In this document: one piece after another, positions 1 to 64,000 of the stretch
How positions within the stretch are numbered: position 1 is the first letter of the stretch
Layout: the number at the start of each line of letters is the position of its first letter
From: Bacteroidota bacterium
GTDB lineage: Bacteria > Bacteroidota > Bacteroidia > Bacteroidales > Lentimicrobiaceae
Length of the DNA stretch: 64,000 bases
Assembly: GCA_009773515.1 (NCBI GenBank)
Contig: WSXX01000027.1
Span: forward strand, 1 to 64,000
Reading direction: 5' to 3'
Position numbers and translations under genes: made by a program
The notes under the pieces: generated by a model
The model's database searches: none
What the model was told of the DNA's origin: nothing
What the model saw: the letters and a program-made list of their open reading frames with translations, nothing else

Positions 1-90
1 GGCCTACTTTGCTCCGGAATGGGTGGCCTACTTTAGTCCGGAATGGGTGGCCTACTTTGCTCCGGAACGGTGGCATACTATAGTCCGGAT
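1..90. repeat. Tandem 24-bp direct repeats, probable end of an IS21-type element
   Basis: Three nearly identical 24-bp units (1-24, 25-48, 49-71) each begin with ggcctacttt and contain tccggaa. A fourth, diverged and shorter unit runs from 72 to 90. IS21-family elements carry multiple repeated transposase-binding sites at their ends, and this unit resembles those of Bacteroidota IS21 elements from memory. The istA/istB genes would lie left of the window, so the assignment is an inference. There are no spacers, so this is not a CRISPR array. Confidence 0.5.
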
Positions 91-486
91 TATTCACTAG
101 CCACCTAATGTTTTTTAAACAAAGTTATAATCTTATCAATATTTTGATCAATAATTTTCATTTCTCAAAAATACTAACTTTTTATTCTTAAGGAAACTTA
201 TCAGTCAAACCGAAAAATAACCTGCCTGCCGGACTACAACCTTCTGAAAAATTACTATTTCCGGCCTTTGATTATTTTGCTGATTGAGTATACTTTGTTA
301 TTCAATTCCAATAAGTTGAATGTTTTTTATATTTGAATAATTCCAGAATCCGTTTTTTATACCAATCCTGAAATGTCTTATCCTTAACATCCTTTATTAA
401 GATTGTCTTCCACGTGCTAATGGTTAGGTTTGGATTGTTTGTCCTGGAGAGTTTTAATAGCGGACTTTAATCGCCGGTAGTTTTCC
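91..486. other. Gene-free AT-rich stretch
   Basis: About 400 bp between the repeat array and the first minus-strand gene. I see no convincing coding frame, RNA gene or strong hairpin. It probably holds the 3' flank of the neighbouring gene and the junction with the putative insertion element. Confidence 0.5.
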
Positions 487-1038
487 TTAATTTACCGTTA
501 GACTATCTCCGTTTAATCCTAATGCCGCTTTTTTATCAGTCAACAAACTCATTGCCTTTTCACTTAAGTATGCGTTATATTCATAAGAACTACCTTCATA
601 TTTATATTTGAATTTCTTAAAGTACCTTCTTGTTTTTGAGATTATAAAATCCGACCATTTTACAAAATCAGCATTTTTCTCAATCCATTGAAGATTATCA
701 ACAAATTTAGGCTGAAAATATAATCTGCCTCTATGTAAATAATTTTCCCAAGTTATACAACGGTCAAAATCCAATACAGGGCTTGAATTATTGTCAATCA
801 GCCAACAATTAAATTTTTCAATAAAGTGAAACCTAATATCTTTCAAATCCTGCTTTCGGATTAAATGCACCCTACTTCCCTCTTTTATGTGGTCCCGAAT
901 CAAAGTATCGTCAATTATCGTAGGATTCTCCGTTTTATGATAATAGGACAAAAAACAAATGTCGTCAAACGATTTTAAAAAACTATTAAAGTCATTTTGG
1001 TCATCAGGATGCAAGAAAAAATTGATCTGTCTACCCAT
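487..1038 (-). CDS. Hypothetical protein, 183 aa
   Basis: I do not recognise this protein. It has no signal peptide or membrane segment, so it is probably cytoplasmic. It is rich in aromatic and charged residues (Phe, Tyr, Trp, Asp, Lys), with a basic patch near residues 134-147 (SKTRRYFKKFKYKY). The start is the ATG at 1038, about 90 nt downstream of a promoter-like TATATTTG on the minus strand. It is the last gene of the accessory array and has its own copy of the repeated promoter module, so it is probably transcribed alone. Base composition is visibly AT-richer than the core genes to the right. A cargo or immunity-like role is possible, but nothing in the sequence proves it. Confidence 0.75.
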   Translation of the reverse strand: MGRQINFFLHPDDQNDFNSFLKSFDDICFLSYYHKTENPTIIDDTLIRDHIKEGSRVHLIRKQDLKDIRFHFIEKFNCWLIDNNSSPVLDFDRCITWENYLHRGRLYFQPKFVDNLQWIEKNADFVKWSDFIISKTRRYFKKFKYKYEGSSYEYNAYLSEKAMSLLTDKKAALGLNGDSLTVN

Positions 1039-1110
1039 TTATGCTTTGTCTTTTAAAATATAGGCAATGTGCAAAAATATGCTATTGCTTATATATTCAC
1101 TTAAGTATCT

Positions 1111-1172
1111 GCCCAAGTTTGCAAAGCAAATATAACAAGCTTTCAAATATAAAGCCCATCCTGCGATCTTTT
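1111..1172 (-). promoter_or_regulatory. Promoter module, copy A
   Basis: On the minus strand this reads TATATTTGCTT (the -7 element TATATTTG occupies 1127-1134) followed by GCAAACTTG. It is preceded by GGGCTTTATATTTGAAAGC and a short A-rich stretch. The arrangement matches two other copies, at 4299-4360 and 6437-6505. It lies upstream of the 183-aa gene, with a leader of roughly 80 nt. Confidence 0.55.
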
Positions 1173-1216
1173 AATTTTGATTGCTGAATAATACTTTTAT
1201 TGAGCGTAATACTTTG

Positions 1217-2095
1217 TTAATCAACATTCATCTCAATATTAACTTGTATCTTTCCGTCATCATCTTTAGTCTTCGAAGTTGTCCTTCTTGTATCAGGTTG
1301 CAGGTTTCCTTTAACAATCTGAATCACATCATTATGAAGTTTCTCATAATCAATGTCCTTCTTATAAGTAAATGAATAAAGTGTGCCACTGATTTCATCA
1401 GTTGCAGTGTCCAGTCTTTTATCCATTACGTAATCAAAATGTTTGGTATCACCATGAAACATAAGAACATGCAACCTATAAAGCTGGTCTTTATCTGTAC
1501 CGTCGGGATTTGTACTGTATACATAATAAACAACTTTTGTAAAACTCGAAGAAAATCTATCCTTTGGTAGTTCCGCGAACCATTCGTAACCCCAAATATT
1601 TTTATCGTCAAGCTTAAAATAATCAAAATTGAAATATTCATTTAATCCATCAGGAAGATTATTCTTTTTGTAAGCTTTATAAAGTAAACTCTTGTATTCC
1701 TGACCTTTCTTATAATTACCAAGTCCAAAATAAGAGACAACAATATTTTTTATCATAAAGTACTCTTTCTCTGCAAATTCACTATCAAATCTTTTTACAC
1801 CTTTTTTAATCAACTCCAAAGCCTCTAATCCATAATCCAATGAACTCTCAAAATTTTCATTTGCGCGACTCTCGGATTCGAGATAAGATACAATTGCTGT
1901 CAAATACAATAAGTTATAATCATATAAAGTGTCTGATTCAGGAATTTTTGTTTCAAGTTCTTTTAGTTTTAAATATCCCGAATCAATCTGATTATTTTGA
2001 ATCAAACTGTCAGCATAATAAAACTCTTCATAAATATTTGTTTGCCCAAATATTAATAAAGGAGTTAGTGTAAGCATTAGAAATAGTTTTCTCAT
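1217..2095 (-). CDS. Exported hypothetical protein, 292 aa
   Basis: The N-terminus MRKLFLMLTLTPLLIFGQ is a signal peptide with a cleavage region near residue 18. The in-frame extension upstream begins with TTG and would bury the signal peptide, so I chose the ATG at 2095. The body is mixed alpha/beta, with a helical, possibly TPR-like first half (YADSLIQNNQIDSGYLKLKELE) and an acidic, charged C-terminus (KTKDDDGKIQVNIEMNVD). It is probably periplasmic or surface-associated. It is the distal gene of a minus-strand series with the lipoprotein genes at 2210-2731 and 2774-3121 and the TPR gene at 3159-4166. Function unknown. Confidence 0.75.
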   Translation of the reverse strand: MRKLFLMLTLTPLLIFGQTNIYEEFYYADSLIQNNQIDSGYLKLKELETKIPESDTLYDYNLLYLTAIVSYLESESRANENFESSLDYGLEALELIKKGVKRFDSEFAEKEYFMIKNIVVSYFGLGNYKKGQEYKSLLYKAYKKNNLPDGLNEYFNFDYFKLDDKNIWGYEWFAELPKDRFSSSFTKVVYYVYSTNPDGTDKDQLYRLHVLMFHGDTKHFDYVMDKRLDTATDEISGTLYSFTYKKDIDYEKLHNDVIQIVKGNLQPDTRRTTSKTKDDDGKIQVNIEMNVD

Positions 2096-2209
2096 ATTTT
2101 CAACTTTTAGGGTGGTTCTTTTTGGTAAGTTCAATGGCTGGAGATTTTTATTTCCGGCCAGAACAATTTTTATATTTTAGACTAAAACTATTTGTGGGCT
2201 TTCATTTAT

Positions 2210-2731
2210 TCAATGCCATCTGTAAACGGCCGATTTTAAGGGGTCAATATTTTTAAACTCGTTAAAGTTCTTGTGTTTGTTGTTTTCCCACCAGTCGAAA
2301 TAAGCTTTTGCGGCAATTTGATGTGATTCAATGGAATAATCTAAACTCAATTCATTCGAAACTCTGAGTGTCAGAATCGGATTCTGAGAAGGGAATCTCA
2401 TAATCAAATACTCACTTTGACTTGCCACAGCTCTGATCGATTCAACTGTCCATAAAACATACATGCCCAATGTGCACTCTGGTGCATATAAGGATGAAAT
2501 TCCATTGTGTGGGAAATTGGTAATAATCTGAGTTTCGTTCCGGTATTCAAGCAATGCCGGAATGTCTTGATATGTAAAAGCAGGCAAATTCAAGGAGTCG
2601 TATTGGTTCGCTTTCAGCAGTTCAATATATCTCTCCACGCTGAGTTCGGCTTTTGCTTCAGATTCACTTTTCTTACAGCTTATTAAAGCTGTAAGTGAAA
2701 TTAAAACTAAGAATAATTTCAAGGTTTTCAT
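2210..2731 (-). CDS. Putative lipoprotein, 173 aa
   Basis: The N-terminus MKTLKLFLVLISLTALISC is a lipoprotein signal with a lipobox ending in Cys19, followed by KKSESEAK. The mature part has no repeat or motif I recognise. Features include CTLGMYVLWTVESIRAV and a Trp-rich C-terminal stretch (AYFDWWENNKHKNF). From memory, several Bacteroidota DUF4943-like small lipoproteins have this layout (a short secreted domain with VLWTVE), but I do not assign that family firmly. It is probably co-transcribed with the flanking minus-strand genes: 42 bp separate it from the upstream lipoprotein gene. Confidence 0.75.
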   Translation of the reverse strand: MKTLKLFLVLISLTALISCKKSESEAKAELSVERYIELLKANQYDSLNLPAFTYQDIPALLEYRNETQIITNFPHNGISSLYAPECTLGMYVLWTVESIRAVASQSEYLIMRFPSQNPILTLRVSNELSLDYSIESHQIAAKAYFDWWENNKHKNFNEFKNIDPLKSAVYRWH

Positions 2732-2773
2732 AGTTTGTAGGATTGGTCTGGGGATTGTAAAGTTACAATTGTT

Positions 2774-3121
2774 TTACCTTCCATCAAGCTCAATTTTCTT
2801 AATATCTGCAACTTTTATTGGCTTAATCGGGATATTAAAGATTGCTGATTTACTGCCAATAATCATACTATCCTGCAGAGAGGCTGTCACAAAATAGAAA
2901 GTCTGTCTGGTATTATCATTTTTTGTAATCCGAATGCCTGACTGCAGTGAAGTGCCCAAGATCACTTCTTTGCCATTTTTATCAGTAGCTTTTATCTGCG
3001 TTTTTCCAACTTCGGGTTTGCCTTTTTCCAGCGCACTTTGTAAATTGTTTGTTGTTGTAATATAGGTAGCACAACCTGTCAATATTGCTGTAAAAACCAT
3101 GGCAATTATGAACTTTTTCAT
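2774..3121 (-). CDS. Small putative lipoprotein, 115 aa
   Basis: The signal MKKFIIAMVFTAILTGC gives a lipid-modified Cys17. The mature domain of about 98 residues is probably a small beta-rich fold: alternating strands around GKTQIKATDKNGKEVILGTS and a C-terminal stretch ending in KVADIKKIELDGR. The end resembles small Bacteroidota envelope proteins that describe a conversion constant or response, but that is only an impression. It sits 37 bp downstream of the TPR gene on the same strand, so translation from one mRNA is likely. Function unknown. Confidence 0.75.
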   Translation of the reverse strand: MKKFIIAMVFTAILTGCATYITTTNNLQSALEKGKPEVGKTQIKATDKNGKEVILGTSLQSGIRITKNDNTRQTFYFVTASLQDSMIIGSKSAIFNIPIKPIKVADIKKIELDGR

Positions 3122-3158
3122 AGTGTGGAAATTATCGGATTAAAGATTTCTTTTACGG

Positions 3159-4166
3159 CTACTTTTGTTTCCCTCTGACCTCCTTTACATAATCTTTAAT
3201 GGAATTTAAAAACTCCTCCGACAACTGATACGCAACAAATGGATGCTCGGGTAGAATTATTTCATATAAAATGAATTCATTTACCAGATCCTTTTCAACA
3301 GCCATGTCTAAAGCTTTAAATTCAGGAAACTTTTTTAGCTTCTTCTTATCAAAAGAAACCATTAAACCCAATAAACACTCCCTAACTTCTGTCGTTGAAA
3401 AAGAACCATCTTTAATTCCCATGGACTCTTTATAACCAGGTTCGTATCTCCAAACAGCTTTAGCCATTGCATAACCCAACCAATTTTCGTTAAACGAAAT
3501 TTTTACTTTATCAATTCCAACACTATCAATAATCATTTGAGGATTAAAAGTCCAATCATCAGCGTTTAACTTTTTTAGCTTATAAATGGTGTTAAACGAA
3601 TTTTTAATTCTTGCATTATTGCGATTTAAAATCATTGCAAGTGTGATTTCATCAACTGCTTTATCAATTTCACCTTGTGTCTTGTATGCATCAGCTAAAA
3701 ACCAATGAGCCATATAATCAATATAATTCAAGTTGATTGTCTTATTATACCATTCAATGGCTTTATCAAAATCACCTTCAATACCATAAGTCTGACCAAT
3801 GTACGTCATAACTTTGTAATATGATGAATCCTCCTTAAGTGCTGCTAAATACATTTCTCTGGCGAGAGAAAATTTCTTATCCTGAAAATATTTTTCTGCT
3901 TTTTCAACATATACATAAGCGCTACTGTCAATTTTATACTCGTAAGTCGAAATGCTGCTGTCGTCAATAACTCTGTAATAGAAATTATAATTTAAGTTGT
4001 TGGTTCTATCCTCTGGTAGAATCTCCTCTTCCAGAATTTCCAACTCGTATAAAATTCGGGATTCTTCCATTATTTTAATAATTTCAGCGGGTGTATGTAA
4101 CTTCTGCCCAAATCCGGATAAAAATCCAAATACAAAGATTCCCAAAGTCAATAATCGTTTTTTCAT
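3159..4166 (-). CDS. Exported TPR-repeat protein, 335 aa
   Basis: The signal peptide is MKKRLLTLGIFVFGFLSGFGQ. Residues of about 85-200 form at least three tetratricopeptide repeats, seen as the A/Y-rich helices SLAREMYLAALKEDSSYYKV, GDFDKAIEWYNKTINLNYID and GEIDKAVDEITLAMILNRNN. The C-terminal 130 residues are a different, Trp-containing domain (NENWLGYAMAKAVWRYEPGY). TPRs mediate protein-protein contacts, and here they should work in the periplasm or at the outer membrane. It is the first gene of a likely four-gene unit, preceded by promoter module B. The C-terminal domain is not one I recognise, so the partner and role are unknown. Confidence 0.8.
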   Translation of the reverse strand: MKKRLLTLGIFVFGFLSGFGQKLHTPAEIIKIMEESRILYELEILEEEILPEDRTNNLNYNFYYRVIDDSSISTYEYKIDSSAYVYVEKAEKYFQDKKFSLAREMYLAALKEDSSYYKVMTYIGQTYGIEGDFDKAIEWYNKTINLNYIDYMAHWFLADAYKTQGEIDKAVDEITLAMILNRNNARIKNSFNTIYKLKKLNADDWTFNPQMIIDSVGIDKVKISFNENWLGYAMAKAVWRYEPGYKESMGIKDGSFSTTEVRECLLGLMVSFDKKKLKKFPEFKALDMAVEKDLVNEFILYEIILPEHPFVAYQLSEEFLNSIKDYVKEVRGKQK

Positions 4167-4298
4167 AAGACAGTTTTTAAGGTTATCAGTTTAGTTTCAT
4201 TCTATGCTGCAAATTGCAATTATGCACAACGGTTATATATGCGTACTATTGTAATGTCTTTGGCCTGAATTCGCTCACTGCATGCACAATTACCAATT

Positions 4299-4360
4299 CA
4301 AGCTTGCCAAGCAAATATAAAAACCTTTTTAAATATCAAAGCCATCTCTCGGACTTTTTA
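4299..4360 (-). promoter_or_regulatory. Promoter module, copy B
   Basis: This is the best-formed copy of the module. On the minus strand, a -33 TTTG (4337-4340) is separated by 17 bp from -7 TATATTTG (4312-4319), matching the Bacteroidota promoter consensus. The upstream part GAGATGGCTTTGATATTT and the downstream part GCTTGGCAAGCTTGAATTG are shared with copies A and C. It drives the TPR/lipoprotein unit, with a leader of about 145 nt. Confidence 0.65.
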
Positions 4361-4429
4361 CATTTTTAAATTTGGTTGCGAGTTTTGATATTAGTCGTCT
4401 CATTTTCTCTTAATTAATATTTACCGACA

Positions 4430-4948
4430 TTATTTTACTTCTCTTTTTCTCAGCAGTTCTATTTCAATATTCCAGTCATTTTTCGCTCTGTCCAAAAGAT
4501 CTTTGATTTTATTTTTGGATTCGGCGATTTCAAATTGAGTAGCATCCGGACTCAAAGGAGGTGGCAGTGTGTAGCAACCTACACAAATTGGTTTTATTTC
4601 ACTTCGGGATGCCAGACATTGTGAAATATCGATATACTCAGCTTCACGATAGTCAGCATAGATAATCCATTTTGATTTGTCCGAAGGGAATTGTGAACAG
4701 CTATCAAAAGATTTTCCTTTTATCAATTTGGTTTTAGTTTCTCCTTTAAATACTTCAATTATTTGGAATGTATAAGAGTAGTCTGAGGTGTCAGATTCAA
4801 TTAATTCACCAAGGAAAACCAATTCTGAATTATTAAAACTAAATAACCTCAAACTATCCAATTGTCCTAAATCTTTACAATCACAGCAATAAGCCTGACC
4901 AGAGATAAAGATTATTGTTACGATCAATATTTTTTTGAGTAGTCTCAT
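4430..4948 (-). CDS. Secreted TIMP/netrin-like domain protein, 172 aa
   Basis: The N-terminus MRLLKKILIVTIIFISGQAYC is a signal peptide leading straight into the motif CCDC. The domain then has the layout of bacterial tissue-inhibitor-of-metalloprotease-like (NTR-fold) proteins: a CxC start, a strand LVFLGELIE, a strand YTFQIIEVFKGE, a Cys in SFDSCSQF, a strand KWIIYADY, and another Cys in DISQCLAS. A later CVGC follows. In this fold the N-terminal cysteines form disulfides with the downstream ones. The ATG at 4948 is preferred over an upstream in-frame GTG because it starts the signal peptide. The role is unknown. Inhibitory activity against proteases is not implied for bacterial members. 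Confidence 0.75.
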   Translation of the reverse strand: MRLLKKILIVTIIFISGQAYCCDCKDLGQLDSLRLFSFNNSELVFLGELIESDTSDYSYTFQIIEVFKGETKTKLIKGKSFDSCSQFPSDKSKWIIYADYREAEYIDISQCLASRSEIKPICVGCYTLPPPLSPDATQFEIAESKNKIKDLLDRAKNDWNIEIELLRKREVK

Positions 4949-5053
4949 ATTTTTACTTTTTTGCACCAAGAAGCAACAATTTTCAATAAATGTGCAATCT
5001 TTCTATTTTTAACCTTGCGCCCGTGAGAGTTTAGCCTTTAGCACTCGTTTTTA

Positions 5054-5605
5054 TTATCCAAGTAATATGTTTCCTTCTGTATCTTTCTTTGGTCCGAAAA
5101 ACCCATAGTTTGGAAACATTTTTTTTCCTAAATAGAATGAAAGTCCACAGATTGATACAACCAGAACAACATCAATAATTCCATAAATTCCAGATTCTCC
5201 AATATTGCCTATTGATTTAAAGATGCTGGCAATTGCAAGCATTCCTAAAATGTTATAAATGTATCCTTTAAATTTCGACACTTCTATCGCAAACCAAATT
5301 GTCAAAAACGGAAGTACAAATGCAATTGGAATAAGTAATGGTGAAAGTGTAGAAAATAAAACTATCCCAACCAGAATTTTAGCAATAATGGTTAATGCAA
5401 GCAGTCCGAGCAACAAATTGTTTAATGTCTTATACTTTTCTTTGGTCTGTGGATCTATTGTAGAAGCAATTAAAACAGAAATTGAAGTTTTGTCATAGTA
5501 CTGTTCTGATAATTCATTTAGTATTTCTTGTCTTGGTGTATTGACCTGAATTCTGTCTTTAATTGTCTTTAAAGCTTCCTTTTTGTTTAGGCTTTTCTTT
5601 GTCAT
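5054..5605 (-). CDS. Integral membrane protein, 183 aa
   Basis: The N-terminal 45 residues are soluble and charged (KKEALKTIKDRIQVNTPRQE), followed by a phrase typical of small stress/scramblase-like membrane proteins (LNELSEQYYDKTSISVLIAS). About four hydrophobic segments follow: residues of about 63-83, 85-107, 113-130 and 141-160. The C-terminus is KMFPNYGFFGPKKDTEGNIL. Bacteroidota genomes carry many proteins of this build as single genes, without known function. It lies between the TIMP-like gene and the 208-aa exported protein in one minus-strand unit probably driven by promoter module C. Confidence 0.75.
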   Translation of the reverse strand: MTKKSLNKKEALKTIKDRIQVNTPRQEILNELSEQYYDKTSISVLIASTIDPQTKEKYKTLNNLLLGLLALTIIAKILVGIVLFSTLSPLLIPIAFVLPFLTIWFAIEVSKFKGYIYNILGMLAIASIFKSIGNIGESGIYGIIDVVLVVSICGLSFYLGKKMFPNYGFFGPKKDTEGNILLG

Positions 5606-5700
5606 GGATTTTTTTTTAAAATGTGTGCCAACAGGTTGCAGCTATGTCCAGTAGCCGTTTTGTGGGGTTCTTCACTGTCCAAAGGTACAAAAGGCATTAC

Positions 5701-6327
5701 TTATTCAAAATCATCAAAGTTTCCCGTCCAATTTGGCCATATCAAATCCTTCCATCTATTCTCTCTTACATATCTATTCCATGCTGTGTAGTATGTACTA
5801 ATTTGATAGGAGCTATGTGGAATATATTGCTCATCATAGACTATATGTATATCCAGATTTATCTTTTCGTCGTTGTTGCTAAATATTAAGTCAAGACCTG
5901 AAATTAACAATACATCATAATTGTTGAACTTGTAATAATAGATGTTTTTATCTGTAGTAAATCCATACCAACCATTAGTAAAGTATTTCCTATTTGCTAA
6001 TGTAATCATGAAATTATAACTGGGAGTGACTGAATCAAGCGGAAAATTTGTTTTAAAGTCATTAACAGCATATATCGAATCGAATACACTCTTCGGAACT
6101 TCCGGTTGTCTGATACTTGGGTAAATTGCAACAATAATAAAAAAATCTTTTTCGGGAATTATATTCAAGTTTTCTAATACTTCAAAATGTCTGTTTAATG
6201 CTGCTAAAAGAGGATCATTTAGTTGAGTTATTACTACTGAATTAAATTTAAAATCATGGTGATAAACTTGACTTTTAATATCAAAAGTGTTGAATAGAAG
6301 AAGAATCAATAATATTTTAACCTTCAT
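5701..6327 (-). CDS. Exported hypothetical protein, 208 aa
   Basis: The signal peptide is MKVKILLILLLFNTFDIKSQ. The mature protein is aromatic-rich and probably beta-rich (NKNIYYYKFNNYDVLLISGL, DIHIVYDEQYIPHSSYQIST) and ends in WPNWTGNFDDFE. I recognise no family. It is the promoter-proximal gene of a unit with the membrane protein and the TIMP-like protein, about 120 nt downstream of module C. The AT-rich composition fits the rest of this accessory block. Confidence 0.75.
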   Translation of the reverse strand: MKVKILLILLLFNTFDIKSQVYHHDFKFNSVVITQLNDPLLAALNRHFEVLENLNIIPEKDFFIIVAIYPSIRQPEVPKSVFDSIYAVNDFKTNFPLDSVTPSYNFMITLANRKYFTNGWYGFTTDKNIYYYKFNNYDVLLISGLDLIFSNNDEKINLDIHIVYDEQYIPHSSYQISTYYTAWNRYVRENRWKDLIWPNWTGNFDDFE

Positions 6328-6436
6328 TGTTTTAATTTAGAAATGCTGCCCTTTAATATGTTTGCAAACGAGAGGATATCCGAACTTTTGAGTATATATC
6401 CCACCTGAATTCAAAAATTACTCCGCAATGATCAGT

Positions 6437-6505
6437 TCATGTTTGTAAGCAAATATAGAAAGATTTTAAAAACCCTAGCCATTCATTGGGCTTTTTCTAT
6501 TACGA
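6437..6505 (-). promoter_or_regulatory. Promoter module, copy C
   Basis: The minus strand shows AATGGCTAGGGTTTTTAAAA, then CTATATTTGCTTACAAAC (-7 TATATTTG at 6450-6457), then ATGAACTG. Downstream GAATTCAGG is also shared with copy B (6404-6412 here, 4264-4272 there). The 383-bp gap 6328-6710 therefore holds divergent control regions: this module for the left unit and a separate promoter for the metal-transport operon. Confidence 0.55.
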
Positions 6506-6639
6506 AATTTATATTCATTGCTCAATAATTAAAGTTTGTGCTATTTGGTGTTTTGGAGCTCTGGTGGCTAAAAAACGTCAAACATTTCATTGCACGCCGC
6601 TTTCCCAAACCACCACACACAAACAATTGTAACCTGCCA

Positions 6640-6671
6640 TTGTTATCCAAGGCGCAATTGTAGTAAATTTG
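6640..6671 (+). promoter_or_regulatory. Promoter of the metal ABC-transport operon
   Basis: TTG at 6640-6642 and TAAATTTG at 6664-6671 are separated by 21 bp, close to the Bacteroidota -33/-7 pattern. About 40 nt separate the -7 element from the first ATG. AT-rich sequence around it (caattgtaac, gcaaattat) could hold a Zur- or MntR-type site, but no clear palindrome decides this. Confidence 0.45.
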
Positions 6672-6710
6672 CAAATTATAAACGGTCTGATGGCCGAAAA
6701 ACCTCTTTAA

Positions 6711-7589
6711 ATGAATAAGCCTCTCCTACTGCTGTCACTCTTTGCTTTTATAATTCTTTCAGCGTGCAATACTGTCAGAAGCCCTGAAAATGAAGCAAAA
6801 ATAATTACAGTCAGCATCCTTCCTCAAAAAACCATTCTTGAGCATATTGCCGGTGATAAGTTTCAGGTTAACGTATTGATTCCGGAAGAGGGCAATCATG
6901 AAACTTATGAACCAACTGCCCGGCAGATGGCAGAAACCGGCAAATCCATTGCTTATTTTAAACTGGGGCATCTCGATTTTGAAGTCAACTGGCTGGATAA
7001 GCTGGTGCAGAATTATCCCGATATGAAAGTTGTAAATACTGCGAACCGTCTGGATCTTATTGTTGGTGAAGAGATTGTTCATGGCGATCATGTTCATGCC
7101 GGTGGCGTTGACCCGCACATCTGGTTATCGGTTTCAACAGTCAGGGTGCAGGCTGAAAATATGACCAAAGGATTGATTGAGCTTGATCCCGAAAATACCA
7201 GCTTTTTTGAAGCCAACTTAACACGTTTTGCAGCCAGTCTCGATTCACTTGATCAGCAGATCAGAGAAATTCTTGCAACTTCCGAAACACGCAGTTTTAT
7301 GATTTATCATCCATCGCTGGGATACTTTGCCCGTGATTATGATCTGGAGCAGATTGCCATTGAACAGGAAGGCAAAGAGCCAAGTCCGGCATATATGAAA
7401 CAATTGATTGACATTGCCGCTGAGAAAAATATAGGTACAATTTTCGTTTCAAGTCAGTTTAACAAACAAAGTGCATTGACCATTGCCGGCCAGATAAATG
7501 CAAAGGTTGAAGAATTCAATCCCATCAGCCCCGACTGGCATAACAATATGCTTTCAATTGCCAGGCAAATTGCCGGTTCATCCCGTTAA
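6711..7589 (+). CDS. znuA: Zinc/manganese ABC transporter substrate-binding lipoprotein (ZnuA-like)
   Basis: 292-aa cluster A-I solute-binding protein that captures Zn2+ or Mn2+ and delivers it to the permease. The lipobox ILSAC lipidates Cys19. Metal ligands of the family are visible: the first His in EGNHETYEPTA, a second His in VDPHIWLS, a third in MIYHPSLGYFARDY, and an acidic ligand expected near the C-terminus (EFNPISPDW region). The usual long His/Asp-rich loop of zinc-specific ZnuA is reduced to a short VHGDHVHAGG. It is followed after 15 bp by the ATPase gene and then the permease, so this is a complete three-gene uptake operon. Zinc is likelier than manganese, but sequence alone does not settle it. 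Confidence 0.88.
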   Translation: MNKPLLLLSLFAFIILSACNTVRSPENEAKIITVSILPQKTILEHIAGDKFQVNVLIPEEGNHETYEPTARQMAETGKSIAYFKLGHLDFEVNWLDKLVQNYPDMKVVNTANRLDLIVGEEIVHGDHVHAGGVDPHIWLSVSTVRVQAENMTKGLIELDPENTSFFEANLTRFAASLDSLDQQIREILATSETRSFMIYHPSLGYFARDYDLEQIAIEQEGKEPSPAYMKQLIDIAAEKNIGTIFVSSQFNKQSALTIAGQINAKVEEFNPISPDWHNNMLSIARQIAGSSR

Positions 7590-7604
7590 ATCCCACATCC
7601 GCCG

Positions 7605-8369
7605 ATGTCAGAAATAGTTGAAATACGCAATGCAAGTGTCGGTTACAGCGACGATGTTGTTTTACGAAACATCAATCTGAGCATAGTTGATCAGGACTAT
7701 ATCGGTGTAATCGGGCCGAACGGCGGAGGCAAAACCACACTGGTAAAACTTATTCTCGGCCTTCTGCAGCCCATGCAGGGAGAAGTAATTTATCACAGCA
7801 ACAATAAAGAAAACCTGATTGGCTATCTGCCACAGGTAAGCCAGACAGACCGTAGTTTTCCCATCACGGTAAGTGAAGTGGTGCTTTCGGGATTGATGTC
7901 GTCCAAAGGTGGCCACGGAAATTTTAACCGCAGCGATAAATTGCGGGCGGGTGAAATTCTGGAAATGATGGGAATAATTCACCTGAAGAACAAAAGTATT
8001 GGTGAACTATCAGGCGGACAGATGCAACGTGCATTTCTGGGAAGAGCCATCATTTCGGAACCACGATTGCTGATACTTGACGAACCAAATACCTTTGTTG
8101 ACAATAAATTTGAGCATGACCTTTACGAACTGCTCCGCCAACTGAACCATAAAATGGCGATTATGATGGTATCGCACGATGTAGGCACCATTACAAGTTA
8201 TGTAAAAACCATAGCATGTGTAAACCGCAACCTGCATTATCACCCATCCAACATCATCACACAGAGCCAGTTAACAGCCTATAATTGCCCGATTCAACTT
8301 ATTACCCACGGCGATGTACCTCACACCGTGCTGGGCGAACATCACCACCACGACCATAAACATGACTGA
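7605..8369 (+). CDS. znuC: Metal ABC transporter ATP-binding protein (ZnuC-like) with His-rich tail
   Basis: 254-aa ABC ATPase that powers metal import. Walker A is GPNGGGKTT (about residues 38-46), the signature is LSGGQMQRA, Walker B is RLLILDEPN, and the switch His is in MMVSHDVGT. The length is normal for the family. The C-terminus carries a histidine cluster, EHHHHDHKHD, that could bind metal. The last eight coding nucleotides overlap the start of the permease gene (ATG at 8362, stop at 8367-8369), which implies translational coupling. It acts on the cytoplasmic face of the inner membrane. Confidence 0.92.
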   Translation: MSEIVEIRNASVGYSDDVVLRNINLSIVDQDYIGVIGPNGGGKTTLVKLILGLLQPMQGEVIYHSNNKENLIGYLPQVSQTDRSFPITVSEVVLSGLMSSKGGHGNFNRSDKLRAGEILEMMGIIHLKNKSIGELSGGQMQRAFLGRAIISEPRLLILDEPNTFVDNKFEHDLYELLRQLNHKMAIMMVSHDVGTITSYVKTIACVNRNLHYHPSNIITQSQLTAYNCPIQLITHGDVPHTVLGEHHHHDHKHD

Positions 8370-9213
8370 AAGTATTTTTCATCTTTTTGAATATGAGTTC
8401 TTCCGGAATGCGGTTTTTGCCGCACTTCTGGCCAGCCTTACCTGTGGCGTTGTGGGTAGCTACATTGTGGCCAAACGCATGGTCTTTATAAGTGGCGGAA
8501 TCACACATGCATCGTTCGGCGGAATTGGAATTGCCTATTATCTGGGGCTTAATCCTGTGCTGGGAGCTGCGGTTTTCAGCATACTCTCAGCGCTGGGCAT
8601 TGAGTACGTTTCAGGTAAAACGAATGTGCGCGAAGATTCTGCCATTGGTATATTGTGGTCTTTCGGCATGGCGCTGGGAATTATTTTTGTTTTTATGACG
8701 CCCGGTTATGCACCAAACCTTATGTCGTACCTTTTCGGAAGTATCCTTACCGTTGGTCGCACGGATCTCTGGCTGATGGTTGCGCTGAGTGCGGTGATCC
8801 TCATTTTCTTCATCCGTTTTTATCACATCATACTTTTTATCGCGTTTGATGAAGAATATGCACGTTCCCACCGCATAGCAGTAAATCTTTTCAAATACAT
8901 AATTATCAGTCTGGTTGCACTTACCATTGTGTTGAACATCAGGGTGGTGGGCATAATTCTGGTCATTTCATTTCTTACCATCCCGCAGTCAACAGCCAAT
9001 CTTTTCACCAACAACCTCCGGCAAATGATGGTGTATTCCACATTAATCGGCATTGCTGGTTCTTTATCAGGAATTTACATTTCCTATTTTATGAACATTC
9101 CTTCGGGTGCCACCATAATTTTTGCTTTTGTGGTGATCTTCGGAATTGCAAAAGCAGTTCAGGTGGGAATGATTAAAGCGGGGATAAGGAAGAAAATGAA
9201 AAGTGAAGAGTGA
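8362..9213 (+). CDS. znuB: Metal ABC transporter permease (ZnuB-like)
   Basis: 283-aa ABC-3 family permease with about eight transmembrane helices, for example VFAALLASLTCGVVGSYIV near residue 20 and ATIIFAFVVIFGIAKAV near the end. The family phrase SGGITHASFGGIGIAYYLG (about residues 45-63) is present. An in-frame ATG 48 bp upstream would give extra residues read from inside the ATPase tail. I chose 8362 because it starts a normal family N-terminus (MTESIFHLFEYEFFRN) and overlaps the upstream stop. It forms the membrane channel for the substrate delivered by the upstream lipoprotein. Confidence 0.92.
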   Translation: MTESIFHLFEYEFFRNAVFAALLASLTCGVVGSYIVAKRMVFISGGITHASFGGIGIAYYLGLNPVLGAAVFSILSALGIEYVSGKTNVREDSAIGILWSFGMALGIIFVFMTPGYAPNLMSYLFGSILTVGRTDLWLMVALSAVILIFFIRFYHIILFIAFDEEYARSHRIAVNLFKYIIISLVALTIVLNIRVVGIILVISFLTIPQSTANLFTNNLRQMMVYSTLIGIAGSLSGIYISYFMNIPSGATIIFAFVVIFGIAKAVQVGMIKAGIRKKMKSEE

Positions 9214-9264
9214 AAAATAAAGGATAATTAAGATCACAGGGGAAAACTGGATCGGCGTCAAAAA

Positions 9265-9370
9265 CACTTCGACTCCGCTCAGTGTGACATTCGTATTGAG
9301 TAGCGCAATTTAATTTAATAAATTCATTATCAATTAAATACGATGTCATCCTGAGCGGAGTCGAAGGACA
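9265..9370. repeat. Inverted pair of interspersed ttcgactccgctcag repeats
   Basis: Two copies of a 25-bp repeat sharing the core ttcgactccgctcag lie head to head at 9265-9290 and 9344-9370, with 53 bp between them. They can form a long hairpin between the converging metal-transport operon and the LysM gene, so they may stop transcription in both directions. The same core recurs five more times in the window. Confidence 0.8.
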
Positions 9371-9418
9371 TTTATTCAAATCTATTTCAAATTTCTCAAA
9401 TCTTAACTAATCGACATT

Positions 9419-9453
9419 TAATTAGAAATTAGATATTGGAAATTAGATATTGG
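9419..9453. repeat. Short attaga/ttgga heptamer tract
   Basis: Imperfect tandem units built from aattaga and tattgga. Similar AT-rich heptamer tracts occur at 49022-49078, 54494-54522 and 62937-63004, always in intergenic DNA. Confidence 0.6.
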
Positions 9454-9456
9454 CTC

Positions 9457-11520
9457 TTACAGTCCTATTTTCGAATAATCTTTCAGTTTATAAACCACAA
9501 CCCCGGTGTTTTCGTAACCCCCTGAAGGCGTTTTGTAAAACCTGAAATTACCGCTGAGCATTGGGTTATTGATATCGGGAAGGCATGTTAAGAAGTCTGG
9601 CCCGAAATTATACATGGCTTCAAGAAAATAGCGGGTAATATCGTAACCCAGATAGGCATATCGTTCCAATTCAGGCTCACCTTCGTATCGTTTTCTGAAC
9701 TCAGCAATATAATTTATTGCCTTTTCAGATCTGTAATCGACAAACCAGGGAGAAAAAAAGTGGGCCTCCAGATTCTGTAAATAACTGAAATCCATTTCTA
9801 TCTCCTCCCAATCGGTAAGACCTACTACAACAATATTATACTTCTCGCGAACATCATTCAATCGCCTGAGCAATGCAGGAATAAGTGCTTTATCGGAAGT
9901 GAGCATAAAAATGACATTGGTTTTGCCAGGCACCAAAGTCTTGATAAGTCCGGACTCATATCCCTGACTGTAAACCACTTCATGAATGCGGCCAGGATTT
10001 TCTATAGTTTTGCTCAACGCAGACTGGAACACAGCTGCCATGCTGTTGTTTTCGGCATGGTTTCGGCGCATGATTGTAAAATTGGCTTCGGGATATTCTG
10101 AAGCAATTTTTTGCGCTGCATTGCTATAAGTACTCCATCCTGAAGGCTGCATTTTTATAACAAAAGGATTTGCTTCAATAATTTCGCTGCGTTCCGACAA
10201 TGGGTTAACAATCGGTATTTTATATTCCATTGCAAATGCTGAAACAAGTTCGAAACTGTTAGCAAAAAATGGTCCGATAATCAGATCCATTTCGCGGATA
10301 GCCTGCCCGGATAGCACACGACGGGTTTTGGTAAGACTGCTTCCGGCATCTGTATCAAAAGCATGAATCTTAATATTTGCACCAATTCCGGCAACATCTT
10401 CGGCGGCAATCAATGCACCTTCGTAAAACTGAATAAAATCCAGAGACCGAAAATCAGAAGGCAACTTCAAAGATGAAGGATCGGATACGCTGATGCTATC
10501 GGCATAATCCAGTTGAAACGGAATCATCAATGCTACATTAAACACCTGTGAATGAGGCTTTAAAATGCAAAGCGATGACTTAACCGGCTCAATGGCTTCC
10601 TGATGGACATCGCGCCCCTGAATAATTTTATTTTCAGGCTCAGGTGCAACAACTGTCTTTTTTACAGGAATGCGGATTACATCATTTTTACTGAGTGTTC
10701 CGCCTAAACCCGGATTTGCATAAAGAATATCCTTAATATCAACATTATACAATTTAGAAATACTGTAAAGTGTTTCTTTGCGCTTGATTTTATGAAGAAT
10801 AAAATCTCCGGAATCCTGAATCTGCTCCACCGCTGCAGTGCTTGAAGGAACATAAATCAGTTGATCAACTTTAAGCCCCTCTTTTAATACCGGATTTATA
10901 TTCACCAATTCATCAACAGTGGTTTTATATCTGGCTGCAATCCCATACAAAGTTTCCTGAGGGGCAACCTTATAAGTTACAAAACCCTGACGTGCTGGCA
11001 ATTCGGTAATTTTTTCGGGTGCAGGAGGAATATTCACCGTCATCCCTATCCTTAAGGTATCTACCCCTGGATTAGCAGAAATAATTTCTTTTACAGGAAC
11101 CTGATATTGCCTTGAAAGCGCGTACCACGTTTCTTTTGGTGCAATGGTGTGCTGAATATTCTTACCTGGAGCTGTTTGATCAGGAGTTACAGAAACTGGT
11201 GAAGTTTCAGCCGGTTTTTCCTTTTCTTTGGTTACTATCTCTTGCTTTTCTGCAGAAGTTGCAATATAAGGAATCATCAGCATCTGATTGGGCTTAAGGG
11301 TTTCTCCAGCATCAGGATTTGCCTGCTTCACTTCTTCAGGTGTAACTCCATATGCATGTGAAATGGCAAAGAGTGTCTGACCCTGATCCACAAAATGAAT
11401 GTAGTATTGCTTGCCCTTATAGGTTTCAATAATGCGGGATTTGCTTATTTCAGTTTCCTGCGCACTTGCTGCATTGGCGATGCAAACAACAAATAAAAGC
11501 CAGATAATGATTTGTTTCAC
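9457..11520 (-). CDS. LysM-repeat protein fused to a periplasmic ligand-binding-like domain
   Basis: 687-aa exported protein with signal peptide MKQIIIWLLFVVCIANAASAQ. Four LysM domains follow (about residues 38-83, 121-165, 180-225 and 241-286), each with the YxV..GETL-like start and NPG/NP phrase, for example KETLYSISKLYNVDIKDILY. LysM domains bind peptidoglycan. From about residue 325 to the end there is a type I periplasmic-binding (LivJ/LptC-like receptor) fold, with VALMIPFQLDYADS, FYEGALIAAEDV and LIIGPFFANSFELV. The start codon is GTG at 11520. This fusion is common in Bacteroidota next to guaA, which is 31 bp upstream on the same strand. It probably senses or organises the cell wall. 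The ligand is unknown. Confidence 0.88.
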   Translation of the reverse strand: MKQIIIWLLFVVCIANAASAQETEISKSRIIETYKGKQYYIHFVDQGQTLFAISHAYGVTPEEVKQANPDAGETLKPNQMLMIPYIATSAEKQEIVTKEKEKPAETSPVSVTPDQTAPGKNIQHTIAPKETWYALSRQYQVPVKEIISANPGVDTLRIGMTVNIPPAPEKITELPARQGFVTYKVAPQETLYGIAARYKTTVDELVNINPVLKEGLKVDQLIYVPSSTAAVEQIQDSGDFILHKIKRKETLYSISKLYNVDIKDILYANPGLGGTLSKNDVIRIPVKKTVVAPEPENKIIQGRDVHQEAIEPVKSSLCILKPHSQVFNVALMIPFQLDYADSISVSDPSSLKLPSDFRSLDFIQFYEGALIAAEDVAGIGANIKIHAFDTDAGSSLTKTRRVLSGQAIREMDLIIGPFFANSFELVSAFAMEYKIPIVNPLSERSEIIEANPFVIKMQPSGWSTYSNAAQKIASEYPEANFTIMRRNHAENNSMAAVFQSALSKTIENPGRIHEVVYSQGYESGLIKTLVPGKTNVIFMLTSDKALIPALLRRLNDVREKYNIVVVGLTDWEEIEMDFSYLQNLEAHFFSPWFVDYRSEKAINYIAEFRKRYEGEPELERYAYLGYDITRYFLEAMYNFGPDFLTCLPDINNPMLSGNFRFYKTPSGGYENTGVVVYKLKDYSKIGL

Positions 11521-11551
11521 TACTTCAGTTTCTTTGGTTTAAATGCAGGAA

Positions 11552-13081
11552 TTATTCCCATTCGATGGTTGCCGGTGGTTTTGAACTGATGTCGTACACC
11601 ACGCGGTTTACCCCTTTCACCTTATTTATGATATCGTTGGATACTTTTGCCAGAAACTCATAAGGCAAATGCGACCAGTCTGCAGTCATTCCATCGGTGG
11701 AACCAACTGCACGCAATGCAATTACATATTCGTAAGTCCGCTCATCGCCCATTACACCAACCGATTTAACCGGCAACAGTATAACGGCAGCTTGCCATAC
11801 TTCCTTGTACAAACCTGAAGATTTTAATCCGTCGATAAAAATTGCATCAGCTTCCTGAAGGATTCTGATTTTTTCGCGGGTGATTTCTCCAAGAATTCTG
11901 ATTCCAAGTCCGGGACCCGGGAAAGGGTGGCGGTTCAGAATATCCGGATCAATTTCGAGGCTTGCCCCTACCCTGCGCACTTCGTCTTTAAACAGGCTTT
12001 TCAGTGGCTCAACCACCTTGAGTTTCATATAATCGGGCAAACCGCCTACATTGTGATGTGATTTGATGGTTGCCGAAGGTCCGTTAACCGACACAGATTC
12101 AATTACATCGGGATAGATTGTACCCTGAGCAAGCCATTTGACATCGGTTATCAGATGGGCTTCATGATCAAATACATCAATAAAAGTTTTGCCGATGGCT
12201 TTGCGCTTTTGTTCAGGTTCGCTGATTCCGTCAAGGGCTTCAAGAAACAGATCGGTTGCATCAACACCCTTCACATTCAAACCCATATGTTTATACGAAT
12301 CCAGCACTTTCGCAAATTCATCCTTACGGAGAAGTCCATTGTCAACAAAAATACAGTGCAGGTTTTTGCCGATGGCTTTGTGAAGCAAAACCGCAGCCAC
12401 CGATGAATCAACACCTCCCGAAAGTCCGAGCAATACCTTATCATTTCCGAGCTGATGTTTCAGTTCGGCAACTGTTGAATCCACAAAAGATGCCGGTGTC
12501 CATTCCTGATGGCAACCACAGATTTCAACAACAAAATTTTTCAGCAAAACAGCTCCTTCGGTGGAATGATACACTTCCGGGTGGAACTGTATGCCCCAGG
12601 TTTGTTCATTATCTACCTGAAAACCAGCCACAGCCACATCAGCAGTACTGGCAATAATTTTAAAATGATCGGGTTTGTGCAGGATGGTATCGCCATGCGA
12701 CATCCACACCTGACTGCCTTGACTCATACCTGAAAGCAAGCGGTTGGTTATGTCAATAAATCCCAGATTTGCGCGGCCATACTCTCTGCTGTTGGATGGC
12801 ATTACTTCTCCGCCCGATGTCTGGGCAAGATATTGTGCGCCGTAACAAACGGCAAGAAGAGGAACTTTTGAGCGAATAACCGATAAATCGGGGTATGGTG
12901 CATCTTTATCGCGCACCGAAAACGGGCTTCCGGATAAAATTACACCTTTGATCCATGGTGTAATTTCCGGTATTTTATTGAAAGGATAGATTTCACAATA
13001 AACATTTAACTCCCTGACCCTACGCGCTATAAGCTGGGTGTACTGCGATCCGAAATCGAGAATAAGTATGGTTTCCTGCAT
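11552..13081 (-). CDS. guaA: GMP synthase (glutamine-hydrolysing)
   Basis: 509-aa GuaA, which aminates XMP to GMP with glutamine and ATP in purine synthesis. The N-terminal class I glutamine amidotransferase has the nucleophile motif [13 protein letters not shown] and the catalytic His-Glu in FHPEVYHS. The ATP-pyrophosphatase domain has the P-loop [16 protein letters not shown] (about residue 218). The dimerisation/XMP-binding C-terminus includes [15 protein letters not shown] and ends in [11 protein letters not shown], the expected GuaA ending. Length and domain order are normal. The -7 promoter element ends only a few bases before the ATG, so the mRNA may be leaderless. Confidence 0.98.
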
Positions 13082-13085
13082 GGCG

Positions 13086-13093
13086 CAAAGATA
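13086..13093 (-). promoter_or_regulatory. -7 element of guaA promoter (leaderless type)
   Basis: The minus strand reads TTATCTTTGCGCCATG: a perfect TATCTTTG that ends five bases before the guaA ATG. Transcription should start at or next to the start codon. No good -33 element is visible. Confidence 0.5.
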
Positions 13094-13178
13094 AGGATTT
13101 TGGTTTGGGTTTATTGATTTTGAATTGAGGTTTTGGCACTAGGTGTATCAATAGGCTGACTGTTGCTCAAACACGAAT

Positions 13179-13379
13179 GTTACACTGAGCGTAGTCGAAG
13201 TTTTTTGGCATCTATACGTTGTTTAACCCTGCCATATCAGCATTATGATTTGTTTTGAAAAGTGATAGTTTAATCCTTCGACTCCGCTCAGGATGACATT
13301 GCAAATAATTGAATGTGAGCGCATTAAAAAGATGTAATACTTACCTAACACGCATGTCACACTGAGCGGAGTCGAAGTG
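13179..13379. repeat. Cluster of three ttcgactccgctcag-family repeats
   Basis: Copies lie at 13179-13201 (one base changed, gcgtagtcgaag), 13274-13298 (opposite orientation) and 13355-13379. Neighbouring copies are inverted, so each pair can fold back. They fill most of the 371-bp gap between transketolase and guaA. I see no gene or RNA in the rest of this gap. Confidence 0.8.
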
Positions 13380-13452
13380 CTTTAGACGCTTATGCACCTT
13401 AAACCTTTCTCATCTCAAGATTATTCCATGCTCTACCACCTCCGATAAACGC

Positions 13453-15492
13453 CTACAATCCAAGCATTTCAACCACCTGATTGTAAACATTCTGGGCTGT
13501 AAACCCGAATTTTTCATCCAGCACTTTTGCGGGCGCTGAATATCCGAAATGATCCAATCCCCAGATTTTCCCGTTTTCGCCAACCAGTCCGGCGAGTGTA
13601 ACGGGTAATCCTGCAGTAAGTCCGAAAACAGGAACACCGGGCATAATTACATTATCCTGATAAGCTTTTTCCTGATTGCGGAACAATCCTTCAGAGATGA
13701 CTGACACTATTCTGATTTTCAGGTTTTTCTCCGAAACCAGTAATGCAGCTCCATCCACCAAAGTGGAAACTTCTGAACCACTTGCCAGTAAAATTACATC
13801 GGGTGTACCTTCACAATCCTGCACTATATATGCTCCTTTCTCAGCTTTTGAAGCACTTTCATAAGCGCTGACGCCCTCTTTTACGGGCAAATCAGTAATG
13901 TTCTGTCTTGAGAAAATCAATGCAGTCGGCGTATTTGCGTTTTGCATTGCCATTTTCCAGGCAACAGCAGTTTCGGCCGCATCAGCAGGACGAAGCGCCA
14001 GCAGGCTCATTTGACCGTGATGGTTTTTAAGTTTTTCGAGCAAACGAATCTGGGCTTCCTGTTCAATTGGCTGATGAGTAGGTCCATCTTCTCCAACCCT
14101 GAATGCATCATGACTCCAGATGTATTTTACGGGCAATCCCATAAGTGCGGAAAGACGAATGGCTGGTTTCATGTAATCACTGAAAACAAAGAAGGTAGCA
14201 CAGGCTGCCCACACGCCCCCATGAAGCGCAATACCGTTACAGATTGCAGCCATCGTCAGTTCACTGACACCAGCCTGCAAAAATGCACCACTAAAATCGC
14301 CTTTTACAAATGATTTTGTCTCCTTGAGGAATCCATCGGTTTTATCGCTATTGGCAAGATCGGCCGATGAAACAATCATATTTCCCACATTTTTTGCAAG
14401 ATAGCCGAGCACAGCCGATGATGCTGCACGTGTGGCAATGCCGGGTTTCATGGCAATGGAACTGAAATCAAGATCGGGCAATTGTCCTGATAAATATTCA
14501 TTCAACTTTGCTGAAAGTTCAGGATTCTTAGCGGCCCATTCATTCTGTAAGGCTTTCCGCTGCAGCGCCTCAGCAATTTTATCTTCTTTCTTCTGATTGT
14601 AAAAGTCAGCAACTTCAGGAAAAATTATGAAAGGATTCTCAGGATCACCACCAAGATTTTTAATGGTATTTTCAAAAGAAGCACCTGCTTCACCAAGCGG
14701 CATTCCGTGGGTAGCACATTTGCGTTCAAAATTGCTTCCATCGGCAGTAAGTGCGCCTTTACCCATAATGGTTTTGCCAATAATAAGTGTTGGCCTTTCC
14801 TTTTCCGCTATTGCCTGATGCAATGCTGTGCGTATTGCATTTGCTTCATTTCCTTCGATGGTAATCACATTCCAACCCCATGATTCATATTTCATGGCAG
14901 TATTTTCATTGGTAACAGCGCTGGTATCGGTTGAAAGCTGTATATCGTTTGAATCGTAGAACATGATCAGGTTACTCAACCCCAGAAAACCGGCAATGCG
15001 ACCAGCTGATTGTGAAATTTCTTCCTGAACGCCGCCATCCGAAATAAAAGTAAATGTTTTGTGCGACATCCATTCACCAAAGCGGGCGCAGAGGAATCGC
15101 TCTGCAATTGCGGCTCCCACGGCCATGGTGTGTCCCTGTCCGAGTGGACCGGAAGTATTTTCAACGCCCCGCATTTTGTCAACTTCGGGATGGCCGGGCG
15201 TACAACTGCCCCACTGCCTGAAATTCTTCAGATCATCCATACTGTATAATCCCGACAAGGCAAGCACCGAATAAAGCATTGGCGACATATGACCAGGATC
15301 GAGAAAAAAGCGATCGCGCATAAACCAGCCCATATCAGCGGGATCGTAGCGAAGAAACTCTGTGAAAAGGATGTTGATAAAATCAGCACCACCCATTGCA
15401 CCACCCGGGTGTCCCGATCTGGCTTTTTCGACCATAGCAGCTGAAAGAATCCGAATGTTGTCGGCAGCGGAAGTTGTAATGTCTTTGTTCAT
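13453..15492 (-). CDS. tkt: Transketolase
   Basis: 679-aa single-chain transketolase that moves two-carbon units between sugar phosphates in the pentose phosphate pathway, using thiamine diphosphate and Mg2+. The N-terminal cofactor domain shows SGHPGGAMGGADF (about residue 28), GPLGQGHTMAVGAA and the SDGGVQEEISQSAGRIAGF region that corresponds to the TPP-binding GDG motif. The pyrimidine domain shows SHDAFRVGEDGPTHQPIEQ, with the family Asp-Gly-Pro-Thr-His. A C-terminal domain of about 120 residues follows. The ATG at 15492 is chosen over an upstream in-frame TTG at 15510. Full length, with no sign of damage. Confidence 0.95.
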   Translation of the reverse strand: MNKDITTSAADNIRILSAAMVEKARSGHPGGAMGGADFINILFTEFLRYDPADMGWFMRDRFFLDPGHMSPMLYSVLALSGLYSMDDLKNFRQWGSCTPGHPEVDKMRGVENTSGPLGQGHTMAVGAAIAERFLCARFGEWMSHKTFTFISDGGVQEEISQSAGRIAGFLGLSNLIMFYDSNDIQLSTDTSAVTNENTAMKYESWGWNVITIEGNEANAIRTALHQAIAEKERPTLIIGKTIMGKGALTADGSNFERKCATHGMPLGEAGASFENTIKNLGGDPENPFIIFPEVADFYNQKKEDKIAEALQRKALQNEWAAKNPELSAKLNEYLSGQLPDLDFSSIAMKPGIATRAASSAVLGYLAKNVGNMIVSSADLANSDKTDGFLKETKSFVKGDFSGAFLQAGVSELTMAAICNGIALHGGVWAACATFFVFSDYMKPAIRLSALMGLPVKYIWSHDAFRVGEDGPTHQPIEQEAQIRLLEKLKNHHGQMSLLALRPADAAETAVAWKMAMQNANTPTALIFSRQNITDLPVKEGVSAYESASKAEKGAYIVQDCEGTPDVILLASGSEVSTLVDGAALLVSEKNLKIRIVSVISEGLFRNQEKAYQDNVIMPGVPVFGLTAGLPVTLAGLVGENGKIWGLDHFGYSAPAKVLDEKFGFTAQNVYNQVVEMLGL

Positions 15493-15547
15493 TAACGTGC
15501 TTTTATTCAATGAATTAAAAAATATGGTTGCTTAAAAGAATCGTTGG

Positions 15548-15555
15548 CAAACTTA
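15548..15555 (-). promoter_or_regulatory. -7 element, transketolase promoter
   Basis: TAAGTTTG on the minus strand fits TAnnTTTG and leaves a leader of about 50 nt before the ATG at 15492. The -33 element is not convincing. Confidence 0.4.
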
Positions 15556-15812
15556 CAGCTTTTGATGGGATTAAGAAAATTTAAGAATACATAGATTGCT
15601 TATTTTTTTTGCCACTAAGGCACAAAGACTCTAAGTTACACGAAATTTTTTAGCTCATTTGGTGATACTTAGTATCTTCGACATTGCCTGATAAAACGAA
15701 GTTCTTCCTGGACTTCGTCGTACTCCTAAAATCCGTATGTCAGGGTTTGGCTAATTTGAAAACAAGTATTTTGCAAAAACATGGTAATTTCAAGTCAAGC
15801 CCTGACTTTCGG
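15556..15812. other. Gene-free stretch with degenerate palindromes
   Basis: No coding frame is convincing. It contains gccactaaggcacaaagac (15611-15629), a unit of the cac-aag interspersed repeat type. It also has a short hairpin with arms cgaagt and acttcg (15697-15718), and near-inverted gtcagggtttg / caagccctgac arms ending close to the terminator. Confidence 0.5.
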
Positions 15813-15848
15813 ACAAAAAAATCCGCACCTGAAATTAAGGTGCGGATT
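15813..15848 (-). terminator. Intrinsic terminator
   Basis: A perfect 11-bp stem, aatccgcacct (15820-15830) with aggtgcggatt (15838-15848), has a 7-nt loop. On the minus strand it is followed by a T-run (complement of acaaaaaaa). It ends the transcript of the TolB-like gene just to the right. Confidence 0.88.
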
Positions 15849-15875
15849 AATATTTAATGTTGTTACAGAGATCTG

Positions 15876-17000
15876 CTAATCAACCCAATCGGCAATAAAT
15901 AAATTGGTGTAGCGGGTTCCTCCGTTGTTTCGGTTTGACGAGAAAATCAGTTTTTTGCCATCGTAGGAAAACATTGGGAAAGCATCAAAAACGGGATCAA
16001 AAGTAATGCGTTCAAGTCCGGTTCCATCTGTATTGATCATGTAGAGATTAAACTCAAAACCGCGCGCGCTGGCATGATTTGAACTGAATAGAATTTTTTC
16101 ACCTGAAGGATGATAAAATGGCGCCCAATTGGCTTTACCCAGATTTGTAACCTGCTGTAAATCGCTTCCATCAACATTGCAGGTGTATATTTCCATATTA
16201 GTCGGAGCTACCAGACCTTCTTTCAGTAAATCCTGGTATTCTTTGACATCTTCAGGAGTTTTAGGTCTGGATGATCTGAAAACCAACCTTTTGCTATCGG
16301 GCGAAAAGAAAGCTCCACCATCATAACCCAGTCCAAATGTTACCTGTTTCACATCGCTGCCATCAGTTTTGCAGGTGAATAATTCCAGATCACCGGTGCG
16401 ATCGGAAGTAAAAACTACGAGTTTGCCATCAGGCGAAACAGTGGCTTCTGCATCGTAACCCGGATTTTTAACCAGCGTATCAATTATTTCACCTTTAAGA
16501 TTGGCAACATAAATATCGAATTCAGGGTAAATCGGCCATAGATATTTACCATCAGCGCGACGCTCCGGCTCAGGCGGACAATCGGGTCCTCCAGAACGGG
16601 TTGATCCATAAAGGATGGATGTGTCGCCAGGCATAAAATATGAACAGGTGGTACGCCCCAATCCATTGCTGATCAGCTGCGGCACATGATCCATCATATG
16701 ACCGTCACTGAAAGGGAAATAATAAATCTGATCACATTTTGCACCCCATTTCTGGCTCTTGGCCTGAAACGCAATTTTAGAATCGTCGAAACTGAAGTAA
16801 GCTTCAGCATAATCGCCATGGGTGGTGAGCTGACGAATATTTTTCAGATGTTTCTCCTGAGAATAATGTATGGTTGTGTCAGGCTTTGACGCCGGGGCAT
16901 CATTTCCGCAAAGTTTGCAAGGATCTGCAGTATTTCCGGCATATGTTTGGGAAAAAGAGAAAAAAAGCAATAAAACAGCGTTAATTGTCAGAAATTTCAT
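15876..17000 (-). CDS. Exported TolB-type beta-propeller (WD40-like) protein
   Basis: 374-aa protein with signal peptide MKFLTINAVLLLFFSFSQTYA. It has a short Cys-containing linker (DPCKLCGNDAP), then PD40/TolB-like propeller blades recognisable by the repeated S-P/Y-D-G-K-x-(L/I)-x-F-x-S-x-R phrase: TVSPDGKLVVFTSDRTGD, FSPDSKRLVFRSSRPK, YHPSGEKILFSSNHAS and SYDGKKLIFSSNRNNGG. Between blades there is LELFTCKTDGSDVKQVT. Such proteins usually bind other envelope proteins or polymers. It has its own terminator and is flanked by divergent genes, so it is probably a single-gene unit. Enzymatic activity is not indicated. Confidence 0.88.
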   Translation of the reverse strand: MKFLTINAVLLLFFSFSQTYAGNTADPCKLCGNDAPASKPDTTIHYSQEKHLKNIRQLTTHGDYAEAYFSFDDSKIAFQAKSQKWGAKCDQIYYFPFSDGHMMDHVPQLISNGLGRTTCSYFMPGDTSILYGSTRSGGPDCPPEPERRADGKYLWPIYPEFDIYVANLKGEIIDTLVKNPGYDAEATVSPDGKLVVFTSDRTGDLELFTCKTDGSDVKQVTFGLGYDGGAFFSPDSKRLVFRSSRPKTPEDVKEYQDLLKEGLVAPTNMEIYTCNVDGSDLQQVTNLGKANWAPFYHPSGEKILFSSNHASARGFEFNLYMINTDGTGLERITFDPVFDAFPMFSYDGKKLIFSSNRNNGGTRYTNLFIADWVD

Positions 17001-17235
17001 CGATTAGGTTTTAGTTAATAAACTTTGCCTGCAAACATCAAAAAATTGGCAGGTAATTATTGTTAGTTCAAGAGTGTATTAACCTTTCAGAATGTAGATG
17101 GTTCAAAAAAACAATTTCAGCGCAGCATTTAATTGCCGGGTTTTTCACAAAAGCTCTTCTTAAATTTAATTACTGCTTCAGTATAAATGGTTATTTTCGT
17201 GTATTATTTAAAACAAGCCAAAACAATACATTCTC

Positions 17236-17805
17236 ATGGTACCGTTGTTATTTCGTGAAGGAAGTGAATTTATAAACTGGCTGGAAATCAACCACAGTCA
17301 TGAGAAAGAATTGTGGCTTGGCTTTCTGAAAAAGCAAAAAGGGCAAACTCCGGGATTCACATACCCTGAAGCTGTGGAAATTGCTTTGTGTTATGGATGG
17401 ATTGATGGAAAAACAATGTCGGTGGACGACAAGACATACAAAATTAGATTTACTCCCCGTCGCGCGGATAGTGTATGGAGCAATATCAACATCAAAAGGG
17501 TTGAAGAACTGATGAAGGCCGGGTTAATGCAGCCATCGGGTATATCAATATTCGAAAAACGTAATCTCAAAAAAAATTATAATTACACCGCTGATCGCGC
17601 CAATGCAACTTTGAGTAAAGAGTTTGAAGCCGAATTAAAAGCACATCCAAAGGCATATTCCTTTTTTATGAGCAGATCAAATAGTTACAGAAACACCTGC
17701 ATTTATTGGATTGTAAGAGCCAAACAGGAAGCAACACGCGAACGAAGGCTAAGAATTCTGATTGATTGTTGTGAGGAAGGTATAAAAATTCCGCCGATGA
17801 GTTGA
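17236..17805 (+). CDS. YdeI/OmpD-associated family protein
   Basis: 189-aa cytoplasmic protein of the YdeI family. Family phrases are HSHEKELWLGFLKKQKG (about residues 19-35), YPEAVEIALCYGWIDGK (about 41-57), RFTPRRADSVWSNINIKRVE, and a C-terminal FFMSRSNSYRNTCIYWIVRA / KQEATRERRLRILI segment. In Enterobacteria a member is linked to bacteriocin and antimicrobial-peptide tolerance, but the biochemical role of the family is unresolved. It is transcribed in the same direction as the BNR-protein gene 53 bp downstream. Confidence 0.88.
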   Translation: MVPLLFREGSEFINWLEINHSHEKELWLGFLKKQKGQTPGFTYPEAVEIALCYGWIDGKTMSVDDKTYKIRFTPRRADSVWSNINIKRVEELMKAGLMQPSGISIFEKRNLKKNYNYTADRANATLSKEFEAELKAHPKAYSFFMSRSNSYRNTCIYWIVRAKQEATRERRLRILIDCCEEGIKIPPMS

Positions 17806-17858
17806 TTTGTGACAAAAGTGAAATCATTGAATAAAAGCACATTAAACAAAGTACGGCC

Positions 17859-19430
17859 ATGAAGTCCAGATTGATTTTTCTTTTTTTATTCAGCATACAG
17901 ATTTTAAGTTCACAAGCTCAGAATCAGAACATTTCCAATGGGCTTTTCTTTGATGGCGAGCCATATCTGGCGGTTAATCCAAACAATCATCAGCACATGG
18001 TGGTTGCCTGGATGGGATTTGTGATTCAGAACAGAATCATGATTAAAACCCGCGTTAGCATCAATGGCGGCGAAAACTGGAGCAATGTGCAAAACATTCT
18101 GCACATGAACTCCGCTTACACTTCGGCTGACCCTTCGCTGGCTTTCGACAATTCCGGAAATGTTTATCTCAGCTACATTGATTATGATCCAACCTTCAGT
18201 TCGGGAGCAGTTTATGTAAGAAAGTCAGAAGATGGCGGCTTTAACTGGGGCAATGCTGTTGAAGTTATTGCCCATGATTCCGACCCCGGGCGCTACCCCA
18301 TCGACAGACCCTGGATAAACATTGACCGTTCAGGAGGTCCGTTTGATGGAAACATATACATTACCACCATGAATGCTAAGGCAGCCGGGCCACCACCTTA
18401 TCATCCTTATTTTATTAAATCAACAGATCAGGGTGCTTCATTTGAACCCTGGCGTTATGCCGACACAGCAGGCTGGTTATCCGGTCAGTTTATTCCCAAA
18501 CCCATGCCTTCCCCTGCTGTTGCTGCCAACGGAACTTTTCATTGTGTGTATCCGAGTTGGGTGCTTTCGCAGAATTTACTGCCACAATTTATACTTGCAA
18601 CCACTGCCGATGGCGGCAATAGTTTCGCACACCGGACTGTTTTTGCATCTGCTGGTTCAATTGCCGTTAGCGATACTTCTGCAAAAAAAGGTTATCTGCT
18701 CAGAGCAAATCCTGCTGATTCAGATCATCTTGCATTTTTTTATCTGAGTAACGAAAACGGGGATGCTGATATTCTTTTTCGTGAAACCCTGAATAATGGT
18801 GAAACATGGTCAGAAAGTTTAAGAATTAATGACGACCTCATTGGAAATGGCAGGATGCAGGATCTGGTTTGGGCAGCATTTGATACCGACGGCGATCTGG
18901 CAGTTGCCTGGCGCGATCGTCGTAATTCAGCCGACACAGGGTATGCTGCTTCATACGAAATATATGCAGCAACCCGATTGAAGGATTCACAATCTTTCTC
19001 AGCCAATTTCCGACTTTCCGAAGCGCTTATCCCTTTTGATGAGGTGCTTTTTGAAAATGGAAATGACTTTATGTGCATCGATCTTTTCAACGACACCATC
19101 AGTGCAGTCTGGGGCGACACCCGCGAAGGAAAACTTAACATCTGGTTTCAGAAATCCCAATTAAACGGAATACTCCTTTCCGTTAAAAACCTTGCGGAGG
19201 AAAAAATTCCGGAAATGAAAATCAAAAAGTTAACAAGTGATAAGATTGAAATAAATGCCGATGGCATTACCCGGGTCAGTATTTATGACATCAATGGCCG
19301 CGAAGTTCTATCATATCAGGTCACTGAAAGTCAGTTTGCAATAATAAATACTTCAGCATTGATTTCGGGCACCTACCTCATTCGTACACTGACAAAGGGG
19401 GGACTTATTTCAGCAAAAGTGATTTTATAA
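17859..19430 (+). CDS. Secreted BNR/sialidase-like propeller protein with T9SS sorting domain
   Basis: 523-aa protein with signal peptide MKSRLIFLFLFSIQILSSQA. The body is a sialidase-like beta-propeller with Asp-box motifs (S/T-x-D/N-x-G-x-x-W/F): SINGGENWS, SEDGGFNWG, STDQGASFE, TADGGNSFA and LNNGETWSE. About 70 C-terminal residues form a type IX secretion system type A sorting domain: VSIYDINGREVLSYQV, then SGTYLIRTLTKGG and a terminal strand. It is therefore exported across the outer membrane and probably attached to the surface. Catalytic sialidase residues (arginine triad, FRIP motif) are not evident, so I would not call it a sialidase. It may bind glycans or another exoprotein. Confidence 0.88.
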   Translation: MKSRLIFLFLFSIQILSSQAQNQNISNGLFFDGEPYLAVNPNNHQHMVVAWMGFVIQNRIMIKTRVSINGGENWSNVQNILHMNSAYTSADPSLAFDNSGNVYLSYIDYDPTFSSGAVYVRKSEDGGFNWGNAVEVIAHDSDPGRYPIDRPWINIDRSGGPFDGNIYITTMNAKAAGPPPYHPYFIKSTDQGASFEPWRYADTAGWLSGQFIPKPMPSPAVAANGTFHCVYPSWVLSQNLLPQFILATTADGGNSFAHRTVFASAGSIAVSDTSAKKGYLLRANPADSDHLAFFYLSNENGDADILFRETLNNGETWSESLRINDDLIGNGRMQDLVWAAFDTDGDLAVAWRDRRNSADTGYAASYEIYAATRLKDSQSFSANFRLSEALIPFDEVLFENGNDFMCIDLFNDTISAVWGDTREGKLNIWFQKSQLNGILLSVKNLAEEKIPEMKIKKLTSDKIEINADGITRVSIYDINGREVLSYQVTESQFAIINTSALISGTYLIRTLTKGGLISAKVIL

Positions 19431-19456
19431 ACTCAGGTGTAAATCAAATCAACATT

Positions 19457-20164
19457 ATGAAAACCTACCGCACCAGCAAAGGCACCATCATACTGAAGAT
19501 TGCCGGAGGACGCAGCAATGTTTTTCTGGTAAAAACAAATCACGAAAATTTTTTGATTGATACCGGACCAGCATTTATGCGCAATCAGCTGATTAAAAGA
19601 CTTCGAAATTCCGGTGTTAAATCCATTGATTTCCTTATTTTAACCCATACCCACTTTGATCATGCGGCGAATGCTTCATCCATTAAAGCTTTGTTCGGCG
19701 CAAAAGTGATCGTTCACTCCAAAGAAGCAGCTTATCTTATGAGTGGAGACAGTCCGATTCCCTCAGGTTCAAATCTGTTCACATCATTTCTGATAAATAG
19801 TTTTGGAAAAATGGTTCAAAAACGGGTTATATATAAGTCTTGCCAGCCGGACATTCTTGTTGATGATGAGTATTCCTTCCCTGAAAAAGGAACAGTTATT
19901 AAAATCATTCACACTCCCGGTCATACATCAGGCTCAATGATTATTACGATTGATAATGAAATTGCCCTTGCCGGAGATACAATAATAGGCACAATTCCAG
20001 GACGATGCTTCCCTCCTTTTGCTGATGATGTTCCTGAACTTTATCAGAGCTGGAAAAAATTACTGGAAACAGGATGTACATTGTTTCTGCCTTCGCACGG
20101 AAGCGAGGTAAAGCGCAAAACAGTTGAAAAAGCCCTTACTAAAACATCCGCTATTCCCAAATGA
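19457..20164 (+). CDS. MBL-fold metallo-hydrolase
   Basis: 235-aa metallo-beta-lactamase-fold hydrolase. The metal-binding motif THTHFDHAAN (about residues 68-77) is intact, as are the second His in HTPGHTSGSM (about 153-162), the Asp in LAGDTIIG (about 172-179) and a C-terminal His in LPSHGSEV. These would bind two metal ions that activate water. There is no signal peptide, so it is cytoplasmic. It starts 26 bp after the BNR gene and may share its transcript. The substrate cannot be told. Glyoxalase II-like or lactonase activity are possibilities. Confidence 0.85.
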   Translation: MKTYRTSKGTIILKIAGGRSNVFLVKTNHENFLIDTGPAFMRNQLIKRLRNSGVKSIDFLILTHTHFDHAANASSIKALFGAKVIVHSKEAAYLMSGDSPIPSGSNLFTSFLINSFGKMVQKRVIYKSCQPDILVDDEYSFPEKGTVIKIIHTPGHTSGSMIITIDNEIALAGDTIIGTIPGRCFPPFADDVPELYQSWKKLLETGCTLFLPSHGSEVKRKTVEKALTKTSAIPK

Positions 20165-20405
20165 TTATTTGTCAGTTAGTCTGCTGATATTTTCAGGCCA
20201 ACAGCTTTACTGATGATATTCATCTTTCCGATTTTCTATGTAAACAGGGGAATGTGTAACTGGCAGATTCCCGTTCTGTGGATTATTATACACACTATCT
20301 ATTCAATCAATCAACTCCTTATCAACTGTATATCAGCTTTTTATGTAAACAATAGTATTATGGCAAACAATTTGACCTAATGGAGATAACTCAAAACCAT
20401 CTACC

Positions 20406-21278
20406 ATGAAAAGATTAATGATACTAACGCTTGCATTGCCACTATTTCTGGCATCATGCGAAAACAAACAACAAACGGAACAAATCTCACAGCTTGAGAT
20501 GCAACAACAAAAGCTTATTCAGGATGGGGTTGCAAAAGACTCCCTCATCAATGAATTTCTGCTGACCCTCAATGAAATTGAAGCTAACCTAACTGAAATC
20601 AGATCACGTGAAAAATTAATCAGTGATAAAACAGCGCAAGGCAAAGAACTGAGCAAGCCTGCACGTGAGCAGATTAACGAAGATATCAGGCTCATCAATG
20701 AGCTTATGCTTGAGAACAAAAATAAAATGGCATCGCTCAACAGCAGGATTAAAGCATCGAATCTAAAAATAGCTGAATTTGAAAATATGGTAGCTATCGC
20801 AAATATTCAACTTGCCGAACGCGACACCGAAATTCTTGCACTGAAAGAAGAATTAACAGGATTGAATTTCTCCATAGCGGTGCTAAATGATACTTTAACA
20901 ATGATAAAAGATCAAAACCGCTCACTAAGCAAGACTGTCACTGAAAAAGTTGACCAACTCAATGTTGCTTATTTTATAGTTGGCGAGAAAAAAGATCTTA
21001 TCGAGAAGGAAGTACTTAATAAAGAAGGTGGTTTTCTTGGACTTGGACGTACGCAAAAGATTGCCGGAGATGTAAGTATGGAATACTTTACAAAAATTGA
21101 CATCCGCCAACTCTCTTCAATTCCTTTGGGAGTCAAAAAAGCAAACATCCTTTCAACACATCCTGCAGGTTCTTATACACTCGTTGAATCAGATAAAATG
21201 TATGCAGAACTCATTATCAAAGATCCTGCGTTATTCTGGCAGAAGTCCAGAATGCTGGTAGTTTCAACTGAAAACTAA
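20406..21278 (+). CDS. Coiled-coil lipoprotein, 290 aa
   Basis: The lipobox LFLASC gives lipidated Cys19. Residues of about 22-190 are a nearly continuous coiled coil (for example QISQLEMQQQKLIQD, ASLNSRIKASNLKIAEFENM, AERDTEILALKEELTGL). A globular C-terminal domain of about 95 residues follows, with the conserved-looking GGFLGLGRTQKIAGDVS and a TSS/SIPL stretch. The layout resembles Bacteroidota Cbp1-type (collagen-binding-like) lipoproteins, though I hold the name loosely. It stands alone, with its own terminator downstream, and should span periplasmic distance from an outer- or inner-membrane anchor. Confidence 0.8.
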   Translation: MKRLMILTLALPLFLASCENKQQTEQISQLEMQQQKLIQDGVAKDSLINEFLLTLNEIEANLTEIRSREKLISDKTAQGKELSKPAREQINEDIRLINELMLENKNKMASLNSRIKASNLKIAEFENMVAIANIQLAERDTEILALKEELTGLNFSIAVLNDTLTMIKDQNRSLSKTVTEKVDQLNVAYFIVGEKKDLIEKEVLNKEGGFLGLGRTQKIAGDVSMEYFTKIDIRQLSSIPLGVKKANILSTHPAGSYTLVESDKMYAELIIKDPALFWQKSRMLVVSTEN

Positions 21279-21332
21279 CCTCCAAATATAGTTCAGAAAA
21301 GATTGGTCATCGGACTAATAATTTTTGAATCC

Positions 21333-21370
21333 AAAGCCTCCTGTTAGTTTTTTATCAGGAGGCTTTTTCA
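21333..21370 (+). terminator. Intrinsic terminator
   Basis: An 11-bp perfect stem aaagcctcctg / caggaggcttt (21333-21343 and 21356-21366) has a T-rich loop and a T-tail. It ends the coiled-coil lipoprotein transcript. Confidence 0.92.
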
Positions 21371-21491
21371 TTCTTCTTTCAGAGTCATTCCAAAAATGAA
21401 CAGAAAACGGTAGTGTTATGAAAAATCTTCAATAACAATGGTGTAACAAACCTTGCGTTTTTACTTAGATTTGCAATTAAATACAATCCAT

Positions 21492-24038
21492 ATGAACAAG
21501 CCAGCCTTGCATGAACGTATCAAGGGGAAAATCTTTACCGGATTTTCATTATTACTCTTCCTGGTTCTGGCGGCAGTTTATGTCATCATTCAGATTGCTT
21601 CTCAACTCACCCCTCCCGACACCGGCGTATCGCAGTCAGTTACCAAACTATCTATTGTCAGCAATATGTTATCCACACTTATTGATGCTGACGGACAAGC
21701 AAGAGCTTACATTACCACCGGACGAAAAGTATATCTGAGCCAATATGAAACGCTCGAAAATAACATCAGAAATATCACTGATTCTCTGAAAACACTCAGC
21801 ATCGACGATCAGGAGCAATACAACAGGATGGCTGTGGTGGATAGCCTGCTCGATCTGAAAAAATCTGCGCTCGATAATTATTTCAGAATCAGACTATCCG
21901 GAGGTTCTGCAATTATAAGTCCGGAAAGACTACAGAATATAGTGGATCATTTCAGTGATACAATTGCTGTTTCATCTAAAATTCTGGCACTACCAGGTGA
22001 AAACAAGGAAAATGAAGTCACCACAAGTGAACCGGCAAAAAAAGAAACCCTGTTAAAAAGGCTTTGGTCAAACATCACAGGAAAACAGTCAAAAACAGAC
22101 AGCATCGCAATTGCTATTGGCGATAAAATTCAGAATGACACCCTGCAAACCTATACCCGGCTAAACGATTCGGCCATTAATCTTATCAGGGCTCAGCTAT
22201 TAATGATGAGTGAAGAAGAACGGGTAGAAAGACAACTGGCCATAGAAAGAGAATTGCTTCTGCTCAGAACAGATCAGTATATTCTCGATGAAATCAGAAA
22301 TGTACTTCTGCTTTTTGAGAAAGAAGAAATTAACCGGGCAATTGCCGGCGCAGAAAACTCCAGAGCAGTATTAAAAAAACTTTGGAATACCGCACTAATT
22401 GCTGCCATACTTGGCATTCTTACAATACTTATTTTTACTGTACTGATATGGAAAGATCTGGCGCGCAGTAATTTCTACAGAAAAAAACTTGAAGAAGCAA
22501 GGGCGCTGGCCGAAAAGCTGTTAAAAGTAAAAGAGATGTTTCTTGCCAATATGAGTCATGAAATTCGTACTCCGATTACCAGTATTATCGGTTTTTCAGA
22601 GCAGCTTTCTTCCACACGTTTATCAAACACCCAGTCAAAATACCTCAGGTATATCAATTCATCATCCGAGCATTTATTGAAACTGATTGACGATCTACTT
22701 GACTTTTCAAGAATTGAAAGTGGAAAACTGAGCCTTCAGGAAAGGCATTTTTATCCATCAAACCTGATAAAAGATGCTTTTGAAACCATGTATCCCCGCG
22801 CCAGATTAAAAGGCCTGGAAGCACGGTTGATTATGGAAATTGATCCTGAAATCAAAGTAAGCGGCGACGACCTCAGAATCAGACAAATACTGTTTAACCT
22901 GTTAAATAACAGCATTAAATTTACATCAGCCGGGAAGGTGACCGTTAAGGCACAAGCTGAAACCAACGGAGAAATTGTGACTTTATTTATGGAAGTCGCC
23001 GATACAGGTATTGGAATTCAATCTGAAAAACAACAGGAAATATTTAATGAGTTTACGCAGGTAGATGCCGGCATAACGAGAAAATACGGCGGATCAGGAC
23101 TTGGCCTTGCCATCAGCAAAAAGCTGACTGAAATGATGAAAGGGCAGATTGTGCTGTCGAGCACACCAGGTGAAGGCACCACTGTACTTGTTACAATTCC
23201 GCTGCAGATTTATACCGGAATAATCAAAAGTGTGGCAGAGGCTGAGGAAAAGAAGATCCCTGACCTTAGCGGATTCAGAATTCTGATAGCTGAGGATGAT
23301 GAAACCACGAGAATGCTTATTACTGAAATTCTGCTTGAAACCGGTGCAAAAGTTACTGAAACAGATAATGGCCAGTCAGCCTGGGATGTATTTGCGGAAA
23401 CGGAGGGCGATTTTGATCTGATTATTACCGATATTCAGATGCCGGGGCTCAGCGGGCCTGAACTGTCTGAAAAAATCCATGAGTGGTCAGGAGACAATCA
23501 AATTAAAGCCTGCCCCATACTTGGCCTTACAGCTCATGCCACCGGCGATGATATATCCCGCTACCGGGAGTCCGGAATGACAGAAATTCTTTTAAAACCA
23601 TTTAAACAACACAGTTTTCACCAGACTTTAATACAATTGCTTGAAGTTGAAAACGTTGGCATCAAAAAGAATAAACCTGAAATTACAGGCAACACGCCTG
23701 ATTTAACAGTATTTAATCAATTTGCGAACAACGATCCGGAAGCTTTAAAAAAAATCATAGTTTCGCTTGCTGATGGTTTGAAGGATACATCAACTGCGCT
23801 GGAGATCGCTTCAGAAGAGAAAGATTACATTAAAATCAGTTTACTTGCCCATCGCATACTGCCCAATCTACGCAATCTGAAAGCAAAAAATACAGTTGTA
23901 AAATTGCTGGAACTTGAAAATTTCAAAAAGAGTGGGCATCAGGAAAACGAAAAAATTGAAGAAACGCTTGTTTCTGCCATTGATGACCTGAAGAAAATAG
24001 AAATTGACCTTCGAAATCTGATCGCTGAACTTCACTGA
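21492..24038 (+). CDS. Hybrid sensor histidine kinase with receiver and degenerate Hpt domain
   Basis: 848-aa inner-membrane sensor. The start ATG at 21492 begins MNKPALHERIKGK, and an upstream in-frame ATG is less likely. There are two membrane helices (about residues 19-40 and 295-320) around a CHASE3-like extracytoplasmic domain (QARAYITTGRKVYLSQYE). HisKA has the phospho-His motif MSHEIRTPITSIIGFSEQL. The ATPase has the N-box NLLNNSIKF, DTGIGI and GGSGLGLAIS. The receiver has EDDETT and the phospho-acceptor in ITDIQMPG, with the Lys in LLKPF. The last 110 residues resemble Hpt, with AHRILPNLRN at the His position where the typical AHxLKGxA phrase is lost. Its 3' end overlaps the convergent response-regulator gene by 7 bp, suggesting a functional pair. 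The signal is unknown. Confidence 0.93.
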   Translation: MNKPALHERIKGKIFTGFSLLLFLVLAAVYVIIQIASQLTPPDTGVSQSVTKLSIVSNMLSTLIDADGQARAYITTGRKVYLSQYETLENNIRNITDSLKTLSIDDQEQYNRMAVVDSLLDLKKSALDNYFRIRLSGGSAIISPERLQNIVDHFSDTIAVSSKILALPGENKENEVTTSEPAKKETLLKRLWSNITGKQSKTDSIAIAIGDKIQNDTLQTYTRLNDSAINLIRAQLLMMSEEERVERQLAIERELLLLRTDQYILDEIRNVLLLFEKEEINRAIAGAENSRAVLKKLWNTALIAAILGILTILIFTVLIWKDLARSNFYRKKLEEARALAEKLLKVKEMFLANMSHEIRTPITSIIGFSEQLSSTRLSNTQSKYLRYINSSSEHLLKLIDDLLDFSRIESGKLSLQERHFYPSNLIKDAFETMYPRARLKGLEARLIMEIDPEIKVSGDDLRIRQILFNLLNNSIKFTSAGKVTVKAQAETNGEIVTLFMEVADTGIGIQSEKQQEIFNEFTQVDAGITRKYGGSGLGLAISKKLTEMMKGQIVLSSTPGEGTTVLVTIPLQIYTGIIKSVAEAEEKKIPDLSGFRILIAEDDETTRMLITEILLETGAKVTETDNGQSAWDVFAETEGDFDLIITDIQMPGLSGPELSEKIHEWSGDNQIKACPILGLTAHATGDDISRYRESGMTEILLKPFKQHSFHQTLIQLLEVENVGIKKNKPEITGNTPDLTVFNQFANNDPEALKKIIVSLADGLKDTSTALEIASEEKDYIKISLLAHRILPNLRNLKAKNTVVKLLELENFKKSGHQENEKIEETLVSAIDDLKKIEIDLRNLIAELH

Positions 24039-25408
24039 AGCGGAATATCGTACTGCTTCATTTTATTGTAAAGTGTTTTGCGGTCAATATTCAGCAGGCG
24101 TGCAGCTTTAGATTTATTGTATCTCACTTTTTCGAGGGCTGAAACAATAATTTCACGTTCACTCCGCCGGGCTGTTTCGCGAAGGCTGAATTCATCAGCA
24201 GCAACATTTTCAGACACAGAGGCTTCTGTTTGATTCGTTTCAGGAGCAAATCTTGATTCGTTAACCAATTCTTCAGGAAGAGTATCTGCACTGACGATCT
24301 GAGTTTTTGACAACAATACCGATCGCTTTATGATATTTTTCAGCTCCCTGAAATTTCCCGGCCATGAATAGTTTTTAAAAATTTCAAGAACTTCATCAGA
24401 AAACCCTGTTACACTTCGGCCAAGTTCCATATTTGCCTGCCTGAGAAAGTGACTGGTAAACAGTATCATATCATCGGGCCTTTCGCGTAAAGGAGGCACC
24501 TGAATGGCAAATTCATTGATGCGGTGATAAAGATCTTCTCTGAAATCTCCGCGCGACACTGTTTGCTTCAGGTCTTCGTTGGTGGCTGTTATGATCCGCA
24601 CATCGATCGGAATTTCAATTGTTGAACCAATCCTCCTGATTTTTCGCTCCTGAATAGCCCTGAGCAACTGAACCTGAATTTCATAGCTCAGATTGCCGAT
24701 TTCATCAAGAAAAATAGTGCCTCCATTTGCAGCTTCAAATTGTCCTTGTTTATCGTTAAATGCACCTGTGAACGAACCTTTCATGTGTCCGAAAAATTCG
24801 CTGCCGGCCAGATCGCGCGGAAGTGCTCCACAATCAATGGCAACAAATGGTTTCAGGTGACGTTCGCTCTGCTGGTGGATGCGTCTTGCCACAAATTCTT
24901 TTCCGGTGCCACTTTCGCCAAGTATCAGCACCGACATACCGGTGGGAGCAACCAGAGTGGTATGCTCACTGATTCTGGCAGCGGCTGCACTCTCCCCTTC
25001 CAGATATAAATCAACAAAATCAACACTTTTAACTGATGACTCAGTATTACCTGAACTGAGTGCCCTTTTAATTGTAGCCAGAATTTCGTCAGGATTAACG
25101 GGTTTTGCCACATAATCAAATGCGCCCATTCTCATGGCTTTAACGGCAGTCCGGATATCCCCGTAACTTGTCATCAACACAACCGGAACCACAGATGATT
25201 CAGCCTTTAACAAAGTCAAAAGTTCCAATCCATCATGATCGGGTAGCCGGAGATCTGTTAAAACAATATCCGGCTGAAATTCTAAAAACTTTTTCCGGCC
25301 ATCACTATAAGTAAATGCCTGACTCACGTTATAACCATGCTTAACCAACAGAGTTTCAAGCATCAGGCAAAACGTAACATCATCATCAACAATAAGCACC
25401 TTACTCAT
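24032..25408 (-). CDS. Sigma-54-dependent response regulator (NtrC family)
   Basis: 458-aa regulator with the usual three domains. The receiver begins at [12 protein letters not shown] and has the phospho-Asp in [12 protein letters not shown] and the Lys in VAKPVNPDE. The AAA+ activator domain (about residues 140-370) has Walker [11 protein letters not shown], the sigma-54-contacting loop as GSFTGAF instead of GAFTGA, and Walker [13 protein letters not shown]. The C-terminal Fis-type helix-turn-helix ends in [20 protein letters not shown]. The ATG at 25408 is chosen over an in-frame TTG 27 bp upstream. It should activate RNA polymerase-sigma54 promoters when phosphorylated, most likely by the convergently encoded hybrid kinase. 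Target genes are unknown. Confidence 0.95.
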
Positions 25409-25674
25409 GAGAAAAACATTAAAAATGTATAGCAAAAATAAGCGATTAATGCTTACTATGTCATTAAACGAAAAATTCTCTTAGAATTAGAGTTGCATTG
25501 GGGCACAGATGACAAGAATCAAATTGATTTTCGATAATTATTTTTTAGCACACTGAATGTACTGATCAAACAAATTTTCGCGGATTAATTTTATCTTTTC
25601 TTTGGATATCCGCCCCGATAGCTATCAGGATAATGTTCGCCGTGTTTCGGCCTTAAACGAGATCCGTGTTCTAT

Positions 25675-26877
25675 TTAATACAAAAAACCAAACAACCACA
25701 ATGGTATTTCGTTTCGGAAACCGATTGTTAATCCATCAAGGGCGAGGTAAGAATTGTCTAAATCCTTGATTTGCTTTGAAGTTTTATTTTTCCCGCCTAT
25801 TTCAAAATAGTATTTTCCATTAATGCAAAAATCTGTTTGTTCCGTGTAAGTAACGATATGATTTTGTTGCAGTTGGTTAAAGAAAAACGTTTCACGCAAA
25901 TTGCCTGTTTCCGGGTTTTCTCCTGAAAGTGCATAGTTGTAGTTGGTGTTTTGCAGATAAATCTTTTCGGGTTTAACCATCTGCCGTATTCCGGTTGCCT
26001 TCTGTTTTAGCAGCAAAACACTGTGCGACTTTTCGAGTAGTTGCAGGTAATTCATTAAACTTCTCCTGGTTACATCTACCATTTGACTTAATTGCGAAAT
26101 GTTAGGCATAAAAGGAACCATTCCTGAAAGTATGTAAAATAATTTTTTAATCCGGTTAATAGAATAAATATCGATACTTTCCACAAGTGGCAAATCGCTT
26201 TCCATTACGGTATTAAAAGTTTGCAAAACACGTTCGCTGTAACCGGCAATATCTTCAAGATAATAAGGATAATACCCATATTTAAGATATTTCTGAAAAG
26301 CAGGAAGCACTGTAATCACACTATTCAGTTGTTGAGCAATAGAAACGTGATTTTCAAGAATATCTTCGAGTGAATATGGTGTTTGTGATTTTGGCAGTAG
26401 TTCCTCAAAAATTAAAAATTCACGGAAAGACAAACCAAACAACTGAAAATGCCTGACACGACGGCTTAAATCGGCATCTGCTTTGAAAATCTGCAACATG
26501 GAGGAACCTGTAAAAACGATTTTCAGTTTCGGGAAATCATCGTAAATGTTTTTGATTTCCTGCGCCCAGTTCGGATATTTATGTACTTCGTCGAGGTACA
26601 ATTCTCTACCTCCATGAGCATAAAAATCATCGGCAAGATTATATAAATTATTGGTTGTGAAATAAATATTGTCTAAGCTCACAAAAAACACAATTTCGGG
26701 AGTGTTGCCGTGAAGTTCCTTTATATGTTGGAGCAACAAAGTGGTTTTTCCGGTTCCGCGGGCACCTGTAATGGCAATCAGGCGGTTGTTCCAGTCAATC
26801 TGGCTTTTCAAATAGCGGTCAAAACGCATATCTGTTTCTTCCAGCTTGCGATATAATGCCTGAATCAACAGTTTCAT
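25675..26877 (-). CDS. AAA+ ATPase with DUF4143 domain
   Basis: 400-aa protein of the AAA_14/DUF4143 type. The N-terminal AAA domain has Walker A AITGARGTGKTTLLLQH (about residues 36-52), Walker B ELYLDEVHKYPNW and sensor 1 KIVFTGSSMLQ. The C-terminal half holds a winged-helix-like segment (NISQLSQMVDVTRRSLMNYL) and a DUF4143/nuclease-like fold (TDFCINGKYYFEIGGKNKT). Such genes occur in many copies in Bacteroidota and archaea. A role in defence or in mobility has been guessed, but none is established. The length is normal and the frame intact. Two 18-bp palindromes upstream suggest tight repression. A second, broken copy lies 6.6 kb away. Confidence 0.9.
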   Translation of the reverse strand: MKLLIQALYRKLEETDMRFDRYLKSQIDWNNRLIAITGARGTGKTTLLLQHIKELHGNTPEIVFFVSLDNIYFTTNNLYNLADDFYAHGGRELYLDEVHKYPNWAQEIKNIYDDFPKLKIVFTGSSMLQIFKADADLSRRVRHFQLFGLSFREFLIFEELLPKSQTPYSLEDILENHVSIAQQLNSVITVLPAFQKYLKYGYYPYYLEDIAGYSERVLQTFNTVMESDLPLVESIDIYSINRIKKLFYILSGMVPFMPNISQLSQMVDVTRRSLMNYLQLLEKSHSVLLLKQKATGIRQMVKPEKIYLQNTNYNYALSGENPETGNLRETFFFNQLQQNHIVTYTEQTDFCINGKYYFEIGGKNKTSKQIKDLDNSYLALDGLTIGFRNEIPLWLFGFLY

Positions 26878-26892
26878 ACCCTATATTTTTCA

Positions 26893-26957
26893 CAAAGGTA
26901 TATAAATGTATTTTAGAAAATACAAAAACCTTAACATTTTGTATTTTAGAAAATACA
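26893..26957 (-). promoter_or_regulatory. ATPase promoter with two identical palindromic operators
   Basis: On the minus strand, -33 TTTG (26923-26926) and -7 TACCTTTG (26893-26900) are 22 bp apart. The near-perfect palindrome tgtattttagaaaataca lies between them (26907-26924) and again at 26940-26957, upstream of -33. Centres are 33 bp apart, about three helical turns, so repressor dimers would bind the same face. The identical pair with the same 33-bp spacing occurs at 32471-32521. Confidence 0.7.
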
Positions 26958-27054
26958 ATTATGTGTTAGAATGATAAATTTCCTTCAAATTGTTGTATAA
27001 ATGCTCAGAAGAATACACTAAAATCACCTTTCATTTTTTGTGACTCAAACAAAA

Positions 27055-28032
27055 CTACAAGCTATTGTGAAAATAAAAACCAAGAGTTACATTGTTGATA
27101 ATGTTTGGTTTAAGGCTGATTCGGTAATCATACATTACTTTGGTACGCATACTTAACCTGAAGTACTTCAGGAAAATAAAGTGAAAAGCCTGATTTATAT
27201 CAAAACCATAACGATATATTAGCTTCAGGTCGTCTTTTATCACTCTGGCCTGGCTAAAATTTTCAAAATAGATATTTTTAGAAATCTTTTGCGTGGGAGC
27301 GGAAATGGTTAATGAAAACCCAAAGTCAAGTTTTTTCTTTTGCCCTTTCTCAAGCCCATACAGATAATCAGTTTGCAGAATATCATAGTATTTCTGGTTT
27401 TTCATAATCGTACTCATCCCATTTACAAGGCCCAGTTCAATGGAAATACCTTTGCCTGTGTATCTCATTCCTGCCGAAATTATGCGATAACCCGGCGATT
27501 TGTGTGACGATTTTGGGGTAGCTATTGTTTTACCGGTACTATCTAATGAATAAAAGAATTGGTTATAATACTGGCTGCGGGACATGAACATAAAATTTGC
27601 CGCAAACTTGGAGTTGGCCAGCCGGTAGGATAAGGAGTTTTTTATATTATACTGGTCAGCCTGAATAATTGCAATACTGTCGAAATACTTCATTATTCCG
27701 AAATCGGTAGTGTAAAGTAAGTTATAAGAAAATTTCCTGAAATAAAGATCGCCTGCTAAGGTAACATTGTAATAGAAGTAAAAATTTCCTTTATCATTTT
27801 TATTTTTACTGTTTAAGAGCTGCGTAAGCGCAAAGGAAGAATAAAAATCAGCCATATAATGGTATTTTAACTGCTTGTTCTGCAGTTTTTTTGCAAGTTC
27901 TGTTGAATCGGATATCGAATCTGTTTGCCCCTGGCAAACAATAGGGCTAATAAACATGAGAATTGCAAAAATAATAATGAAAACGGCTTTAGCTTTCAAT
28001 AACCAATATATGTTATATTTTGCTAAAGCCAT
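27055..28032 (-). CDS. Putative outer-membrane beta-barrel protein, 325 aa
   Basis: The start ATG at 28032 gives MALAKYNIYWLLKAKAVFII, a long signal peptide ending near FISPIVCQGQ. An upstream in-frame TTG is less likely. The mature protein is rich in alternating aromatic/polar strands typical of outer-membrane barrels (NFYFYYNVTLAGDLYFRKFS, SLSYRLANSKFAANFMFMSR, YRISAGMRYTGKGISIELG). The organisation resembles Bacteroidota DUF3078-type barrels, but the match is not certain. Its function is unknown. It follows the small secreted-protein gene at 28085-28516 on the same strand and may share its transcript. Confidence 0.7.
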   Translation of the reverse strand: MALAKYNIYWLLKAKAVFIIIFAILMFISPIVCQGQTDSISDSTELAKKLQNKQLKYHYMADFYSSFALTQLLNSKNKNDKGNFYFYYNVTLAGDLYFRKFSYNLLYTTDFGIMKYFDSIAIIQADQYNIKNSLSYRLANSKFAANFMFMSRSQYYNQFFYSLDSTGKTIATPKSSHKSPGYRIISAGMRYTGKGISIELGLVNGMSTIMKNQKYYDILQTDYLYGLEKGQKKKLDFGFSLTISAPTQKISKNIYFENFSQARVIKDDLKLIYRYGFDINQAFHFIFLKYFRLSMRTKVMYDYRISLKPNIINNVTLGFYFHNSL

Positions 28033-28084
28033 TGGTATATAAGTCTTTACCAATCCTGATGAACTTTATTTATCTGGCAACACT

Positions 28085-28516
28085 TTATAGTGAAATTACA
28101 ATTTCGTAAGTGCCGTTTTTCTCCAATAGATTATATTGCCCCTTTTTTATGTTAATATCTGCTGTAGCTTTAAGCATGGTTTTAACATCATCGGGAAGCA
28201 CAAAATCTTCTTCAAGTACAACAGTACTTTTGTTTTGAAAATACTGTAACATTGCAGGGTTTTTCTGAGCTATCTCGGTTTGGGCAATTGTTACAACAAA
28301 AATGCGCTGCTCAGCATCGTATTTAAACCTACAGTACATTTCGCCTTTGGGAGAGGTTGACTGGTCGGTTGCCATTTTGCAAAAGCCAAAGCCCGAGCAA
28401 CTTGAGCTGGATTTCTTACCAAAAGTAATTGTTCCGGTGCCTTCAATGGGGGCAGTAAAGCCCGATAAGGCAAACAGAAAGCTAATTGCCAATGTTAAAA
28501 AAGTGGTTGTTTTCAT
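28085..28516 (-). CDS. Small exported protein, 143 aa
   Basis: The signal peptide is MKTTTFLTLAISFLFALSGFTA. Close to the mature N-terminus lies KKSSSSCSGFGFCKMA, a CxxxxxC pair that could form a disulfide or bind a ligand. A single domain of about 100 residues follows (FVVTIAQTEIAQKNP, VVLEEDFVLPDDVK). A similar CSGFGFC-type leader occurs in several small Bacteroidota secreted proteins, from memory. It is 200 bp downstream of the thioredoxin-like gene and 52 bp upstream of the barrel-protein gene. No function can be given. Confidence 0.72.
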   Translation of the reverse strand: MKTTTFLTLAISFLFALSGFTAPIEGTGTITFGKKSSSSCSGFGFCKMATDQSTSPKGEMYCRFKYDAEQRIFVVTIAQTEIAQKNPAMLQYFQNKSTVVLEEDFVLPDDVKTMLKATADINIKKGQYNLLEKNGTYEIVISL

Positions 28517-28716
28517 GGTGTTTGGTTGTTTTGTGTTAAAAAATGTAGAAGGGGGCGATATTAATGTAACAGAACTGGTTCAATTAAAAGGAATTACAAA
28601 AAAGTAATGCAAATAGACCCATATAACATAGGCAAACGAAATCCAATGTGTATTTCATTTTTACCTTTGCAAAAGAGTTCCGGCAAACCTGCATTGCTTT
28701 AAACATAGGGCAGATG

Positions 28717-29994
28717 TTATTTATCATTTCTTTTCATTTCAAACTCAATTTTTTCAAGTAGTTCGGTTATTTCTGCATAGTCTTCATTGTTTTCTTTTGC
28801 AAGTTGGATAGCATATAAAACATCAGAATGTGCAGAAACCATATCTAACAATTTGAATTTTATGTATGCACTAATGTAATAATTATGAGAACTTTCATTT
28901 AAAAATATTGCTTGTTTAATCCAATCTTCTGCCTGCATTAATTTTGTGGAATCACTGAAATAGGAAGAATAATACCATGCATTATTCCTTAGGAGTTTTT
29001 CATTATTTATAATTAATTTATTGTATTCTTCAATACTTTTAGTATATTTTGTGGAGTTTCTATTGTGATCGAAAAAAAATATTTCTAAACTTTTTGAATA
29101 GAAATCCGGCAATTCAAATATTATTATAGGATTTTCATTTTCTTCATTATAGATTTCATATTCTCTATTGCTATAAGTTGAGATTTTGGGTAAAGAATTG
29201 AAAAAATTTATAGAGTCATTGATTTTAGCAAGCGATAATAGGCAATTATTTAAAATAAATGCTTGACGAGATATTACTTGTATTGAATCAAAATATTTGA
29301 AATAGAGTTCACTTTGTTCAAAAATGCTATTGTATGCCTTAGAGTTATAACGTATTAAGCATTTGTTATTAAATATACTATACATGTAAATAAAACGCAA
29401 AACATCATATGTAATTAGATCGGTAGAATCTAAAGATTCAATATATCTATTAAAGAGTACAGAATCTAATTCAAAAGTATTAATTGCTATTGAACAGTAA
29501 TCACGTAAAAAATCTTTATTAGTTATACCAGATTCAAACATATTTTTATACCAAGTATAAGATTTTGTTAATGAATTATGATCAATTTTTAATAATTGTA
29601 GCAATTCATATTTTTCAATGTAACCAGACACCTTATGTACTATTTGATTATTTGTGTCTAGAATAATTAGAGTTGGATATATGTGAATATTATAGAAGTC
29701 ATTGACTAATGATTTACCATTTACTATTCCATTGATTTTGTATGCTTTATAATTTTTCAAAACGAAACTTGCTATAGTCGAATCTTGAAATGTTTCAACT
29801 TCAATTTTTTTGCAAACACCACACCCACTAAAGAAGAAATATAGCAAGACAGGTTTATCTTGCTTTTCATCGATAATTGTTTGGACTTCAGTCCAACTCA
29901 AAGGTGTAAAATTTACTTGCGAAAAAGAAAGCAGAGGTAAATTAAATATAAGAACCAGAACTATTGCTGGCAAGTTCATCGTTTTTTTCATCAT
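28717..29994 (-). CDS. Exported thioredoxin-fold protein with helical C-terminal region
   Basis: 425-aa protein with signal MMKKTMNLPAIVLVLIFNLP and a thioredoxin-like domain (residues of about 30-145). The active-site motif is FFSGCGVCKKIEVETF, a CxxC redox pair, followed by the cis-Pro-type strand IYPTLIILDTNN. The remaining 270 residues are helical, perhaps TPR-like (ISAYIKFKLLDMVSAHSDV). The family (thioredoxin_7-like) is usually periplasmic and reduces or oxidises disulfides. Its ATG overlaps the stop of the upstream lipoprotein gene (ATGA), so the two are translationally coupled. The protein encoded two genes upstream has 12 cysteines, a plausible partner by context. Confidence 0.82.
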   Translation of the reverse strand: MMKKTMNLPAIVLVLIFNLPLLSFSQVNFTPLSWTEVQTIIDEKQDKPVLLYFFFSGCGVCKKIEVETFQDSTIASFVLKNYKAYKINGIVNGKSLVNDFYNIHIYPTLIILDTNNQIVHKVSGYIEKYELLQLLKIDHNSLTKSYTWYKNMFESGITNKDFLRDYCSIAINTFELDSVLFNRYIESLDSTDLITYDVLRFIYMYSIFNNKCLIRYNSKAYNSIFEQSELYFKYFDSIQVISRQAFILNNCLLSLAKINDSINFFNSLPKISTYSNREYEIYNEENENPIIIFELPDFYSKSLEIFFFDHNRNSTKYTKSIEEYNKLIINNEKLLRNNAWYYSSYFSDSTKLMQAEDWIKQAIFLNESSHNYYISAYIKFKLLDMVSAHSDVLYAIQLAKENNEDYAEITELLEKIEFEMKRNDK

Positions 29995-30395
29995 TTACAA
30001 ATTTGATCATTTACAAATTTGAAGAACAAAGTATCTGTTCTCGTAATATTAGTTAAAACCATTAATTTCATATTCTCGACATTAATATGTAGTGTATCAA
30101 GGATTGAGTCATACCCTATAATTATTATTGAATCTGAATTATTTGGTATTAATTCTCCTGAAAGAAAGACCGAATCATTTGTGCTCCAAGATATCTTTTT
30201 TCCATTGAAGTTCAGAAAAACCGTATTATATTTATCTAATGAATCACTTTTAGATCCCAAAAGTAAATAACTCAAAGGAATATGATTTGCAGAGTATCTG
30301 TAGAGTTCCCAAGTTCCATTGTAACATTTTTCTTGGTTTCTACAACTCATAATAAAAGTTGTCATTACAACAATAAATAAAAGAAAACGTTTCAT
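29991..30395 (-). CDS. Small putative lipoprotein, 134 aa
   Basis: The N-terminus MKRFLLFIVVMTTFIMSC is a lipoprotein signal with Cys18. The mature part begins RNQEKCYNGTWELYRYSA, reminiscent of lipocalin-like small domains (GTWELYR... strands ... TLHINVENMKLMVL). That would suggest a small beta-barrel ligand binder, held loosely. The stop codon overlaps the ATG of the thioredoxin-like gene. It is preceded by the Cys-rich protein gene 66 bp upstream, so the three probably form one operon. Confidence 0.75.
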   Translation of the reverse strand: MKRFLLFIVVMTTFIMSCRNQEKCYNGTWELYRYSANHIPLSYLLLGSKSDSLDKYNTVFLNFNGKKISWSTNDSVFLSGELIPNNSDSIIIIGYDSILDTLHINVENMKLMVLTNITRTDTLFFKFVNDQICK

Positions 30396-30461
30396 AAAAA
30401 AAATTTATAAAAATTTCCGGGCCAAAAGTTACCTGTCAACCCAGAAATTTTTCAAGTTATA

Positions 30462-31265
30462 TTAATATTGGTATTGTCTTGTAGAAGAGCTTGGGGAATT
30501 TAATGAACAAGTTCCACTACAATTACCTTCACAAGAATAAATTTTGTAACCAAATGCACCATTTGAAGTTACACTACAACTCCCTTGTGTACAAGAACAA
30601 CTATATTTCTTTGAAGAATTAGAAATATTCATTGATTTGGCGGTTTCTTCTGATAAAATAATCAAGGCACCTCTGCCCATAATATTAACCGCTACAAAAA
30701 CATATCCATCTGGAGCTTGGTATTCTGAGTTTGAGATTTTGATTGCTTCAGGAGGAGCCACTCCTTTGTATACATTGGAAAAGAAAGACGATAATGAGGA
30801 GTTGACAGATTGAAAATCTAACATCTCACCAAAGAATGAAGGTAGTTCAGCATACTGCTTCAGTAAATTTACACCAACTTTCGTGTTGATAAAGCCTCCC
30901 TTTTCGAATGATAAAGATCTATTGTTTGCTGTGGTTGAACCAGTGCAATTAGTACAACCATTTTCAAAATTGCATCCTGATGTTGAAGCACCGCCTGGCC
31001 CAGAAGCAATGTAAGGTTTACAACCACCAGAAGCAGATGTACAATCACAAGAAACTGACACCTGTCCAGTGGCAGAAGAAACACGTCCATTAGAAGTAAG
31101 TCCAACGTAAACAAAGCCAGCAGGGGGAGTGACTTGAATAACATTTTCAATTACGTTTGTCGTGGAACCTTCAGGAATCCATAATACTCCATTAATTTGA
31201 GAGTATCCGAAAACTCCGAGTGTTGTTAAGAAGATTGTAGTAATAAATTTTCCATAACTATTCAT
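30462..31265 (-). CDS. Secreted protein with duplicated six-cysteine module, 267 aa
   Basis: The signal peptide is MNSYGKFITTIFLTTLGVFGYSQ. The protein contains two copies of one module. Copy 1 starts near residue 46 with TPPAGFVYVGLTSNGR and has cysteines at 73, 75, 82, 98, 104 and 107. Copy 2 starts near 183 with QAPDGYVFVAVNIMGR and has cysteines at 223, 225, 230, 245, 249 and 253. Both follow CxC-x4/6-C-x14/15-C-x3/5-C-x2/3-C, which points to disulfides or metal binding. Similar single-module Cys-rich secreted proteins exist in Bacteroidota, as I recall, without known function. It is the first gene of the unit with the lipoprotein and thioredoxin-like genes. Confidence 0.8.
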   Translation of the reverse strand: MNSYGKFITTIFLTTLGVFGYSQINGVLWIPEGSTTNVIENVIQVTPPAGFVYVGLTSNGRVSSATGQVSVSCDCTSASGGCKPYIASGPGGASTSGCNFENGCTNCTGSTTANNRSLSFEKGGFINTKVGVNLLKQYAELPSFFGEMLDFQSVNSSLSSFFSNVYKGVAPPEAIKISNSEYQAPDGYVFVAVNIMGRGALIILSEETAKSMNISNSSKKYSCSCTQGSCSVTSNGAFGYKIYSCEGNCSGTCSLNSPSSSTRQYQY

Positions 31266-31459
31266 AGTTCATTTTTTTTAAACATTACTATATCATCAAT
31301 AATAGATGAATTTTTCCACTCTCGCAGTCAATTAGTTGCGTATATGTACGCCATAACCATCGCCAGTTCATTCTTCTTACTTTACACACCAAAACCGGAT
31401 AAAATGAGTAAACTCAACCCTTTTATATGCATTAAATGCATAAATAACCAAACAGCGGA

Positions 31460-31490
31460 TTGACTTCCTGTTTAATTTTGTATATCTTTG
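31460..31490 (+). promoter_or_regulatory. Strong plus-strand promoter of the candidate sRNA
   Basis: TTGAC (TTG at 31460-31462) and TATCTTTG (31483-31490) are separated by 20 bp, a near-ideal Bacteroidota promoter. No plus-strand gene follows it within the gap. The DNA it would transcribe ends in a terminator-like hairpin about 75 bp on. Confidence 0.7.
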
Positions 31491-31491
31491 C

Positions 31492-31568
31492 AGAGCCTCT
31501 CATTGGTTTTGGTTAATACTGGTTTATCGCTTATTCTGGTAATCGGCCCCAATCGGAGGCTTTTTCTA
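31492..31568 (+). ncRNA. Candidate small RNA of about 75 nt
   Basis: It begins just after a strong promoter and is closed by a stem, agcctc-tc-attgg (31494-31506) with ccaat-cg-gaggct (31549-31561). That is 12 of 13 pairs counting one G-T wobble. The stem is followed by TTTTTCTATTTT. The 42-nt loop region (ggttaatact...ctggtaatcgg) is unpaired or partly paired. A second terminator-like hairpin (aaagg / ccttt, 31574-31590) follows. No known RNA family is recognised. The rest of the 427-bp gap 31266-31692 shows no gene, and the sRNA lies on the opposite strand to both neighbours. Confidence 0.55.
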
Positions 31569-31692
31569 TTTTCAAAGGTGGCTGGCCTTTATTTTAAAAA
31601 TGAATGGTTGTTAGATTACAATTTCATCCAAGTTTATTAACGCAAATATATGCAGTTAACTCCATACAAAACAGATGGAACTCCATAAATTT

Positions 31693-31902
31693 TCATTTAT
31701 TTTCACTTATCTGGTAATAGGTTCTTCGTCGGGTGCAATAGCCTATATTATGTCCATCTTCTCTTAAAAGAGCCAGATATTTCTCTGCTGTAGGTTTTGA
31801 AATACAAAGCCGCTCAGCCAATTGACTTGCAGTTCCGGTGTTTTGTTCGCTAATTAATGAAAGCAGGTAATCGAGTTTTTGCTTCTTATCAATGAATCGC
31901 AT
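31693..31902 (-). CDS. Small helix-turn-helix protein, 69 aa
   Basis: The 69-residue protein is one winged-helix/HTH module with the phrase ASQLAERLCISKPTAEKYLALLREDG (helix-turn-helix at about residues 24-49) and a wing YCTRRRTYYQ. It lacks any effector domain, so it is a stand-alone DNA-binding protein like those of the DeoR/HTH_11 type. It lies beside the candidate sRNA and near the palindromes controlling the DUF4143 unit, so it could be the repressor of either; that is inference. The start ATG at 31902 gives the natural domain start MRFIDKKQKLDYLLSLI. Confidence 0.8.
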   Translation of the reverse strand: MRFIDKKQKLDYLLSLISEQNTGTASQLAERLCISKPTAEKYLALLREDGHNIGYCTRRRTYYQISENK

Positions 31903-31950
31903 AATGGTGGTTTATTAAAAGGAGTAGATTATTTTGAATTAGTTCATAAA

Positions 31951-32075
31951 ACAGCGTGGCATACTGCCAACGCTGTACTCGAGGCCCGACCAAGAGCCCA
32001 TCCAACAACATTAAACAATAGCCACGCTTGGCGTGGCGTATTGCTCATTCTGTGAGATAGAAAATTTGGTCGGTT
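31951..32075. repeat. Structured intergenic region with nested inverted repeats
   Basis: Hairpin 1 pairs acagcgtggca with tgccaacgctgt (31951-31976). Hairpin 2 is gccacgc-ttg-gcgtggc (32021-32037), extended by caata/tattg. Outer arms ccgaccaa (31986-31993) and ttggtcgg (32067-32074) enclose hairpin 2. The motif gcgtggcrtaytgc occurs directly twice. It is probably an RNA or single-strand DNA fold. No gene is seen in the rest of the 422-bp gap 31903-32324. Confidence 0.65.
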
Positions 32076-32266
32076 TCATGTACAGAAAAAACTTTATGCT
32101 ATTTGGAATAATTATTTTCTTTAGAGCTTTTTATTTGTTGATTCTCCTTTCTTTTGGGTTTGTATATAATTATTTAAAGTCAGAATGCTGATTTTGTTTT
32201 ACAAAAATAGGTCGAATATCTTTAAAATCAAATCAACAGACAAAATTATAATTTATCTCGAATTTT

Positions 32267-32525
32267 AAATCTTTCCTGTGAATATCCGTTCCGATAGCCA
32301 GGATTGGTGTCATCTATGCTCTATTCAATACAAAAAACCAAACAACCACAATGGTATTTCGTTTCGGAAACCGATTGTTAATCTATCAAGGGCGAGGTAA
32401 GACTCAATTGGAAAAAATTCCGAAAAATAAATGGATCGGCTGATTATAATCAAATCGCTTTCTGATAAGATGTATTTTAGAAAATACAAATTCCTTAACA
32501 TTTTGTATTTTAGAAAATACAATTA
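32267..32525 (-). pseudogene. Internally deleted copy of the DUF4143 ATPase unit
   Basis: The last 24 codons of the ATPase (YLALDRLTIGFRNEIPLWLF then GFLY, stop at 32325) match the full gene at 25675-26877, with one residue changed. Its 3' flank to about 32267 is also similar. Then follow about 68 bp of unrelated sequence (32403-32470) and the two operator palindromes (32471-32488 and 32504-32521) with the original 33-bp spacing. All of the AAA domain is gone, so no ATPase can be made. The remaining open frame should not be called a gene. Confidence 0.8.
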
Positions 32526-32758
32526 CCTGAAGCTTATTACTTAATCGCATCGTTGAGCATCTGTTGCATCTATGTTCTCCTGGCACATAAACCCTGCGCC
32601 AAAAGGTCAGTTTTAATATACAAATCTACAACAGAATTGTTGAATTACTTTTTAATATGCATGATAATTTGAAATTTCATTTGAGATTATCATGATATTT
32701 TTTCTATGGAAAACAGTCGCGTCTAAGTCGCCTGTGATCTATCTGGAATTCATTTCAG

Positions 32759-32766
32759 TATATTTG
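32759..32766 (+). promoter_or_regulatory. -7 element, leaderless-type promoter of flavoprotein gene
   Basis: TATATTTG ends seven bases before the ATG at 32774, so transcription should start at or beside the start codon. No strong -33 element is visible. Confidence 0.5.
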
Positions 32767-32773
32767 CACACTT

Positions 32774-34012
32774 ATGCCAAAAGATTCAAATTTCCATACA
32801 ATTATTATTGGTGCCGGCCCTGCCGGACTATTCGCTGCGGCCAATATTCAGTCATCACAAACTTTGATTATCGAAAAAAAGGAATCGCCAGGGCGCAAAC
32901 TTTTAATCTCCGGCACCGGTCAATGCAATTTTACACATGCAGGATCAATGAGTGATTTCAAAAATCACTTTGGCGAGAATTATCAGTTTCTGAGCAAAGC
33001 CCTCAAGACATTTACAAATCAGGATGCCATTGAATTTTTCAAAGCCAAAGGAGTGAACTGCATTATCGATCCGAATGGAAAAGTATTCCCTGTATCGCTC
33101 AAAGCTGCTGATATTCTCAATGCATTGTTATTTTCGTGCCGCAACGCAGGCGCAGTGCTTCAGACCGGAAGCGGCGTTCTATCCATTCAAAAAGAGAACG
33201 ACAAATTTGTTGTGAACACCGATTCCGTTAGTTATACATCAGATTTTTTGATACTTGCAACCGGCGGAAAATCATATCCCACTACCGGCTCAACTGGCGA
33301 TGGATACCGGTTTGCAGCTTCACTTGGACACACAATTGTGGAGCCTCGTCCGGCACTTGCCCCGATAACTGTCAGCAATTATGAGCTTGCAGAATTGGCT
33401 GGAATAAGCTTTCAAAATATAGAAATCACTCAATGGAGAGACAATAAGAAACTCCGGACTTTCATTGGCGACATTGTGCTCACACATACCGGACTTTCAG
33501 GCCCGGGGATTCTTAATAATGCGCGCTATTTCATGCCTGGCGACGAACTGATGCTTAACTTCAGCAATGTACCTGAATCTGAATTTGAACAACAATTTGT
33601 CAGTCAGGCCAATAGTACAGGAAAAATGCCAATCTCCAGCTATATAAAAAATACCGGCATTCCAAAAAACCTGGCAAATTTTATTCTTTTAAAAGTTATC
33701 GGTAGTTTGACCAGACCTATGGCTGAAATATCAAAATTTCAACGAAAAACCCTCATTAACCATTGCTGCGCTTATCCATTCATCATCAGCCAGGTTGGCA
33801 GTTTTAAAACAGCCATGGCAACCGCCGGAGGGGTTGCGCTTCATGAAATCAACCCTTCAACCATGGAATCGCTGCTGGTTCCTAAGCTTTACTTTTGTGG
33901 TGAAGTAATGAATATTGACGGTGATACGGGCGGTTATAATATACAAGCGGCCATGTCAACGGCTTACCTTGCTGCGATGAATATTTCGAAGGCATCTGAA
34001 ACATTTTTTTAA
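32774..34012 (+). CDS. FAD-dependent oxidoreductase of the YhiN/HI0933 family
   Basis: 412-aa flavoprotein. The N-terminal dinucleotide-binding motif is IIIGAGPAGLFAA (about residues 10-22), followed by the family phrases KKESPGRKLLISGTGQCNFTH and LATGGKSYPTTGSTGDGYRF. The C-terminal phrase LYFCGEVMNIDGDTGGYNIQAAMS binds FAD. The family is widespread and mostly uncharacterised. Named relatives include BaiN, linked to bile-acid 7-dehydroxylation, but I do not infer that substrate here. The ATG is preceded within seven bases by a TATATTTG element. The gene is convergent with the DHODH-like gene, with hairpins in the 121-bp gap between them. Confidence 0.9.
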   Translation: MPKDSNFHTIIIGAGPAGLFAAANIQSSQTLIIEKKESPGRKLLISGTGQCNFTHAGSMSDFKNHFGENYQFLSKALKTFTNQDAIEFFKAKGVNCIIDPNGKVFPVSLKAADILNALLFSCRNAGAVLQTGSGVLSIQKENDKFVVNTDSVSYTSDFLILATGGKSYPTTGSTGDGYRFAASLGHTIVEPRPALAPITVSNYELAELAGISFQNIEITQWRDNKKLRTFIGDIVLTHTGLSGPGILNNARYFMPGDELMLNFSNVPESEFEQQFVSQANSTGKMPISSYIKNTGIPKNLANFILLKVIGSLTRPMAEISKFQRKTLINHCCAYPFIISQVGSFKTAMATAGGVALHEINPSTMESLLVPKLYFCGEVMNIDGDTGGYNIQAAMSTAYLAAMNISKASETFF

Positions 34013-34068
34013 ACCACATAGGCACATAGAACACATAGTTTAAATTTCTATGTACCTATGTGCCTAAG
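34013..34068. repeat. Inverted repeat of the cacatag type
   Basis: Ccacataggcacataga at the left folds back onto tctatgtacctatgtg at the right. It is related in pattern to units at 15611 (gccactaaggcacaaagac) and 44596 (gccaccaaatcacaaatgc). It sits between converging genes. Confidence 0.65.
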
Positions 34069-34074
34069 TGTACA

Positions 34075-34109
34075 AAAGAAAAAAGACCAACGATTTCCCG
34101 CTGGTCTTT
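34075..34109 (-). terminator. Intrinsic terminator, minus strand
   Basis: Stem aaagacca (34082-34089) / tggtcttt (34102-34109) with a 12-nt loop. On the minus strand it is followed by TTTTTCTTTTG. It ends the DHODH-like transcript. Confidence 0.8.
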
Positions 34110-34133
34110 CTGAAAAGTAGTCCCCTGAAAATG

Positions 34134-35120
34134 TTATTCTATCCCGGCAAAATGTTTCATAAACTGTACCCTTTCGTAGGCTCCGGGGTTTTCGGCTTTT
34201 TTAAAGCTCATTTTACCGACAAAATCCTCAATTTTTTCATAGCCATGTTGTTCCATCCACGCTTTTAACCCTGAATTCATTTCGTCAATTCTGTCGAATC
34301 CGTTTTTATAAAGTGTAGATGCAATCTGAACGGCTTTTGCGCCTGCGAGCAACTGTTTGATCAGCCCTTCGCTATCGTGAACACCTGTGGAAGCACAAAC
34401 ATCGCAATACACCCTATCGCTGAGCATGGCAACCCAACGCAGTGATGTGGAAATTTCTTCGGGTGTGCTGAAAACATTTGTGGCTACAACTTTCATGGTA
34501 TTGATGTTGATGTCGGGAGAATAAAACCGGTTGAACAACACCAGACCCTTGGCACCAGCCCATGAAAGCTTTAATGCCATTTTGGCGAGTCCTGAAAAAT
34601 AGTAGCTGATTTTTAATGCGATTGGAATGCTGATAAGCTTTTTAACTTCATCGAGAATGGCAAAATATACCTTTTCGTTATGCTCAGCCCCAAAAGATGG
34701 ATCACTCGGCATAATAAAAACATTCAACTCAAGCGCATCAGCACCAGCTTCCTCAATTTTTTTGGCAAAAGAAACCCATTCTTCCGAAGAAATGCAGTTT
34801 ATGCTGGCAATTATGGGAATTGATACCTCCTTTTTCGCTGTTCGGATCAGGTCAAGATACTCTGAAAGCCTGTGGTTCCGGCTGTAATTGGCAATATAAT
34901 CCTGAGCCTCGGGGTAAAGGTTTGCAGTAAGATCATGTGCCGAAGTATGAGCAATCTCATATTTGATCTGCTCTTCAAACAGCGACTTCAGCACCACTGC
35001 TCCGGCGCCTCGTGCAGCAAATTCCTTAATGTTATCAATTGAACTGGTTAGTCCGGAGCTGCCAATTATTACCGGGCTGCTGAGACTGAGACCCATATAG
35101 GTTGTTGCAATGTTTGCCAT
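34134..35120 (-). CDS. Dihydroorotate dehydrogenase-like flavoprotein
   Basis: 328-aa TIM-barrel FMN protein of the dihydroorotate dehydrogenase superfamily. Family phrases are YMGLSLSSPVIIGSSGLTSS (about residues 8-27), GAGAVVLKSLFEEQI, IPIIASINCISSEEW and the FMN-phosphate part GAKAVQIASTLYKNG. The usual PyrD catalytic Ser/Cys context is not clear: INCISSEEWV occupies that area. True PyrD proteins also have a different N-terminus. It is therefore better called DHODH-like, perhaps an amino-acid or pyrimidine-related dehydrogenase. It is cytoplasmic. TAAATTTG at 35181-35188 is a candidate promoter element. Confidence 0.85.
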   Translation of the reverse strand: MANIATTYMGLSLSSPVIIGSSGLTSSIDNIKEFAARGAGAVVLKSLFEEQIKYEIAHTSAHDLTANLYPEAQDYIANYSRNHRLSEYLDLIRTAKKEVSIPIIASINCISSEEWVSFAKKIEEAGADALELNVFIMPSDPSFGAEHNEKVYFAILDEVKKLISIPIALKISYYFSGLAKMALKLSWAGAKGLVLFNRFYSPDININTMKVVATNVFSTPEEISTSLRWVAMLSDRVYCDVCASTGVHDSEGLIKQLLAGAKAVQIASTLYKNGFDRIDEMNSGLKAWMEQHGYEKIEDFVGKMSFKKAENPGAYERVQFMKHFAGIE

Positions 35121-35180
35121 AATCAGGATTATTGAAGATTTATTTTAAAAAAAAGGCTTTCTCTCTCCTTTTTTCGCTAA

Positions 35181-35188
35181 CAAATTTA
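35181..35188 (-). promoter_or_regulatory. -7 element, DHODH-like gene
   Basis: TAAATTTG on the minus strand, about 60 nt before the ATG. A matching -33 is not seen. Confidence 0.4.
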
Positions 35189-35300
35189 GTGATTGAATTG
35201 AAAAGTCCTAACATGACTTCAATTTTCTGATCAAAAATATCAAAATCAATGGCGAAAAATCACTGCGAAAGCCGCTCAATAATCAATAACAAACTGAAAA

Positions 35301-36920
35301 CTACATGGATAGGCTCAGTTTCCTGAAAGTAGTTTCATCATTCATTACTTCAACAGCTTTCATCAGTTCGTTGTCAACCGGACTTATAATCTCGAAATAG
35401 GCGCTCACATCAAACAAATTGCGTGCAATAAGGCCCATAACAATATATCTGATTTCCTCTCCAGAGCGTTCAAGTCCTTCTTCATCAGCAGCTACACCCT
35501 TAGTGCCGGCATATTCAACAAACTCTTGCATCAGGCTTTCGTCAACAATGAAATTACTGCGGTAGGTCAACAGATCAGGATAGTCAGTTTTCAGTGATTT
35601 CCTGTTTTTCTCCAGATAATCCATTGTGAAATCATTGAAAACACCTTTGCGCCATAAATCGTTGTAATACTTTGACGAAGAAGTGGTATCCATCGGGATG
35701 AAAATGTCGGGCATAATCCCACCGCCACCATATACCACCCTTTTCGAGGGAGTGAAATATCTGATTGAATCAGGAAACCTGATACTGTCGGCAGTTACAA
35801 ACTCACCATGTTTGAATCGCTTGGTAAGATCAGCATAATAATCTTCAACGCCATCTTCGTAAGGTTTTTGAATACTACGACCTGATGGTGTATAATAACG
35901 CGCTGTTGTAAGTCTTACCACTGAACTATCAGGAAGTATAAAAGGTCGTTGAACCAGTCCTTTGCCGAATGAGCGGCGACCAATTACGAGTCCGCGGTCC
36001 CAGTCCTGAACAGCACCTGAAACAATTTCGCTTGCAGATGCACTGCCTTCATTGATCATCACAATCAATTTGCCTTGCTCAAAGTTTCCGCGACCGGTAG
36101 CTTTATAATCCATCCGGGGATTTCTAAGCCCTTCGGTGTAAACTATCAGGCGGCCCGCCGGAAGAAACTCATCAGATAAATCAATGGCAATATCCAGAAA
36201 ACCTCCGGAATTATTTCTGAGATCAAGGATAAGATTCTTCATCCCTTTTGCTTCCAGTTCAGCGATAGATTGTTTGACTTCAGAAAGCGATGTGCGGGCA
36301 AACCGGGTAAGTTTGATGTATCCGATGTCTTCTTTGATCATAAACGTGGCATCCACGCTATTGATGGGAATTTTATCTCTTACAATGGTATATTCAATCA
36401 GATCTGTTGATCCTTTTCGGAATATTTCTATTGTTACTTTGCTGCCTTTGGTACCTCTGAGACGTTCCATCACAAAAGTGTTGGTAATCTTCGACCCGTG
36501 GGCAACTTCGCCGTTGATGCTTATGATTTTATCGCCGGCTCTGATTCCCAGTTTGTCTGAAGGACCACCCGGCACTGCTGCTACCACAAGAATGGTATCG
36601 CTGTAAATCTGAAACTGAATACCAACTCCTTCAAAATTTCCCTGTAAAGGTTCATTTGCTTTGGCTACTTCCTCTTTTGAAAGGTAAACCGAATGGGGAT
36701 CAAGCTCTTTGAGCATTGAAATTATTGCCTTTTCAGTGAGATCAGATTGATTGGTGGAATCAACATAATAATAATTGATGATCTGCAGCAAAGATGAGAA
36801 TTTTTGTGCGGTGGATCTGGTATCGTTTCGCAACTGACCAAATATAGCTTCCGGTGAAAGAATTAAGAAAGCCAGAACAGCAAGAACTGTTGTTTTTATT
36901 CTGTTGGGAGAGTTTATCAT
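35301..36920 (-). CDS. ctpA: S41-family C-terminal processing peptidase (CtpA-like)
   Basis: 539-aa periplasmic serine protease. The signal segment is KTTVLAVLAFLILSPEAIFG. The PDZ domain (about residues 90-170) starts at GNFEGVGIQFQIYSD and has GIRAGDKIISINGE. The peptidase domain has NLILDLRNNSGGFLDIAIDL, the catalytic Ser in GSASASEIVSGAVQDW and the general-base Lys in RSFGKGLVQRPF. Tail-specific proteases trim C-termini of envelope proteins. It is longer than the minimal family because a C-terminal domain of about 110 residues follows (VDESLMQEFVEYAGTKG), which is normal in Bacteroidota. Transcribed alone, away from the haem-module genes. Confidence 0.94.
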   Translation of the reverse strand: MINSPNRIKTTVLAVLAFLILSPEAIFGQLRNDTRSTAQKFSSLLQIINYYYVDSTNQSDLTEKAIISMLKELDPHSVYLSKEEVAKANEPLQGNFEGVGIQFQIYSDTILVVAAVPGGPSDKLGIRAGDKIISINGEVAHGSKITNTFVMERLRGTKGSKVTIEIFRKGSTDLIEYTIVRDKIPINSVDATFMIKEDIGYIKLTRFARTSLSEVKQSIAELEAKGMKNLILDLRNNSGGFLDIAIDLSDEFLPAGRLIVYTEGLRNPRMDYKATGRGNFEQGKLIVMINEGSASASEIVSGAVQDWDRGLVIGRRSFGKGLVQRPFILPDSSVVRLTTARYYTPSGRSIQKPYEDGVEDYYADLTKRFKHGEFVTADSIRFPDSIRYFTPSKRVVYGGGGIMPDIFIPMDTTSSSKYYNDLWRKGVFNDFTMDYLEKNRKSLKTDYPDLLTYRSNFIVDESLMQEFVEYAGTKGVAADEEGLERSGEEIRYIVMGLIARNLFDVSAYFEIISPVDNELMKAVEVMNDETTFRKLSLSM

Positions 36921-37233
36921 TGTGTAATCTGAGTAAATTAAAGAAGAATTTGAAACTATTTACAAAAGTAAGGACAATTATCGGTAATAATTTAAACAAT
37001 CCTGCCATAAATAGGTTTTAACACTTTTTAAGAAGTATTTTTGTGAAGGATATTTAAGCGGTAAAACAGAAGCTGATATCAGTAATCACTGAGAAACAGT
37101 ATCTTTGAATTTTCTCTGTTTTATTTCCGTTTTAAATTCCTTGTATTACGGATTCCTCCTCTGATTGAATGATTGCGGGAGACAGGCATAGAAAAAAATG
37201 AATTGAATCTCATTCAAACTAACCAGTCAACAA
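36921..37233. other. Divergent control region of ctpA and the haem-module genes
   Basis: This 313-bp gap holds a minus-strand TACTTTTG (36963-36970), about 45 nt before ctpA. It also holds a plus-strand TATCTTTG (37100-37107), about 125 nt before the lipoprotein gene. No coding frame, RNA or strong terminator is seen. The long plus-strand leader could hold regulatory structure, but I see no clear fold. Confidence 0.45.
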
Positions 37234-37950
37234 ATGCTAAAGCGAGTTTCCAGACACTTTGTTCCACTTCTTTCCGGAATTATTTTGTTTTCAGCCATTT
37301 CATGTAAGCACGAACCGGAAACACTTCCTGAACCTGAAATTCCGATAGATACCATAACAACCGGCATTCCCTGTAATCCTGATACATCTTATTTTCAAAA
37401 TGATGTATTACCAATTCTGATAAGCAGTTGTGCTATGTCAGGATGTCATGATGCAGCTTCTGCTCAGGATGGAATTGTTCTGATTTCCTATCAGACAGTT
37501 ATGAACACAGGTGACGTCAGACCAGGGGATCCCGGGAACAGCGAAATATTTGAAAAAATCACCGACAACGATCCTGAAGACCGTATGCCCCCGCCTCCAA
37601 TGCAGGCTCTGTCGCCTGATCAGATAGAAGTTATCAGAAAATGGATTGCTCAGGGTGCAAAAAACAACCAATGTGACAGCGGATGCGATACAACCTTATT
37701 TACCTACAGTGGTGCGATATTGCCGATTATCGACAACAACTGCAAAGGTTGTCACAGTGGTGCATCGCCATCGGGCAATGTAAACCTCGATAGTTACGCA
37801 GCCGTGCGAACTGCTGCAGAAAGCGGGCGCTTGTATGGCTCAGTTGCTCACCTTTCGGGATATTCACCCATGCCTCAGGGAGGTAAATTATCAGATTGCA
37901 ACATTACTCAAATCAGAAAATGGATTGAAAATGGCACTCCAAATGACTAA
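37234..37950 (+). CDS. Lipoprotein with two cytochrome c-like (PSCyt1-type) modules
   Basis: 238-aa protein. The signal ends at the lipobox SAISC (about Cys23), so it is a lipoprotein. It carries two haem-binding-like modules. The first contains SSCAMSGCHDAAS, a C-x4-CH spacing, and ends RMPPPPMQALSPDQIEVIRK. The second contains NNCKGCHSGASPSG, a standard CxxCH, and ends SPMPQGGKLSDCNITQIRKW. The Met in each PMP motif could be the distal haem ligand. These domains occur in Planctomycetes and Bacteroidota and are thought to bind c-type haem at the cell surface. The gene overlaps the next by 8 bp. The electron partner is unknown. Confidence 0.85.
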   Translation: MLKRVSRHFVPLLSGIILFSAISCKHEPETLPEPEIPIDTITTGIPCNPDTSYFQNDVLPILISSCAMSGCHDAASAQDGIVLISYQTVMNTGDVRPGDPGNSEIFEKITDNDPEDRMPPPPMQALSPDQIEVIRKWIAQGAKNNQCDSGCDTTLFTYSGAILPIIDNNCKGCHSGASPSGNVNLDSYAAVRTAAESGRLYGSVAHLSGYSPMPQGGKLSDCNITQIRKWIENGTPND

Positions 37951-38323
37951 AATACTTCAAAAAATTTCAATTGTCATTCTTATGGCAATTTCGCTGCAAT
38001 CATGTTACTACGACAATGAGGAATACCTCTATCCTGATTTACCGGGCGGAGAATGCGACACCGTAAATGTCAGCTATTCAGCAGTGGTTGCACCAATAAT
38101 GGCGGCCAGTTGCAATTCATGTCATAGTCCAGCAGCACCAAGCGGGAATGTTACCATAAGTACTTATGATGGGCTGAAAGCGTCCGTAAACAGCGGCCAA
38201 TTCTGGAAAGCAATCAATCATGAGTCAGGAGCCTCTCCCATGCCACAAGGCGGCAATAAACTTGCAGCATGTGAACTCAAAAAAATTAAAGCCTGGATAG
38301 ATGCAGGTGCACCACAGAATTAA
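37943..38323 (+). CDS. Lipoprotein with one cytochrome c-like module
   Basis: 126-aa lipoprotein: MTKILQKISIVILMAISLQSC gives the lipobox LQSC. It carries one module closely similar to the second module of the upstream protein, with ASCNSCHSPAAPSG (CxxCH) and SPMPQGGNKLAACELKKIKA. The ATG at 37943 overlaps the upstream stop (37948-37950), and longer in-frame starts would remove the signal peptide. The pair therefore looks like a duplicated haem-binding module split over two genes. A DUF5777 barrel follows after 18 bp. Confidence 0.85.
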   Translation: MTKILQKISIVILMAISLQSCYYDNEEYLYPDLPGGECDTVNVSYSAVVAPIMAASCNSCHSPAAPSGNVTISTYDGLKASVNSGQFWKAINHESGASPMPQGGNKLAACELKKIKAWIDAGAPQN

Positions 38324-38341
38324 TTCGCTAATATTTCTCCT

Positions 38342-39244
38342 ATGAAATCAAAAATAACAGCTGCATTACTGACATTCTTCATTTTTTCAGGCTTTGGTTT
38401 TCATGCCTCAGGACAAGACCTGCTTGATTTGTTGGGCGAAGATGAGCCGGTAACCAATTACACTTATGCTACTTTTAAAACCACACGTATCATCAACGGA
38501 CACTCCATTGAAAACCCGGCTGATGGAGTGCTTCTGTTTATGATCTCTCACCGTTTCGGAAAACTGAATTCAGGGGCGTACGATTTTTTCGGACTTGATC
38601 AGGCAACTATCCGACTCGGATTTGAATACGGAATCGGAGACCGCTTAAGTGTTGGAATAGGAAGAAGTTCATACCAAAAATCCTTCGACGGATTCCTTAA
38701 ATTTAAATTGCTTCGTCAAAGCAGCGGGGAGAAAAACATGCCGGTTACAGCTACCTGGTTCTCTTCAATGGATCTTTTTTCACTTAAATGGCAGGATACC
38801 GAAAGGAAAAATTACTTCACTTCCAGATTATCCTATGTACACCAATTGATGATAGCCCGAAAATTCAACGACTACCTTTCCATTCAGCTTACGCCTACAT
38901 TTATTCACAAAAATCTGGTTTCATCCAATACTGATGATAACGATACTTATGCGATGGGGCTTGGAGGACGGTTTAAACTGACACAAAGGGTGAGTTTAAA
39001 TGCCGAGTATTTTTATCTGTTGCCGGGAAGTGTTTCTGAATCTTTTATCAATCCATTGTCAATCGGTTTTGATATTGAAACCGGCGGACATGTATTTCAG
39101 CTTCATTTTACCAATGCCCAGCCGATGTTCGAAAGGGGTTTTATTACCGAAACCCGGGGAAAATGGCAAAACGGCGACATTTATTTTGGTTTTAACATAA
39201 GCCGGGTGTTCACCTTAAAGAAACCGGCTGAATTCAGGGAATAG
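38342..39244 (+). CDS. DUF5777 family outer-membrane beta-barrel protein
   Basis: 300-aa protein with signal peptide MKSKITAALLTFFIFSGFGFHASG. The mature start DLLDLLGEDEP and the phrase FKTTRIINGHSIENPADGVL are typical of DUF5777. It has ISHRFGKLNSGAYDFFGLDQ, then alternating strands (GDRLSVGIGRSSY, LSYVHQLMIARKF). The family is found next to haem- or cytochrome-module proteins and looks like a barrel, so it may anchor or serve the two lipoproteins encoded just upstream. The function is not established. It closes a three-gene plus-strand unit. Confidence 0.85.
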   Translation: MKSKITAALLTFFIFSGFGFHASGQDLLDLLGEDEPVTNYTYATFKTTRIINGHSIENPADGVLLFMISHRFGKLNSGAYDFFGLDQATIRLGFEYGIGDRLSVGIGRSSYQKSFDGFLKFKLLRQSSGEKNMPVTATWFSSMDLFSLKWQDTERKNYFTSRLSYVHQLMIARKFNDYLSIQLTPTFIHKNLVSSNTDDNDTYAMGLGGRFKLTQRVSLNAEYFYLLPGSVSESFINPLSIGFDIETGGHVFQLHFTNAQPMFERGFITETRGKWQNGDIYFGFNISRVFTLKKPAEFRE

Positions 39245-39291
39245 TTTTTGCAGAGGGTAACAATTATCCATTTGTAATTTAATTCCATCAC

Positions 39292-40014
39292 ATGACCTAT
39301 CCTGAAGAAAAGCGAAAGCTGATGACCGGTATTTATTCGGCATTGATTGTTGTTGCTGTGATGTGGCTAGTAAAAGCCATTGAATTGATTGCCGGAGTTT
39401 CGTTTGCTTCGTTTGGTGTTTTACCTTTACAGATTAAAGGTCTGGCAGGTATTTTATTTTCTCCGCTGATTCATGCCGATCTGGCCCATCTGTCTGCCAA
39501 TTCGGCACCTATGTTTTTACTGGGCGCTGCGTTGGTTTATTATTACCGAAAAGAATCTCTCACAATTTTTACTGCATTGTGGTTAGTCACCGGCTTATGG
39601 GTTTGGCTTTTTGCCAGAGGAAACAGTTACCATATTGGTGCAAGCGGGGTAGTTTATGCGCTCGCTACCTTTCATTTTACAGGTGGTGTAATCCGTAAAG
39701 AGCCCGGATTGATGGCTTTCAGCATGTTGATCATATTTTTATATGGGAGTATGATCTGGGGGTTCTTTCCTGACTTTTTCCCGCAAAAGAACATTTCATG
39801 GGAGTCGCATCTGATGGGTGCAGTAGCCGGAGTTATTATGGCTGTTTATTACCGAAAATCCGGGCCTCAGGCCAAAGTTTATGAATGGGCTGATGAGGAT
39901 GAAGGCGAAGAATATGAATATCCGGATGATCAACCATCATCAGAACCTGAAAATCCGGTTAAACCGGAAGAACCCGGAAATACGATTTCTTATCATTACA
40001 AAGAAAAAGAATAG
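39292..40014 (+). CDS. Rhomboid-family intramembrane serine protease
   Basis: 240-aa protein with about six membrane helices. The catalytic Ser is in the GxSx motif HIGASGVVYALA (about residues 115-126), and the His partner is in SWESHLMGAVAGVI (about 168-181). An N-terminal HADLAHLSANSAPMF gives the oxyanion-region residues. Rhomboids cut membrane-spanning segments of other proteins. The C-terminal 40 residues are highly acidic (DEDEGEEYEYPDDQPSSEPE) and cytoplasmic or periplasmic. The substrate is unknown. It converges with the TPR gene, with 8 bp between stops. Confidence 0.9.
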   Translation: MTYPEEKRKLMTGIYSALIVVAVMWLVKAIELIAGVSFASFGVLPLQIKGLAGILFSPLIHADLAHLSANSAPMFLLGAALVYYYRKESLTIFTALWLVTGLWVWLFARGNSYHIGASGVVYALATFHFTGGVIRKEPGLMAFSMLIIFLYGSMIWGFFPDFFPQKNISWESHLMGAVAGVIMAVYYRKSGPQAKVYEWADEDEGEEYEYPDDQPSSEPENPVKPEEPGNTISYHYKEKE

Positions 40015-40022
40015 TTGAAGAA

Positions 40023-41393
40023 CTAACTTTCGTTCACTTCTGCTTTTTGTGTGAACCGCCGTTTCGCCATAGCCCAAACCATTACGGCTACAAATAATAA
40101 CAACAATCCGTAAATAAGATAAAACCAATAACCAGATTTAGATTCCTCCTCTTTCTCCGGAGTTAACTGGGTATAATCACTACTTTCATTTGCTTTGAGA
40201 TACCAGGTTGAATCAGAAGTTGAGTTATAGTGTGCAAAATAAACCTGAACACTGTCGAACTGGTGAATGGCTGCATACGACATTATCATATTCGCGTACA
40301 TAATTCTGGAATCCTGTCTGAGTCCCAGTTCATTGGCGATTGAAATTCCTTTATAAAAATAGCCAAGCGCTGCCTGAAAATCCTTCTTCTTTATCAGCAA
40401 CTCACCGATTGAATTGAGTGCAATGGCTGTGCTGCGTTTGTCTCCGGTTTGCTGATTGTATTGAAGTGCCTGAAAAAAGCAATCGAGCGCCTGATCAAAG
40501 CGATTCAGCCTGATATAGATTTTCCCGAGATTATCAAGCGTTGTTGCCAGGCCGGCAATATCACCGAGATCATCGCGCAGTGCAAGTGCCATACTAAAAT
40601 AAGTGATTGCCTTGTCGTTCTGAAAGGTATTCTGGTAAACTCCGCCAATGTTGTTGTAACAATAAGCCAGGCTGTATTCATCACCGGTAATTACTGCCAA
40701 CTCGCGCGCTTTGTGAAGAAGAACCAGGGCTTTCTGAGGTTTCCGCTCATTAATCCAAACGGTGCTGAGGTTGATATTGGCATCTATCAGTCTGCTTGTA
40801 TCTTTATTCATTGATGCAATTCTTACAACCTCATCAAAAGTTTTTATGGCATTGATATTGTCGCCGGTATAACTATAAATGGTACCAGTATTAATCATTC
40901 CGCTGGTAGCGCCAACTGTATCGCCGAGTTTTAGTTTTAGTTTAACCGATTGATCGAAACATTCAATAGCTTTTGAATAGTTGCTTTTTTCCTGATGAAT
41001 TACACCAATATTATTGAGACTTGCCGCGATTCCCTTTTCATCGCCCAGCTTTTTATACAACAGATAAGCGGAATCAAACTGCAGCTGTGAAATTTCGAGG
41101 TTGCCCATCATAAAATTAAGCACGCCAATAAATCTGTAAACACGAGCCATAGAGGGCTCATGTTTTTGGCGGATTGCTTCAGCCAAAGCCTTTGAGGCCA
41201 AGGTGTAAGCTTTTTGAGGCTCTGAATTTCTGTAAACTTCGGCTTCCTTAATCATGGCTTCAATACCTGGCAAAACCTGAGCAGATGCCCCGGCACCTGA
41301 CACAAAAAGGACAAACAGAAAAGCGACTGTTCTCAAGCCTCCAACAATCCGTCGTTGCACAAATTTATTCAAACAGGAATAGTTCTTTTTCAT
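40023..41393 (-). CDS. Exported TPR protein with C-terminal membrane anchor, 456 aa
   Basis: The signal is VGGLRTVAFLFVLFVSGAGASA, after a charged N-terminus. About eight tetratricopeptide repeats follow, for example ASLNNIGVIHQEKSNYSKAI, YCYNNIGGVYQNTFQNDKAI and TTLDNLGKIYIRLNRFDQAL. A membrane helix (FYLIYGLLLLFVAVMVWAMA) and a short basic tail end the protein. Similar proteins in Bacteroidota are sensors with an attached kinase or HTH domain. Here the output domain is absent, so it is probably a scaffold. Its ATG overlaps the stop of the HHH gene by four bases (ATGA), so the two are coupled. Confidence 0.85.
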   Translation of the reverse strand: MKKNYSCLNKFVQRRIVGGLRTVAFLFVLFVSGAGASAQVLPGIEAMIKEAEVYRNSEPQKAYTLASKALAEAIRQKHEPSMARVYRFIGVLNFMMGNLEISQLQFDSAYLLYKKLGDEKGIAASLNNIGVIHQEKSNYSKAIECFDQSVKLKLKLGDTVGATSGMINTGTIYSYTGDNINAIKTFDEVVRIASMNKDTSRLIDANINLSTVWINERKPQKALVLLHKARELAVITGDEYSLAYCYNNIGGVYQNTFQNDKAITYFSMALALRDDLGDIAGLATTLDNLGKIYIRLNRFDQALDCFFQALQYNQQTGDKRSTAIALNSIGELLIKKKDFQAALGYFYKGISIANELGLRQDSRIMYANMIMSYAAIHQFDSVQVYFAHYNSTSDSTWYLKANESSDYTQLTPEKEEESKSGYWFYLIYGLLLLFVAVMVWAMAKRRFTQKAEVNES

Positions 41394-42322
41394 TTGGCGT
41401 CGTTAACGGTTAAATATGGGCGTAGTTTCAGGAAAAGGGATTCATATATCAGAGAGATTTCTTTGAGCTCGGTCAAATCAGTATAGGCGCCTTTTTGAAT
41501 ACGTTTATCGACTATAGCTTTTGCAATGTAATAGTCAATATAGGGATGGGCGCGCAACTCATCAAGCGATGCTTTATTGATGTTGATCTTTTTAATGAGT
41601 CCCTCATCGGCAAAAAGATTTTCCTGAATCTGAATAAAACGTGCACTATCCATTCCATAAACTTCCTGAAGCTGTCCGATATCGCTGAAACCACCAAGTT
41701 TATCGCGATACCTCATAATTCGCTTTGCAAATGCCGGCCCTATGCCTCTCACTTTCACCAGTGAAGCGGAATCCGCACTGTTCAGCTCTGCCCGGTGTGG
41801 AATGAATTCCTTGTATGGAGTTTTCGGATATTCCTTTTTGTCGGATGAATAAGTTGTTTCAACCTTATCAGGAAGTTGAATATAAGATTCCAGCAATCCG
41901 TAAATTTCATCATCAACAACAAAAAGCTTTTTTACATCAGTTTTCACCCTGAATTTTCCACCTTTATCTTTGAACTTAATAATCCCAGCGGCCTGACGTT
42001 CGGTAAAGCCAAGTTTTTCCCATCCTTTCTGGTCCAATTGATTGGGATCGAAAGGAAAAGGTTTGATGCGGTCTTTGGCAATGGATTTATCAGGGCGTGT
42101 AAAGTCAAATTCACGCTGATCTGCAGCCACTGTTTTTTCTGTTCTTTTAAGAAACTCATCAATCTCCTTGCTGAACTCAGCATTGTCGATAACCTTTGGC
42201 TGCTGTAAACTAAAAATATACCGGGGGAGCAAAAACGCCCCGACTATTGCCACAATTAATATGGCAATGGCATTTCTTTCAGATTTGCCAAAATGAAGAA
42301 ACTCTTTTAATTTATTCTTCAA
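41390..42322 (-). CDS. Helix-hairpin-helix (ComEA-like) protein, 310 aa
   Basis: An N-terminal membrane helix (NAIAILIVAIVGAFLLPRYI) is followed by about three ComEA-like helix-hairpin-helix DNA-binding repeats. These are seen in KGWEKLGFTERQAAGIIKF, DSASLVKVRGIGPAFAKRIM and KASLDELRAHPYIDYYIAKA. In competence proteins such repeats bind double-stranded DNA. Here a Bacteroidota-specific protein is anchored to the inner membrane. The start codon is TTG at 42322, because an in-frame stop lies just upstream and no ATG fits. It follows the transporter companion gene by 14 bp, and its stop overlaps the TPR gene start. Confidence 0.82.
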   Translation of the reverse strand: MKNKLKEFLHFGKSERNAIAILIVAIVGAFLLPRYIFSLQQPKVIDNAEFSKEIDEFLKRTEKTVAADQREFDFTRPDKSIAKDRIKPFPFDPNQLDQKGWEKLGFTERQAAGIIKFKDKGGKFRVKTDVKKLFVVDDEIYGLLESYIQLPDKVETTYSSDKKEYPKTPYKEFIPHRAELNSADSASLVKVRGIGPAFAKRIMRYRDKLGGFSDIGQLQEVYGMDSARFIQIQENLFADEGLIKKININKASLDELRAHPYIDYYIAKAIVDKRIQKGAYTDLTELKEISLIYESLFLKLRPYLTVNDAK

Positions 42323-42336
42323 GTGTTAATAACAGA

Positions 42337-42480
42337 TCAACGTTCAACATCATCATTTTCGCTGTAAGAATCGGGTTCTGCTTTTGGCTTTGTAACCAAT
42401 ACCTTGTAAAAGAACCATCCGGTAAGCAGAGTAACTACCAACTGAACCGAAATCATTAATATAAGTGCTGAGTTATTCAT
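42337..42480 (-). CDS. 47-aa single-span membrane protein, MetS-like transporter companion
   Basis: This 47-residue frame starts at an ATG that overlaps the stop of the transporter gene (ATGA at 42477-42480) and ends 14 bp before the next gene. The sequence begins MNNSALILMISVQLVVTLL, continues as a hydrophobic helix to about residue 28, then has a charged tail ending ENDDVER. Small single-helix companions of NSS-family transporters, called MetS in Corynebacterium MetPS, have this size and start phrase (MxxxAxxMM). I infer it is the small subunit of this transporter. Too short for most gene finders, but the coupled overlap and codon quality support it. Confidence 0.8.
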   Translation of the reverse strand: MNNSALILMISVQLVVTLLTGWFFYKVLVTKPKAEPDSYSENDDVER

Positions 42481-44312
42481 ATTTCATTTCTCCCTTCTTT
42501 CATGCGTTTACGCCATGCATAATATACCAGACCACTAATCATCAGAAAAACGGAGAGCAGCAGCAATCTGGCCATATCAATAAAGAAAATTCGGTTTATT
42601 ACTTTTCCTGTGAAAAGCGTATCGCCTGTATTTACTTCATCTCCCGGTTTAACAAGCAGATAATGTTTGCTATCATTATACCTGTATTGGCGGGATTGAA
42701 CGGCTCCGTTTTCATTGGTTTTTGAAACACTTATGAAGTTTTTATTTCTTAACTGATAGGTTGAATCAACAATACCGGGCTGTTCAGCAAAAAACACAAC
42801 AGCAAACCAATCATTATTCGGACCGATTCCTTTATGTTGAAGCTGACCAATAATGCTCTCATTATGAAATTCCCATTTTCTTGGGTTAAAGTTACTCCAG
42901 TCATCGTTTGCCGGCCTGATAAGTGCTCCGGTAAAAACAAGAATGAGCACCACCGGTGTAATGTATTTGATGATAAACCGATATATCAGCGGAATCTTAA
43001 TATCGGCTCCTTCAGTAATCTCCCGCCAGCCTTTTTTGAGGCCAAAAACCCAGGAAAACAGCACCGCTTCAAGCAGCGCAAAAACCACCAGAGAAACCGT
43101 GCCGGCCCAATAATCATATTCATCAAAAACCCCTTCGGCAAAAAAGAAAATGGTGGGTAAGCCCAAAAGCATAATTACAGTTCCAAAACCGATTGCAGCC
43201 TTAGGTCTCGACCATTTAAATTCATCCATCATAAAGCTCATACCCGGGGTTCCCATTGCAAGAGAGGAAGTTATTCCTGCAAAGAAAAGCAAACCAAAGA
43301 AACTTACCCCGGCAAGTGCAGAAAGTATAGGCCCCCACTGCTCAAAAAGATAGGGCATGGTGCGGAAACCCAGTCCCAGGCCTCCAATTCCGGTAAGTTC
43401 AACTACTTTATCAATTCCAAGATACCCAATGGCAATGGGAATAATTATAGCACTTCCGAGAACAATTTCAACAAATTCGTTCATCCATCCGGCCGACATG
43501 GAATTCAATGCGATATCGTCGTTCTTTTTCAAATAAGAAGCATAACATTGAATGGATCCCATCCCTACGGATAAAGTAAAGAATATCTGACCCGCCGCAG
43601 CGAGCCATACTTTTGGATTGGCGAGTGAGGAGTAATCAGGTGTCCACAGGAAGTTAAGACCAACCACGCCGTCATTGATGGCACCATCCTCGCCAGCTTT
43701 AAGAGTAATTCCTTTGACGGCCAGAAAAATTCCAAAAACAATAAGCATGGGGACTCCGATTTTGGCAACTTTTTCCACGCCGCCACTCAGCCCTTTGCTC
43801 AGAATCCAGGTATTCAGCGCCAGACAAAGCAGAAAAAAGATAAGAGCTTCGTAAGGTATTCCGGTTGTGGAGGTTGTAACATCAAGATAATTGGTAAAAA
43901 AAACAGCCACCTCCAATTGACTTAATCCATCGAAAGTTCCGAAAAGGGAGTGAAAAATATAAGAGATAGTCCAGCTTTCGAGGTAACAATAATAGGAAGC
44001 AATGGCAATATTTGAAAAAATTCCGAACACCCCGACATACTTCCATATCCATCGCTTATCCATGGAACCCATGATAAATGGAGTGGAATGATGTCCGAAG
44101 CGACCTCCGAATCTACCCGAAGACCATTCAATCATCAGCAAAGGAATACCCAGAATTAAAAAAGAGACGAGATACGGAATAATAAATGCGCCGCCGCCGT
44201 TTTGTACTGCCTGTACAGGAAATCTCAGAAAATTACCAAAACCAACAGCATTTCCTGCCATTGCCAATACCAAACCAACCCTTGAACCCCAGGCTTCTGT
44301 GTTTTTTACCAT
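42477..44312 (-). CDS. Sodium-dependent transporter of the NSS family
   Basis: 611-aa member of the neurotransmitter:sodium symporter family (SNF), which imports amino acids or related solutes with Na+. Family phrases: WGSRVGLVLAMAGNAVGFGN (TM1, about residues 9-28, with the broken-helix NAVGFGN), LRFPVQAVQNGGGAFIIPY, and SVGMGSIQCYASYLKKNDD near TM6. About twelve helices are expected. The last 100 residues (after FTGALIRPA) include an extracytoplasmic domain and a final helix, longer than typical. It is followed by the 47-aa companion gene at an ATGA overlap. The substrate is unknown; methionine or alanine would be guesses based on MetP. Confidence 0.9.
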   Translation of the reverse strand: MVKNTEAWGSRVGLVLAMAGNAVGFGNFLRFPVQAVQNGGGAFIIPYLVSFLILGIPLLMIEWSSGRFGGRFGHHSTPFIMGSMDKRWIWKYVGVFGIFSNIAIASYYCYLESWTISYIFHSLFGTFDGLSQLEVAVFFTNYLDVTTSTTGIPYEALIFFLLCLALNTWILSKGLSGGVEKVAKIGVPMLIVFGIFLAVKGITLKAGEDGAINDGVVGLNFLWTPDYSSLANPKVWLAAAGQIFFTLSVGMGSIQCYASYLKKNDDIALNSMSAGWMNEFVEIVLGSAIIIPIAIGYLGIDKVVELTGIGGLGLGFRTMPYLFEQWGPILSALAGVSFFGLLFFAGITSSLAMGTPGMSFMMDEFKWSRPKAAIGFGTVIMLLGLPTIFFFAEGVFDEYDYWAGTVSLVVFALLEAVLFSWVFGLKKGWREITEGADIKIPLIYRFIIKYITPVVLILVFTGALIRPANDDWSNFNPRKWEFHNESIIGQLQHKGIGPNNDWFAVVFFAEQPGIVDSTYQLRNKNFISVSKTNENGAVQSRQYRYNDSKHYLLVKPGDEVNTGDTLFTGKVINRIFFIDMARLLLLSVFLMISGLVYYAWRKRMKEGRNEI

Positions 44313-44750
44313 ATTCTTTGTTTTCAGTTTTGTGGTTTATGTTTTTCTTCCTGAATTAAAATACAATAATAGAGACGCTTATACGAAAAATGACAAGAAA
44401 GCAAAGAAACATCAGCCAAAGTGAACGGTTAAATTTTAATCTTCCATTTTCTGATTGGCAGTTGCAACAAACACTTCCCTTATGCAATATTATGAAAAAT
44501 GCTTGAATTGACGAAGGTGTCAGAATGAAATTATCAAATATATTGTTGCCCTCAGTTATTTATTGAAGTTACATACCTTTTTCTTCTTTTTAGCCACCAA
44601 ATCACAAATGCACAAAAATCCACCAATTCTTTTTTTTAAATTTGTGAAAATTGGTGACCGATAGCTGATCGGATGGAGATTTTGCGGCAAGAATAGCTTC
44701 ATTATATCCTGACATTTGTAAAAAGAAGTAAGATTTTTGAGCGAAAATCA
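44313..44750. other. 438-bp gene-free stretch
   Basis: Upstream of the transporter on the minus strand. It holds a degenerate repeat of the cac-aag type (gccaccaaatcacaaatgc at 44596-44614) and an inverted pair ccaccaatt ... aattggtg at about 44618-44655. I see no coding frame, RNA family or clear riboswitch. A metabolite-responsive leader for the transporter cannot be excluded. Confidence 0.5.
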
Positions 44751-46019
44751 TTACTCACCTTTCCTCAGAAGAAAATTCCCGATACGGCAATCAAGACACT
44801 TTTTTTTGTCGCAATATTCTGATTTTAGCCCTATAAGCGCCTGCGTATTAAAAGCTGAACTCACATCCATACCTGACTTCGCCCAGTTTTGGGTGATGAC
44901 ATTTTTTTCGCCGGGGAGCTGATTGAAAAAATCAAGTGCCTTATTGCACAAGACATCATCGTCAATTGCCCTTCCGTAAACAAACATAAATGGCAACACT
45001 GCATTGATCATGAGCAGATTAACGGAATCCTTACCAAGTGATTTCTGTCGTGATGCAACCTCTTTACCAAACATAAAATGATTTTCCCAGTAGGGCGAAG
45101 GATGAATGCCCAGAAATAGACTTAACAGTTTATCGGCAGTTGTGCATTCAAGAATCCGCGAAAGCAAATGCTGATTGGAGCACAACAATTTCGAAAACTG
45201 GCTTAGTCTGATGGTTGGAAAATTAACAGGCCGAAGTCTGAGAAATTTCCACAGATGACCTGAAATCGGGACCAGTTGGTATTTTTTTCGCAGAAAAGTA
45301 TATTCATTGAATAAATCCTGCGCCCATCTGTCCGTTGCTTCTTCGGTCAGAAGCCCCGACTGGCCAAAAACAAGCGCTTCAACCTGAAAAGGATTATCGG
45401 CATGACGGGCAATGATGTTATAAGGCAACGATCTGGCAAGCATTTCGAAGGGCAGTGCATTCACATTAAATCCAAAACTGCGGGCAAGAGTAAAATAAAG
45501 GGCTTCTTCCCAGTTATTTTTACCCAATTCAAGAAAACCGGAAATAAAATCAGCTTTACGTTCCAGTCGTTCAATAAGCATACGTTCAAGCCAGAGCGAA
45601 ACATCAGGAGCCGGCACTGAATTGATCTGATTGGCACACGGAACCCACAATCTTGCTTCAATAAATCCACGATACTTAATAAATAGGTTTTCATCAAAAA
45701 AACCTTTCATTTGCAGCAGAGGAATACGTGAGTCATTTACAGAAGCATCGTTGTTAAAAACAGCATGTAAAACCACGTTGTCGTAGGCCGGGTCGTTCTG
45801 ATGTCCATGTTTCAGCCAATCGGAAGTATTGATGTGAATTTCAACATTTCCGGCCCACAGCGCTGAACCAATGCGCAAACGGGCATCTGAAAAGTCAGGG
45901 CCTGAGTTATGATTATGAATACCAGGTGATAAAATTTCAATTTCTTCACCTTCTGAAGTCTGTAATATTCTATTGAATAATCTATACTTCCATATGTAAT
46001 GCAGAAACTCTTCGTTCAT
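44751..46019 (-). CDS. DUF2851 family protein, 422 aa
   Basis: Bacteroidota-specific protein with the family phrases EEFLHYIWKYRLFNRILQTS (about residues 3-22), GIHNHNSGPDFSDARLRIG and WAGNVEIHINTSDWLKHGH, and a Cys-rich end (LKSEYCDKKKCLDCRIGNFL). It has no signal peptide, so it is cytoplasmic. The N-terminal half resembles nuclease-like or metal-binding folds (NVEIHI), but function is unknown. It is transcribed away from the division genes and is not part of an evident operon. Length and ends are normal for the family. Confidence 0.9.
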   Translation of the reverse strand: MNEEFLHYIWKYRLFNRILQTSEGEEIEILSPGIHNHNSGPDFSDARLRIGSALWAGNVEIHINTSDWLKHGHQNDPAYDNVVLHAVFNNDASVNDSRIPLLQMKGFFDENLFIKYRGFIEARLWVPCANQINSVPAPDVSLWLERMLIERLERKADFISGFLELGKNNWEEALYFTLARSFGFNVNALPFEMLARSLPYNIIARHADNPFQVEALVFGQSGLLTEEATDRWAQDLFNEYTFLRKKYQLVPISGHLWKFLRLRPVNFPTIRLSQFSKLLCSNQHLLSRILECTTADKLLSLFLGIHPSPYWENHFMFGKEVASRQKSLGKDSVNLLMINAVLPFMFVYGRAIDDDVLCNKALDFFNQLPGEKNVITQNWAKSGMDVSSAFNTQALIGLKSEYCDKKKCLDCRIGNFLLRKGE

Positions 46020-46136
46020 TTTATAATTTTCAATAAAAATATAAAAATTGGTGCAAACGATTGAAAAAATAAGTATATTTGAATAAAAAAAGTACCTTTA
46101 ATCAAGCTTGAACATCGGGCGATATAAACTTTAACT

Positions 46137-46144
46137 TATATTTG
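46137..46144 (+). promoter_or_regulatory. -7 element, zapB-like/zapA unit
   Basis: TATATTTG sits 20 bp before the ATG at 46165. The nearest TTG (46108-46110) is rather far for a -33 element, so only the -7 part is well supported. Confidence 0.45.
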
Positions 46145-46164
46145 CCTCCGCAAACAAGGAATTC

Positions 46165-46452
46165 ATGACAAGTGCAGAAACGCTTACCTCCGGAATTGAG
46201 TATAAGGTAAGAAAGCTTTTGGAAAAATGTAATGCACTGAAAGCTGAAAACGAAAAACTGAATCAGGAAGCAAAAGCACTGAATGCAAGAATTGAAAACC
46301 TTAAAGCGAATGTGAGTGAACTTGAGAATAAATTAATTGTTGTCAAACTGGCGAAAACACTGAACAAGGAAGAGAGCCGGACAAACGTCAAACTGAAAAT
46401 TAACGAACTTGTGCGAGACATAGATCGTTGCATTGGACTTTTAAATAAATAA
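46165..46452 (+). CDS. Coiled-coil cell-division-associated protein (ZapB-like)
   Basis: 95-aa protein that is almost entirely coiled coil (KVRKLLEKCNALKAENEKLN, NARIENLKANVSELENKLIV). It is encoded 19 bp upstream of zapA in a gene pair conserved in Bacteroidota. Size and layout fit a ZapB-like partner that links ZapA and FtsZ-ring components, but the protein is too simple for sequence alone to prove it. Start ATG at 46165. Confidence 0.7.
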   Translation: MTSAETLTSGIEYKVRKLLEKCNALKAENEKLNQEAKALNARIENLKANVSELENKLIVVKLAKTLNKEESRTNVKLKINELVRDIDRCIGLLNK

Positions 46453-46471
46453 CAAACTGTTAATAACCCTG

Positions 46472-46762
46472 ATGGATGAATTATCAATAACCGTTGTAAT
46501 CGCAGACCGGCCATATAAACTCACGATAAACCGTAGTGAGGAAGAGGCCATAAGAAAAGCGGCAGCAGCTATTGATGATCAAATTGAAAAATATGCAAGT
46601 TACTTCCAGTACAAAGACAAACAGGATCTTTTGGCTATGGTGGCATTGCAGTTTTCAACGAGTTCCATTGAATTTGAGAACCAGTTAAAGTTTCGCGATC
46701 AGGAACTTATGGGCAGGCTCTCCGAAATTGACAAGGTGCTCACAGAATCGTTATCAAAATAA
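46472..46762 (+). CDS. zapA: Cell division protein ZapA
   Basis: 96-aa ZapA, which bundles FtsZ filaments at the division site. The N-terminal domain has TVVIADRPYKLTINRSEEEA (about residues 6-25) and IRKAAAAIDDQI, followed by a dimerising coiled coil. The length matches the family. A ZapB-like gene lies just upstream, and a 6S RNA locus then rny lie downstream. The zapA-6S order is also found in E. coli (zapA-ssrS). Confidence 0.92.
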   Translation: MDELSITVVIADRPYKLTINRSEEEAIRKAAAAIDDQIEKYASYFQYKDKQDLLAMVALQFSTSSIEFENQLKFRDQELMGRLSEIDKVLTESLSK

Positions 46763-46798
46763 AAGTCGTTTAAAAAAGTTCTTTGAAAACATTAAGAC

Positions 46799-46996
46799 AT
46801 CCCGCATTGCTCCTCAGTTTGTAAACTCAACATTTTCAACTTTGGGGCACACGCTCAGTATGCGGCCTAGAACAGGCCTTACCCCGGTTTCGGCCGGGTC
46901 TCTCTCAGGAGGGCATTGGACGTTCGAAGTCACTGGCAGCCTCATTCATGTAGTTTTGGGGTTTACCAAAACTCATAGGACAATGCGGGTTTTTTT
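46799..46996 (+). ncRNA. ssrS: 6S RNA (SsrS) candidate
   Basis: About 195 nt closed by a perfect 9-bp stem, cccgcattg (46801-46809) with caatgcggg (46981-46989), followed by a T-run. Internal hairpins ggcct/aggcc (46864-46878), cccgg/ccggg (46883-46897) and gttttgg/ccaaaac (46953-46972) are clear. Position decides the name: it lies between zapA and rny, and zapA-adjacent 6S RNA is conserved across phyla. 6S RNA binds sigma-70-type RNA polymerase in stationary phase. The long-rod shape with central bubble is plausible but not proven. The gap 46763-47044 holds no other gene. Confidence 0.7.
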
Positions 46997-47044
46997 GTCC
47001 CCCTTCCTCCATTTCAATATACACCAACTAACTTTTATCAAAAA

Positions 47045-48586
47045 ATGGAGACATTAATAATTGTTCTGGCTATTGTGGCGGGACTTGTTGCAGGAGTAGT
47101 AATCTCCTCAACTATGCTACGAAAAGCCATTGAGAAGAAAAGTCAACACATCCTGAAGGATGCTGAAGAAAAAGCAGAAATGATCCTGAAGGACAAAAAT
47201 CTGCAGGCTAAGGAGAAGTTCTTCCAGCTAAAATCAGATTACGAGAACACATATCAGGAAAAAAACAAGGAAATATTAAAAAACGAAAACAGACTCAAAC
47301 AAAAAGAAGCCACACTCTCTCAAAAATTTGAAGAGCTTCAAAGAAAACAGAAAGAAACAACAATCATTAAAGACAACCTGACTGCACAGCTTGAACTGCT
47401 GAACAAAAAACAGGCAGAACTTGACAAAGCCATAAAGCAGCAGGTAGAGCAACTCGAAACCATTTCGGGTTTATCGCCCGAAGCCGCTAAATCGCAACTT
47501 ATTGAAGCCCTGAAAGATGAAGCCAAGTCAGAAGCTATGGTTCACATCAAGGATATAGTTGAAGAAGCAAAACTTACCGCAAATACTGAAGCCAAAAAGA
47601 TCGTTATCGAAACCATTCAGCGCACTGCTGCCGAGCATGCCATTGAAAACAGCGTTTCAGTATTCAACATCGAAAGCGAAGAAATCAAAGGACGCATTAT
47701 TGGACGAGAAGGTCGCAATATACGCACACTTGAAGCCCTTACCGGAATTGAAATTGTAATTGATGATTCGCCTGATGCCATTATACTCTCAGGCTTTGAC
47801 CCGGTCCGTCGCGAAATAGCAAGACTTTCGCTGCATAAACTGGTCACCGATGGCCGTATTCACCCCGCCCGCATCGAGGAGGTGGTTGCCAAAACCCGCA
47901 AACAAATTGAGCAGGAAATCATTGAAACCGGCAAACGCACCGCGATTGACCTCGGAATTCATGGTTTGCATCCTGAGCTGATCCGTATGATCGGTAAAAT
48001 GAAATACCGCTCATCTTACGGTCAAAACCTGCTGCAGCACTCCAAAGAAGTTGCGAACCTTTGCGCTACCATGGCTGCTGAACTTGGCCTCAGTCCGAAA
48101 AAAGCCAAACGTGCAGGACTGCTTCACGATATAGGGAAAGTGCCCGACAATGAACCGGAATTGCCACATGCAATCCTTGGTATGAAACTGGCAGAACGTT
48201 ATAAAGAACCTGCTGACATTTGCAATGCCATTGGTGCTCACCACGATGAAGTGGAAATGGAAAGTCTTATAGCACCGATTGTACAGGTTTGTGATGCCAT
48301 CTCAGGTGCCCGCCCCGGTGCGCGCCGCGAAGTGGTTGAAGCTTACATTCAGCGTCTTAATCACCTTGAAGAACTGGCCCTCTCTTACCCCGGTGTTGTA
48401 AAAACCTACGCCATTCAAGCCGGCCGCGAACTCAGGGTAATTGTAGGTGCCGATAAAGTATCAGATGAAGATGCAAATAAGATTTCATACGACCTGTCGA
48501 AAAAAATACAGGACGAAATGACTTACCCGGGACAAATAAAAATTACCGTAATCCGAGAGACAAGAGCAATCAGTTTTGCGAAGTAA
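47045..48586 (+). CDS. rny: Ribonuclease Y
   Basis: 513-aa membrane-anchored endoribonuclease that starts mRNA decay. Domain order is standard: N-terminal membrane helix ([19 protein letters not shown]), coiled coil (about residues 30-190), KH domain with [20 protein letters not shown], and the HD domain with metal-binding [15 protein letters not shown] and [10 protein letters not shown]. Length is normal. It follows the 6S RNA locus and ends in a strong intrinsic terminator at 48612-48637. Confidence 0.97.
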
Positions 48587-48611
48587 CATCTAACAATGCA
48601 TATTTAAAAAA

Positions 48612-48637
48612 AGCGCCCTGATTGGGCGCTTTTTTTA
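48612..48637 (+). terminator. Intrinsic terminator of rny
   Basis: Stem agcgccc-tgat-tgggcgct followed by TTTTTTTATT. Strong G-C stem with a clear T-tail. Confidence 0.93.
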
Positions 48638-48674
48638 TTGGAAACAATCAAAAAAATGTCTGGAGGGAATCAAC

Positions 48675-48953
48675 CTACAACGCAACAATGCCTTCAATTT
48701 CGGCGGCCAGCCTGTATCGTTGCATCACTTCTTTGGCATCCATCATCATTTCCTTTATTGTGACAGAGATGTATTTTTCCTTGGAAGAATTACGGCTGGT
48801 AAAAATGGAGTCTTCATTAAAAATACTCCGCAAAATTGCGTAATCGCGGTTGTTGTTCAGTATAATAAACTTGAACATATAAACCTTCGGCCATTTTCCT
48901 TCAAGTGAAAGCTGTGCCTCGAGCCGGTTTAAGAAATCGTCGTGAATTGCCAT
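48675..48953 (-). CDS. DUF493 family protein, 92 aa
   Basis: A small ferredoxin-fold protein of the DUF493 (YbeD-like) family: MAIHDDFLNRLEAQLSLEG, then WPKVYMFKFIILNN and SSKEKYISVTIKEMMMDAKE. YbeD binds lipoylation-related proteins in E. coli, but the general role is not settled. The ATG at 48953 is preferred. An upstream in-frame start at 49079 would run through heptamer repeats (MKSEIRNPKSAFRNPKSK) that are clearly non-coding. Confidence 0.85.
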   Translation of the reverse strand: MAIHDDFLNRLEAQLSLEGKWPKVYMFKFIILNNNRDYAILRSIFNEDSIFTSRNSSKEKYISVTIKEMMMDAKEVMQRYRLAAEIEGIVAL

Positions 48954-49021
48954 AAAGGATTGCTGATTTTTGATTGCGGAATGCGGATTTACCTTTGGTG
49001 AGCTCCGCTTCGCTTCGGTTA

Positions 49022-49078
49022 GGATTTTGGATTTCGGATTTCGGAATGCGGATTTCGGATTTCGGATTTCGGATTTCA
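49022..49078. repeat. ggatttc heptamer tract
   Basis: Tandem ggatttc/ggaatgc units, about eight copies with changes, in front of the DUF493 gene. Followed by a second tract of ctctgac-type units to about 49135. It belongs to the same class as the tracts at 9419, 54494 and 62937. Confidence 0.75.
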
Positions 49079-49140
49079 AGCGCCTACCTCATAGCTCTCT
49101 GACCTCCGTCCTCTGACCTCTGACCTCTGATACCTCAACC

Positions 49141-50076
49141 TCAATGCATTCTCACCCTTTTAAGCAGATAAGGGAGCAGAACCTGCCGATAGCCCAAAGC
49201 TATATCAGCTTCGATCAGGTCGATATGATACTGAGCACATTTCATTACAAGTTCCGATTTAAACTGTTGCATTTCAGCCCGGTATCCTTCTCTTACTTCA
49301 TGCGGCCTTACTTTAACCTCTTCACCGGTTTCCATATCAATAAAGCGATAAGGTTTGTTGTCGAATGCAAAATCGATTTCGTGTTTCTTATCTGTCACAT
49401 GAAACAGTATAACCTCGTGTTTGTTGTGTTTCAGATGCTGAAGCGCAGGAAAAAGTTGACTGCCTGAACCCTCTCCGTCAAGCATATCGCTGAAGATAAT
49501 TACCAGCGAACGCTTATGAATATTGTCGGCAATTTCGTGCAATGATTTGGCTGCAGAAGTTGTTTTGCCGGTTTTTCCTGATTTATCGTTGAGCAGTTTT
49601 TCAAGCTCGGTAAAAAGCCGTTTGCTGTGAACCAGATTTGAATGAGCGCCTGTGTGAAGATCAATTTTATCGGTAAAAATACTCAGACCTGCGGCATCAC
49701 GCTGCCTGCGCAACAAATACATCAGTGCAGCGGCAGAATAGACTGAGAAATTCATTTTATCGGGATCTTCCGGTGTAGGATTATCGTGAAGCGGATAATA
49801 CATTGACGAAGAACCATCAATCACAATCTGGCAGCGGAGGTTTGTTTCTTCCTCGTACCTTTTTACGTACAAACGATCGGTGCGTCCATAGAGTTTCCAG
49901 TCGATGTTCTTAACTGACTCGCCCTGATTGTAAAGGCGATGTTCGGCAAACTCAACAGAAAAACCATGAAAAGGGCTTTTATGAAGTCCGGTAATAAACC
50001 CCTCAACCACCTGACGGGCAAGCAGTTCAAGCGGGCTGAATTCGTCAAACCTGGATTGGTCAATGGTAATGGGCAC
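49141..50076 (-). CDS. DUF58 domain-containing protein
   Basis: 311-aa cytoplasmic protein of the DUF58 (von Willebrand-like) family, usually encoded with MoxR-type AAA ATPases. Family phrases: VEFAEHRLYNQGESVKNIDWKLY (about residues 42-64 shortened here), RLYVKRYEEETNLRCQIVID and the MIDAS-like DGSSSMYYP. The start codon is GTG at 50076, with no upstream ATG in frame. No MoxR gene is adjacent, which is unusual. Proteins of this family are linked to respiration-complex and stress-related chaperoning, but the function here is unknown. Confidence 0.88.
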   Translation of the reverse strand: MPITIDQSRFDEFSPLELLARQVVEGFITGLHKSPFHGFSVEFAEHRLYNQGESVKNIDWKLYGRTDRLYVKRYEEETNLRCQIVIDGSSSMYYPLHDNPTPEDPDKMNFSVYSAAALMYLLRRQRDAAGLSIFTDKIDLHTGAHSNLVHSKRLFTELEKLLNDKSGKTGKTTSAAKSLHEIADNIHKRSLVIIFSDMLDGEGSGSQLFPALQHLKHNKHEVILFHVTDKKHEIDFAFDNKPYRFIDMETGEEVKVRPHEVREGYRAEMQQFKSELVMKCAQYHIDLIEADIALGYRQVLLPYLLKRVRMH

Positions 50077-50097
50077 AGGATTCGGTTTTGGAAAACA

Positions 50098-50240
50098 AAA
50101 GAGGCTGTCTCAAGAGCTAAGCGATGTTTACTTTTCGTTTTACTGCTTTTGCACAGCCACTCCAATTAAGTTGACTATTAAAATTTAAAAACAGTCAGCA
50201 ATAGAGACGAAGAATAGACGGCTTTTGAGACAGCCTTTTA
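50098..50240. mobile_element. 143-bp element with terminal inverted repeats (MITE-like)
   Basis: The ends aaagaggctgtctcaagagc (50098-50117) and gcttttgagacagcctttta (50221-50240) are inverted copies matching at 17 of 20 positions. The ggctgtctcaaaa end resembles IS1182-type terminal repeats from memory. It has no transposase. No target duplication is clear. It fills the space between trxA and the DUF58 gene and could also act as a terminator. Confidence 0.5.
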
Positions 50241-50254
50241 TGAAAAATGTTTTA

Positions 50255-50572
50255 TCAAAGTAATTTCTCGAGCTTTGCAACAAGAACAGACTTTGGAACA
50301 GCGCCAACTTGTTTGTCGGCAACTTCACCGTTTTTAAAAAACAGTATTGTCGGGATATTGCGGATTCCGTATTTGGCAGTAATGCCCGGGTTGCTGTCAA
50401 CATCCAGTTTTCCGATAACTGCACGGCCTTCAAATTCGTGGCTCATTTCCTCAACAAGAGGTCCTACCATACGGCAGGGTCCGCACCATTCAGCCCAAAG
50501 GTCAACTATTGCCGGTTTATCTGATTTTAAAACGACTTCTTCGAAATTCGCATCGGTCAATTCAATAGCCAT
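50255..50572 (-). CDS. trxA: Thioredoxin
   Basis: 105-aa thioredoxin that reduces disulfides in the cytoplasm. The active site is WAEWCGPCRMV (CGPC, about residues 31-34), followed by the cis-Pro strand RNIPTILFFKNGE. There is no signal peptide. TATCTTTG (50614-50621) provides a promoter about 45 nt upstream of the ATG. Located between a MITE-like element and dnaE. Confidence 0.96.
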   Translation of the reverse strand: MAIELTDANFEEVVLKSDKPAIVDLWAEWCGPCRMVGPLVEEMSHEFEGRAVIGKLDVDSNPGITAKYGIRNIPTILFFKNGEVADKQVGAVPKSVLVAKLEKLL

Positions 50573-50613
50573 AATCTTTTTATGATTTAAGGTTCAACAA
50601 TTTGGTTGGGGTT

Positions 50614-50621
50614 CAAAGATA
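50614..50621 (-). promoter_or_regulatory. -7 element of trxA
   Basis: TATCTTTG on the minus strand, about 42 nt from the ATG. The -33 part is weak. Confidence 0.45.
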
Positions 50622-50688
50622 ACGCATTTTTTATCGTTGGGTTTACCGCCGAATGAATTTTATTGAAAATTTGCTTCTTTGCTGATCC

Positions 50689-53600
50689 CTATCCCAATGT
50701 AATACCAAAGTATTCAAAGGGTTTAAGAGCCGCAACAACATTTCGTGGATTAACCCTTAAACGGGAAGGCAGCTTAACCGAAACCCTGTTCAGTTCATCC
50801 AGAATATTGATATATAATGGTGTATTGCCCTTTGATGATTCCATGATGTTTCGCAACTGAGCTACCAGTGGCTCGTTTATATCTCTTACGCCGATGGCAA
50901 GCGTAATGTTTTTGGTGAGTTTATCGATTGATTCAGCCAGCAGACTGATATTTGAAACTTTAAGTTCAATCTGATCTGAATCGCGAAACCTTTTCTGTAC
51001 CGATCCACTTACAATCAGCGACAAACCGGGGACCAACAGATGTCTGAACTTCAGGTAATCGTCAGAAAACATGGTAAGCTGAACCGAATCGTTGTGATCT
51101 TCAATGGTAAATATCCCGAAAAGGGTATTGTTTTTGCTGGTTCTTTCGATGGATGTGGTAACAATTCCGGCGATAGTTATCGGATGTCCCAAAAATCTCC
51201 GGATATTTTCTTCCCTGATATCGCTTACTGAGTTTTTACAGAAGGCATTGATTTCAAGGCGATAATCATCTAATGGATGCCCTGACATGAAGAATCCGGT
51301 AACTTCTTTTTCGTTTCGGAGCTGTTCAAAATTGCTCCACGGTTCGCAATCGGGAATGGTCACTTCCGGCATTTCAACTTCTGATGCTCCACCAAACAGA
51401 CTCACCTGCATTCCAAGCTTTTGCGCCTGATAATCAGAAGCATGACGAAGAACTTTATCCAAAAAAGTTGGGCCATCAGGAACATCCTGATAAAAATACT
51501 GCGCCCTGTGGGTACCCTCGAAAGTATCAAATGCTCCGGCATTGGCAAGTGCATCAAGGCTGCGGCGGTTAATGGTACGCAGGTTTACACGGCGGGTAAG
51601 ATCAACAATGTCTTTAAACGGGCCATTGGCTGCACGTTCTTCCATCATTGCAACTACCGCATTTTCGCCAACACCTTTCACGGCGCCCATACCAAAGCGA
51701 ATCTGTCCGCTTTTATTCACGGCAAAGTTATAACCCGACTCATTCACATCCGGCCCCAGAACCGGAATTCCCATACGACGGGTTTCATCAATAAAGAAGG
51801 TTATCTTTTTGATATCGCTCAGGTTGTGGGTCAAAACCGCAGCCATATATTCGGCCGGGTAATGTGCTTTCAGATATGCTGTCTGAAAAGCTACATAAGC
51901 ATAACAGGTTGAATGTGACTTATTAAACGCGTATGCTGCAAAGGCTTCCCAGTCGGTCCATACTTTTTCGCAGGCTTTCAGATCGAGGTTGTTGGTTTTA
52001 CAACCTTCCATGTATTTACCTTTTTTCTCATCAAGCGTTTTGCGGTCTTTTTTCCCCATCGCTTTTCGCAAGGTATCGGCATCGCCTTTGGTAAAGCCAC
52101 CGAGTTTCTGCGAAAGAAGCATAACCTGCTCCTGGTAAACGGTAATTCCGTAGGTTTCTTCAAGATATTCCTCAAGTTCCGGAAGGTCGTAAACCACTTT
52201 TTCGCGGCCAAACTTACGGTTGATAAAGTTGGGAATATAATCCATAGGGCCAGGCCGGTAAAGGGCATTCATAGCTATCAGATCCTCAAACTTATCGGGT
52301 TTCAGTTCGCGGAGGTGTTTCTGCATTCCTGCGGACTCAAATTGGAAAGTTCCGTTGGTTTCTCCCTTCTGATAAAGTTCGAAAGTCTTCGGGTCTTCAA
52401 GCGGAACATTTTCAATATCAACTTTAACACCGTGGTTTTCCTCAATCAGGCGAAGACAATCTCTGATGATGGTCAGGGTTTTTAGTCCCAGAAAGTCCAT
52501 TTTAATAACACCGGCATTTTCAATTTCTTTGCCTTCAAATTGGGTGATCAGAAGCTCTGATTCCTTCGAAGTTGAAACAGGAATGATGTCGGTAAGATCA
52601 GATGGCGCAATGATGATGCCTGCTGCGTGAATTCCTGTGCTTCTTACAGAGCCTTCAAGTCGAATGGCTTCACGAAGGACTTCGGCCTGAAGGTCTTTTC
52701 CTTTGGCAATTTCGCGCAACTTTTTAACATCTTCAAGGTCTTCGTTCTGAAGACCTTCTTTTTCTTTCAGACCACCGGGACCTTCAATTGGAGCAAGCAT
52801 CACCCGACGGAGTTCAATTCCCGGTTTTTCCGGAACGAGTTTGGCCAGATAATTCGCATCATTCAGATGAAGATCGAGCACCCGCGCAACATCTTTAATC
52901 GAGCTTTTGGCAGCCATCGATCCAAAGGTAACGATTTGAGCCACCTGATTCCGGCCATATTTTTCAACCACATAGTCAATTACTTTCTGGCGACCTTCAT
53001 CATCGAAATCGGTATCGATATCGGGCATACTCTTACGATCGGGATTCAGAAACCTTTCGAACAGCAGCTTATACTTTATCGGATCGATACTTGTAATTCC
53101 AATGCAATACGCAACCACAGAACCAGCTGCTGATCCACGTCCGGGACCGATAAAAACACCAAGATCGCGGCCAGCTTTAATAAAGTCAGATACAATGAGA
53201 AAATACCCGGTAAATCCCATCTGCCGAATTACATTGAGCTCAAAATCAATGCGATCGGTAATCTCTGATGTTATAACACCATAACGTTGCCGCGCACCCT
53301 GAAAAGTTATATGATGAAGATATTCAAACTGATCAGTGTATCCGGGAGGTAAAGCAAAATGCGGAAGCATGATGTCTTTATGAAGATCGAGCACTTCAAT
53401 TTTTTCAGCTATTTCATTGGTATTGTCAATTGCTTCAGGAAGATCGGAGAAAAGCTCCGACATTTCGGCTGTTGTTTTGAAATAGAATTGATCGTTGTAA
53501 AATGCAAATCGTTTGCCTTTGGTAGATGTGTCCTCGTCGTTGTAATCTTTTAAGGTTGGCGTGCTCTTTTTTTCACCGGTGTTGACGCAAAGAAGAATAT

Positions 53601-54279
53601 CGTGGGCTTCGTAAAAGTCCTTTTCAACATAATGTGTGTCGTTAGTTGCAATGATTTTTACATTGTATTTCCGGGCAAATTTTATCAGCACTTCATTAGC
53701 TTTATCCTGATCAGGAATTCCATGACGCTGAAGTTCAACATAATAATCTTCGCCAAAAATATCGAGCCACCACTTAAAAACACGCTCACCTTCTTCTTCG
53801 CCTTTGTGAAGAATGGCCCTTGGCACCTCCGCAGCGAGGCAACAGGTGGTAGCAATTAATCCTTTGTGATATCTGAGAATCAATTCCTTATCAATACGCG
53901 GATATTTGCTGTAAAAGCCCTCCATAAAACCAAGCGAGCAAAGTTTAATCAGGTTGTTGTAACCTTCCTGATTTTTTGCAAGCAAGAGTTGATGGGAACG
54001 CATATCCTTCAGGTCGCGGGTAAACTGCTTGCGATGACGATCTTCAACAAGGTAAAACTCACATCCAACGATTGGTTTGATGATGGGTGGCTCACCTTTT
54101 TTATTGTATTTATTGGCCTCTGCCACAAATTTAAATACACCAAACATATTTCCATGATCGGTCAATGCAATGGCGGGCATATTGTCCTTTACGGCTTTTT
54201 CATACATCTGACTGATCTCAGATGCACCATCAAGAATTGAATATTTCGAGTGAACGTGAAGATGTGTGAATTTATTCAT
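50689..54279 (-). CDS. dnaE: DNA polymerase III subunit alpha
   Basis: 1196-aa replicative polymerase. The N-terminal PHP domain begins FTHLHVHSKYSILDGASE. The palm has GRGSAAGSVVAYCIGIT and the catalytic Asp motif PDIDTDFDDEGRQ. The thumb/fingers include EEYLEETYGITVYQEQ and AYAFNKSHSTCYAYVAFQ. The OB-fold lies near the C-terminus (ITIAGIVTTSIERTSKNNT). No break or frameshift is seen. Encoded alone, next to trxA. The length is normal for the family. Confidence 0.98.
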   Translation of the reverse strand: MNKFTHLHVHSKYSILDGASEISQMYEKAVKDNMPAIALTDHGNMFGVFKFVAEANKYNKKGEPPIIKPIVGCEFYLVEDRHRKQFTRDLKDMRSHQLLLAKNQEGYNNLIKLCSLGFMEGFYSKYPRIDKELILRYHKGLIATTCCLAAEVPRAILHKGEEEGERVFKWWLDIFGEDYYVELQRHGIPDQDKANEVLIKFARKYNVKIIATNDTHYVEKDFYEAHDILLCVNTGEKKSTPTLKDYNDEDTSTKGKRFAFYNDQFYFKTTAEMSELFSDLPEAIDNTNEIAEKIEVLDLHKDIMLPHFALPPGYTDQFEYLHHITFQGARQRYGVITSEITDRIDFELNVIRQMGFTGYFLIVSDFIKAGRDLGVFIGPGRGSAAGSVVAYCIGITSIDPIKYKLLFERFLNPDRKSMPDIDTDFDDEGRQKVIDYVVEKYGRNQVAQIVTFGSMAAKSSIKDVARVLDLHLNDANYLAKLVPEKPGIELRRVMLAPIEGPGGLKEKEGLQNEDLEDVKKLREIAKGKDLQAEVLREAIRLEGSVRSTGIHAAGIIIAPSDLTDIIPVSTSKESELLITQFEGKEIENAGVIKMDFLGLKTLTIIRDCLRLIEENHGVKVDIENVPLEDPKTFELYQKGETNGTFQFESAGMQKHLRELKPDKFEDLIAMNALYRPGPMDYIPNFINRKFGREKVVYDLPELEEYLEETYGITVYQEQVMLLSQKLGGFTKGDADTLRKAMGKKDRKTLDEKKGKYMEGCKTNNLDLKACEKVWTDWEAFAAYAFNKSHSTCYAYVAFQTAYLKAHYPAEYMAAVLTHNLSDIKKITFFIDETRRMGIPVLGPDVNESGYNFAVNKSGQIRFGMGAVKGVGENAVVAMMEERAANGPFKDIVDLTRRVNLRTINRRSLDALANAGAFDTFEGTHRAQYFYQDVPDGPTFLDKVLRHASDYQAQKLGMQVSLFGGASEVEMPEVTIPDCEPWSNFEQLRNEKEVTGFFMSGHPLDDYRLEINAFCKNSVSDIREENIRRFLGHPITIAGIVTTSIERTSKNNTLFGIFTIEDHNDSVQLTMFSDDYLKFRHLLVPGLSLIVSGSVQKRFRDSDQIELKVSNISLLAESIDKLTKNITLAIGVRDINEPLVAQLRNIMESSKGNTPLYINILDELNRVSVKLPSRLRVNPRNVVAALKPFEYFGITLG

Positions 54280-54448
54280 ATTAATACGCAGTCATCAGGA
54301 TTCGCGGGTTTCCTGAAATATTAAAAAATTAGTAATCAAGATGTTATGGCAATGCAAATGATGAATGAAATTGCAGAAACCTGGTTTGTGGTTGGTAAAA
54401 TTACTGAAAAGTCAGGTTGGAATTCTGTGATGTTGATAAATTAGTTTT

Positions 54449-54487
54449 GAGGTTGAGGTTGAGGTTGAGGTTGAGGTTGAGGTTGAG
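54449..54487. repeat. gaggtt hexamer tandem repeat
   Basis: Six and a half uninterrupted copies of gaggtt. It is followed by an attaga heptamer tract (54494-54522) and then, at 54582-54614, by a palindrome near the next gene's promoter. Perfect hexamer tandems are prone to length change. No coding frame runs through it. Confidence 0.9.
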
Positions 54488-54581
54488 ACTTTAGACATTA
54501 GAAATTAGAAATTAGAAATTATCTCCTTGTCTCCCATTCTCCTTTTCACCTTGTCTTAGAATTAAATACGCTCTCAAAGAA

Positions 54582-54630
54582 GACCTAACAAGTCGAAAGA
54601 AGACTTGTTAGGTCACAGTGCGTATCTTTG
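54582..54630 (+). promoter_or_regulatory. Promoter with 13-bp perfect palindrome arms before the transglycosylase gene
   Basis: gacctaacaagtc (54582-54594) is exactly inverted in gacttgttaggtc (54602-54614), with a 7-nt loop. TATCTTTG follows at 54623-54630, about 20 nt before the ATG. The right arm overlaps the place of a -33 element (TTG at 54605-54607), so the palindrome could be an operator or an interspersed repeat. Confidence 0.6.
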
Positions 54631-54649
54631 CAGAATCTAACACCTCAAC

Positions 54650-56614
54650 ATGCACTTTCAGATGCACATCAGCAAACGCTTCAAAACGGTATTATTTATT
54701 GTTGTTTCTGTGATCGCTTTTGTCCTCTTTGCAGGATTCCTGAGCAGAAACAGGGTATTGAACCATTTGCTGAACGCAAGAATCACTGCTATTGAAAACA
54801 GCACCGGCGTATCTGTTGATTTTGAGAAAGCCCGGTTCTCAGGAATAAGCAGCATAATCATCCAGAAAATCAGCATAAACCCTCCGGCAGGAGATACCTT
54901 GATGACTGTAAACCGCATCAGAATAAGCATCAATCCTTTGGCCCTGCTCACCATGAAATTAAAGTTCGGATATGCTGAAATAGATCATCCGGTAATAACA
55001 CTCAGGCGTCAAGGCATAGAGAGCAACTATCTTTTTTTGCTTGAAAACCAGTCGGATTCCACAATACAAGTTGTAACCGATTCAACCGAAACCAATTATA
55101 AACTTCGAATTGACCGCCTTTTTGGCCTTGCATTTAACTACATTCCGGAAAGCATCAGAATTAAAAATGCCGAAGCTGATGCCCACATCAACCAATACCA
55201 TTTATCAGTAAAGATGAACGACCTGTTGATTGATGACCATGAGTTTATAAGCAGAATAGAGGTCACCGAAGACAGTCTTATAAGTCACTGGAAAGTGGGT
55301 GGTATAATCAATTCGGGTGAAAGAACAGTTGGCTTAAAAGTTTCAGGAATCCACAATGAGGGAGTTCGTCTTCCATTCATTCAGGAGAAATGGGGACTGC
55401 TATTCGCTTTTGACTCCCTGAGTATCAATCTGAGTTATAAGCAGCTTTCTGACAGCATCTCTCAATTAAAAGGCAGTGTAAGAACCTGGAATCAGGTGAT
55501 AAACCATGTAAGAATCTCTCCTGAGGATGTAAATCTCAGCATCGCGGCCTCAGATTTCAGTGTAAATTTCGGACAAACATGGGCCGAAATTGACAGTGCA
55601 ACCTCAATCACTTACAACCGGCAAACATTCCGGCTTTTTGCACGATATGACAATTCACCGAAGGAGCGTTTTCGTATTCGCATTCATGAACCTGATTTTG
55701 ATGCATCTGATTTTTTCGGGTCATTGCCTGCCGGATTGTTCACAAACCTTGCCGGGATAAAAGTAAAAGGCAAACTCGGTTTCACCCTGAATTTCGACTA
55801 TGAAACTGAAATACCAGATTCCCTCCTTTTTAATGCAGCACTTACATCAAAAGGATTTTCAGTGCTTCAATACGGTGCAACAAACTTTACATATATCAAC
55901 AATGACTTTGTTTACACTGCTTATGAAAAAGGACGGGCTGTGCGGACTTTCATTGTTGGCCAGGAGAATCCGAATTTCAGGAGACTTGATCAGATTCCAC
56001 TTCATCTTCAGCGTGCGATAATGACATCGGAAGACGGAGCATTTTTCCACCACAATGGGTTTCTACCTGATGCCATCCGCGAAAGCATTATCACCAACAT
56101 CAAAGAAAAACGTTTTGCGCGCGGCGGAAGCACTATCAGTATGCAACTGGTGAAAAATGTATTTCTGACGCGCAACAAAACAATTACCCGCAAAGTTGAA
56201 GAAATGCTGATAACCTGGCTGATTGAATCGCAGCGCATGGTGAGCAAAGACAGAATGTTTGAAGTGTATCTGAATGTAATTGAAACAGGTACAATGGTAT
56301 ACGGTGTAAATGAAGCTGCAAAATTCTACTTCAATAAGGATGTATCCAAGCTGACGCTGGCAGAATGTATCTACATTGCCAGCATTGTTCCAAAGCCTAA
56401 ATGGTTCAGATATTCATTTGATGAAAACGGAGAATTACGCGAACACCTGATTGGCTATTATTCACTGGTTTCATCAAAAATGCTGCGAAAAGAGTGGATC
56501 ACTCAGGAAGAATCTGATCAGTTGCAACCACGTGTTGAGCTGAAAGGACCAGCCAGAAATCAGGTTGTGCCGGATGAGCCAATGCCTGAGTTTGATGAGG
56601 ATGAGGGGATTTAA
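54650..56614 (+). CDS. Monofunctional peptidoglycan transglycosylase with large N-terminal AsmA-like region
   Basis: 654-aa inner-membrane protein. After a short helix (VLFIVVSVIAFVLFAGF), residues of about 45-400 form an AsmA/DUF3971-like periplasmic region. The glycosyltransferase family 51 domain has IMTSEDGAFFHHNGF (the catalytic Glu in ED), GGSTISMQLVKNVFL, RKVEEMLITWLIE and FEVYLNVIETG. The penicillin-binding transpeptidase domain is absent. It polymerises lipid II into glycan chains. The pairing of GT51 with an AsmA-like domain is known in Bacteroidota but not well studied. A second start 12 bp downstream (MHISKRFK) is possible. Confidence 0.9.
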   Translation: MHFQMHISKRFKTVLFIVVSVIAFVLFAGFLSRNRVLNHLLNARITAIENSTGVSVDFEKARFSGISSIIIQKISINPPAGDTLMTVNRIRISINPLALLTMKLKFGYAEIDHPVITLRRQGIESNYLFLLENQSDSTIQVVTDSTETNYKLRIDRLFGLAFNYIPESIRIKNAEADAHINQYHLSVKMNDLLIDDHEFISRIEVTEDSLISHWKVGGIINSGERTVGLKVSGIHNEGVRLPFIQEKWGLLFAFDSLSINLSYKQLSDSISQLKGSVRTWNQVINHVRISPEDVNLSIAASDFSVNFGQTWAEIDSATSITYNRQTFRLFARYDNSPKERFRIRIHEPDFDASDFFGSLPAGLFTNLAGIKVKGKLGFTLNFDYETEIPDSLLFNAALTSKGFSVLQYGATNFTYINNDFVYTAYEKGRAVRTFIVGQENPNFRRLDQIPLHLQRAIMTSEDGAFFHHNGFLPDAIRESIITNIKEKRFARGGSTISMQLVKNVFLTRNKTITRKVEEMLITWLIESQRMVSKDRMFEVYLNVIETGTMVYGVNEAAKFYFNKDVSKLTLAECIYIASIVPKPKWFRYSFDENGELREHLIGYYSLVSSKMLRKEWITQEESDQLQPRVELKGPARNQVVPDEPMPEFDEDEGI

Positions 56615-56770
56615 GTGAAAAGTAGGAAGTAGGAAGATAAAAGATAAAAGTGAAAAGATAAAAGTGATCCCGATAGCTAACGGGAGTGAGAAGCAGGAAG
56701 TAGGATAAAAGTGAAAAGTAAAAAGACACAAGATAAAAGTAAAAAGATAAAAGTAAAAAGTAAAAAGTAA
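56615..56770. repeat. A-rich degenerate agtaaaaag repeat tract
   Basis: Irregular tandem repetition of gataaaag, agtaaaaag, aggaagtag units with a small hairpin cccgatagctaacggg. No coding content. The 294-bp gap 56615-56908 between the transglycosylase and rpsP holds only this tract and the rpsP promoter. Confidence 0.75.
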
Positions 56771-56854
56771 TAGCACTCATGGCATGACTTGCGATCTCTC
56801 TGATAAAATACAAATAAATGTCAATCAGGGCTTTTTATTTACAGAAAATATCCG

Positions 56855-56862
56855 TTACTTTG
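56855..56862 (+). promoter_or_regulatory. -7 element of rpsP promoter
   Basis: TTACTTTG followed by CACCCC, a common pattern before Bacteroidota ribosomal-protein genes. Leader of about 45 nt to the rpsP ATG. Confidence 0.5.
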
Positions 56863-56908
56863 CACCCCTGTTAAAAAACACAATTTTTAATTACTAAATT
56901 CAAGTTTT

Positions 56909-57613
56909 ATGCCAACAAAAATGAGATTACAACGTCATGGTAAAAAGGGCAGACCTTTCTATCACATTGTAATTGCGGACGGTCGTGCACCCCGGGATGG
57001 AAGATTCATCGAAAAGATTGGCACGTATAATCCTGTTGCAAAACCAGCTGAAATCGATCTGGATTTCGCTAAAGCTTACGACTGGTTTATCAAGGGGGCT
57101 GACCCCACTCCTACTGTTAAGTCTATTCTTACACACGAAGGTGTTCTTCATTACAATCACCTGATGAAAGGCGTTGCTAAAGGCGCTTTCACCAAAGAAG
57201 TTGCTGAAGTACGTTTCAACGAATGGAAAGCAGCCAAAGAATCAAAACTTACCAGCGCCGAAAGAGCTGTTGAGATTGCAGAAAAATCAGAAGCTAAAAA
57301 ACGTCTTGAAGCAGAGGCTAAGATAAACGAAGCCCGCGCTGCGGAAATTGCAAAGAAACGCCTGCAGGAAGCTAAAGCTGCTGCCGGAGAAACTGAAGAA
57401 GTTGCCGAAGAGGTTGAAGTTGCCGAAGAAGCTCCTGTTGCTGAAGAAGCACCCGTTGCCGAAGTAGTTGAAGAAACTCCTGTAGTTGAAGAAGCGCCTG
57501 TTGCTGAAGTTGCTCCTGTTGCTGAAGTTGCCGAAGAAGCTCCTGTTGCTGAAGAAGCTCCTGCTACCGAAGAACCTGCTGCTGAAGAAACAAAAGAACC
57601 TACTGCCGAATAA
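56909..57613 (+). CDS. rpsP: 30S ribosomal protein S16 with long acidic C-terminal tail
   Basis: 234-aa S16 of the small ribosomal subunit. The S16 domain (about residues 1-85) starts MPTKMRLQRHGKKGRPFYHI and has GRFIEKIGTYNPVAKPAEI. A helical linker (KAAKESKLTSAERAVEIAEK) follows, then a tail from about residue 160 made of repeats of EEAPVAE, EEVAEV and similar units. Bacteroidota S16 proteins are longer than those of other phyla, but the tail of about 70 residues is low-complexity, acidic and Ala/Pro-rich. Its role is unknown. It is co-transcribed with rimM, which begins 20 bp downstream. Confidence 0.95.
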   Translation: MPTKMRLQRHGKKGRPFYHIVIADGRAPRDGRFIEKIGTYNPVAKPAEIDLDFAKAYDWFIKGADPTPTVKSILTHEGVLHYNHLMKGVAKGAFTKEVAEVRFNEWKAAKESKLTSAERAVEIAEKSEAKKRLEAEAKINEARAAEIAKKRLQEAKAAAGETEEVAEEVEVAEEAPVAEEAPVAEVVEETPVVEEAPVAEVAPVAEVAEEAPVAEEAPATEEPAAEETKEPTAE

Positions 57614-57633
57614 TTCCGGCAAATTCCGTGGTA

Positions 57634-58155
57634 ATGGAAGGATACTTTTACGTAGGCAAAATTCTCAAACTTTTTGCATCCAAAGGCGCCCTTCTTGCAT
57701 ATCTTGATGTAGATGACCCGGAAGATTATATAAATCTGGAATCAGTTTTTGTTCGCATGAACAATCAACTGATTCCATTTTTTATTGAAAATATCGAACT
57801 CCGTCACAAGAATAACGCAGTTCTGACATTCGAAGACGTTGACAATCCTGAGCAGGCGTCAATGCTTACCGGCTGCGAGATGTTTCTTCCGTTGGATATG
57901 CTGCCTCCCCTCACTGGAAACCGTTTTTACTACCATGAAATCAAAGGTTTCAGCATAATTGACACAATCTATGGCGAAGCCGGCATTGTTGAAGAGGTTA
58001 TGGAATATCCCCATCAGGCAGTGTTGCGCATCAGCAACAAAGGCAAAGAAATTTTAATTCCAATCAGCGATGAAATCATTGCCGAAGTTGATCGGATCAA
58101 CCGAACCCTTCACATCACAGCTCCTGAAGGACTGATTGATTTATATATGGAGTAA
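57634..58155 (+). CDS. rimM: Ribosome maturation factor RimM
   Basis: 173-aa RimM, which binds S19 and assists 30S maturation. The N-terminal domain has GYFYVGKILKLFASKGALLA and the C-terminal PRC-barrel has FSIIDTIYGEAGIVEEVMEY and the ending NRTLHITAPEGLIDLYME. The ATG at 57634 is chosen over a GTG two codons upstream. The rpsP-rimM order is common in bacteria. Confidence 0.95.
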   Translation: MEGYFYVGKILKLFASKGALLAYLDVDDPEDYINLESVFVRMNNQLIPFFIENIELRHKNNAVLTFEDVDNPEQASMLTGCEMFLPLDMLPPLTGNRFYYHEIKGFSIIDTIYGEAGIVEEVMEYPHQAVLRISNKGKEILIPISDEIIAEVDRINRTLHITAPEGLIDLYME

Positions 58156-58240
58156 CACTGTTGAACTTCACTAAGAAGCCGGAGAAGCCAGTCATTTTTC
58201 ACGACTGAGTATTTTCACAATATTCATATCAGAAATCCGT

Positions 58241-58248
58241 TATATTTG
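58241..58248 (+). promoter_or_regulatory. -7 element before the 132-aa exported protein
   Basis: TATATTTG, about 22 nt before the ATG at 58270. No -33 partner is convincing. Confidence 0.5.
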
Positions 58249-58269
58249 CCTAACTAAAAAATTAGCGAT

Positions 58270-58668
58270 ATGAAAAAGACTTTCACCGCAATTCTTTTGC
58301 TGACCCTGGTTTCAACTCTTACATTTGGACAGGCAAGTGACTCCGGCACTTTAAAAGATCAAAACAATAACATCACATTATGTGATCTGCAAGGTGATAC
58401 CATTACTTACAGACAGCTTAGAATATGTACGGACTTAGTGGTTAGTGCAGGTGAAAATCAAACAGTTACTTCATTTACTCTTGTGGTATTGCATCCCGAA
58501 GGCAAAGACCTGGGAGAGTATAAGGTTGAGGGAAACATTCTTCCGGAGCATATTAAAGAGAAAATATTCTCGATTATGCCTAAGAAAATTTACATTGAGA
58601 ATGTAACGGTAAAAGAAGATGATGAATCTAAAAAAATCGGTTATCGCCGCTATATTTTTAAAGACTGA
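58270..58668 (+). CDS. Exported protein of unknown function, 132 aa
   Basis: The signal peptide is MKKTFTAILLLTLVSTLTFGQ. The mature part is a small beta-rich domain (ICTDLVVSAGENQTVTSFTL, EYKVEGNILPEHIKEKI) with repeated charged stretches near the end (VTVKEDDESKKIGYRRY). The fold resembles the Bacteroidota GldM C-terminal-type or DUF repeats in a general way, but I cannot name it. It is a single gene with its own promoter element. Confidence 0.72.
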   Translation: MKKTFTAILLLTLVSTLTFGQASDSGTLKDQNNNITLCDLQGDTITYRQLRICTDLVVSAGENQTVTSFTLVVLHPEGKDLGEYKVEGNILPEHIKEKIFSIMPKKIYIENVTVKEDDESKKIGYRRYIFKD

Positions 58669-58710
58669 AAAGAATAATCAGTCTCCAATAAACCTTATAA
58701 ACGTCAAAAA

Positions 58711-58736
58711 CACTTCGACTCCGCTCAGTGTGACAT
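58711..58736. repeat. Interspersed ttcgactccgctcag repeat copy
   Basis: Same sequence as at 9265-9290, including the preceding cgtcaaaaa, so the similarity extends past the core. It lies downstream of the 132-aa gene and could mark transcription termination. Confidence 0.8.
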
Positions 58737-58814
58737 GGGAATTGCGATAACACTGTTTTTTGTTTAATGACCTTAAATGCAATAACTTACAATAATCAAT
58801 AATGCCCTCCTGAG

Positions 58815-58880
58815 TCCCGCACCTCCGGGAAAGGACAATACGATAGACAATCTCTCATAGGTAGTTCCGCACCTGCGGGA
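58815..58880. repeat. Two copies of the gcacctgcggga hairpin repeat
   Basis: tcccgcacctccggga (58815-58830) and ttccgcacctgcggga (58865-58880) are short near-palindromes in direct orientation. A third copy lies at 63035-63050. Their role is unknown. The rest of the 358-bp gap 58669-59026 holds another repeat and the ilvA promoter. Confidence 0.75.
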
Positions 58881-58974
58881 AAATATTTTTTCATTAGAGT
58901 TTCAGTTTCTAAATCCCAACTTAACAACATGGATTTACAATTAATTATTACAAGCCCGTCGCAACGCAGAATAA

Positions 58975-59005
58975 TTTGGCAAATCGGCGAGTCGTTGTAA
59001 CTTTG
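58975..59005 (+). promoter_or_regulatory. ilvA promoter
   Basis: TTTG (58975-58978) is followed 19 bp later by TAACTTTG (58998-59005), a near-consensus Bacteroidota promoter. The leader to the ATG at 59027 is about 20 nt. Confidence 0.7.
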
Positions 59006-59026
59006 CAACAATAAAAAACTACTCCC

Positions 59027-60262
59027 ATGTCGGTTACTGTGAACGAAAGTCCCATTCCTCAATTCTCTGATATCATCAACGCTCAGTCTTTACTCAGCAC
59101 GGTAATTAAGAAAACGCCGCTGGAGCGCAGCAAATCATTTTCAGCCATGTCGGGCGCTGATGTTTATCTGAAACTCGAAAACCTTCAAACCACTGGTTCG
59201 TTTAAAGTAAGAGGTGCTTATTATAAAATTGCCAACCTCACTCCCGATGAAGTTGCCAAAGGTGTATTGGCTGCGTCAGCCGGTAACCATGCGCAGGGAG
59301 TTGCTTATGCTGCAACAAAACTAGGCGTTAAAAGCACGGTATTTATGCCCGTATTTGCGCCTCCGCTTAAAGTAATTGCGACCCGTGCCTATGGTGCTGA
59401 AGTAGTTCTGGTTGGTGACACATTTGACGATGCATTCGAAGCTGCTGCTGAATTTGGCGAGAAATCAGGAGCAACTTTTGTACATCCTTTCAACGATCCT
59501 TACATAATCGCCGGACAAGGCACCGTTGGACTGGAAATTTTTGAGCAGCTCAGAGATGTGGATGATGTTCTGGTTCCAATTGGAGGCGGAGGTCTGATTG
59601 CTGGTATTGCCATCGCGCTGAAGCAACTAAATCCGAGAATACGGATTATCGGAGTTGAAGCCGATGGAGCACAATCAATGAAAGTTTCTGTTGAAAAAGG
59701 AGAGCCAGTCATTCTTAATTCAGTGCATACCATTGCCGATGGAATTGCGGTTAAATCTCCGGGTAATCTTACTTTTCAGGTAACCAAAGACCTTGTGGAT
59801 GAATTATTGGTTGTAAATGATGCTGAAATGGCGCGCACTGCTTACCTTTTGCTGCAACGTGCTAAAATCCTAACCGAACCCGCCGGCGTTGCTGCAATGG
59901 CTGCTGTGCTTTACGGAAAAACAAATCTGAAAGGCCGAAAGGTTGTGCCCGTAATCAGTGGCGGAAATATCAATATGAGTATTCTGGAACAGATTCTTGA
60001 CAAAGGAGTAATGGCCGAGGGTTTACGCGCCCGAATTCAGGTGCTGATTCCCGATCAGGCTGGTATGTTGAAATCCATTATTTCTATCCTGGAAAAAATG
60101 AAAGCCAATATTCATGATATTGAACATGAGCGATCCACCACAAGTGTTCCAGTTGGTTATGTGCAGGTGACCATCACTTTCAATCTTCAGGATTCTACAC
60201 AATTGCCGACTTTACTGATGGAACTCGACAAAAAAGGCATGCAGTATCAGGTGCTCAGATAG
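59027..60262 (+). CDS. ilvA: Threonine ammonia-lyase (biosynthetic type with ACT-like domain)
   Basis: 411-aa PLP enzyme that deaminates threonine to 2-oxobutanoate, the first step to isoleucine. The PLP Lys is in TTGSFKVRGAYYKIANL (about residue 57). The glycine-rich phosphate loop is VPIGGGGLIAGIAIALK and the first substrate loop is AASAGNHAQGVAYAATK. The C-terminal 80 residues (RIQVLIPDQAGMLKSIISIL ... VPVGYVQVTITFN) form a single ACT-like domain, so feedback regulation is likely. This single-ACT layout is shared with many Bacteroidota enzymes. Confidence 0.94.
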   Translation: MSVTVNESPIPQFSDIINAQSLLSTVIKKTPLERSKSFSAMSGADVYLKLENLQTTGSFKVRGAYYKIANLTPDEVAKGVLAASAGNHAQGVAYAATKLGVKSTVFMPVFAPPLKVIATRAYGAEVVLVGDTFDDAFEAAAEFGEKSGATFVHPFNDPYIIAGQGTVGLEIFEQLRDVDDVLVPIGGGGLIAGIAIALKQLNPRIRIIGVEADGAQSMKVSVEKGEPVILNSVHTIADGIAVKSPGNLTFQVTKDLVDELLVVNDAEMARTAYLLLQRAKILTEPAGVAAMAAVLYGKTNLKGRKVVPVISGGNINMSILEQILDKGVMAEGLRARIQVLIPDQAGMLKSIISILEKMKANIHDIEHERSTTSVPVGYVQVTITFNLQDSTQLPTLLMELDKKGMQYQVLR

Positions 60263-60315
60263 TTTATTTTCTCAAACAAAAGCCTACCTTTATTACCTGA
60301 AAAATCACAATTTAT

Positions 60316-61926
60316 ATGGACATCCTTACAATCATCCTGATCATTCTTGTTGCAGCCAATATACTGATAACCATAATTCTGCGCCCAAAAAAGACGGACA
60401 ATTCAGAACTTCCCAATAAGGTGGATGCTTTATCCGCAAACCTTACACGACTCGAAGGAAACCTGAAAGATGACTTCAGGGTAAACCGTGAGGAAAGTGC
60501 AGGTTCAGCCCGTGAAAATCGTGCTGAAATGAGCAACTCGTTGAACAGCTTCAAAAGTGAAATGACCGAAAATCTGCGCCTGATCACCGAGCAAAACCAA
60601 AAAGCGCTGGAGACAATTGTTCGTACTCTTGATGAAAAAATCAATAGTCTGATTACAAAAGTTGACGACAACAATAAAACCAACCGCGAAACGCTCGTCA
60701 GCAGCCTTAAGGATTTTACATTTGAACAGCGCGGCAAATTCGATGAACTAAAAACCGAGCAAAAAGACCTGACAGCAAAAACGGTTGAAAATCTCGAAAA
60801 AATAACGGTTAAAGTTGAGGAAAAACTTACGGCTATCAATCAGCAATCGCAGGTTGAAGGCAAACAAATGCGCGAATCTGTTGAAAAGGTGATCAAGGAA
60901 TTTCAGACTGCTTTCGATAAGAATGTTGCTTCTTTCAACGATCTTCAAAGGGAAAAATTCGGTCAGCTTGAAGAAAAGCAGCAAAAGATGGTTGAGAGTA
61001 CCGAGAAGAAACTTGAAGAAATGCGCCTGACTGTTGATGAAAAACTCCAGAAAACATTGAATGAACGTCTTGGACAATCGTTTGAACTGGTTGGCAAACA
61101 GCTTGAAAGTGTGCAGAAAGGACTTGGGGAAATGCAAACGCTGGCACAGGATGTGGGCGGCTTAAAACGCGTGCTCAGCAATGTTAAAATGCGGGGCGGT
61201 TTTGGCGAAGTGCAGCTTTCCATGTTACTCGAACAGGTTCTGGCTCCTGAGCAATATGAAGCCAATGTGCGCACAAAAAAGAGCAGCAACGATTCGGTGG
61301 AATTTGCCATAAAACTTCCCGGAAAGGACGATATTACCGGCAATGTCTGGCTTCCGGTGGATGCCAAATTTCCGCGTGATGCCTATGAACACTTACAGAA
61401 TGCTTACGATACTGCCGATCCTGTGCTTATTGAGCTTTCGCAGAAAATGCTTGAAACCACCATTAAGAAAATGGCCAAAGATATCAGCGAAAAGTATATA
61501 GATCCACCTTATACCACCGATTTCGCCATAATGTTTCTTCCTTTTGAGGGCATTTATGCCGAAGTTGTCCGCAAAGCCAGCCTGCTTGAAGAGTTGCAAC
61601 GCACCTATAAGATAGTGGTGACAGGTCCCACAACACTGGCTGCCATTCTCAACAGCCTGCAGATGGGCTTCCGAACTTTGGCCATTCAAAAACGCAGCAG
61701 CGAAGTATGGAAAATTTTGGGATCGGTAAAGAAAGAGTTCGAAAACTTTGGCGGCATGCTCGAAAAAGCCCAGAAAAATATTCAAACCGCCAGCAACCAG
61801 ATTGATGAAGTAATGGGCAAACGCACACGCGCCATACAGCGAAGGTTAAAAGATGTGGAAGTATTGGACACTGAATCACAGCTGCTCATCCCTGACAGTC
61901 TTGACAATGGAGATGAGGATCTTTAA
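60316..61926 (+). CDS. rmuC: DNA recombination protein RmuC homologue
   Basis: 536-aa protein with an N-terminal membrane helix (ILTIILIILVAANILITII), a long coiled coil (residues of about 30-250) and the RmuC nuclease-like C-terminal half: GGFGEVQLSMLLEQVLAPEQ, VWLPVDAKFPRDAYEHLQNA and FEGIYAEVVRKASLLEELQR. RmuC limits inversions at short inverted repeats in E. coli. Given the many inverted repeats in this genome region that is a relevant function, though this is only context. Single gene between ilvA and the Sua5-type gene. Confidence 0.93.
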   Translation: MDILTIILIILVAANILITIILRPKKTDNSELPNKVDALSANLTRLEGNLKDDFRVNREESAGSARENRAEMSNSLNSFKSEMTENLRLITEQNQKALETIVRTLDEKINSLITKVDDNNKTNRETLVSSLKDFTFEQRGKFDELKTEQKDLTAKTVENLEKITVKVEEKLTAINQQSQVEGKQMRESVEKVIKEFQTAFDKNVASFNDLQREKFGQLEEKQQKMVESTEKKLEEMRLTVDEKLQKTLNERLGQSFELVGKQLESVQKGLGEMQTLAQDVGGLKRVLSNVKMRGGFGEVQLSMLLEQVLAPEQYEANVRTKKSSNDSVEFAIKLPGKDDITGNVWLPVDAKFPRDAYEHLQNAYDTADPVLIELSQKMLETTIKKMAKDISEKYIDPPYTTDFAIMFLPFEGIYAEVVRKASLLEELQRTYKIVVTGPTTLAAILNSLQMGFRTLAIQKRSSEVWKILGSVKKEFENFGGMLEKAQKNIQTASNQIDEVMGKRTRAIQRRLKDVEVLDTESQLLIPDSLDNGDEDL

Positions 61927-61986
61927 CCTGAGGACGGAAATATCAGAAATCAATCAAAGCCAAAAACAAAGCAGACATCGCAACAG

Positions 61987-62934
61987 ATGATTAGTGAACA
62001 AGAAATAAAACGCGCAGCTGACATTATCAGGCAAGGTGGCCTGGTTGCGTTTCCGACTGAAACAGTATATGGATTGGGTGCAAATGCCCTTAATCCACAA
62101 GCAGTTGCCAGAATTTTTGAAGCCAAAGAACGTCCTTCATTTGATCCTCTGATTGTTCATATTGCCAATATTGAAGACTTAAAATCTTTAACAATAAACC
62201 AGGATGAAAGAATTTACAGCTTAGCTGAAAAATTCTGGCCCGGACCTTTGACGCTTGTTCTGCCCAAAAGCAGCATTGTTCCCGATATTGTAACTTCCGG
62301 ATTAAATACTGTTGGAATCAGAATGCCGGATAATTCAATTGCACTTGATCTGATAAAATTTGCTGGATGTCCGGTTGCAGCACCCAGCGCCAACAAATTC
62401 GGAAGGATAAGCCCTACGAAAGCGGAACATGTGAGAAAGCAACTTCCGGCTGTTGATTGCATTTTAGATGGAGGACCAACAAAAGTTGGGATAGAATCTA
62501 CAGTAATTACCATACATTCCGACGGTTTTGTTATTCTGCGGCAGGGAATCATAACCAAAGAAGAACTGGAAACAGTTTTGCCACAATCGAAACAAAAAAT
62601 CCGCAAAAGCGAAATAATTTCTTCCCCGGGAAATATAAAATCTCACTATAGCCCAAATAAACCGCTTTATATTCAGGGAGAATACACAAAAGAGCTGAAC
62701 ACAAAAAATGCAGCTTTTCTTTCATTTGGAAAGAAACCTGAAGGTGAGTTTAAAATGATTGAGTACCTTTCTGAAAATGCAAACCCATATGAAGCGGCGA
62801 ATAACTTATTTGCAAAATTACATCAGCTTGAAGACAGTGATATAGATTTTATTGTAGCTGAGCCTGTGCCTGAAACCGGTATTGGAATTGCAATAATGGA
62901 CAGGCTGAGAAGAGCGGCGCATAGATACTTGTAG
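61987..62934 (+). CDS. L-threonylcarbamoyladenylate synthase (Sua5/YwlC type)
   Basis: 315-aa enzyme that makes threonylcarbamoyl-AMP for the t6A modification of tRNA. The YrdC-type core has GGLVAFPTETVYGLGANALN (about residues 18-37), KERPSFDPLIVHI and FAGCPVAAPSANKFGRISPT. A C-terminal Sua5 domain of about 115 residues (SPGNIKSHYSPNKPLYI ... TGIGIAIMDRLRRAAHRY) makes this the long Sua5 type, not the short TsaC type. A 60-bp gap separates it from rmuC. Confidence 0.93.
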   Translation: MISEQEIKRAADIIRQGGLVAFPTETVYGLGANALNPQAVARIFEAKERPSFDPLIVHIANIEDLKSLTINQDERIYSLAEKFWPGPLTLVLPKSSIVPDIVTSGLNTVGIRMPDNSIALDLIKFAGCPVAAPSANKFGRISPTKAEHVRKQLPAVDCILDGGPTKVGIESTVITIHSDGFVILRQGIITKEELETVLPQSKQKIRKSEIISSPGNIKSHYSPNKPLYIQGEYTKELNTKNAAFLSFGKKPEGEFKMIEYLSENANPYEAANNLFAKLHQLEDSDIDFIVAEPVPETGIGIAIMDRLRRAAHRYL

Positions 62935-62936
62935 AG

Positions 62937-63004
62937 AAATTTCTAATTTCTAATTTCTAATTTCTAATTTCTAATTTCTAATTTCGGATTTCGGATTTCT
63001 AATT
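62937..63004. repeat. tttctaa heptamer tandem tract
   Basis: About nine tandem tttctaa-type heptamers with two ggatttc changes at the end. Same class as the tracts at 9419, 49022 and 54494. Confidence 0.9.
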
Positions 63005-63034
63005 CAATGTCGTTTAGGAAAGGAATATTGTCTT

Positions 63035-63088
63035 TCCCGCACCTGCGGGACTCAGACTGACAGTCATCCTGAGCGGAGTCGAAGGACA
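63035..63088. repeat. Adjacent gcacctgcggga and ttcgactccgctcag repeat copies
   Basis: Contains tcccgcacctgcggga (63035-63050) and gtcatcctgagcggagtcga (from 63063), one copy each of the two interspersed families described above. No gene is present from 62935 to 63274 apart from these repeats and the Fur promoter. Confidence 0.8.
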
Positions 63089-63191
63089 TTTGATTCACTT
63101 TTCTACAAATCCGAAGCCTTGACTAAACGACATTAATTACCAATGTCTTACCAATAGGTTTAATAATATTCCACAAAAGAATTAACATTTT

Positions 63192-63240
63192 TTTGCTTGA
63201 CAAATGAACAATTTTGTCTTTAATTTGTATTTATTACAAA
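63192..63240 (+). promoter_or_regulatory. Fur/PerR-dps promoter with two operator-like palindromes
   Basis: TTG (63197-63199) and TTAATTTG (63220-63227) are the likely promoter elements, about 20 bp apart. A dyad gacaaa / tttgtc (63199-63218) lies between them, and a second dyad TTTGTA-tttat-TACAAA (63224-63240) overlaps the -7 element and start site. Both are AT-rich palindromes of the kind bound by Fur-family regulators, so autorepression by the next gene product is plausible. Confidence 0.55.
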
Positions 63241-63274
63241 CAAGTTTTAATTTCAAGTTAACAATGATTTGAAA

Positions 63275-63709
63275 ATGGAAATAACTCAGGGAATTATTAG
63301 AAGATTAAATGAAGCCGGGTTGAAAATTACCCCGCAAAGGGTGGCTGTTATGCAAACCTTGTGCAAGCTTCGTATGCATCCAACTGCTGAAGAGCTTTTT
63401 GCAGAGGTTTCAAAAACCATTCCCGGTCTCTCCCCTACTACCATCTACAACACTTTAGACACTTTTGTTGAAAAAGGATTGATCAAAAGGGTAAAGACGG
63501 ATGCTGATGTGATGCGCTACGACGCCATTACCGAGCATCATCACCATTTATACTGTGCAGTATCAGACCGGATGGAAGATTACTTTGACAACGAACTTGA
63601 TGAAATGCTTAGCGCCTATTTCGAACGAAAACAAATCAATGGCTTTAAGGTCAGTGATATACGACTTCAGCTGATGGGCGACTTCAGCGAAAGAAAAACA
63701 ACTCAATAA
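63275..63709 (+). CDS. Fur-family transcriptional regulator (PerR-like)
   Basis: 144-aa Fur-family repressor. The winged HTH has KITPQRVAVMQTLCKLRMHP and SPTTIYNTLDTFVEKGLIKR. The regulatory metal site is visible as EHHHHLYC. The CxxC pairs that hold the structural zinc in most Fur/PerR proteins are missing: only one Cys is left in LYCAVSDRMEDY. This variation is seen in other Bacteroidota members from memory. The ATG at 63275 is preferred over an in-frame TTG two codons earlier. A Dps gene follows 19 bp downstream, so peroxide response (PerR) is likelier than iron response. Confidence 0.88.
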   Translation: MEITQGIIRRLNEAGLKITPQRVAVMQTLCKLRMHPTAEELFAEVSKTIPGLSPTTIYNTLDTFVEKGLIKRVKTDADVMRYDAITEHHHHLYCAVSDRMEDYFDNELDEMLSAYFERKQINGFKVSDIRLQLMGDFSERKTTQ

Positions 63710-63728
63710 TCACAAAAAATTAATTACC

Positions 63729-64000
63729 ATGAAAAAAATGAACAGAATCGGTCTCGATGAGGCAATGTCAGCACAACTGATTGAAAAATTGAATGATCTG
63801 CTGGCAAATTATCAGGTGTTTTATCAGAATGCACGTGGTTTCCATTGGAACATTAAAGGAGAAAAATTCTTTGAACTACATTTAAAATTTGAAGAGCTTT
63901 ATAATGATCTACAGATCAAGATTGACGAAATTGCTGAACGGATTCTTACCCTTGGCGGCACACCTATCCATTCTTTTGCAGGATACCTGAAAATTGCCGA
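63729..64000 (+). CDS. dps: Dps-family ferritin-like protein (5' part)
   Basis: The window ends inside this gene; 90 codons are seen. It begins MKKMNRIGLDEAMSAQLIEK, then LLANYQVFYQNARGFHWNIK and FFELHLKFEELYNDLQIKID, the ferroxidase-site region of Dps (His in RGFHWN, Asp/Glu in FEELYNDLQIKIDEIAE). Dps binds DNA and stores iron, protecting against peroxide. Probably co-transcribed with the Fur/PerR gene. Confidence 0.92.
   Translation, partial: MKKMNRIGLDEAMSAQLIEKLNDLLANYQVFYQNARGFHWNIKGEKFFELHLKFEELYNDLQIKIDEIAERILTLGGTPIHSFAGYLKIA

Follow-up and report, generated by a model that had tools for sequence, protein, structure and literature searches.

Paired palindromes upstream of a Bacteroidota AAA+ ATPase gene are most likely its own control site rather than the ends of a mobile element

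Repressor genes that control their own expression through paired operators are a known general kind. A second point of reference is provided by the ATPases described by the Pfam AAA_14 and DUF4143 models, which we take to be related to archaeal SSO1545-type ATPases. PDC-S01 is reported to be highly abundant and to have been transferred many times, and it is counted among the commonest prokaryotic phage-defence candidates, with validation pending. No mention of operators beside PDC-S01 genes was found in the parts of that literature available to us. Here we analyze a stretch of 64,000 nucleotides (the window; contig WSXX01000027.1 of assembly GCA_009773515.1, a Bacteroidota bacterium of the Lentimicrobiaceae) in which an intact ATPase gene with two upstream palindromes (copy A) is found approximately 5.3 kb from a shortened counterpart (copy B). 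The original prediction described this pair as an autonomous element and its non-autonomous, MITE-like derivative, with the palindromes acting as recognition ends. Our analysis indicates that the palindromes most probably serve the ATPase gene as a control site of its own and do not mark the ends of a jumping element (Table 1).

The product of copy A matches AAA_14 over the Pfam cut-off (100.5 versus 27 bits) and DUF4143 under it (25.9 versus 28.1 bits), which corrects the DUF4143 label originally given to this gene. The expectation that DUF4143 genes are multicopy was confirmed by a profile search of the same genome, with 14 matches of which 13 are above the cut-off. Both palindromes of copy A are perfect. 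Their distances to the ATG (26877) are approximately 30 and 63 bp, on the upstream side of the promoter-like element TACCTTTG, which places them in the promoter region of the gene. This element matches TAnnTTTG, presumably the Bacteroidota -7 box. The 3' flank of copy A is part of a separate repeat that is dispersed in the same genome.

BLASTN within the window established that a full and a shortened copy with a common gene 3' end, flank and palindromes do exist. In copy B, the final 26 codons of the gene and the palindromes remain, separated by 68 bp of unrelated DNA. The gene-end block (32317-32402 versus 25667-25752) was expected to span 82 bp with two mismatches; it is real but measures 86 bp with 3 mismatches (96.5% identity). 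The palindrome block (32465-32525 versus 26902-26961) covers 61 columns at 95% identity, and a weaker flank block (32261-32304 versus 25587-25631, E 0.002) comprises approximately 45 diverged bp at 79%. As anticipated, similarity ends just beyond the distal palindrome, stopping 4 bp outside of it. The replacement of an interior of more than 1 kb by unrelated DNA was also borne out, with approximately 1.15 kb of gene and promoter between the two shared blocks of copy A versus approximately 68 bp (32403-32470) in copy B. These 68 bp have no significant similarity to the gene, as the alignment score was reached by 798 of 1000 shuffles. The longest word common to the filler and the gene is 12 bp, which is marginal (41 of 2000), and derivation of the filler from codons 225-241 was rejected given that it depends on this single 12-mer in an alignment that is not significant.

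Table 1. Features of the two copies and their surroundings in the window
Feature	Position	Strand	Details	Basis
Left neighbour: sigma-54 response regulator	24032..25435	-		
Copy A 3' flank	25561..25674	+	Diverged copy of a repeat dispersed in own genome; abuts stop codon	Genome search
Copy A: intact AAA_14 / DUF4143-type ATPase gene	25675..26877	-	400 aa, C-terminal end IPLWLFGFLY	Pfam, predicted fold
Copy A promoter element	26893..26900	-	TACCTTTG, match to TAnnTTTG	Sequence
Copy A proximal operator palindrome	26907..26924	-	TGTATTTTAGAAAATACA	Sequence
Copy A distal operator palindrome	26940..26957	-	Identical TGTATTTTAGAAAATACA, 33 bp from proximal	Sequence, spacing rule
Copy B diverged counterpart of copy A 3' flank	32261..32304	+	79%	BLASTN
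Copy B last 26 codons of ATPase gene	32325..32402	-	92% aa	BLASTN
Copy B 68 bp	32403..32470	-	In place of copy A gene interior and promoter element	BLASTN, shuffles
Copy B operator palindromes	32471..32521	-	32471-32488 and 32504-32521, 33 bp apart	BLASTN
Solo remnant	32660..32701	+	Promoter-operator region, including the first in-frame ATG, from another ATPase paralog in own genome (L005 type, 90%)	
Right neighbour: HI0933-like oxidoreductase	32774..34012	+		

The unusual point about the subfamily to which copy A belongs is that many of its genes bear different palindrome-like motifs at a nearly equal spacing of 32-33 bases. Judging from the upstream sequences, these motifs are tandem and often palindromic, and they differ from gene to gene. 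When an upstream 18-mer direct repeat was scored at a cut of at least 14 of 18 matches, 27 of 40 units tagged as not derived from the pattern scan described below had a repeat, and 26 of these were at 32 or 33 bp. Upon exclusion of the window's own unit and three units linked to the operator pattern (L078, L079 and L160), a 32-33 bp repeat was present in 22 of 36 subfamily genes versus 2 of 119 control upstream regions (Fisher 3e-15); the 14 of 36 members without a clear repeat at this cut count against the explanation that we favor. Relatives on viral contigs have the repeat at 32-33 bp in three of five cases at the same cut, with a fourth at 33 bp having 13 of 18 matches. Among other DUF4143 genes a clear 32-33 bp repeat occurs in 6 of 35 (Fisher 0.002 versus controls), and the rule is not general for DUF4143 but holds for this subfamily. 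Furthermore, 9-bp palindrome arms are fully paired in 17 of 60 units versus 1 of 125 controls, and TAnnTTTG is located no more than 60 bp from the ATG in 54 of 60 units versus 30 of 123 control ORFs. Repeated or palindromic sites therefore recur at the gene's own promoter in this subfamily, as is characteristic of an autoregulated operator-promoter unit.

The predicted model of the copy A protein (pLDDT 91.8) reads as an AAA+ core, a winged helix and a nuclease-like C-terminus, with helices 237-251, 260-267 and 271-283 and strands 287-290 and 305-308 reading as the winged helix in this one model. Foldseek matches include Cdc6/Orc1 on origin DNA, DnaA, RuvB and clamp loaders with low whole-chain TM-scores (0.23-0.36 among the 50 solved structures listed), and a sequence search gave no solved relatives at E 0.01. 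In a test of covariation between residues and operator type, which left out gap columns and handled kinship by 70% clustering only, the strongest association was with residue 270, where the presumed recognition helix begins (z 6.8), and residue 272 was also high (z 4.7). Counting against this signal, residue 382 in the C-terminal domain came close behind (z 6.5), and the top 25 columns showed no enrichment for the winged-helix region (3 of 72 versus 9 of 79 for the lid region). PD-(D/E)XK-type proteins are expected to have an ExK motif at a C-terminal position where 19 aligned sequences instead have invariant E359, G361, G362 and K365, which makes nuclease activity of this domain appear doubtful.

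The association of operator and gene extends well beyond this genome. A scan for the exact pattern TGTATTN6AATACA-N15-TGTATTN6AATACA in a genome collection of 84,980 species returned 42 stretches, of which 28 adjoin an ATPase of this superfamily (27 plus L106/L160). These include MAGs of Fibrobacter, Nanohalarchaeota and Bdellovibrionales with 21-28% identity to copy A, as well as a Micrarchaeota MAG in which the ATPase was detected by profile only. The other 14 stretches comprise three with only the 3' end of the gene and 11 with neither. Among the latter, L083 and L115 are at contig ends and L104 retains a promoter and start codon; in L117, which is not counted among the 28, an ATPase-like ORF begins 275 bp away. 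Arrays with neither gene nor remnant are present in L085, L089, L099, L102, L105, L108 and L122, some of these stretches ending close by, and these seven are not explained by autoregulation alone and weigh against the favored explanation. With up to two mismatches allowed, the order has matches in 9 of 393 genomes, a count that includes the genome of copy A, with 0 in the reversed control; a two-mismatch match in G066 has no ATPase in the surrounding 3.1 kb and is probably due to chance. Six remnants consisting of an array plus a gene 3' end were seen in total, copy B included.

An architecture like that of copy B can be traced to a deletion at another locus. Relative to the orthologous Lacihabitans locus L093, the Leadbetterella MAG locus L084 is missing 1.07 kb, nearly all of it gene, and has 53 bp of unaligned filler at the gap, with 92% identity over 5.0 kb on one side and 87% over 430 bp on the other. 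As this architecture was formed in place by internal deletion and filler, transposition is not needed, and we infer that copy B is a duplicate of copy A that decayed by the same route.

Overall, we consider it likely that copy A encodes a self-regulating, horizontally spread DNA-binding ATPase with its own operators and that copy B is its decayed duplicate. The full unit would be a single-gene module in which an AAA+ ATPase is read from its own promoter with two palindromes one 33-bp step apart. The ATPase, as a dimer or oligomer, would bind these palindromes via its winged helix, and since the two sites are approximately three helical turns apart, two dimers could occupy the same DNA face and cooperate. 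Since the proximal site is just upstream of the promoter box, its occupation would either obstruct transcription or gauge it, and the ATPase would thereby be held at a low set level. As the palindrome sequences of related genes differ, paralogs residing in one cell would not be expected to cross-regulate, and the gene would spread horizontally together with its operator. Duplication of copy A, followed by internal deletion with filler, would have removed the promoter box and most of the gene from copy B and left the operators and 3' end. Counted against this account is the uneven identity of A and B, which is approximately 97% at the gene end, 95% at the operators and 79% in the flank.

A bolder version, which we regard as rather doubtful, is that there is a private operator code in which each PDC-S01-type gene has its own palindrome on a near-constant 32-33 bp pitch that is read by its own winged helix. 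The palindrome would be an identity tag that insulates paralogs, and solo arrays, as leftovers of copies that decayed or were transferred, would be decoys or landing sites for incoming units. If true, such a code would be readable from DNA alone and would predict protein-site pairing, it would help to correct start sites and flag dead copies, and both autoregulation and paralog insulation would be testable in a few reporter assays.

It is also quite possible that the unit is a candidate anti-phage defence gene that its operators silence until infection, and that is laterally carried and lost when unselected. The copy A protein matches PADLOC PDC-S01 profiles over residues 21-310 (E 1.4e-27, 94.8 bits) and 30-342 (E 2.5e-27), as judged by E-value and not by PADLOC's own acceptance threshold. 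Patchy distribution and decay agree with a defence role, as do relatives of the ATPase in 35 plasmid records, one phage record and five viral contigs. However, all 35 plasmid records are predicted to be non-mobilizable, and at E 0.001 no PADLOC model was matched by any of the five proteins whose genes separate A from B. The defence reading is compatible with self-regulation by private operators rather than opposed to it.

The evidence supports a full unit that behaves as a compact, laterally spread module. The closest relatives of copy A (78-86% aa identity) come from G282, which belongs to a different family of the order, or from MAGs whose titles name other genera or families. In stretches read from 12 of the 18 congeners in the set, no counterpart was found of the ATPase or of the five genes that separate A from B. 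The sigma-54 response regulator directly adjoins the HI0933-like gene in 7 of these 12; a further response-regulator segment separates them in three, and two could not be judged. Even where these genes are adjacent, the DNA between them in the congeners has diverged too far for breakpoints to be placed. This adjacency might suggest a composite element that has A and B at its ends and encloses the intervening genes, but window positions 31361-31980 are genus DNA that is present elsewhere in G018 and G006, and this candidate was rejected. Among the 45 pairs formed by ten such units, there are 28 in which DNA similarity stops on one side where the distal palindrome ends outward (-79 to -92 from the ATG) and on the other at the stop codon (-4 to +6); it extends past one or both edges in the other 17. 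Sharp edges are weak evidence of transposition because selection, too, would preserve nothing beyond the operator and the coding region. In the two closest pairs, identity at fourfold sites is 0.70, which suggests that the unrelated flanks have not simply eroded but does not indicate the route by which the unit moves.

Lateral spread, evident from the patchy occurrence in congeners and the common edges, is thus the part of the predicted mobility that holds; the autonomous element with a MITE-like derivative finds little support given that there is no copy family, and we regard it as improbable. Several observations beyond those above would fit it. Copies with an array plus a 3' end occur in several genomes; L078 has an array on both sides of its gene (a 163-column direct repeat, 80%); L092 has, by eye, a palindrome-like stretch just 3' of the stop codon; and MAG UBA5219 has four dispersed orphan arrays in different places that are identical at 45-49 of 51 positions. 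A proposal that the latter are fused to last gene codons was rejected when alignment of the four copies reduced the common block to essentially the array, and a 451-bp query gave matches mostly to two other dispersed repeats. In the 200 bp that follow the stop codon, array-like motifs occur in 4 of 42 units versus 7 of 269 control windows, which is not convincing, and a downstream array was rejected as a general rule. BLASTN within the window found no 3' end counterpart of the palindromes and no terminal inverted repeats, the significant reverse-strand matches being those of the palindrome array with itself or with the array of copy B. The palindromes are promoter sites on one side only, and with related genes having other sequences at the same spacing, their proposed role as recognition ends is not upheld. 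The predicted multiple copies with the same boundaries also failed to appear, as a third copy was not found in the 5.03-Mb, 97% complete assembly (one search scored the best 40 of its 60 candidates), and the exact palindrome pair is present in 0 of 246 relatives. Inspection by eye of the junctions examined revealed no target-site duplication, and the copy A protein has only ATPase-type matches with no transposase- or recombinase-like family among them. Moreover, Lacihabitans L093 and L098 have the unit and its flanks in common over 6.4 kb, so that the unit stays put there, the L084 architecture arose in place, and N-terminal-only remnants and solo arrays exist as well. An iteron-initiator-like pair, in which an ORC/DnaA-like protein would remodel or open the DNA of its own array and solo arrays would serve as decoys, would agree with the regular iterated sites adjoining the gene and the Foldseek matches to Cdc6/Orc1, DnaA and clamp loaders, but is very improbable as the sites are beside a promoter box, such matches are expected for any AAA+ query and the relatives found on plasmids have less than 60% identity.

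Compared with known systems, the locus resembles MITEs and IS elements in that the short copy B has both borders of a longer gene-bearing unit, but it differs in having no terminal inverted repeats, copy family or seen target duplication, and in the in-place deletion route observed at another locus. Palindromes beside such ATPase genes should not be read as transposon ends. The copy A protein is like PDC-S01 in sequence by profile match, whereas its operators are a feature not found in the passages on PDC-S01 that we consulted. It is like the AAA_14 and DUF4143 ATPases in its AAA_14 match, its weak C-terminal DUF4143 and a topology that reads as PD-(D/E)XK-like, and differs in that DUF4143 remains below the curated cut-off. 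As in autoregulated repressor genes, the palindromes of copy A abut its own promoter box as two sites approximately three turns apart; here, however, the presumed repressor would be an AAA+ ATPase, and relatives differ in operator sequence but keep the 32-33 bp pitch.

Our main result is a putative private operator code that occurs at near-constant pitch before a very common kind of ATPase gene of putative function; no description of this code was found in the open-licence literature searched. The pair formed by copy A (the intact AAA_14/DUF4143-type ATPase gene with its palindromes) and copy B (the short copy about 5.3 kb away) most probably has an ordinary origin within an unusual family, B being a duplicate minus its middle. 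Copy A has two perfect 18-bp palindromes at a pitch of 33 bp, approximately 30 and 63 bp 5' of the ATG, with a promoter-like TACCTTTG box located between the ATG and the proximal palindrome. Copy B retains both palindromes, the last 26 codons and a diverged piece of the 3' flank of A, with the remainder replaced by 68 bp. The original observation of a full and a short copy with an unrelated interior of about 68 bp was confirmed. These 68 bp align to the ATPase gene no better than shuffles. Directly 3' of A lies a repeat that is dispersed independently in the same genome. This repeat has a hairpin-like core (around GTGTCTCGGCCTTAGACGAGATCCGTGTG) and is present on several contigs (window 25640-25675, loci L019-L023 and L005:841-879), with one diverged copy abutting the stop codon of A. 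Additionally, a solo promoter-operator remnant lies beside B, and because both are present this intergenic stretch contains remnants of two different ATPase units. Short-unit repeats (TTGAATCC-like and GAAATTA-like) flank several DUF4143 paralogs of the same genome (L007-L012 on contigs C30 and C65) and recur in the window at 9420-9452, 54483-54555 and 62932-63004.

Features of the A/B pair and of remnants at other loci
Feature	Coordinates	Strand or orientation	Remarks
Copy A ATPase gene	25675-26877	minus	400 aa
Copy B	32261-32525	as A	
Solo promoter-operator remnant beside B	32660-32701		42 bp, 90% to L005 (G000:C15), a different ATPase paralog of the window's own genome
Remnant operator and ATPase 3' end	L062:1851-2048		genome G116
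Remnant operator and ATPase 3' end	L119:856-959		

Six remnants that combine an array with the 3' end of the gene were seen (B, L062, L084, L095/L177, L119 and L182), that of L182 having, as judged by eye, an upstream repeat of quite a different kind. The decisive case is L084, which shares 92% identity over 5.0 kb with the Lacihabitans locus L093 and, separately, 87% over 430 bp past the gene, and which has lost 1.07 kb that is almost entirely gene, leaving 53 bp unaligned. This locus shows deletion in place as a route to the array-plus-3'-end form, with the operators and 3' end persisting because the deletion spared them. Remnants with only the N-terminal part also exist (L169 and L185). We infer that B is a duplicate of A that was reduced by the same deletion route as L084.

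A rival explanation, originally proposed with A as an autonomous element and B as its MITE-like derivative, is that the unit of gene and array is itself mobile, with the palindromes as recognition ends. There are hints of this at L078, where an ATPase gene with 84% identity to A is flanked on each side by a near-copy of its operator array (6713-6849 and 8075-8237), the two forming a direct repeat of 163 columns at 80%. Likewise, the MAG UBA5219 has four orphan 51-bp operator arrays (L083, L102, L115 and L122) that are identical at 45-49 of 51 positions in different surroundings, and the two full subfamily ATPases found there have other operators. However, self-mobility is not shown by these data: no second terminal end or family of copies was found, no target duplication was seen by eye, and the search for multiple copies in the window's own assembly returned A and B with no third copy.

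Lateral spread of a compact gene together with its own operator fits the distribution of the units. The flanking genes, a sigma-54 response regulator and an HI0933-like oxidoreductase, are directly adjacent in 7 of 12 stretches from same-genus genomes, where window 25.4-32.8 kb is absent; in three a further response-regulator segment separates them, and in two the arrangement could not be assessed. None of these 12 stretches was found to contain the ATPase or any of the five genes lying between A and B, and window 31361-31980 recurs elsewhere in genomes G018 (82-84%) and G006 (77%). The nearest relatives of A (78-86% amino acid identity) come from another family of the order or from MAGs titled as other genera. 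Among the 45 pairs formed by ten units, 28 lose DNA similarity both at -79 to -92 relative to the ATG, where the distal palindrome has its outer edge, and at -4 to +6 around the stop codon, and in the other 17 similarity extends past one or both edges by up to about 110 bp. The Lacihabitans loci L093 and L098 have unit and flanks in common over 6.4 kb, which is plain vertical descent. Between L093 and its congener L114, the DNA flanking the unit diverges, starting exactly at the array edge on one side and at the stop codon on the other; past the array, which has four palindromes, 51 versus 195 bp intervene before similarity returns.

At the position equivalent to the palindromes of A, ATPase relatives from other genomes have different motifs that are often palindromic; in 17 of 60 units, versus 1 of 125 controls, the 9-bp arms pair completely. 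We measured pitch independently of sequence as the best upstream direct repeat, a clear repeat having at least 14 of 18 matches, and for subfamily ATPase genes this pitch is 32 or 33 bp. Of 40 units not derived from the operator scan, 27 have a clear repeat, 26 of these at 32 or 33 bp. Once four pattern-linked units (the window, L078, L079 and L160) were dropped, 22 of the remaining 36, some from genomes picked for holding a solo array, have a repeat at 32-33 bp versus 2 of 119 control regions taken upstream of other ORFs from these loci (Fisher 3e-15); 11 of these controls have a clear repeat at any pitch. Three of five viral-contig relatives, added later, have a clear repeat at 32-33 bp and one more has 13 matches at 33. 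A clear repeat at 32-33 bp was seen in 6 of 35 further DUF4143 genes (22 taken from elsewhere in the phylum and 13 own-genome paralogs); thus, the spacing rule is a property of the ATPase subfamily and some neighbours, not of DUF4143 at large.

The code also leads back to the gene. Scanning a genome collection of 84,980 species for the operator code of A at 33-bp pitch, without using any protein information, returned 42 stretches, 28 of which adjoin an ATPase of the same superfamily and three (L084, L095 and L119, the last by 18 residues) its 3' end only. Neither was alongside the other 11, which include the contig ends L083 and L115, L104 with promoter and start codon kept, and L117, where an ATPase-like ORF 275 bp off was excluded from the count. 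With up to two mismatches allowed, 9 of 393 genomes of the order match, the window's own included, and a reversed control pattern matches none. The match in genome G066, which has no ATPase within the 3.1 kb read, is probably chance.

The predicted model of the ATPase of A (pLDDT 91.8) reads as an AAA+ core, a helical lid, a candidate winged helix (residues 237-308, helix-helix-helix-strand-strand) and, at the C-terminus, an alpha/beta domain that we putatively assign by topology to the PD-(D/E)XK type. Among 61 relatives, 24 with the TGTATT operator, the column most associated with operator type (z 6.8) is residue 270, where the presumed recognition helix begins; residue 382 in the C-terminal domain nearly equals it (z 6.5), with gap columns set aside and phylogeny treated crudely. 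All 19 aligned ATPase sequences keep E359, G361, G362 and K365 in region 349-365, where a DUF4143-type nuclease fold would presumably have ExK, and this suggests that the nuclease active site may be altered or lost. The PADLOC PDC-S01 models match this ATPase; two 2026 papers report that PDC-S01 is extremely common and that validation is still pending for most PDCs (PMC12988326, PMC13356809). Foldseek searches with the predicted model return AAA+ DNA machines, at low whole-chain TM-scores, one of the top hits being Cdc6/Orc1 on origin DNA.
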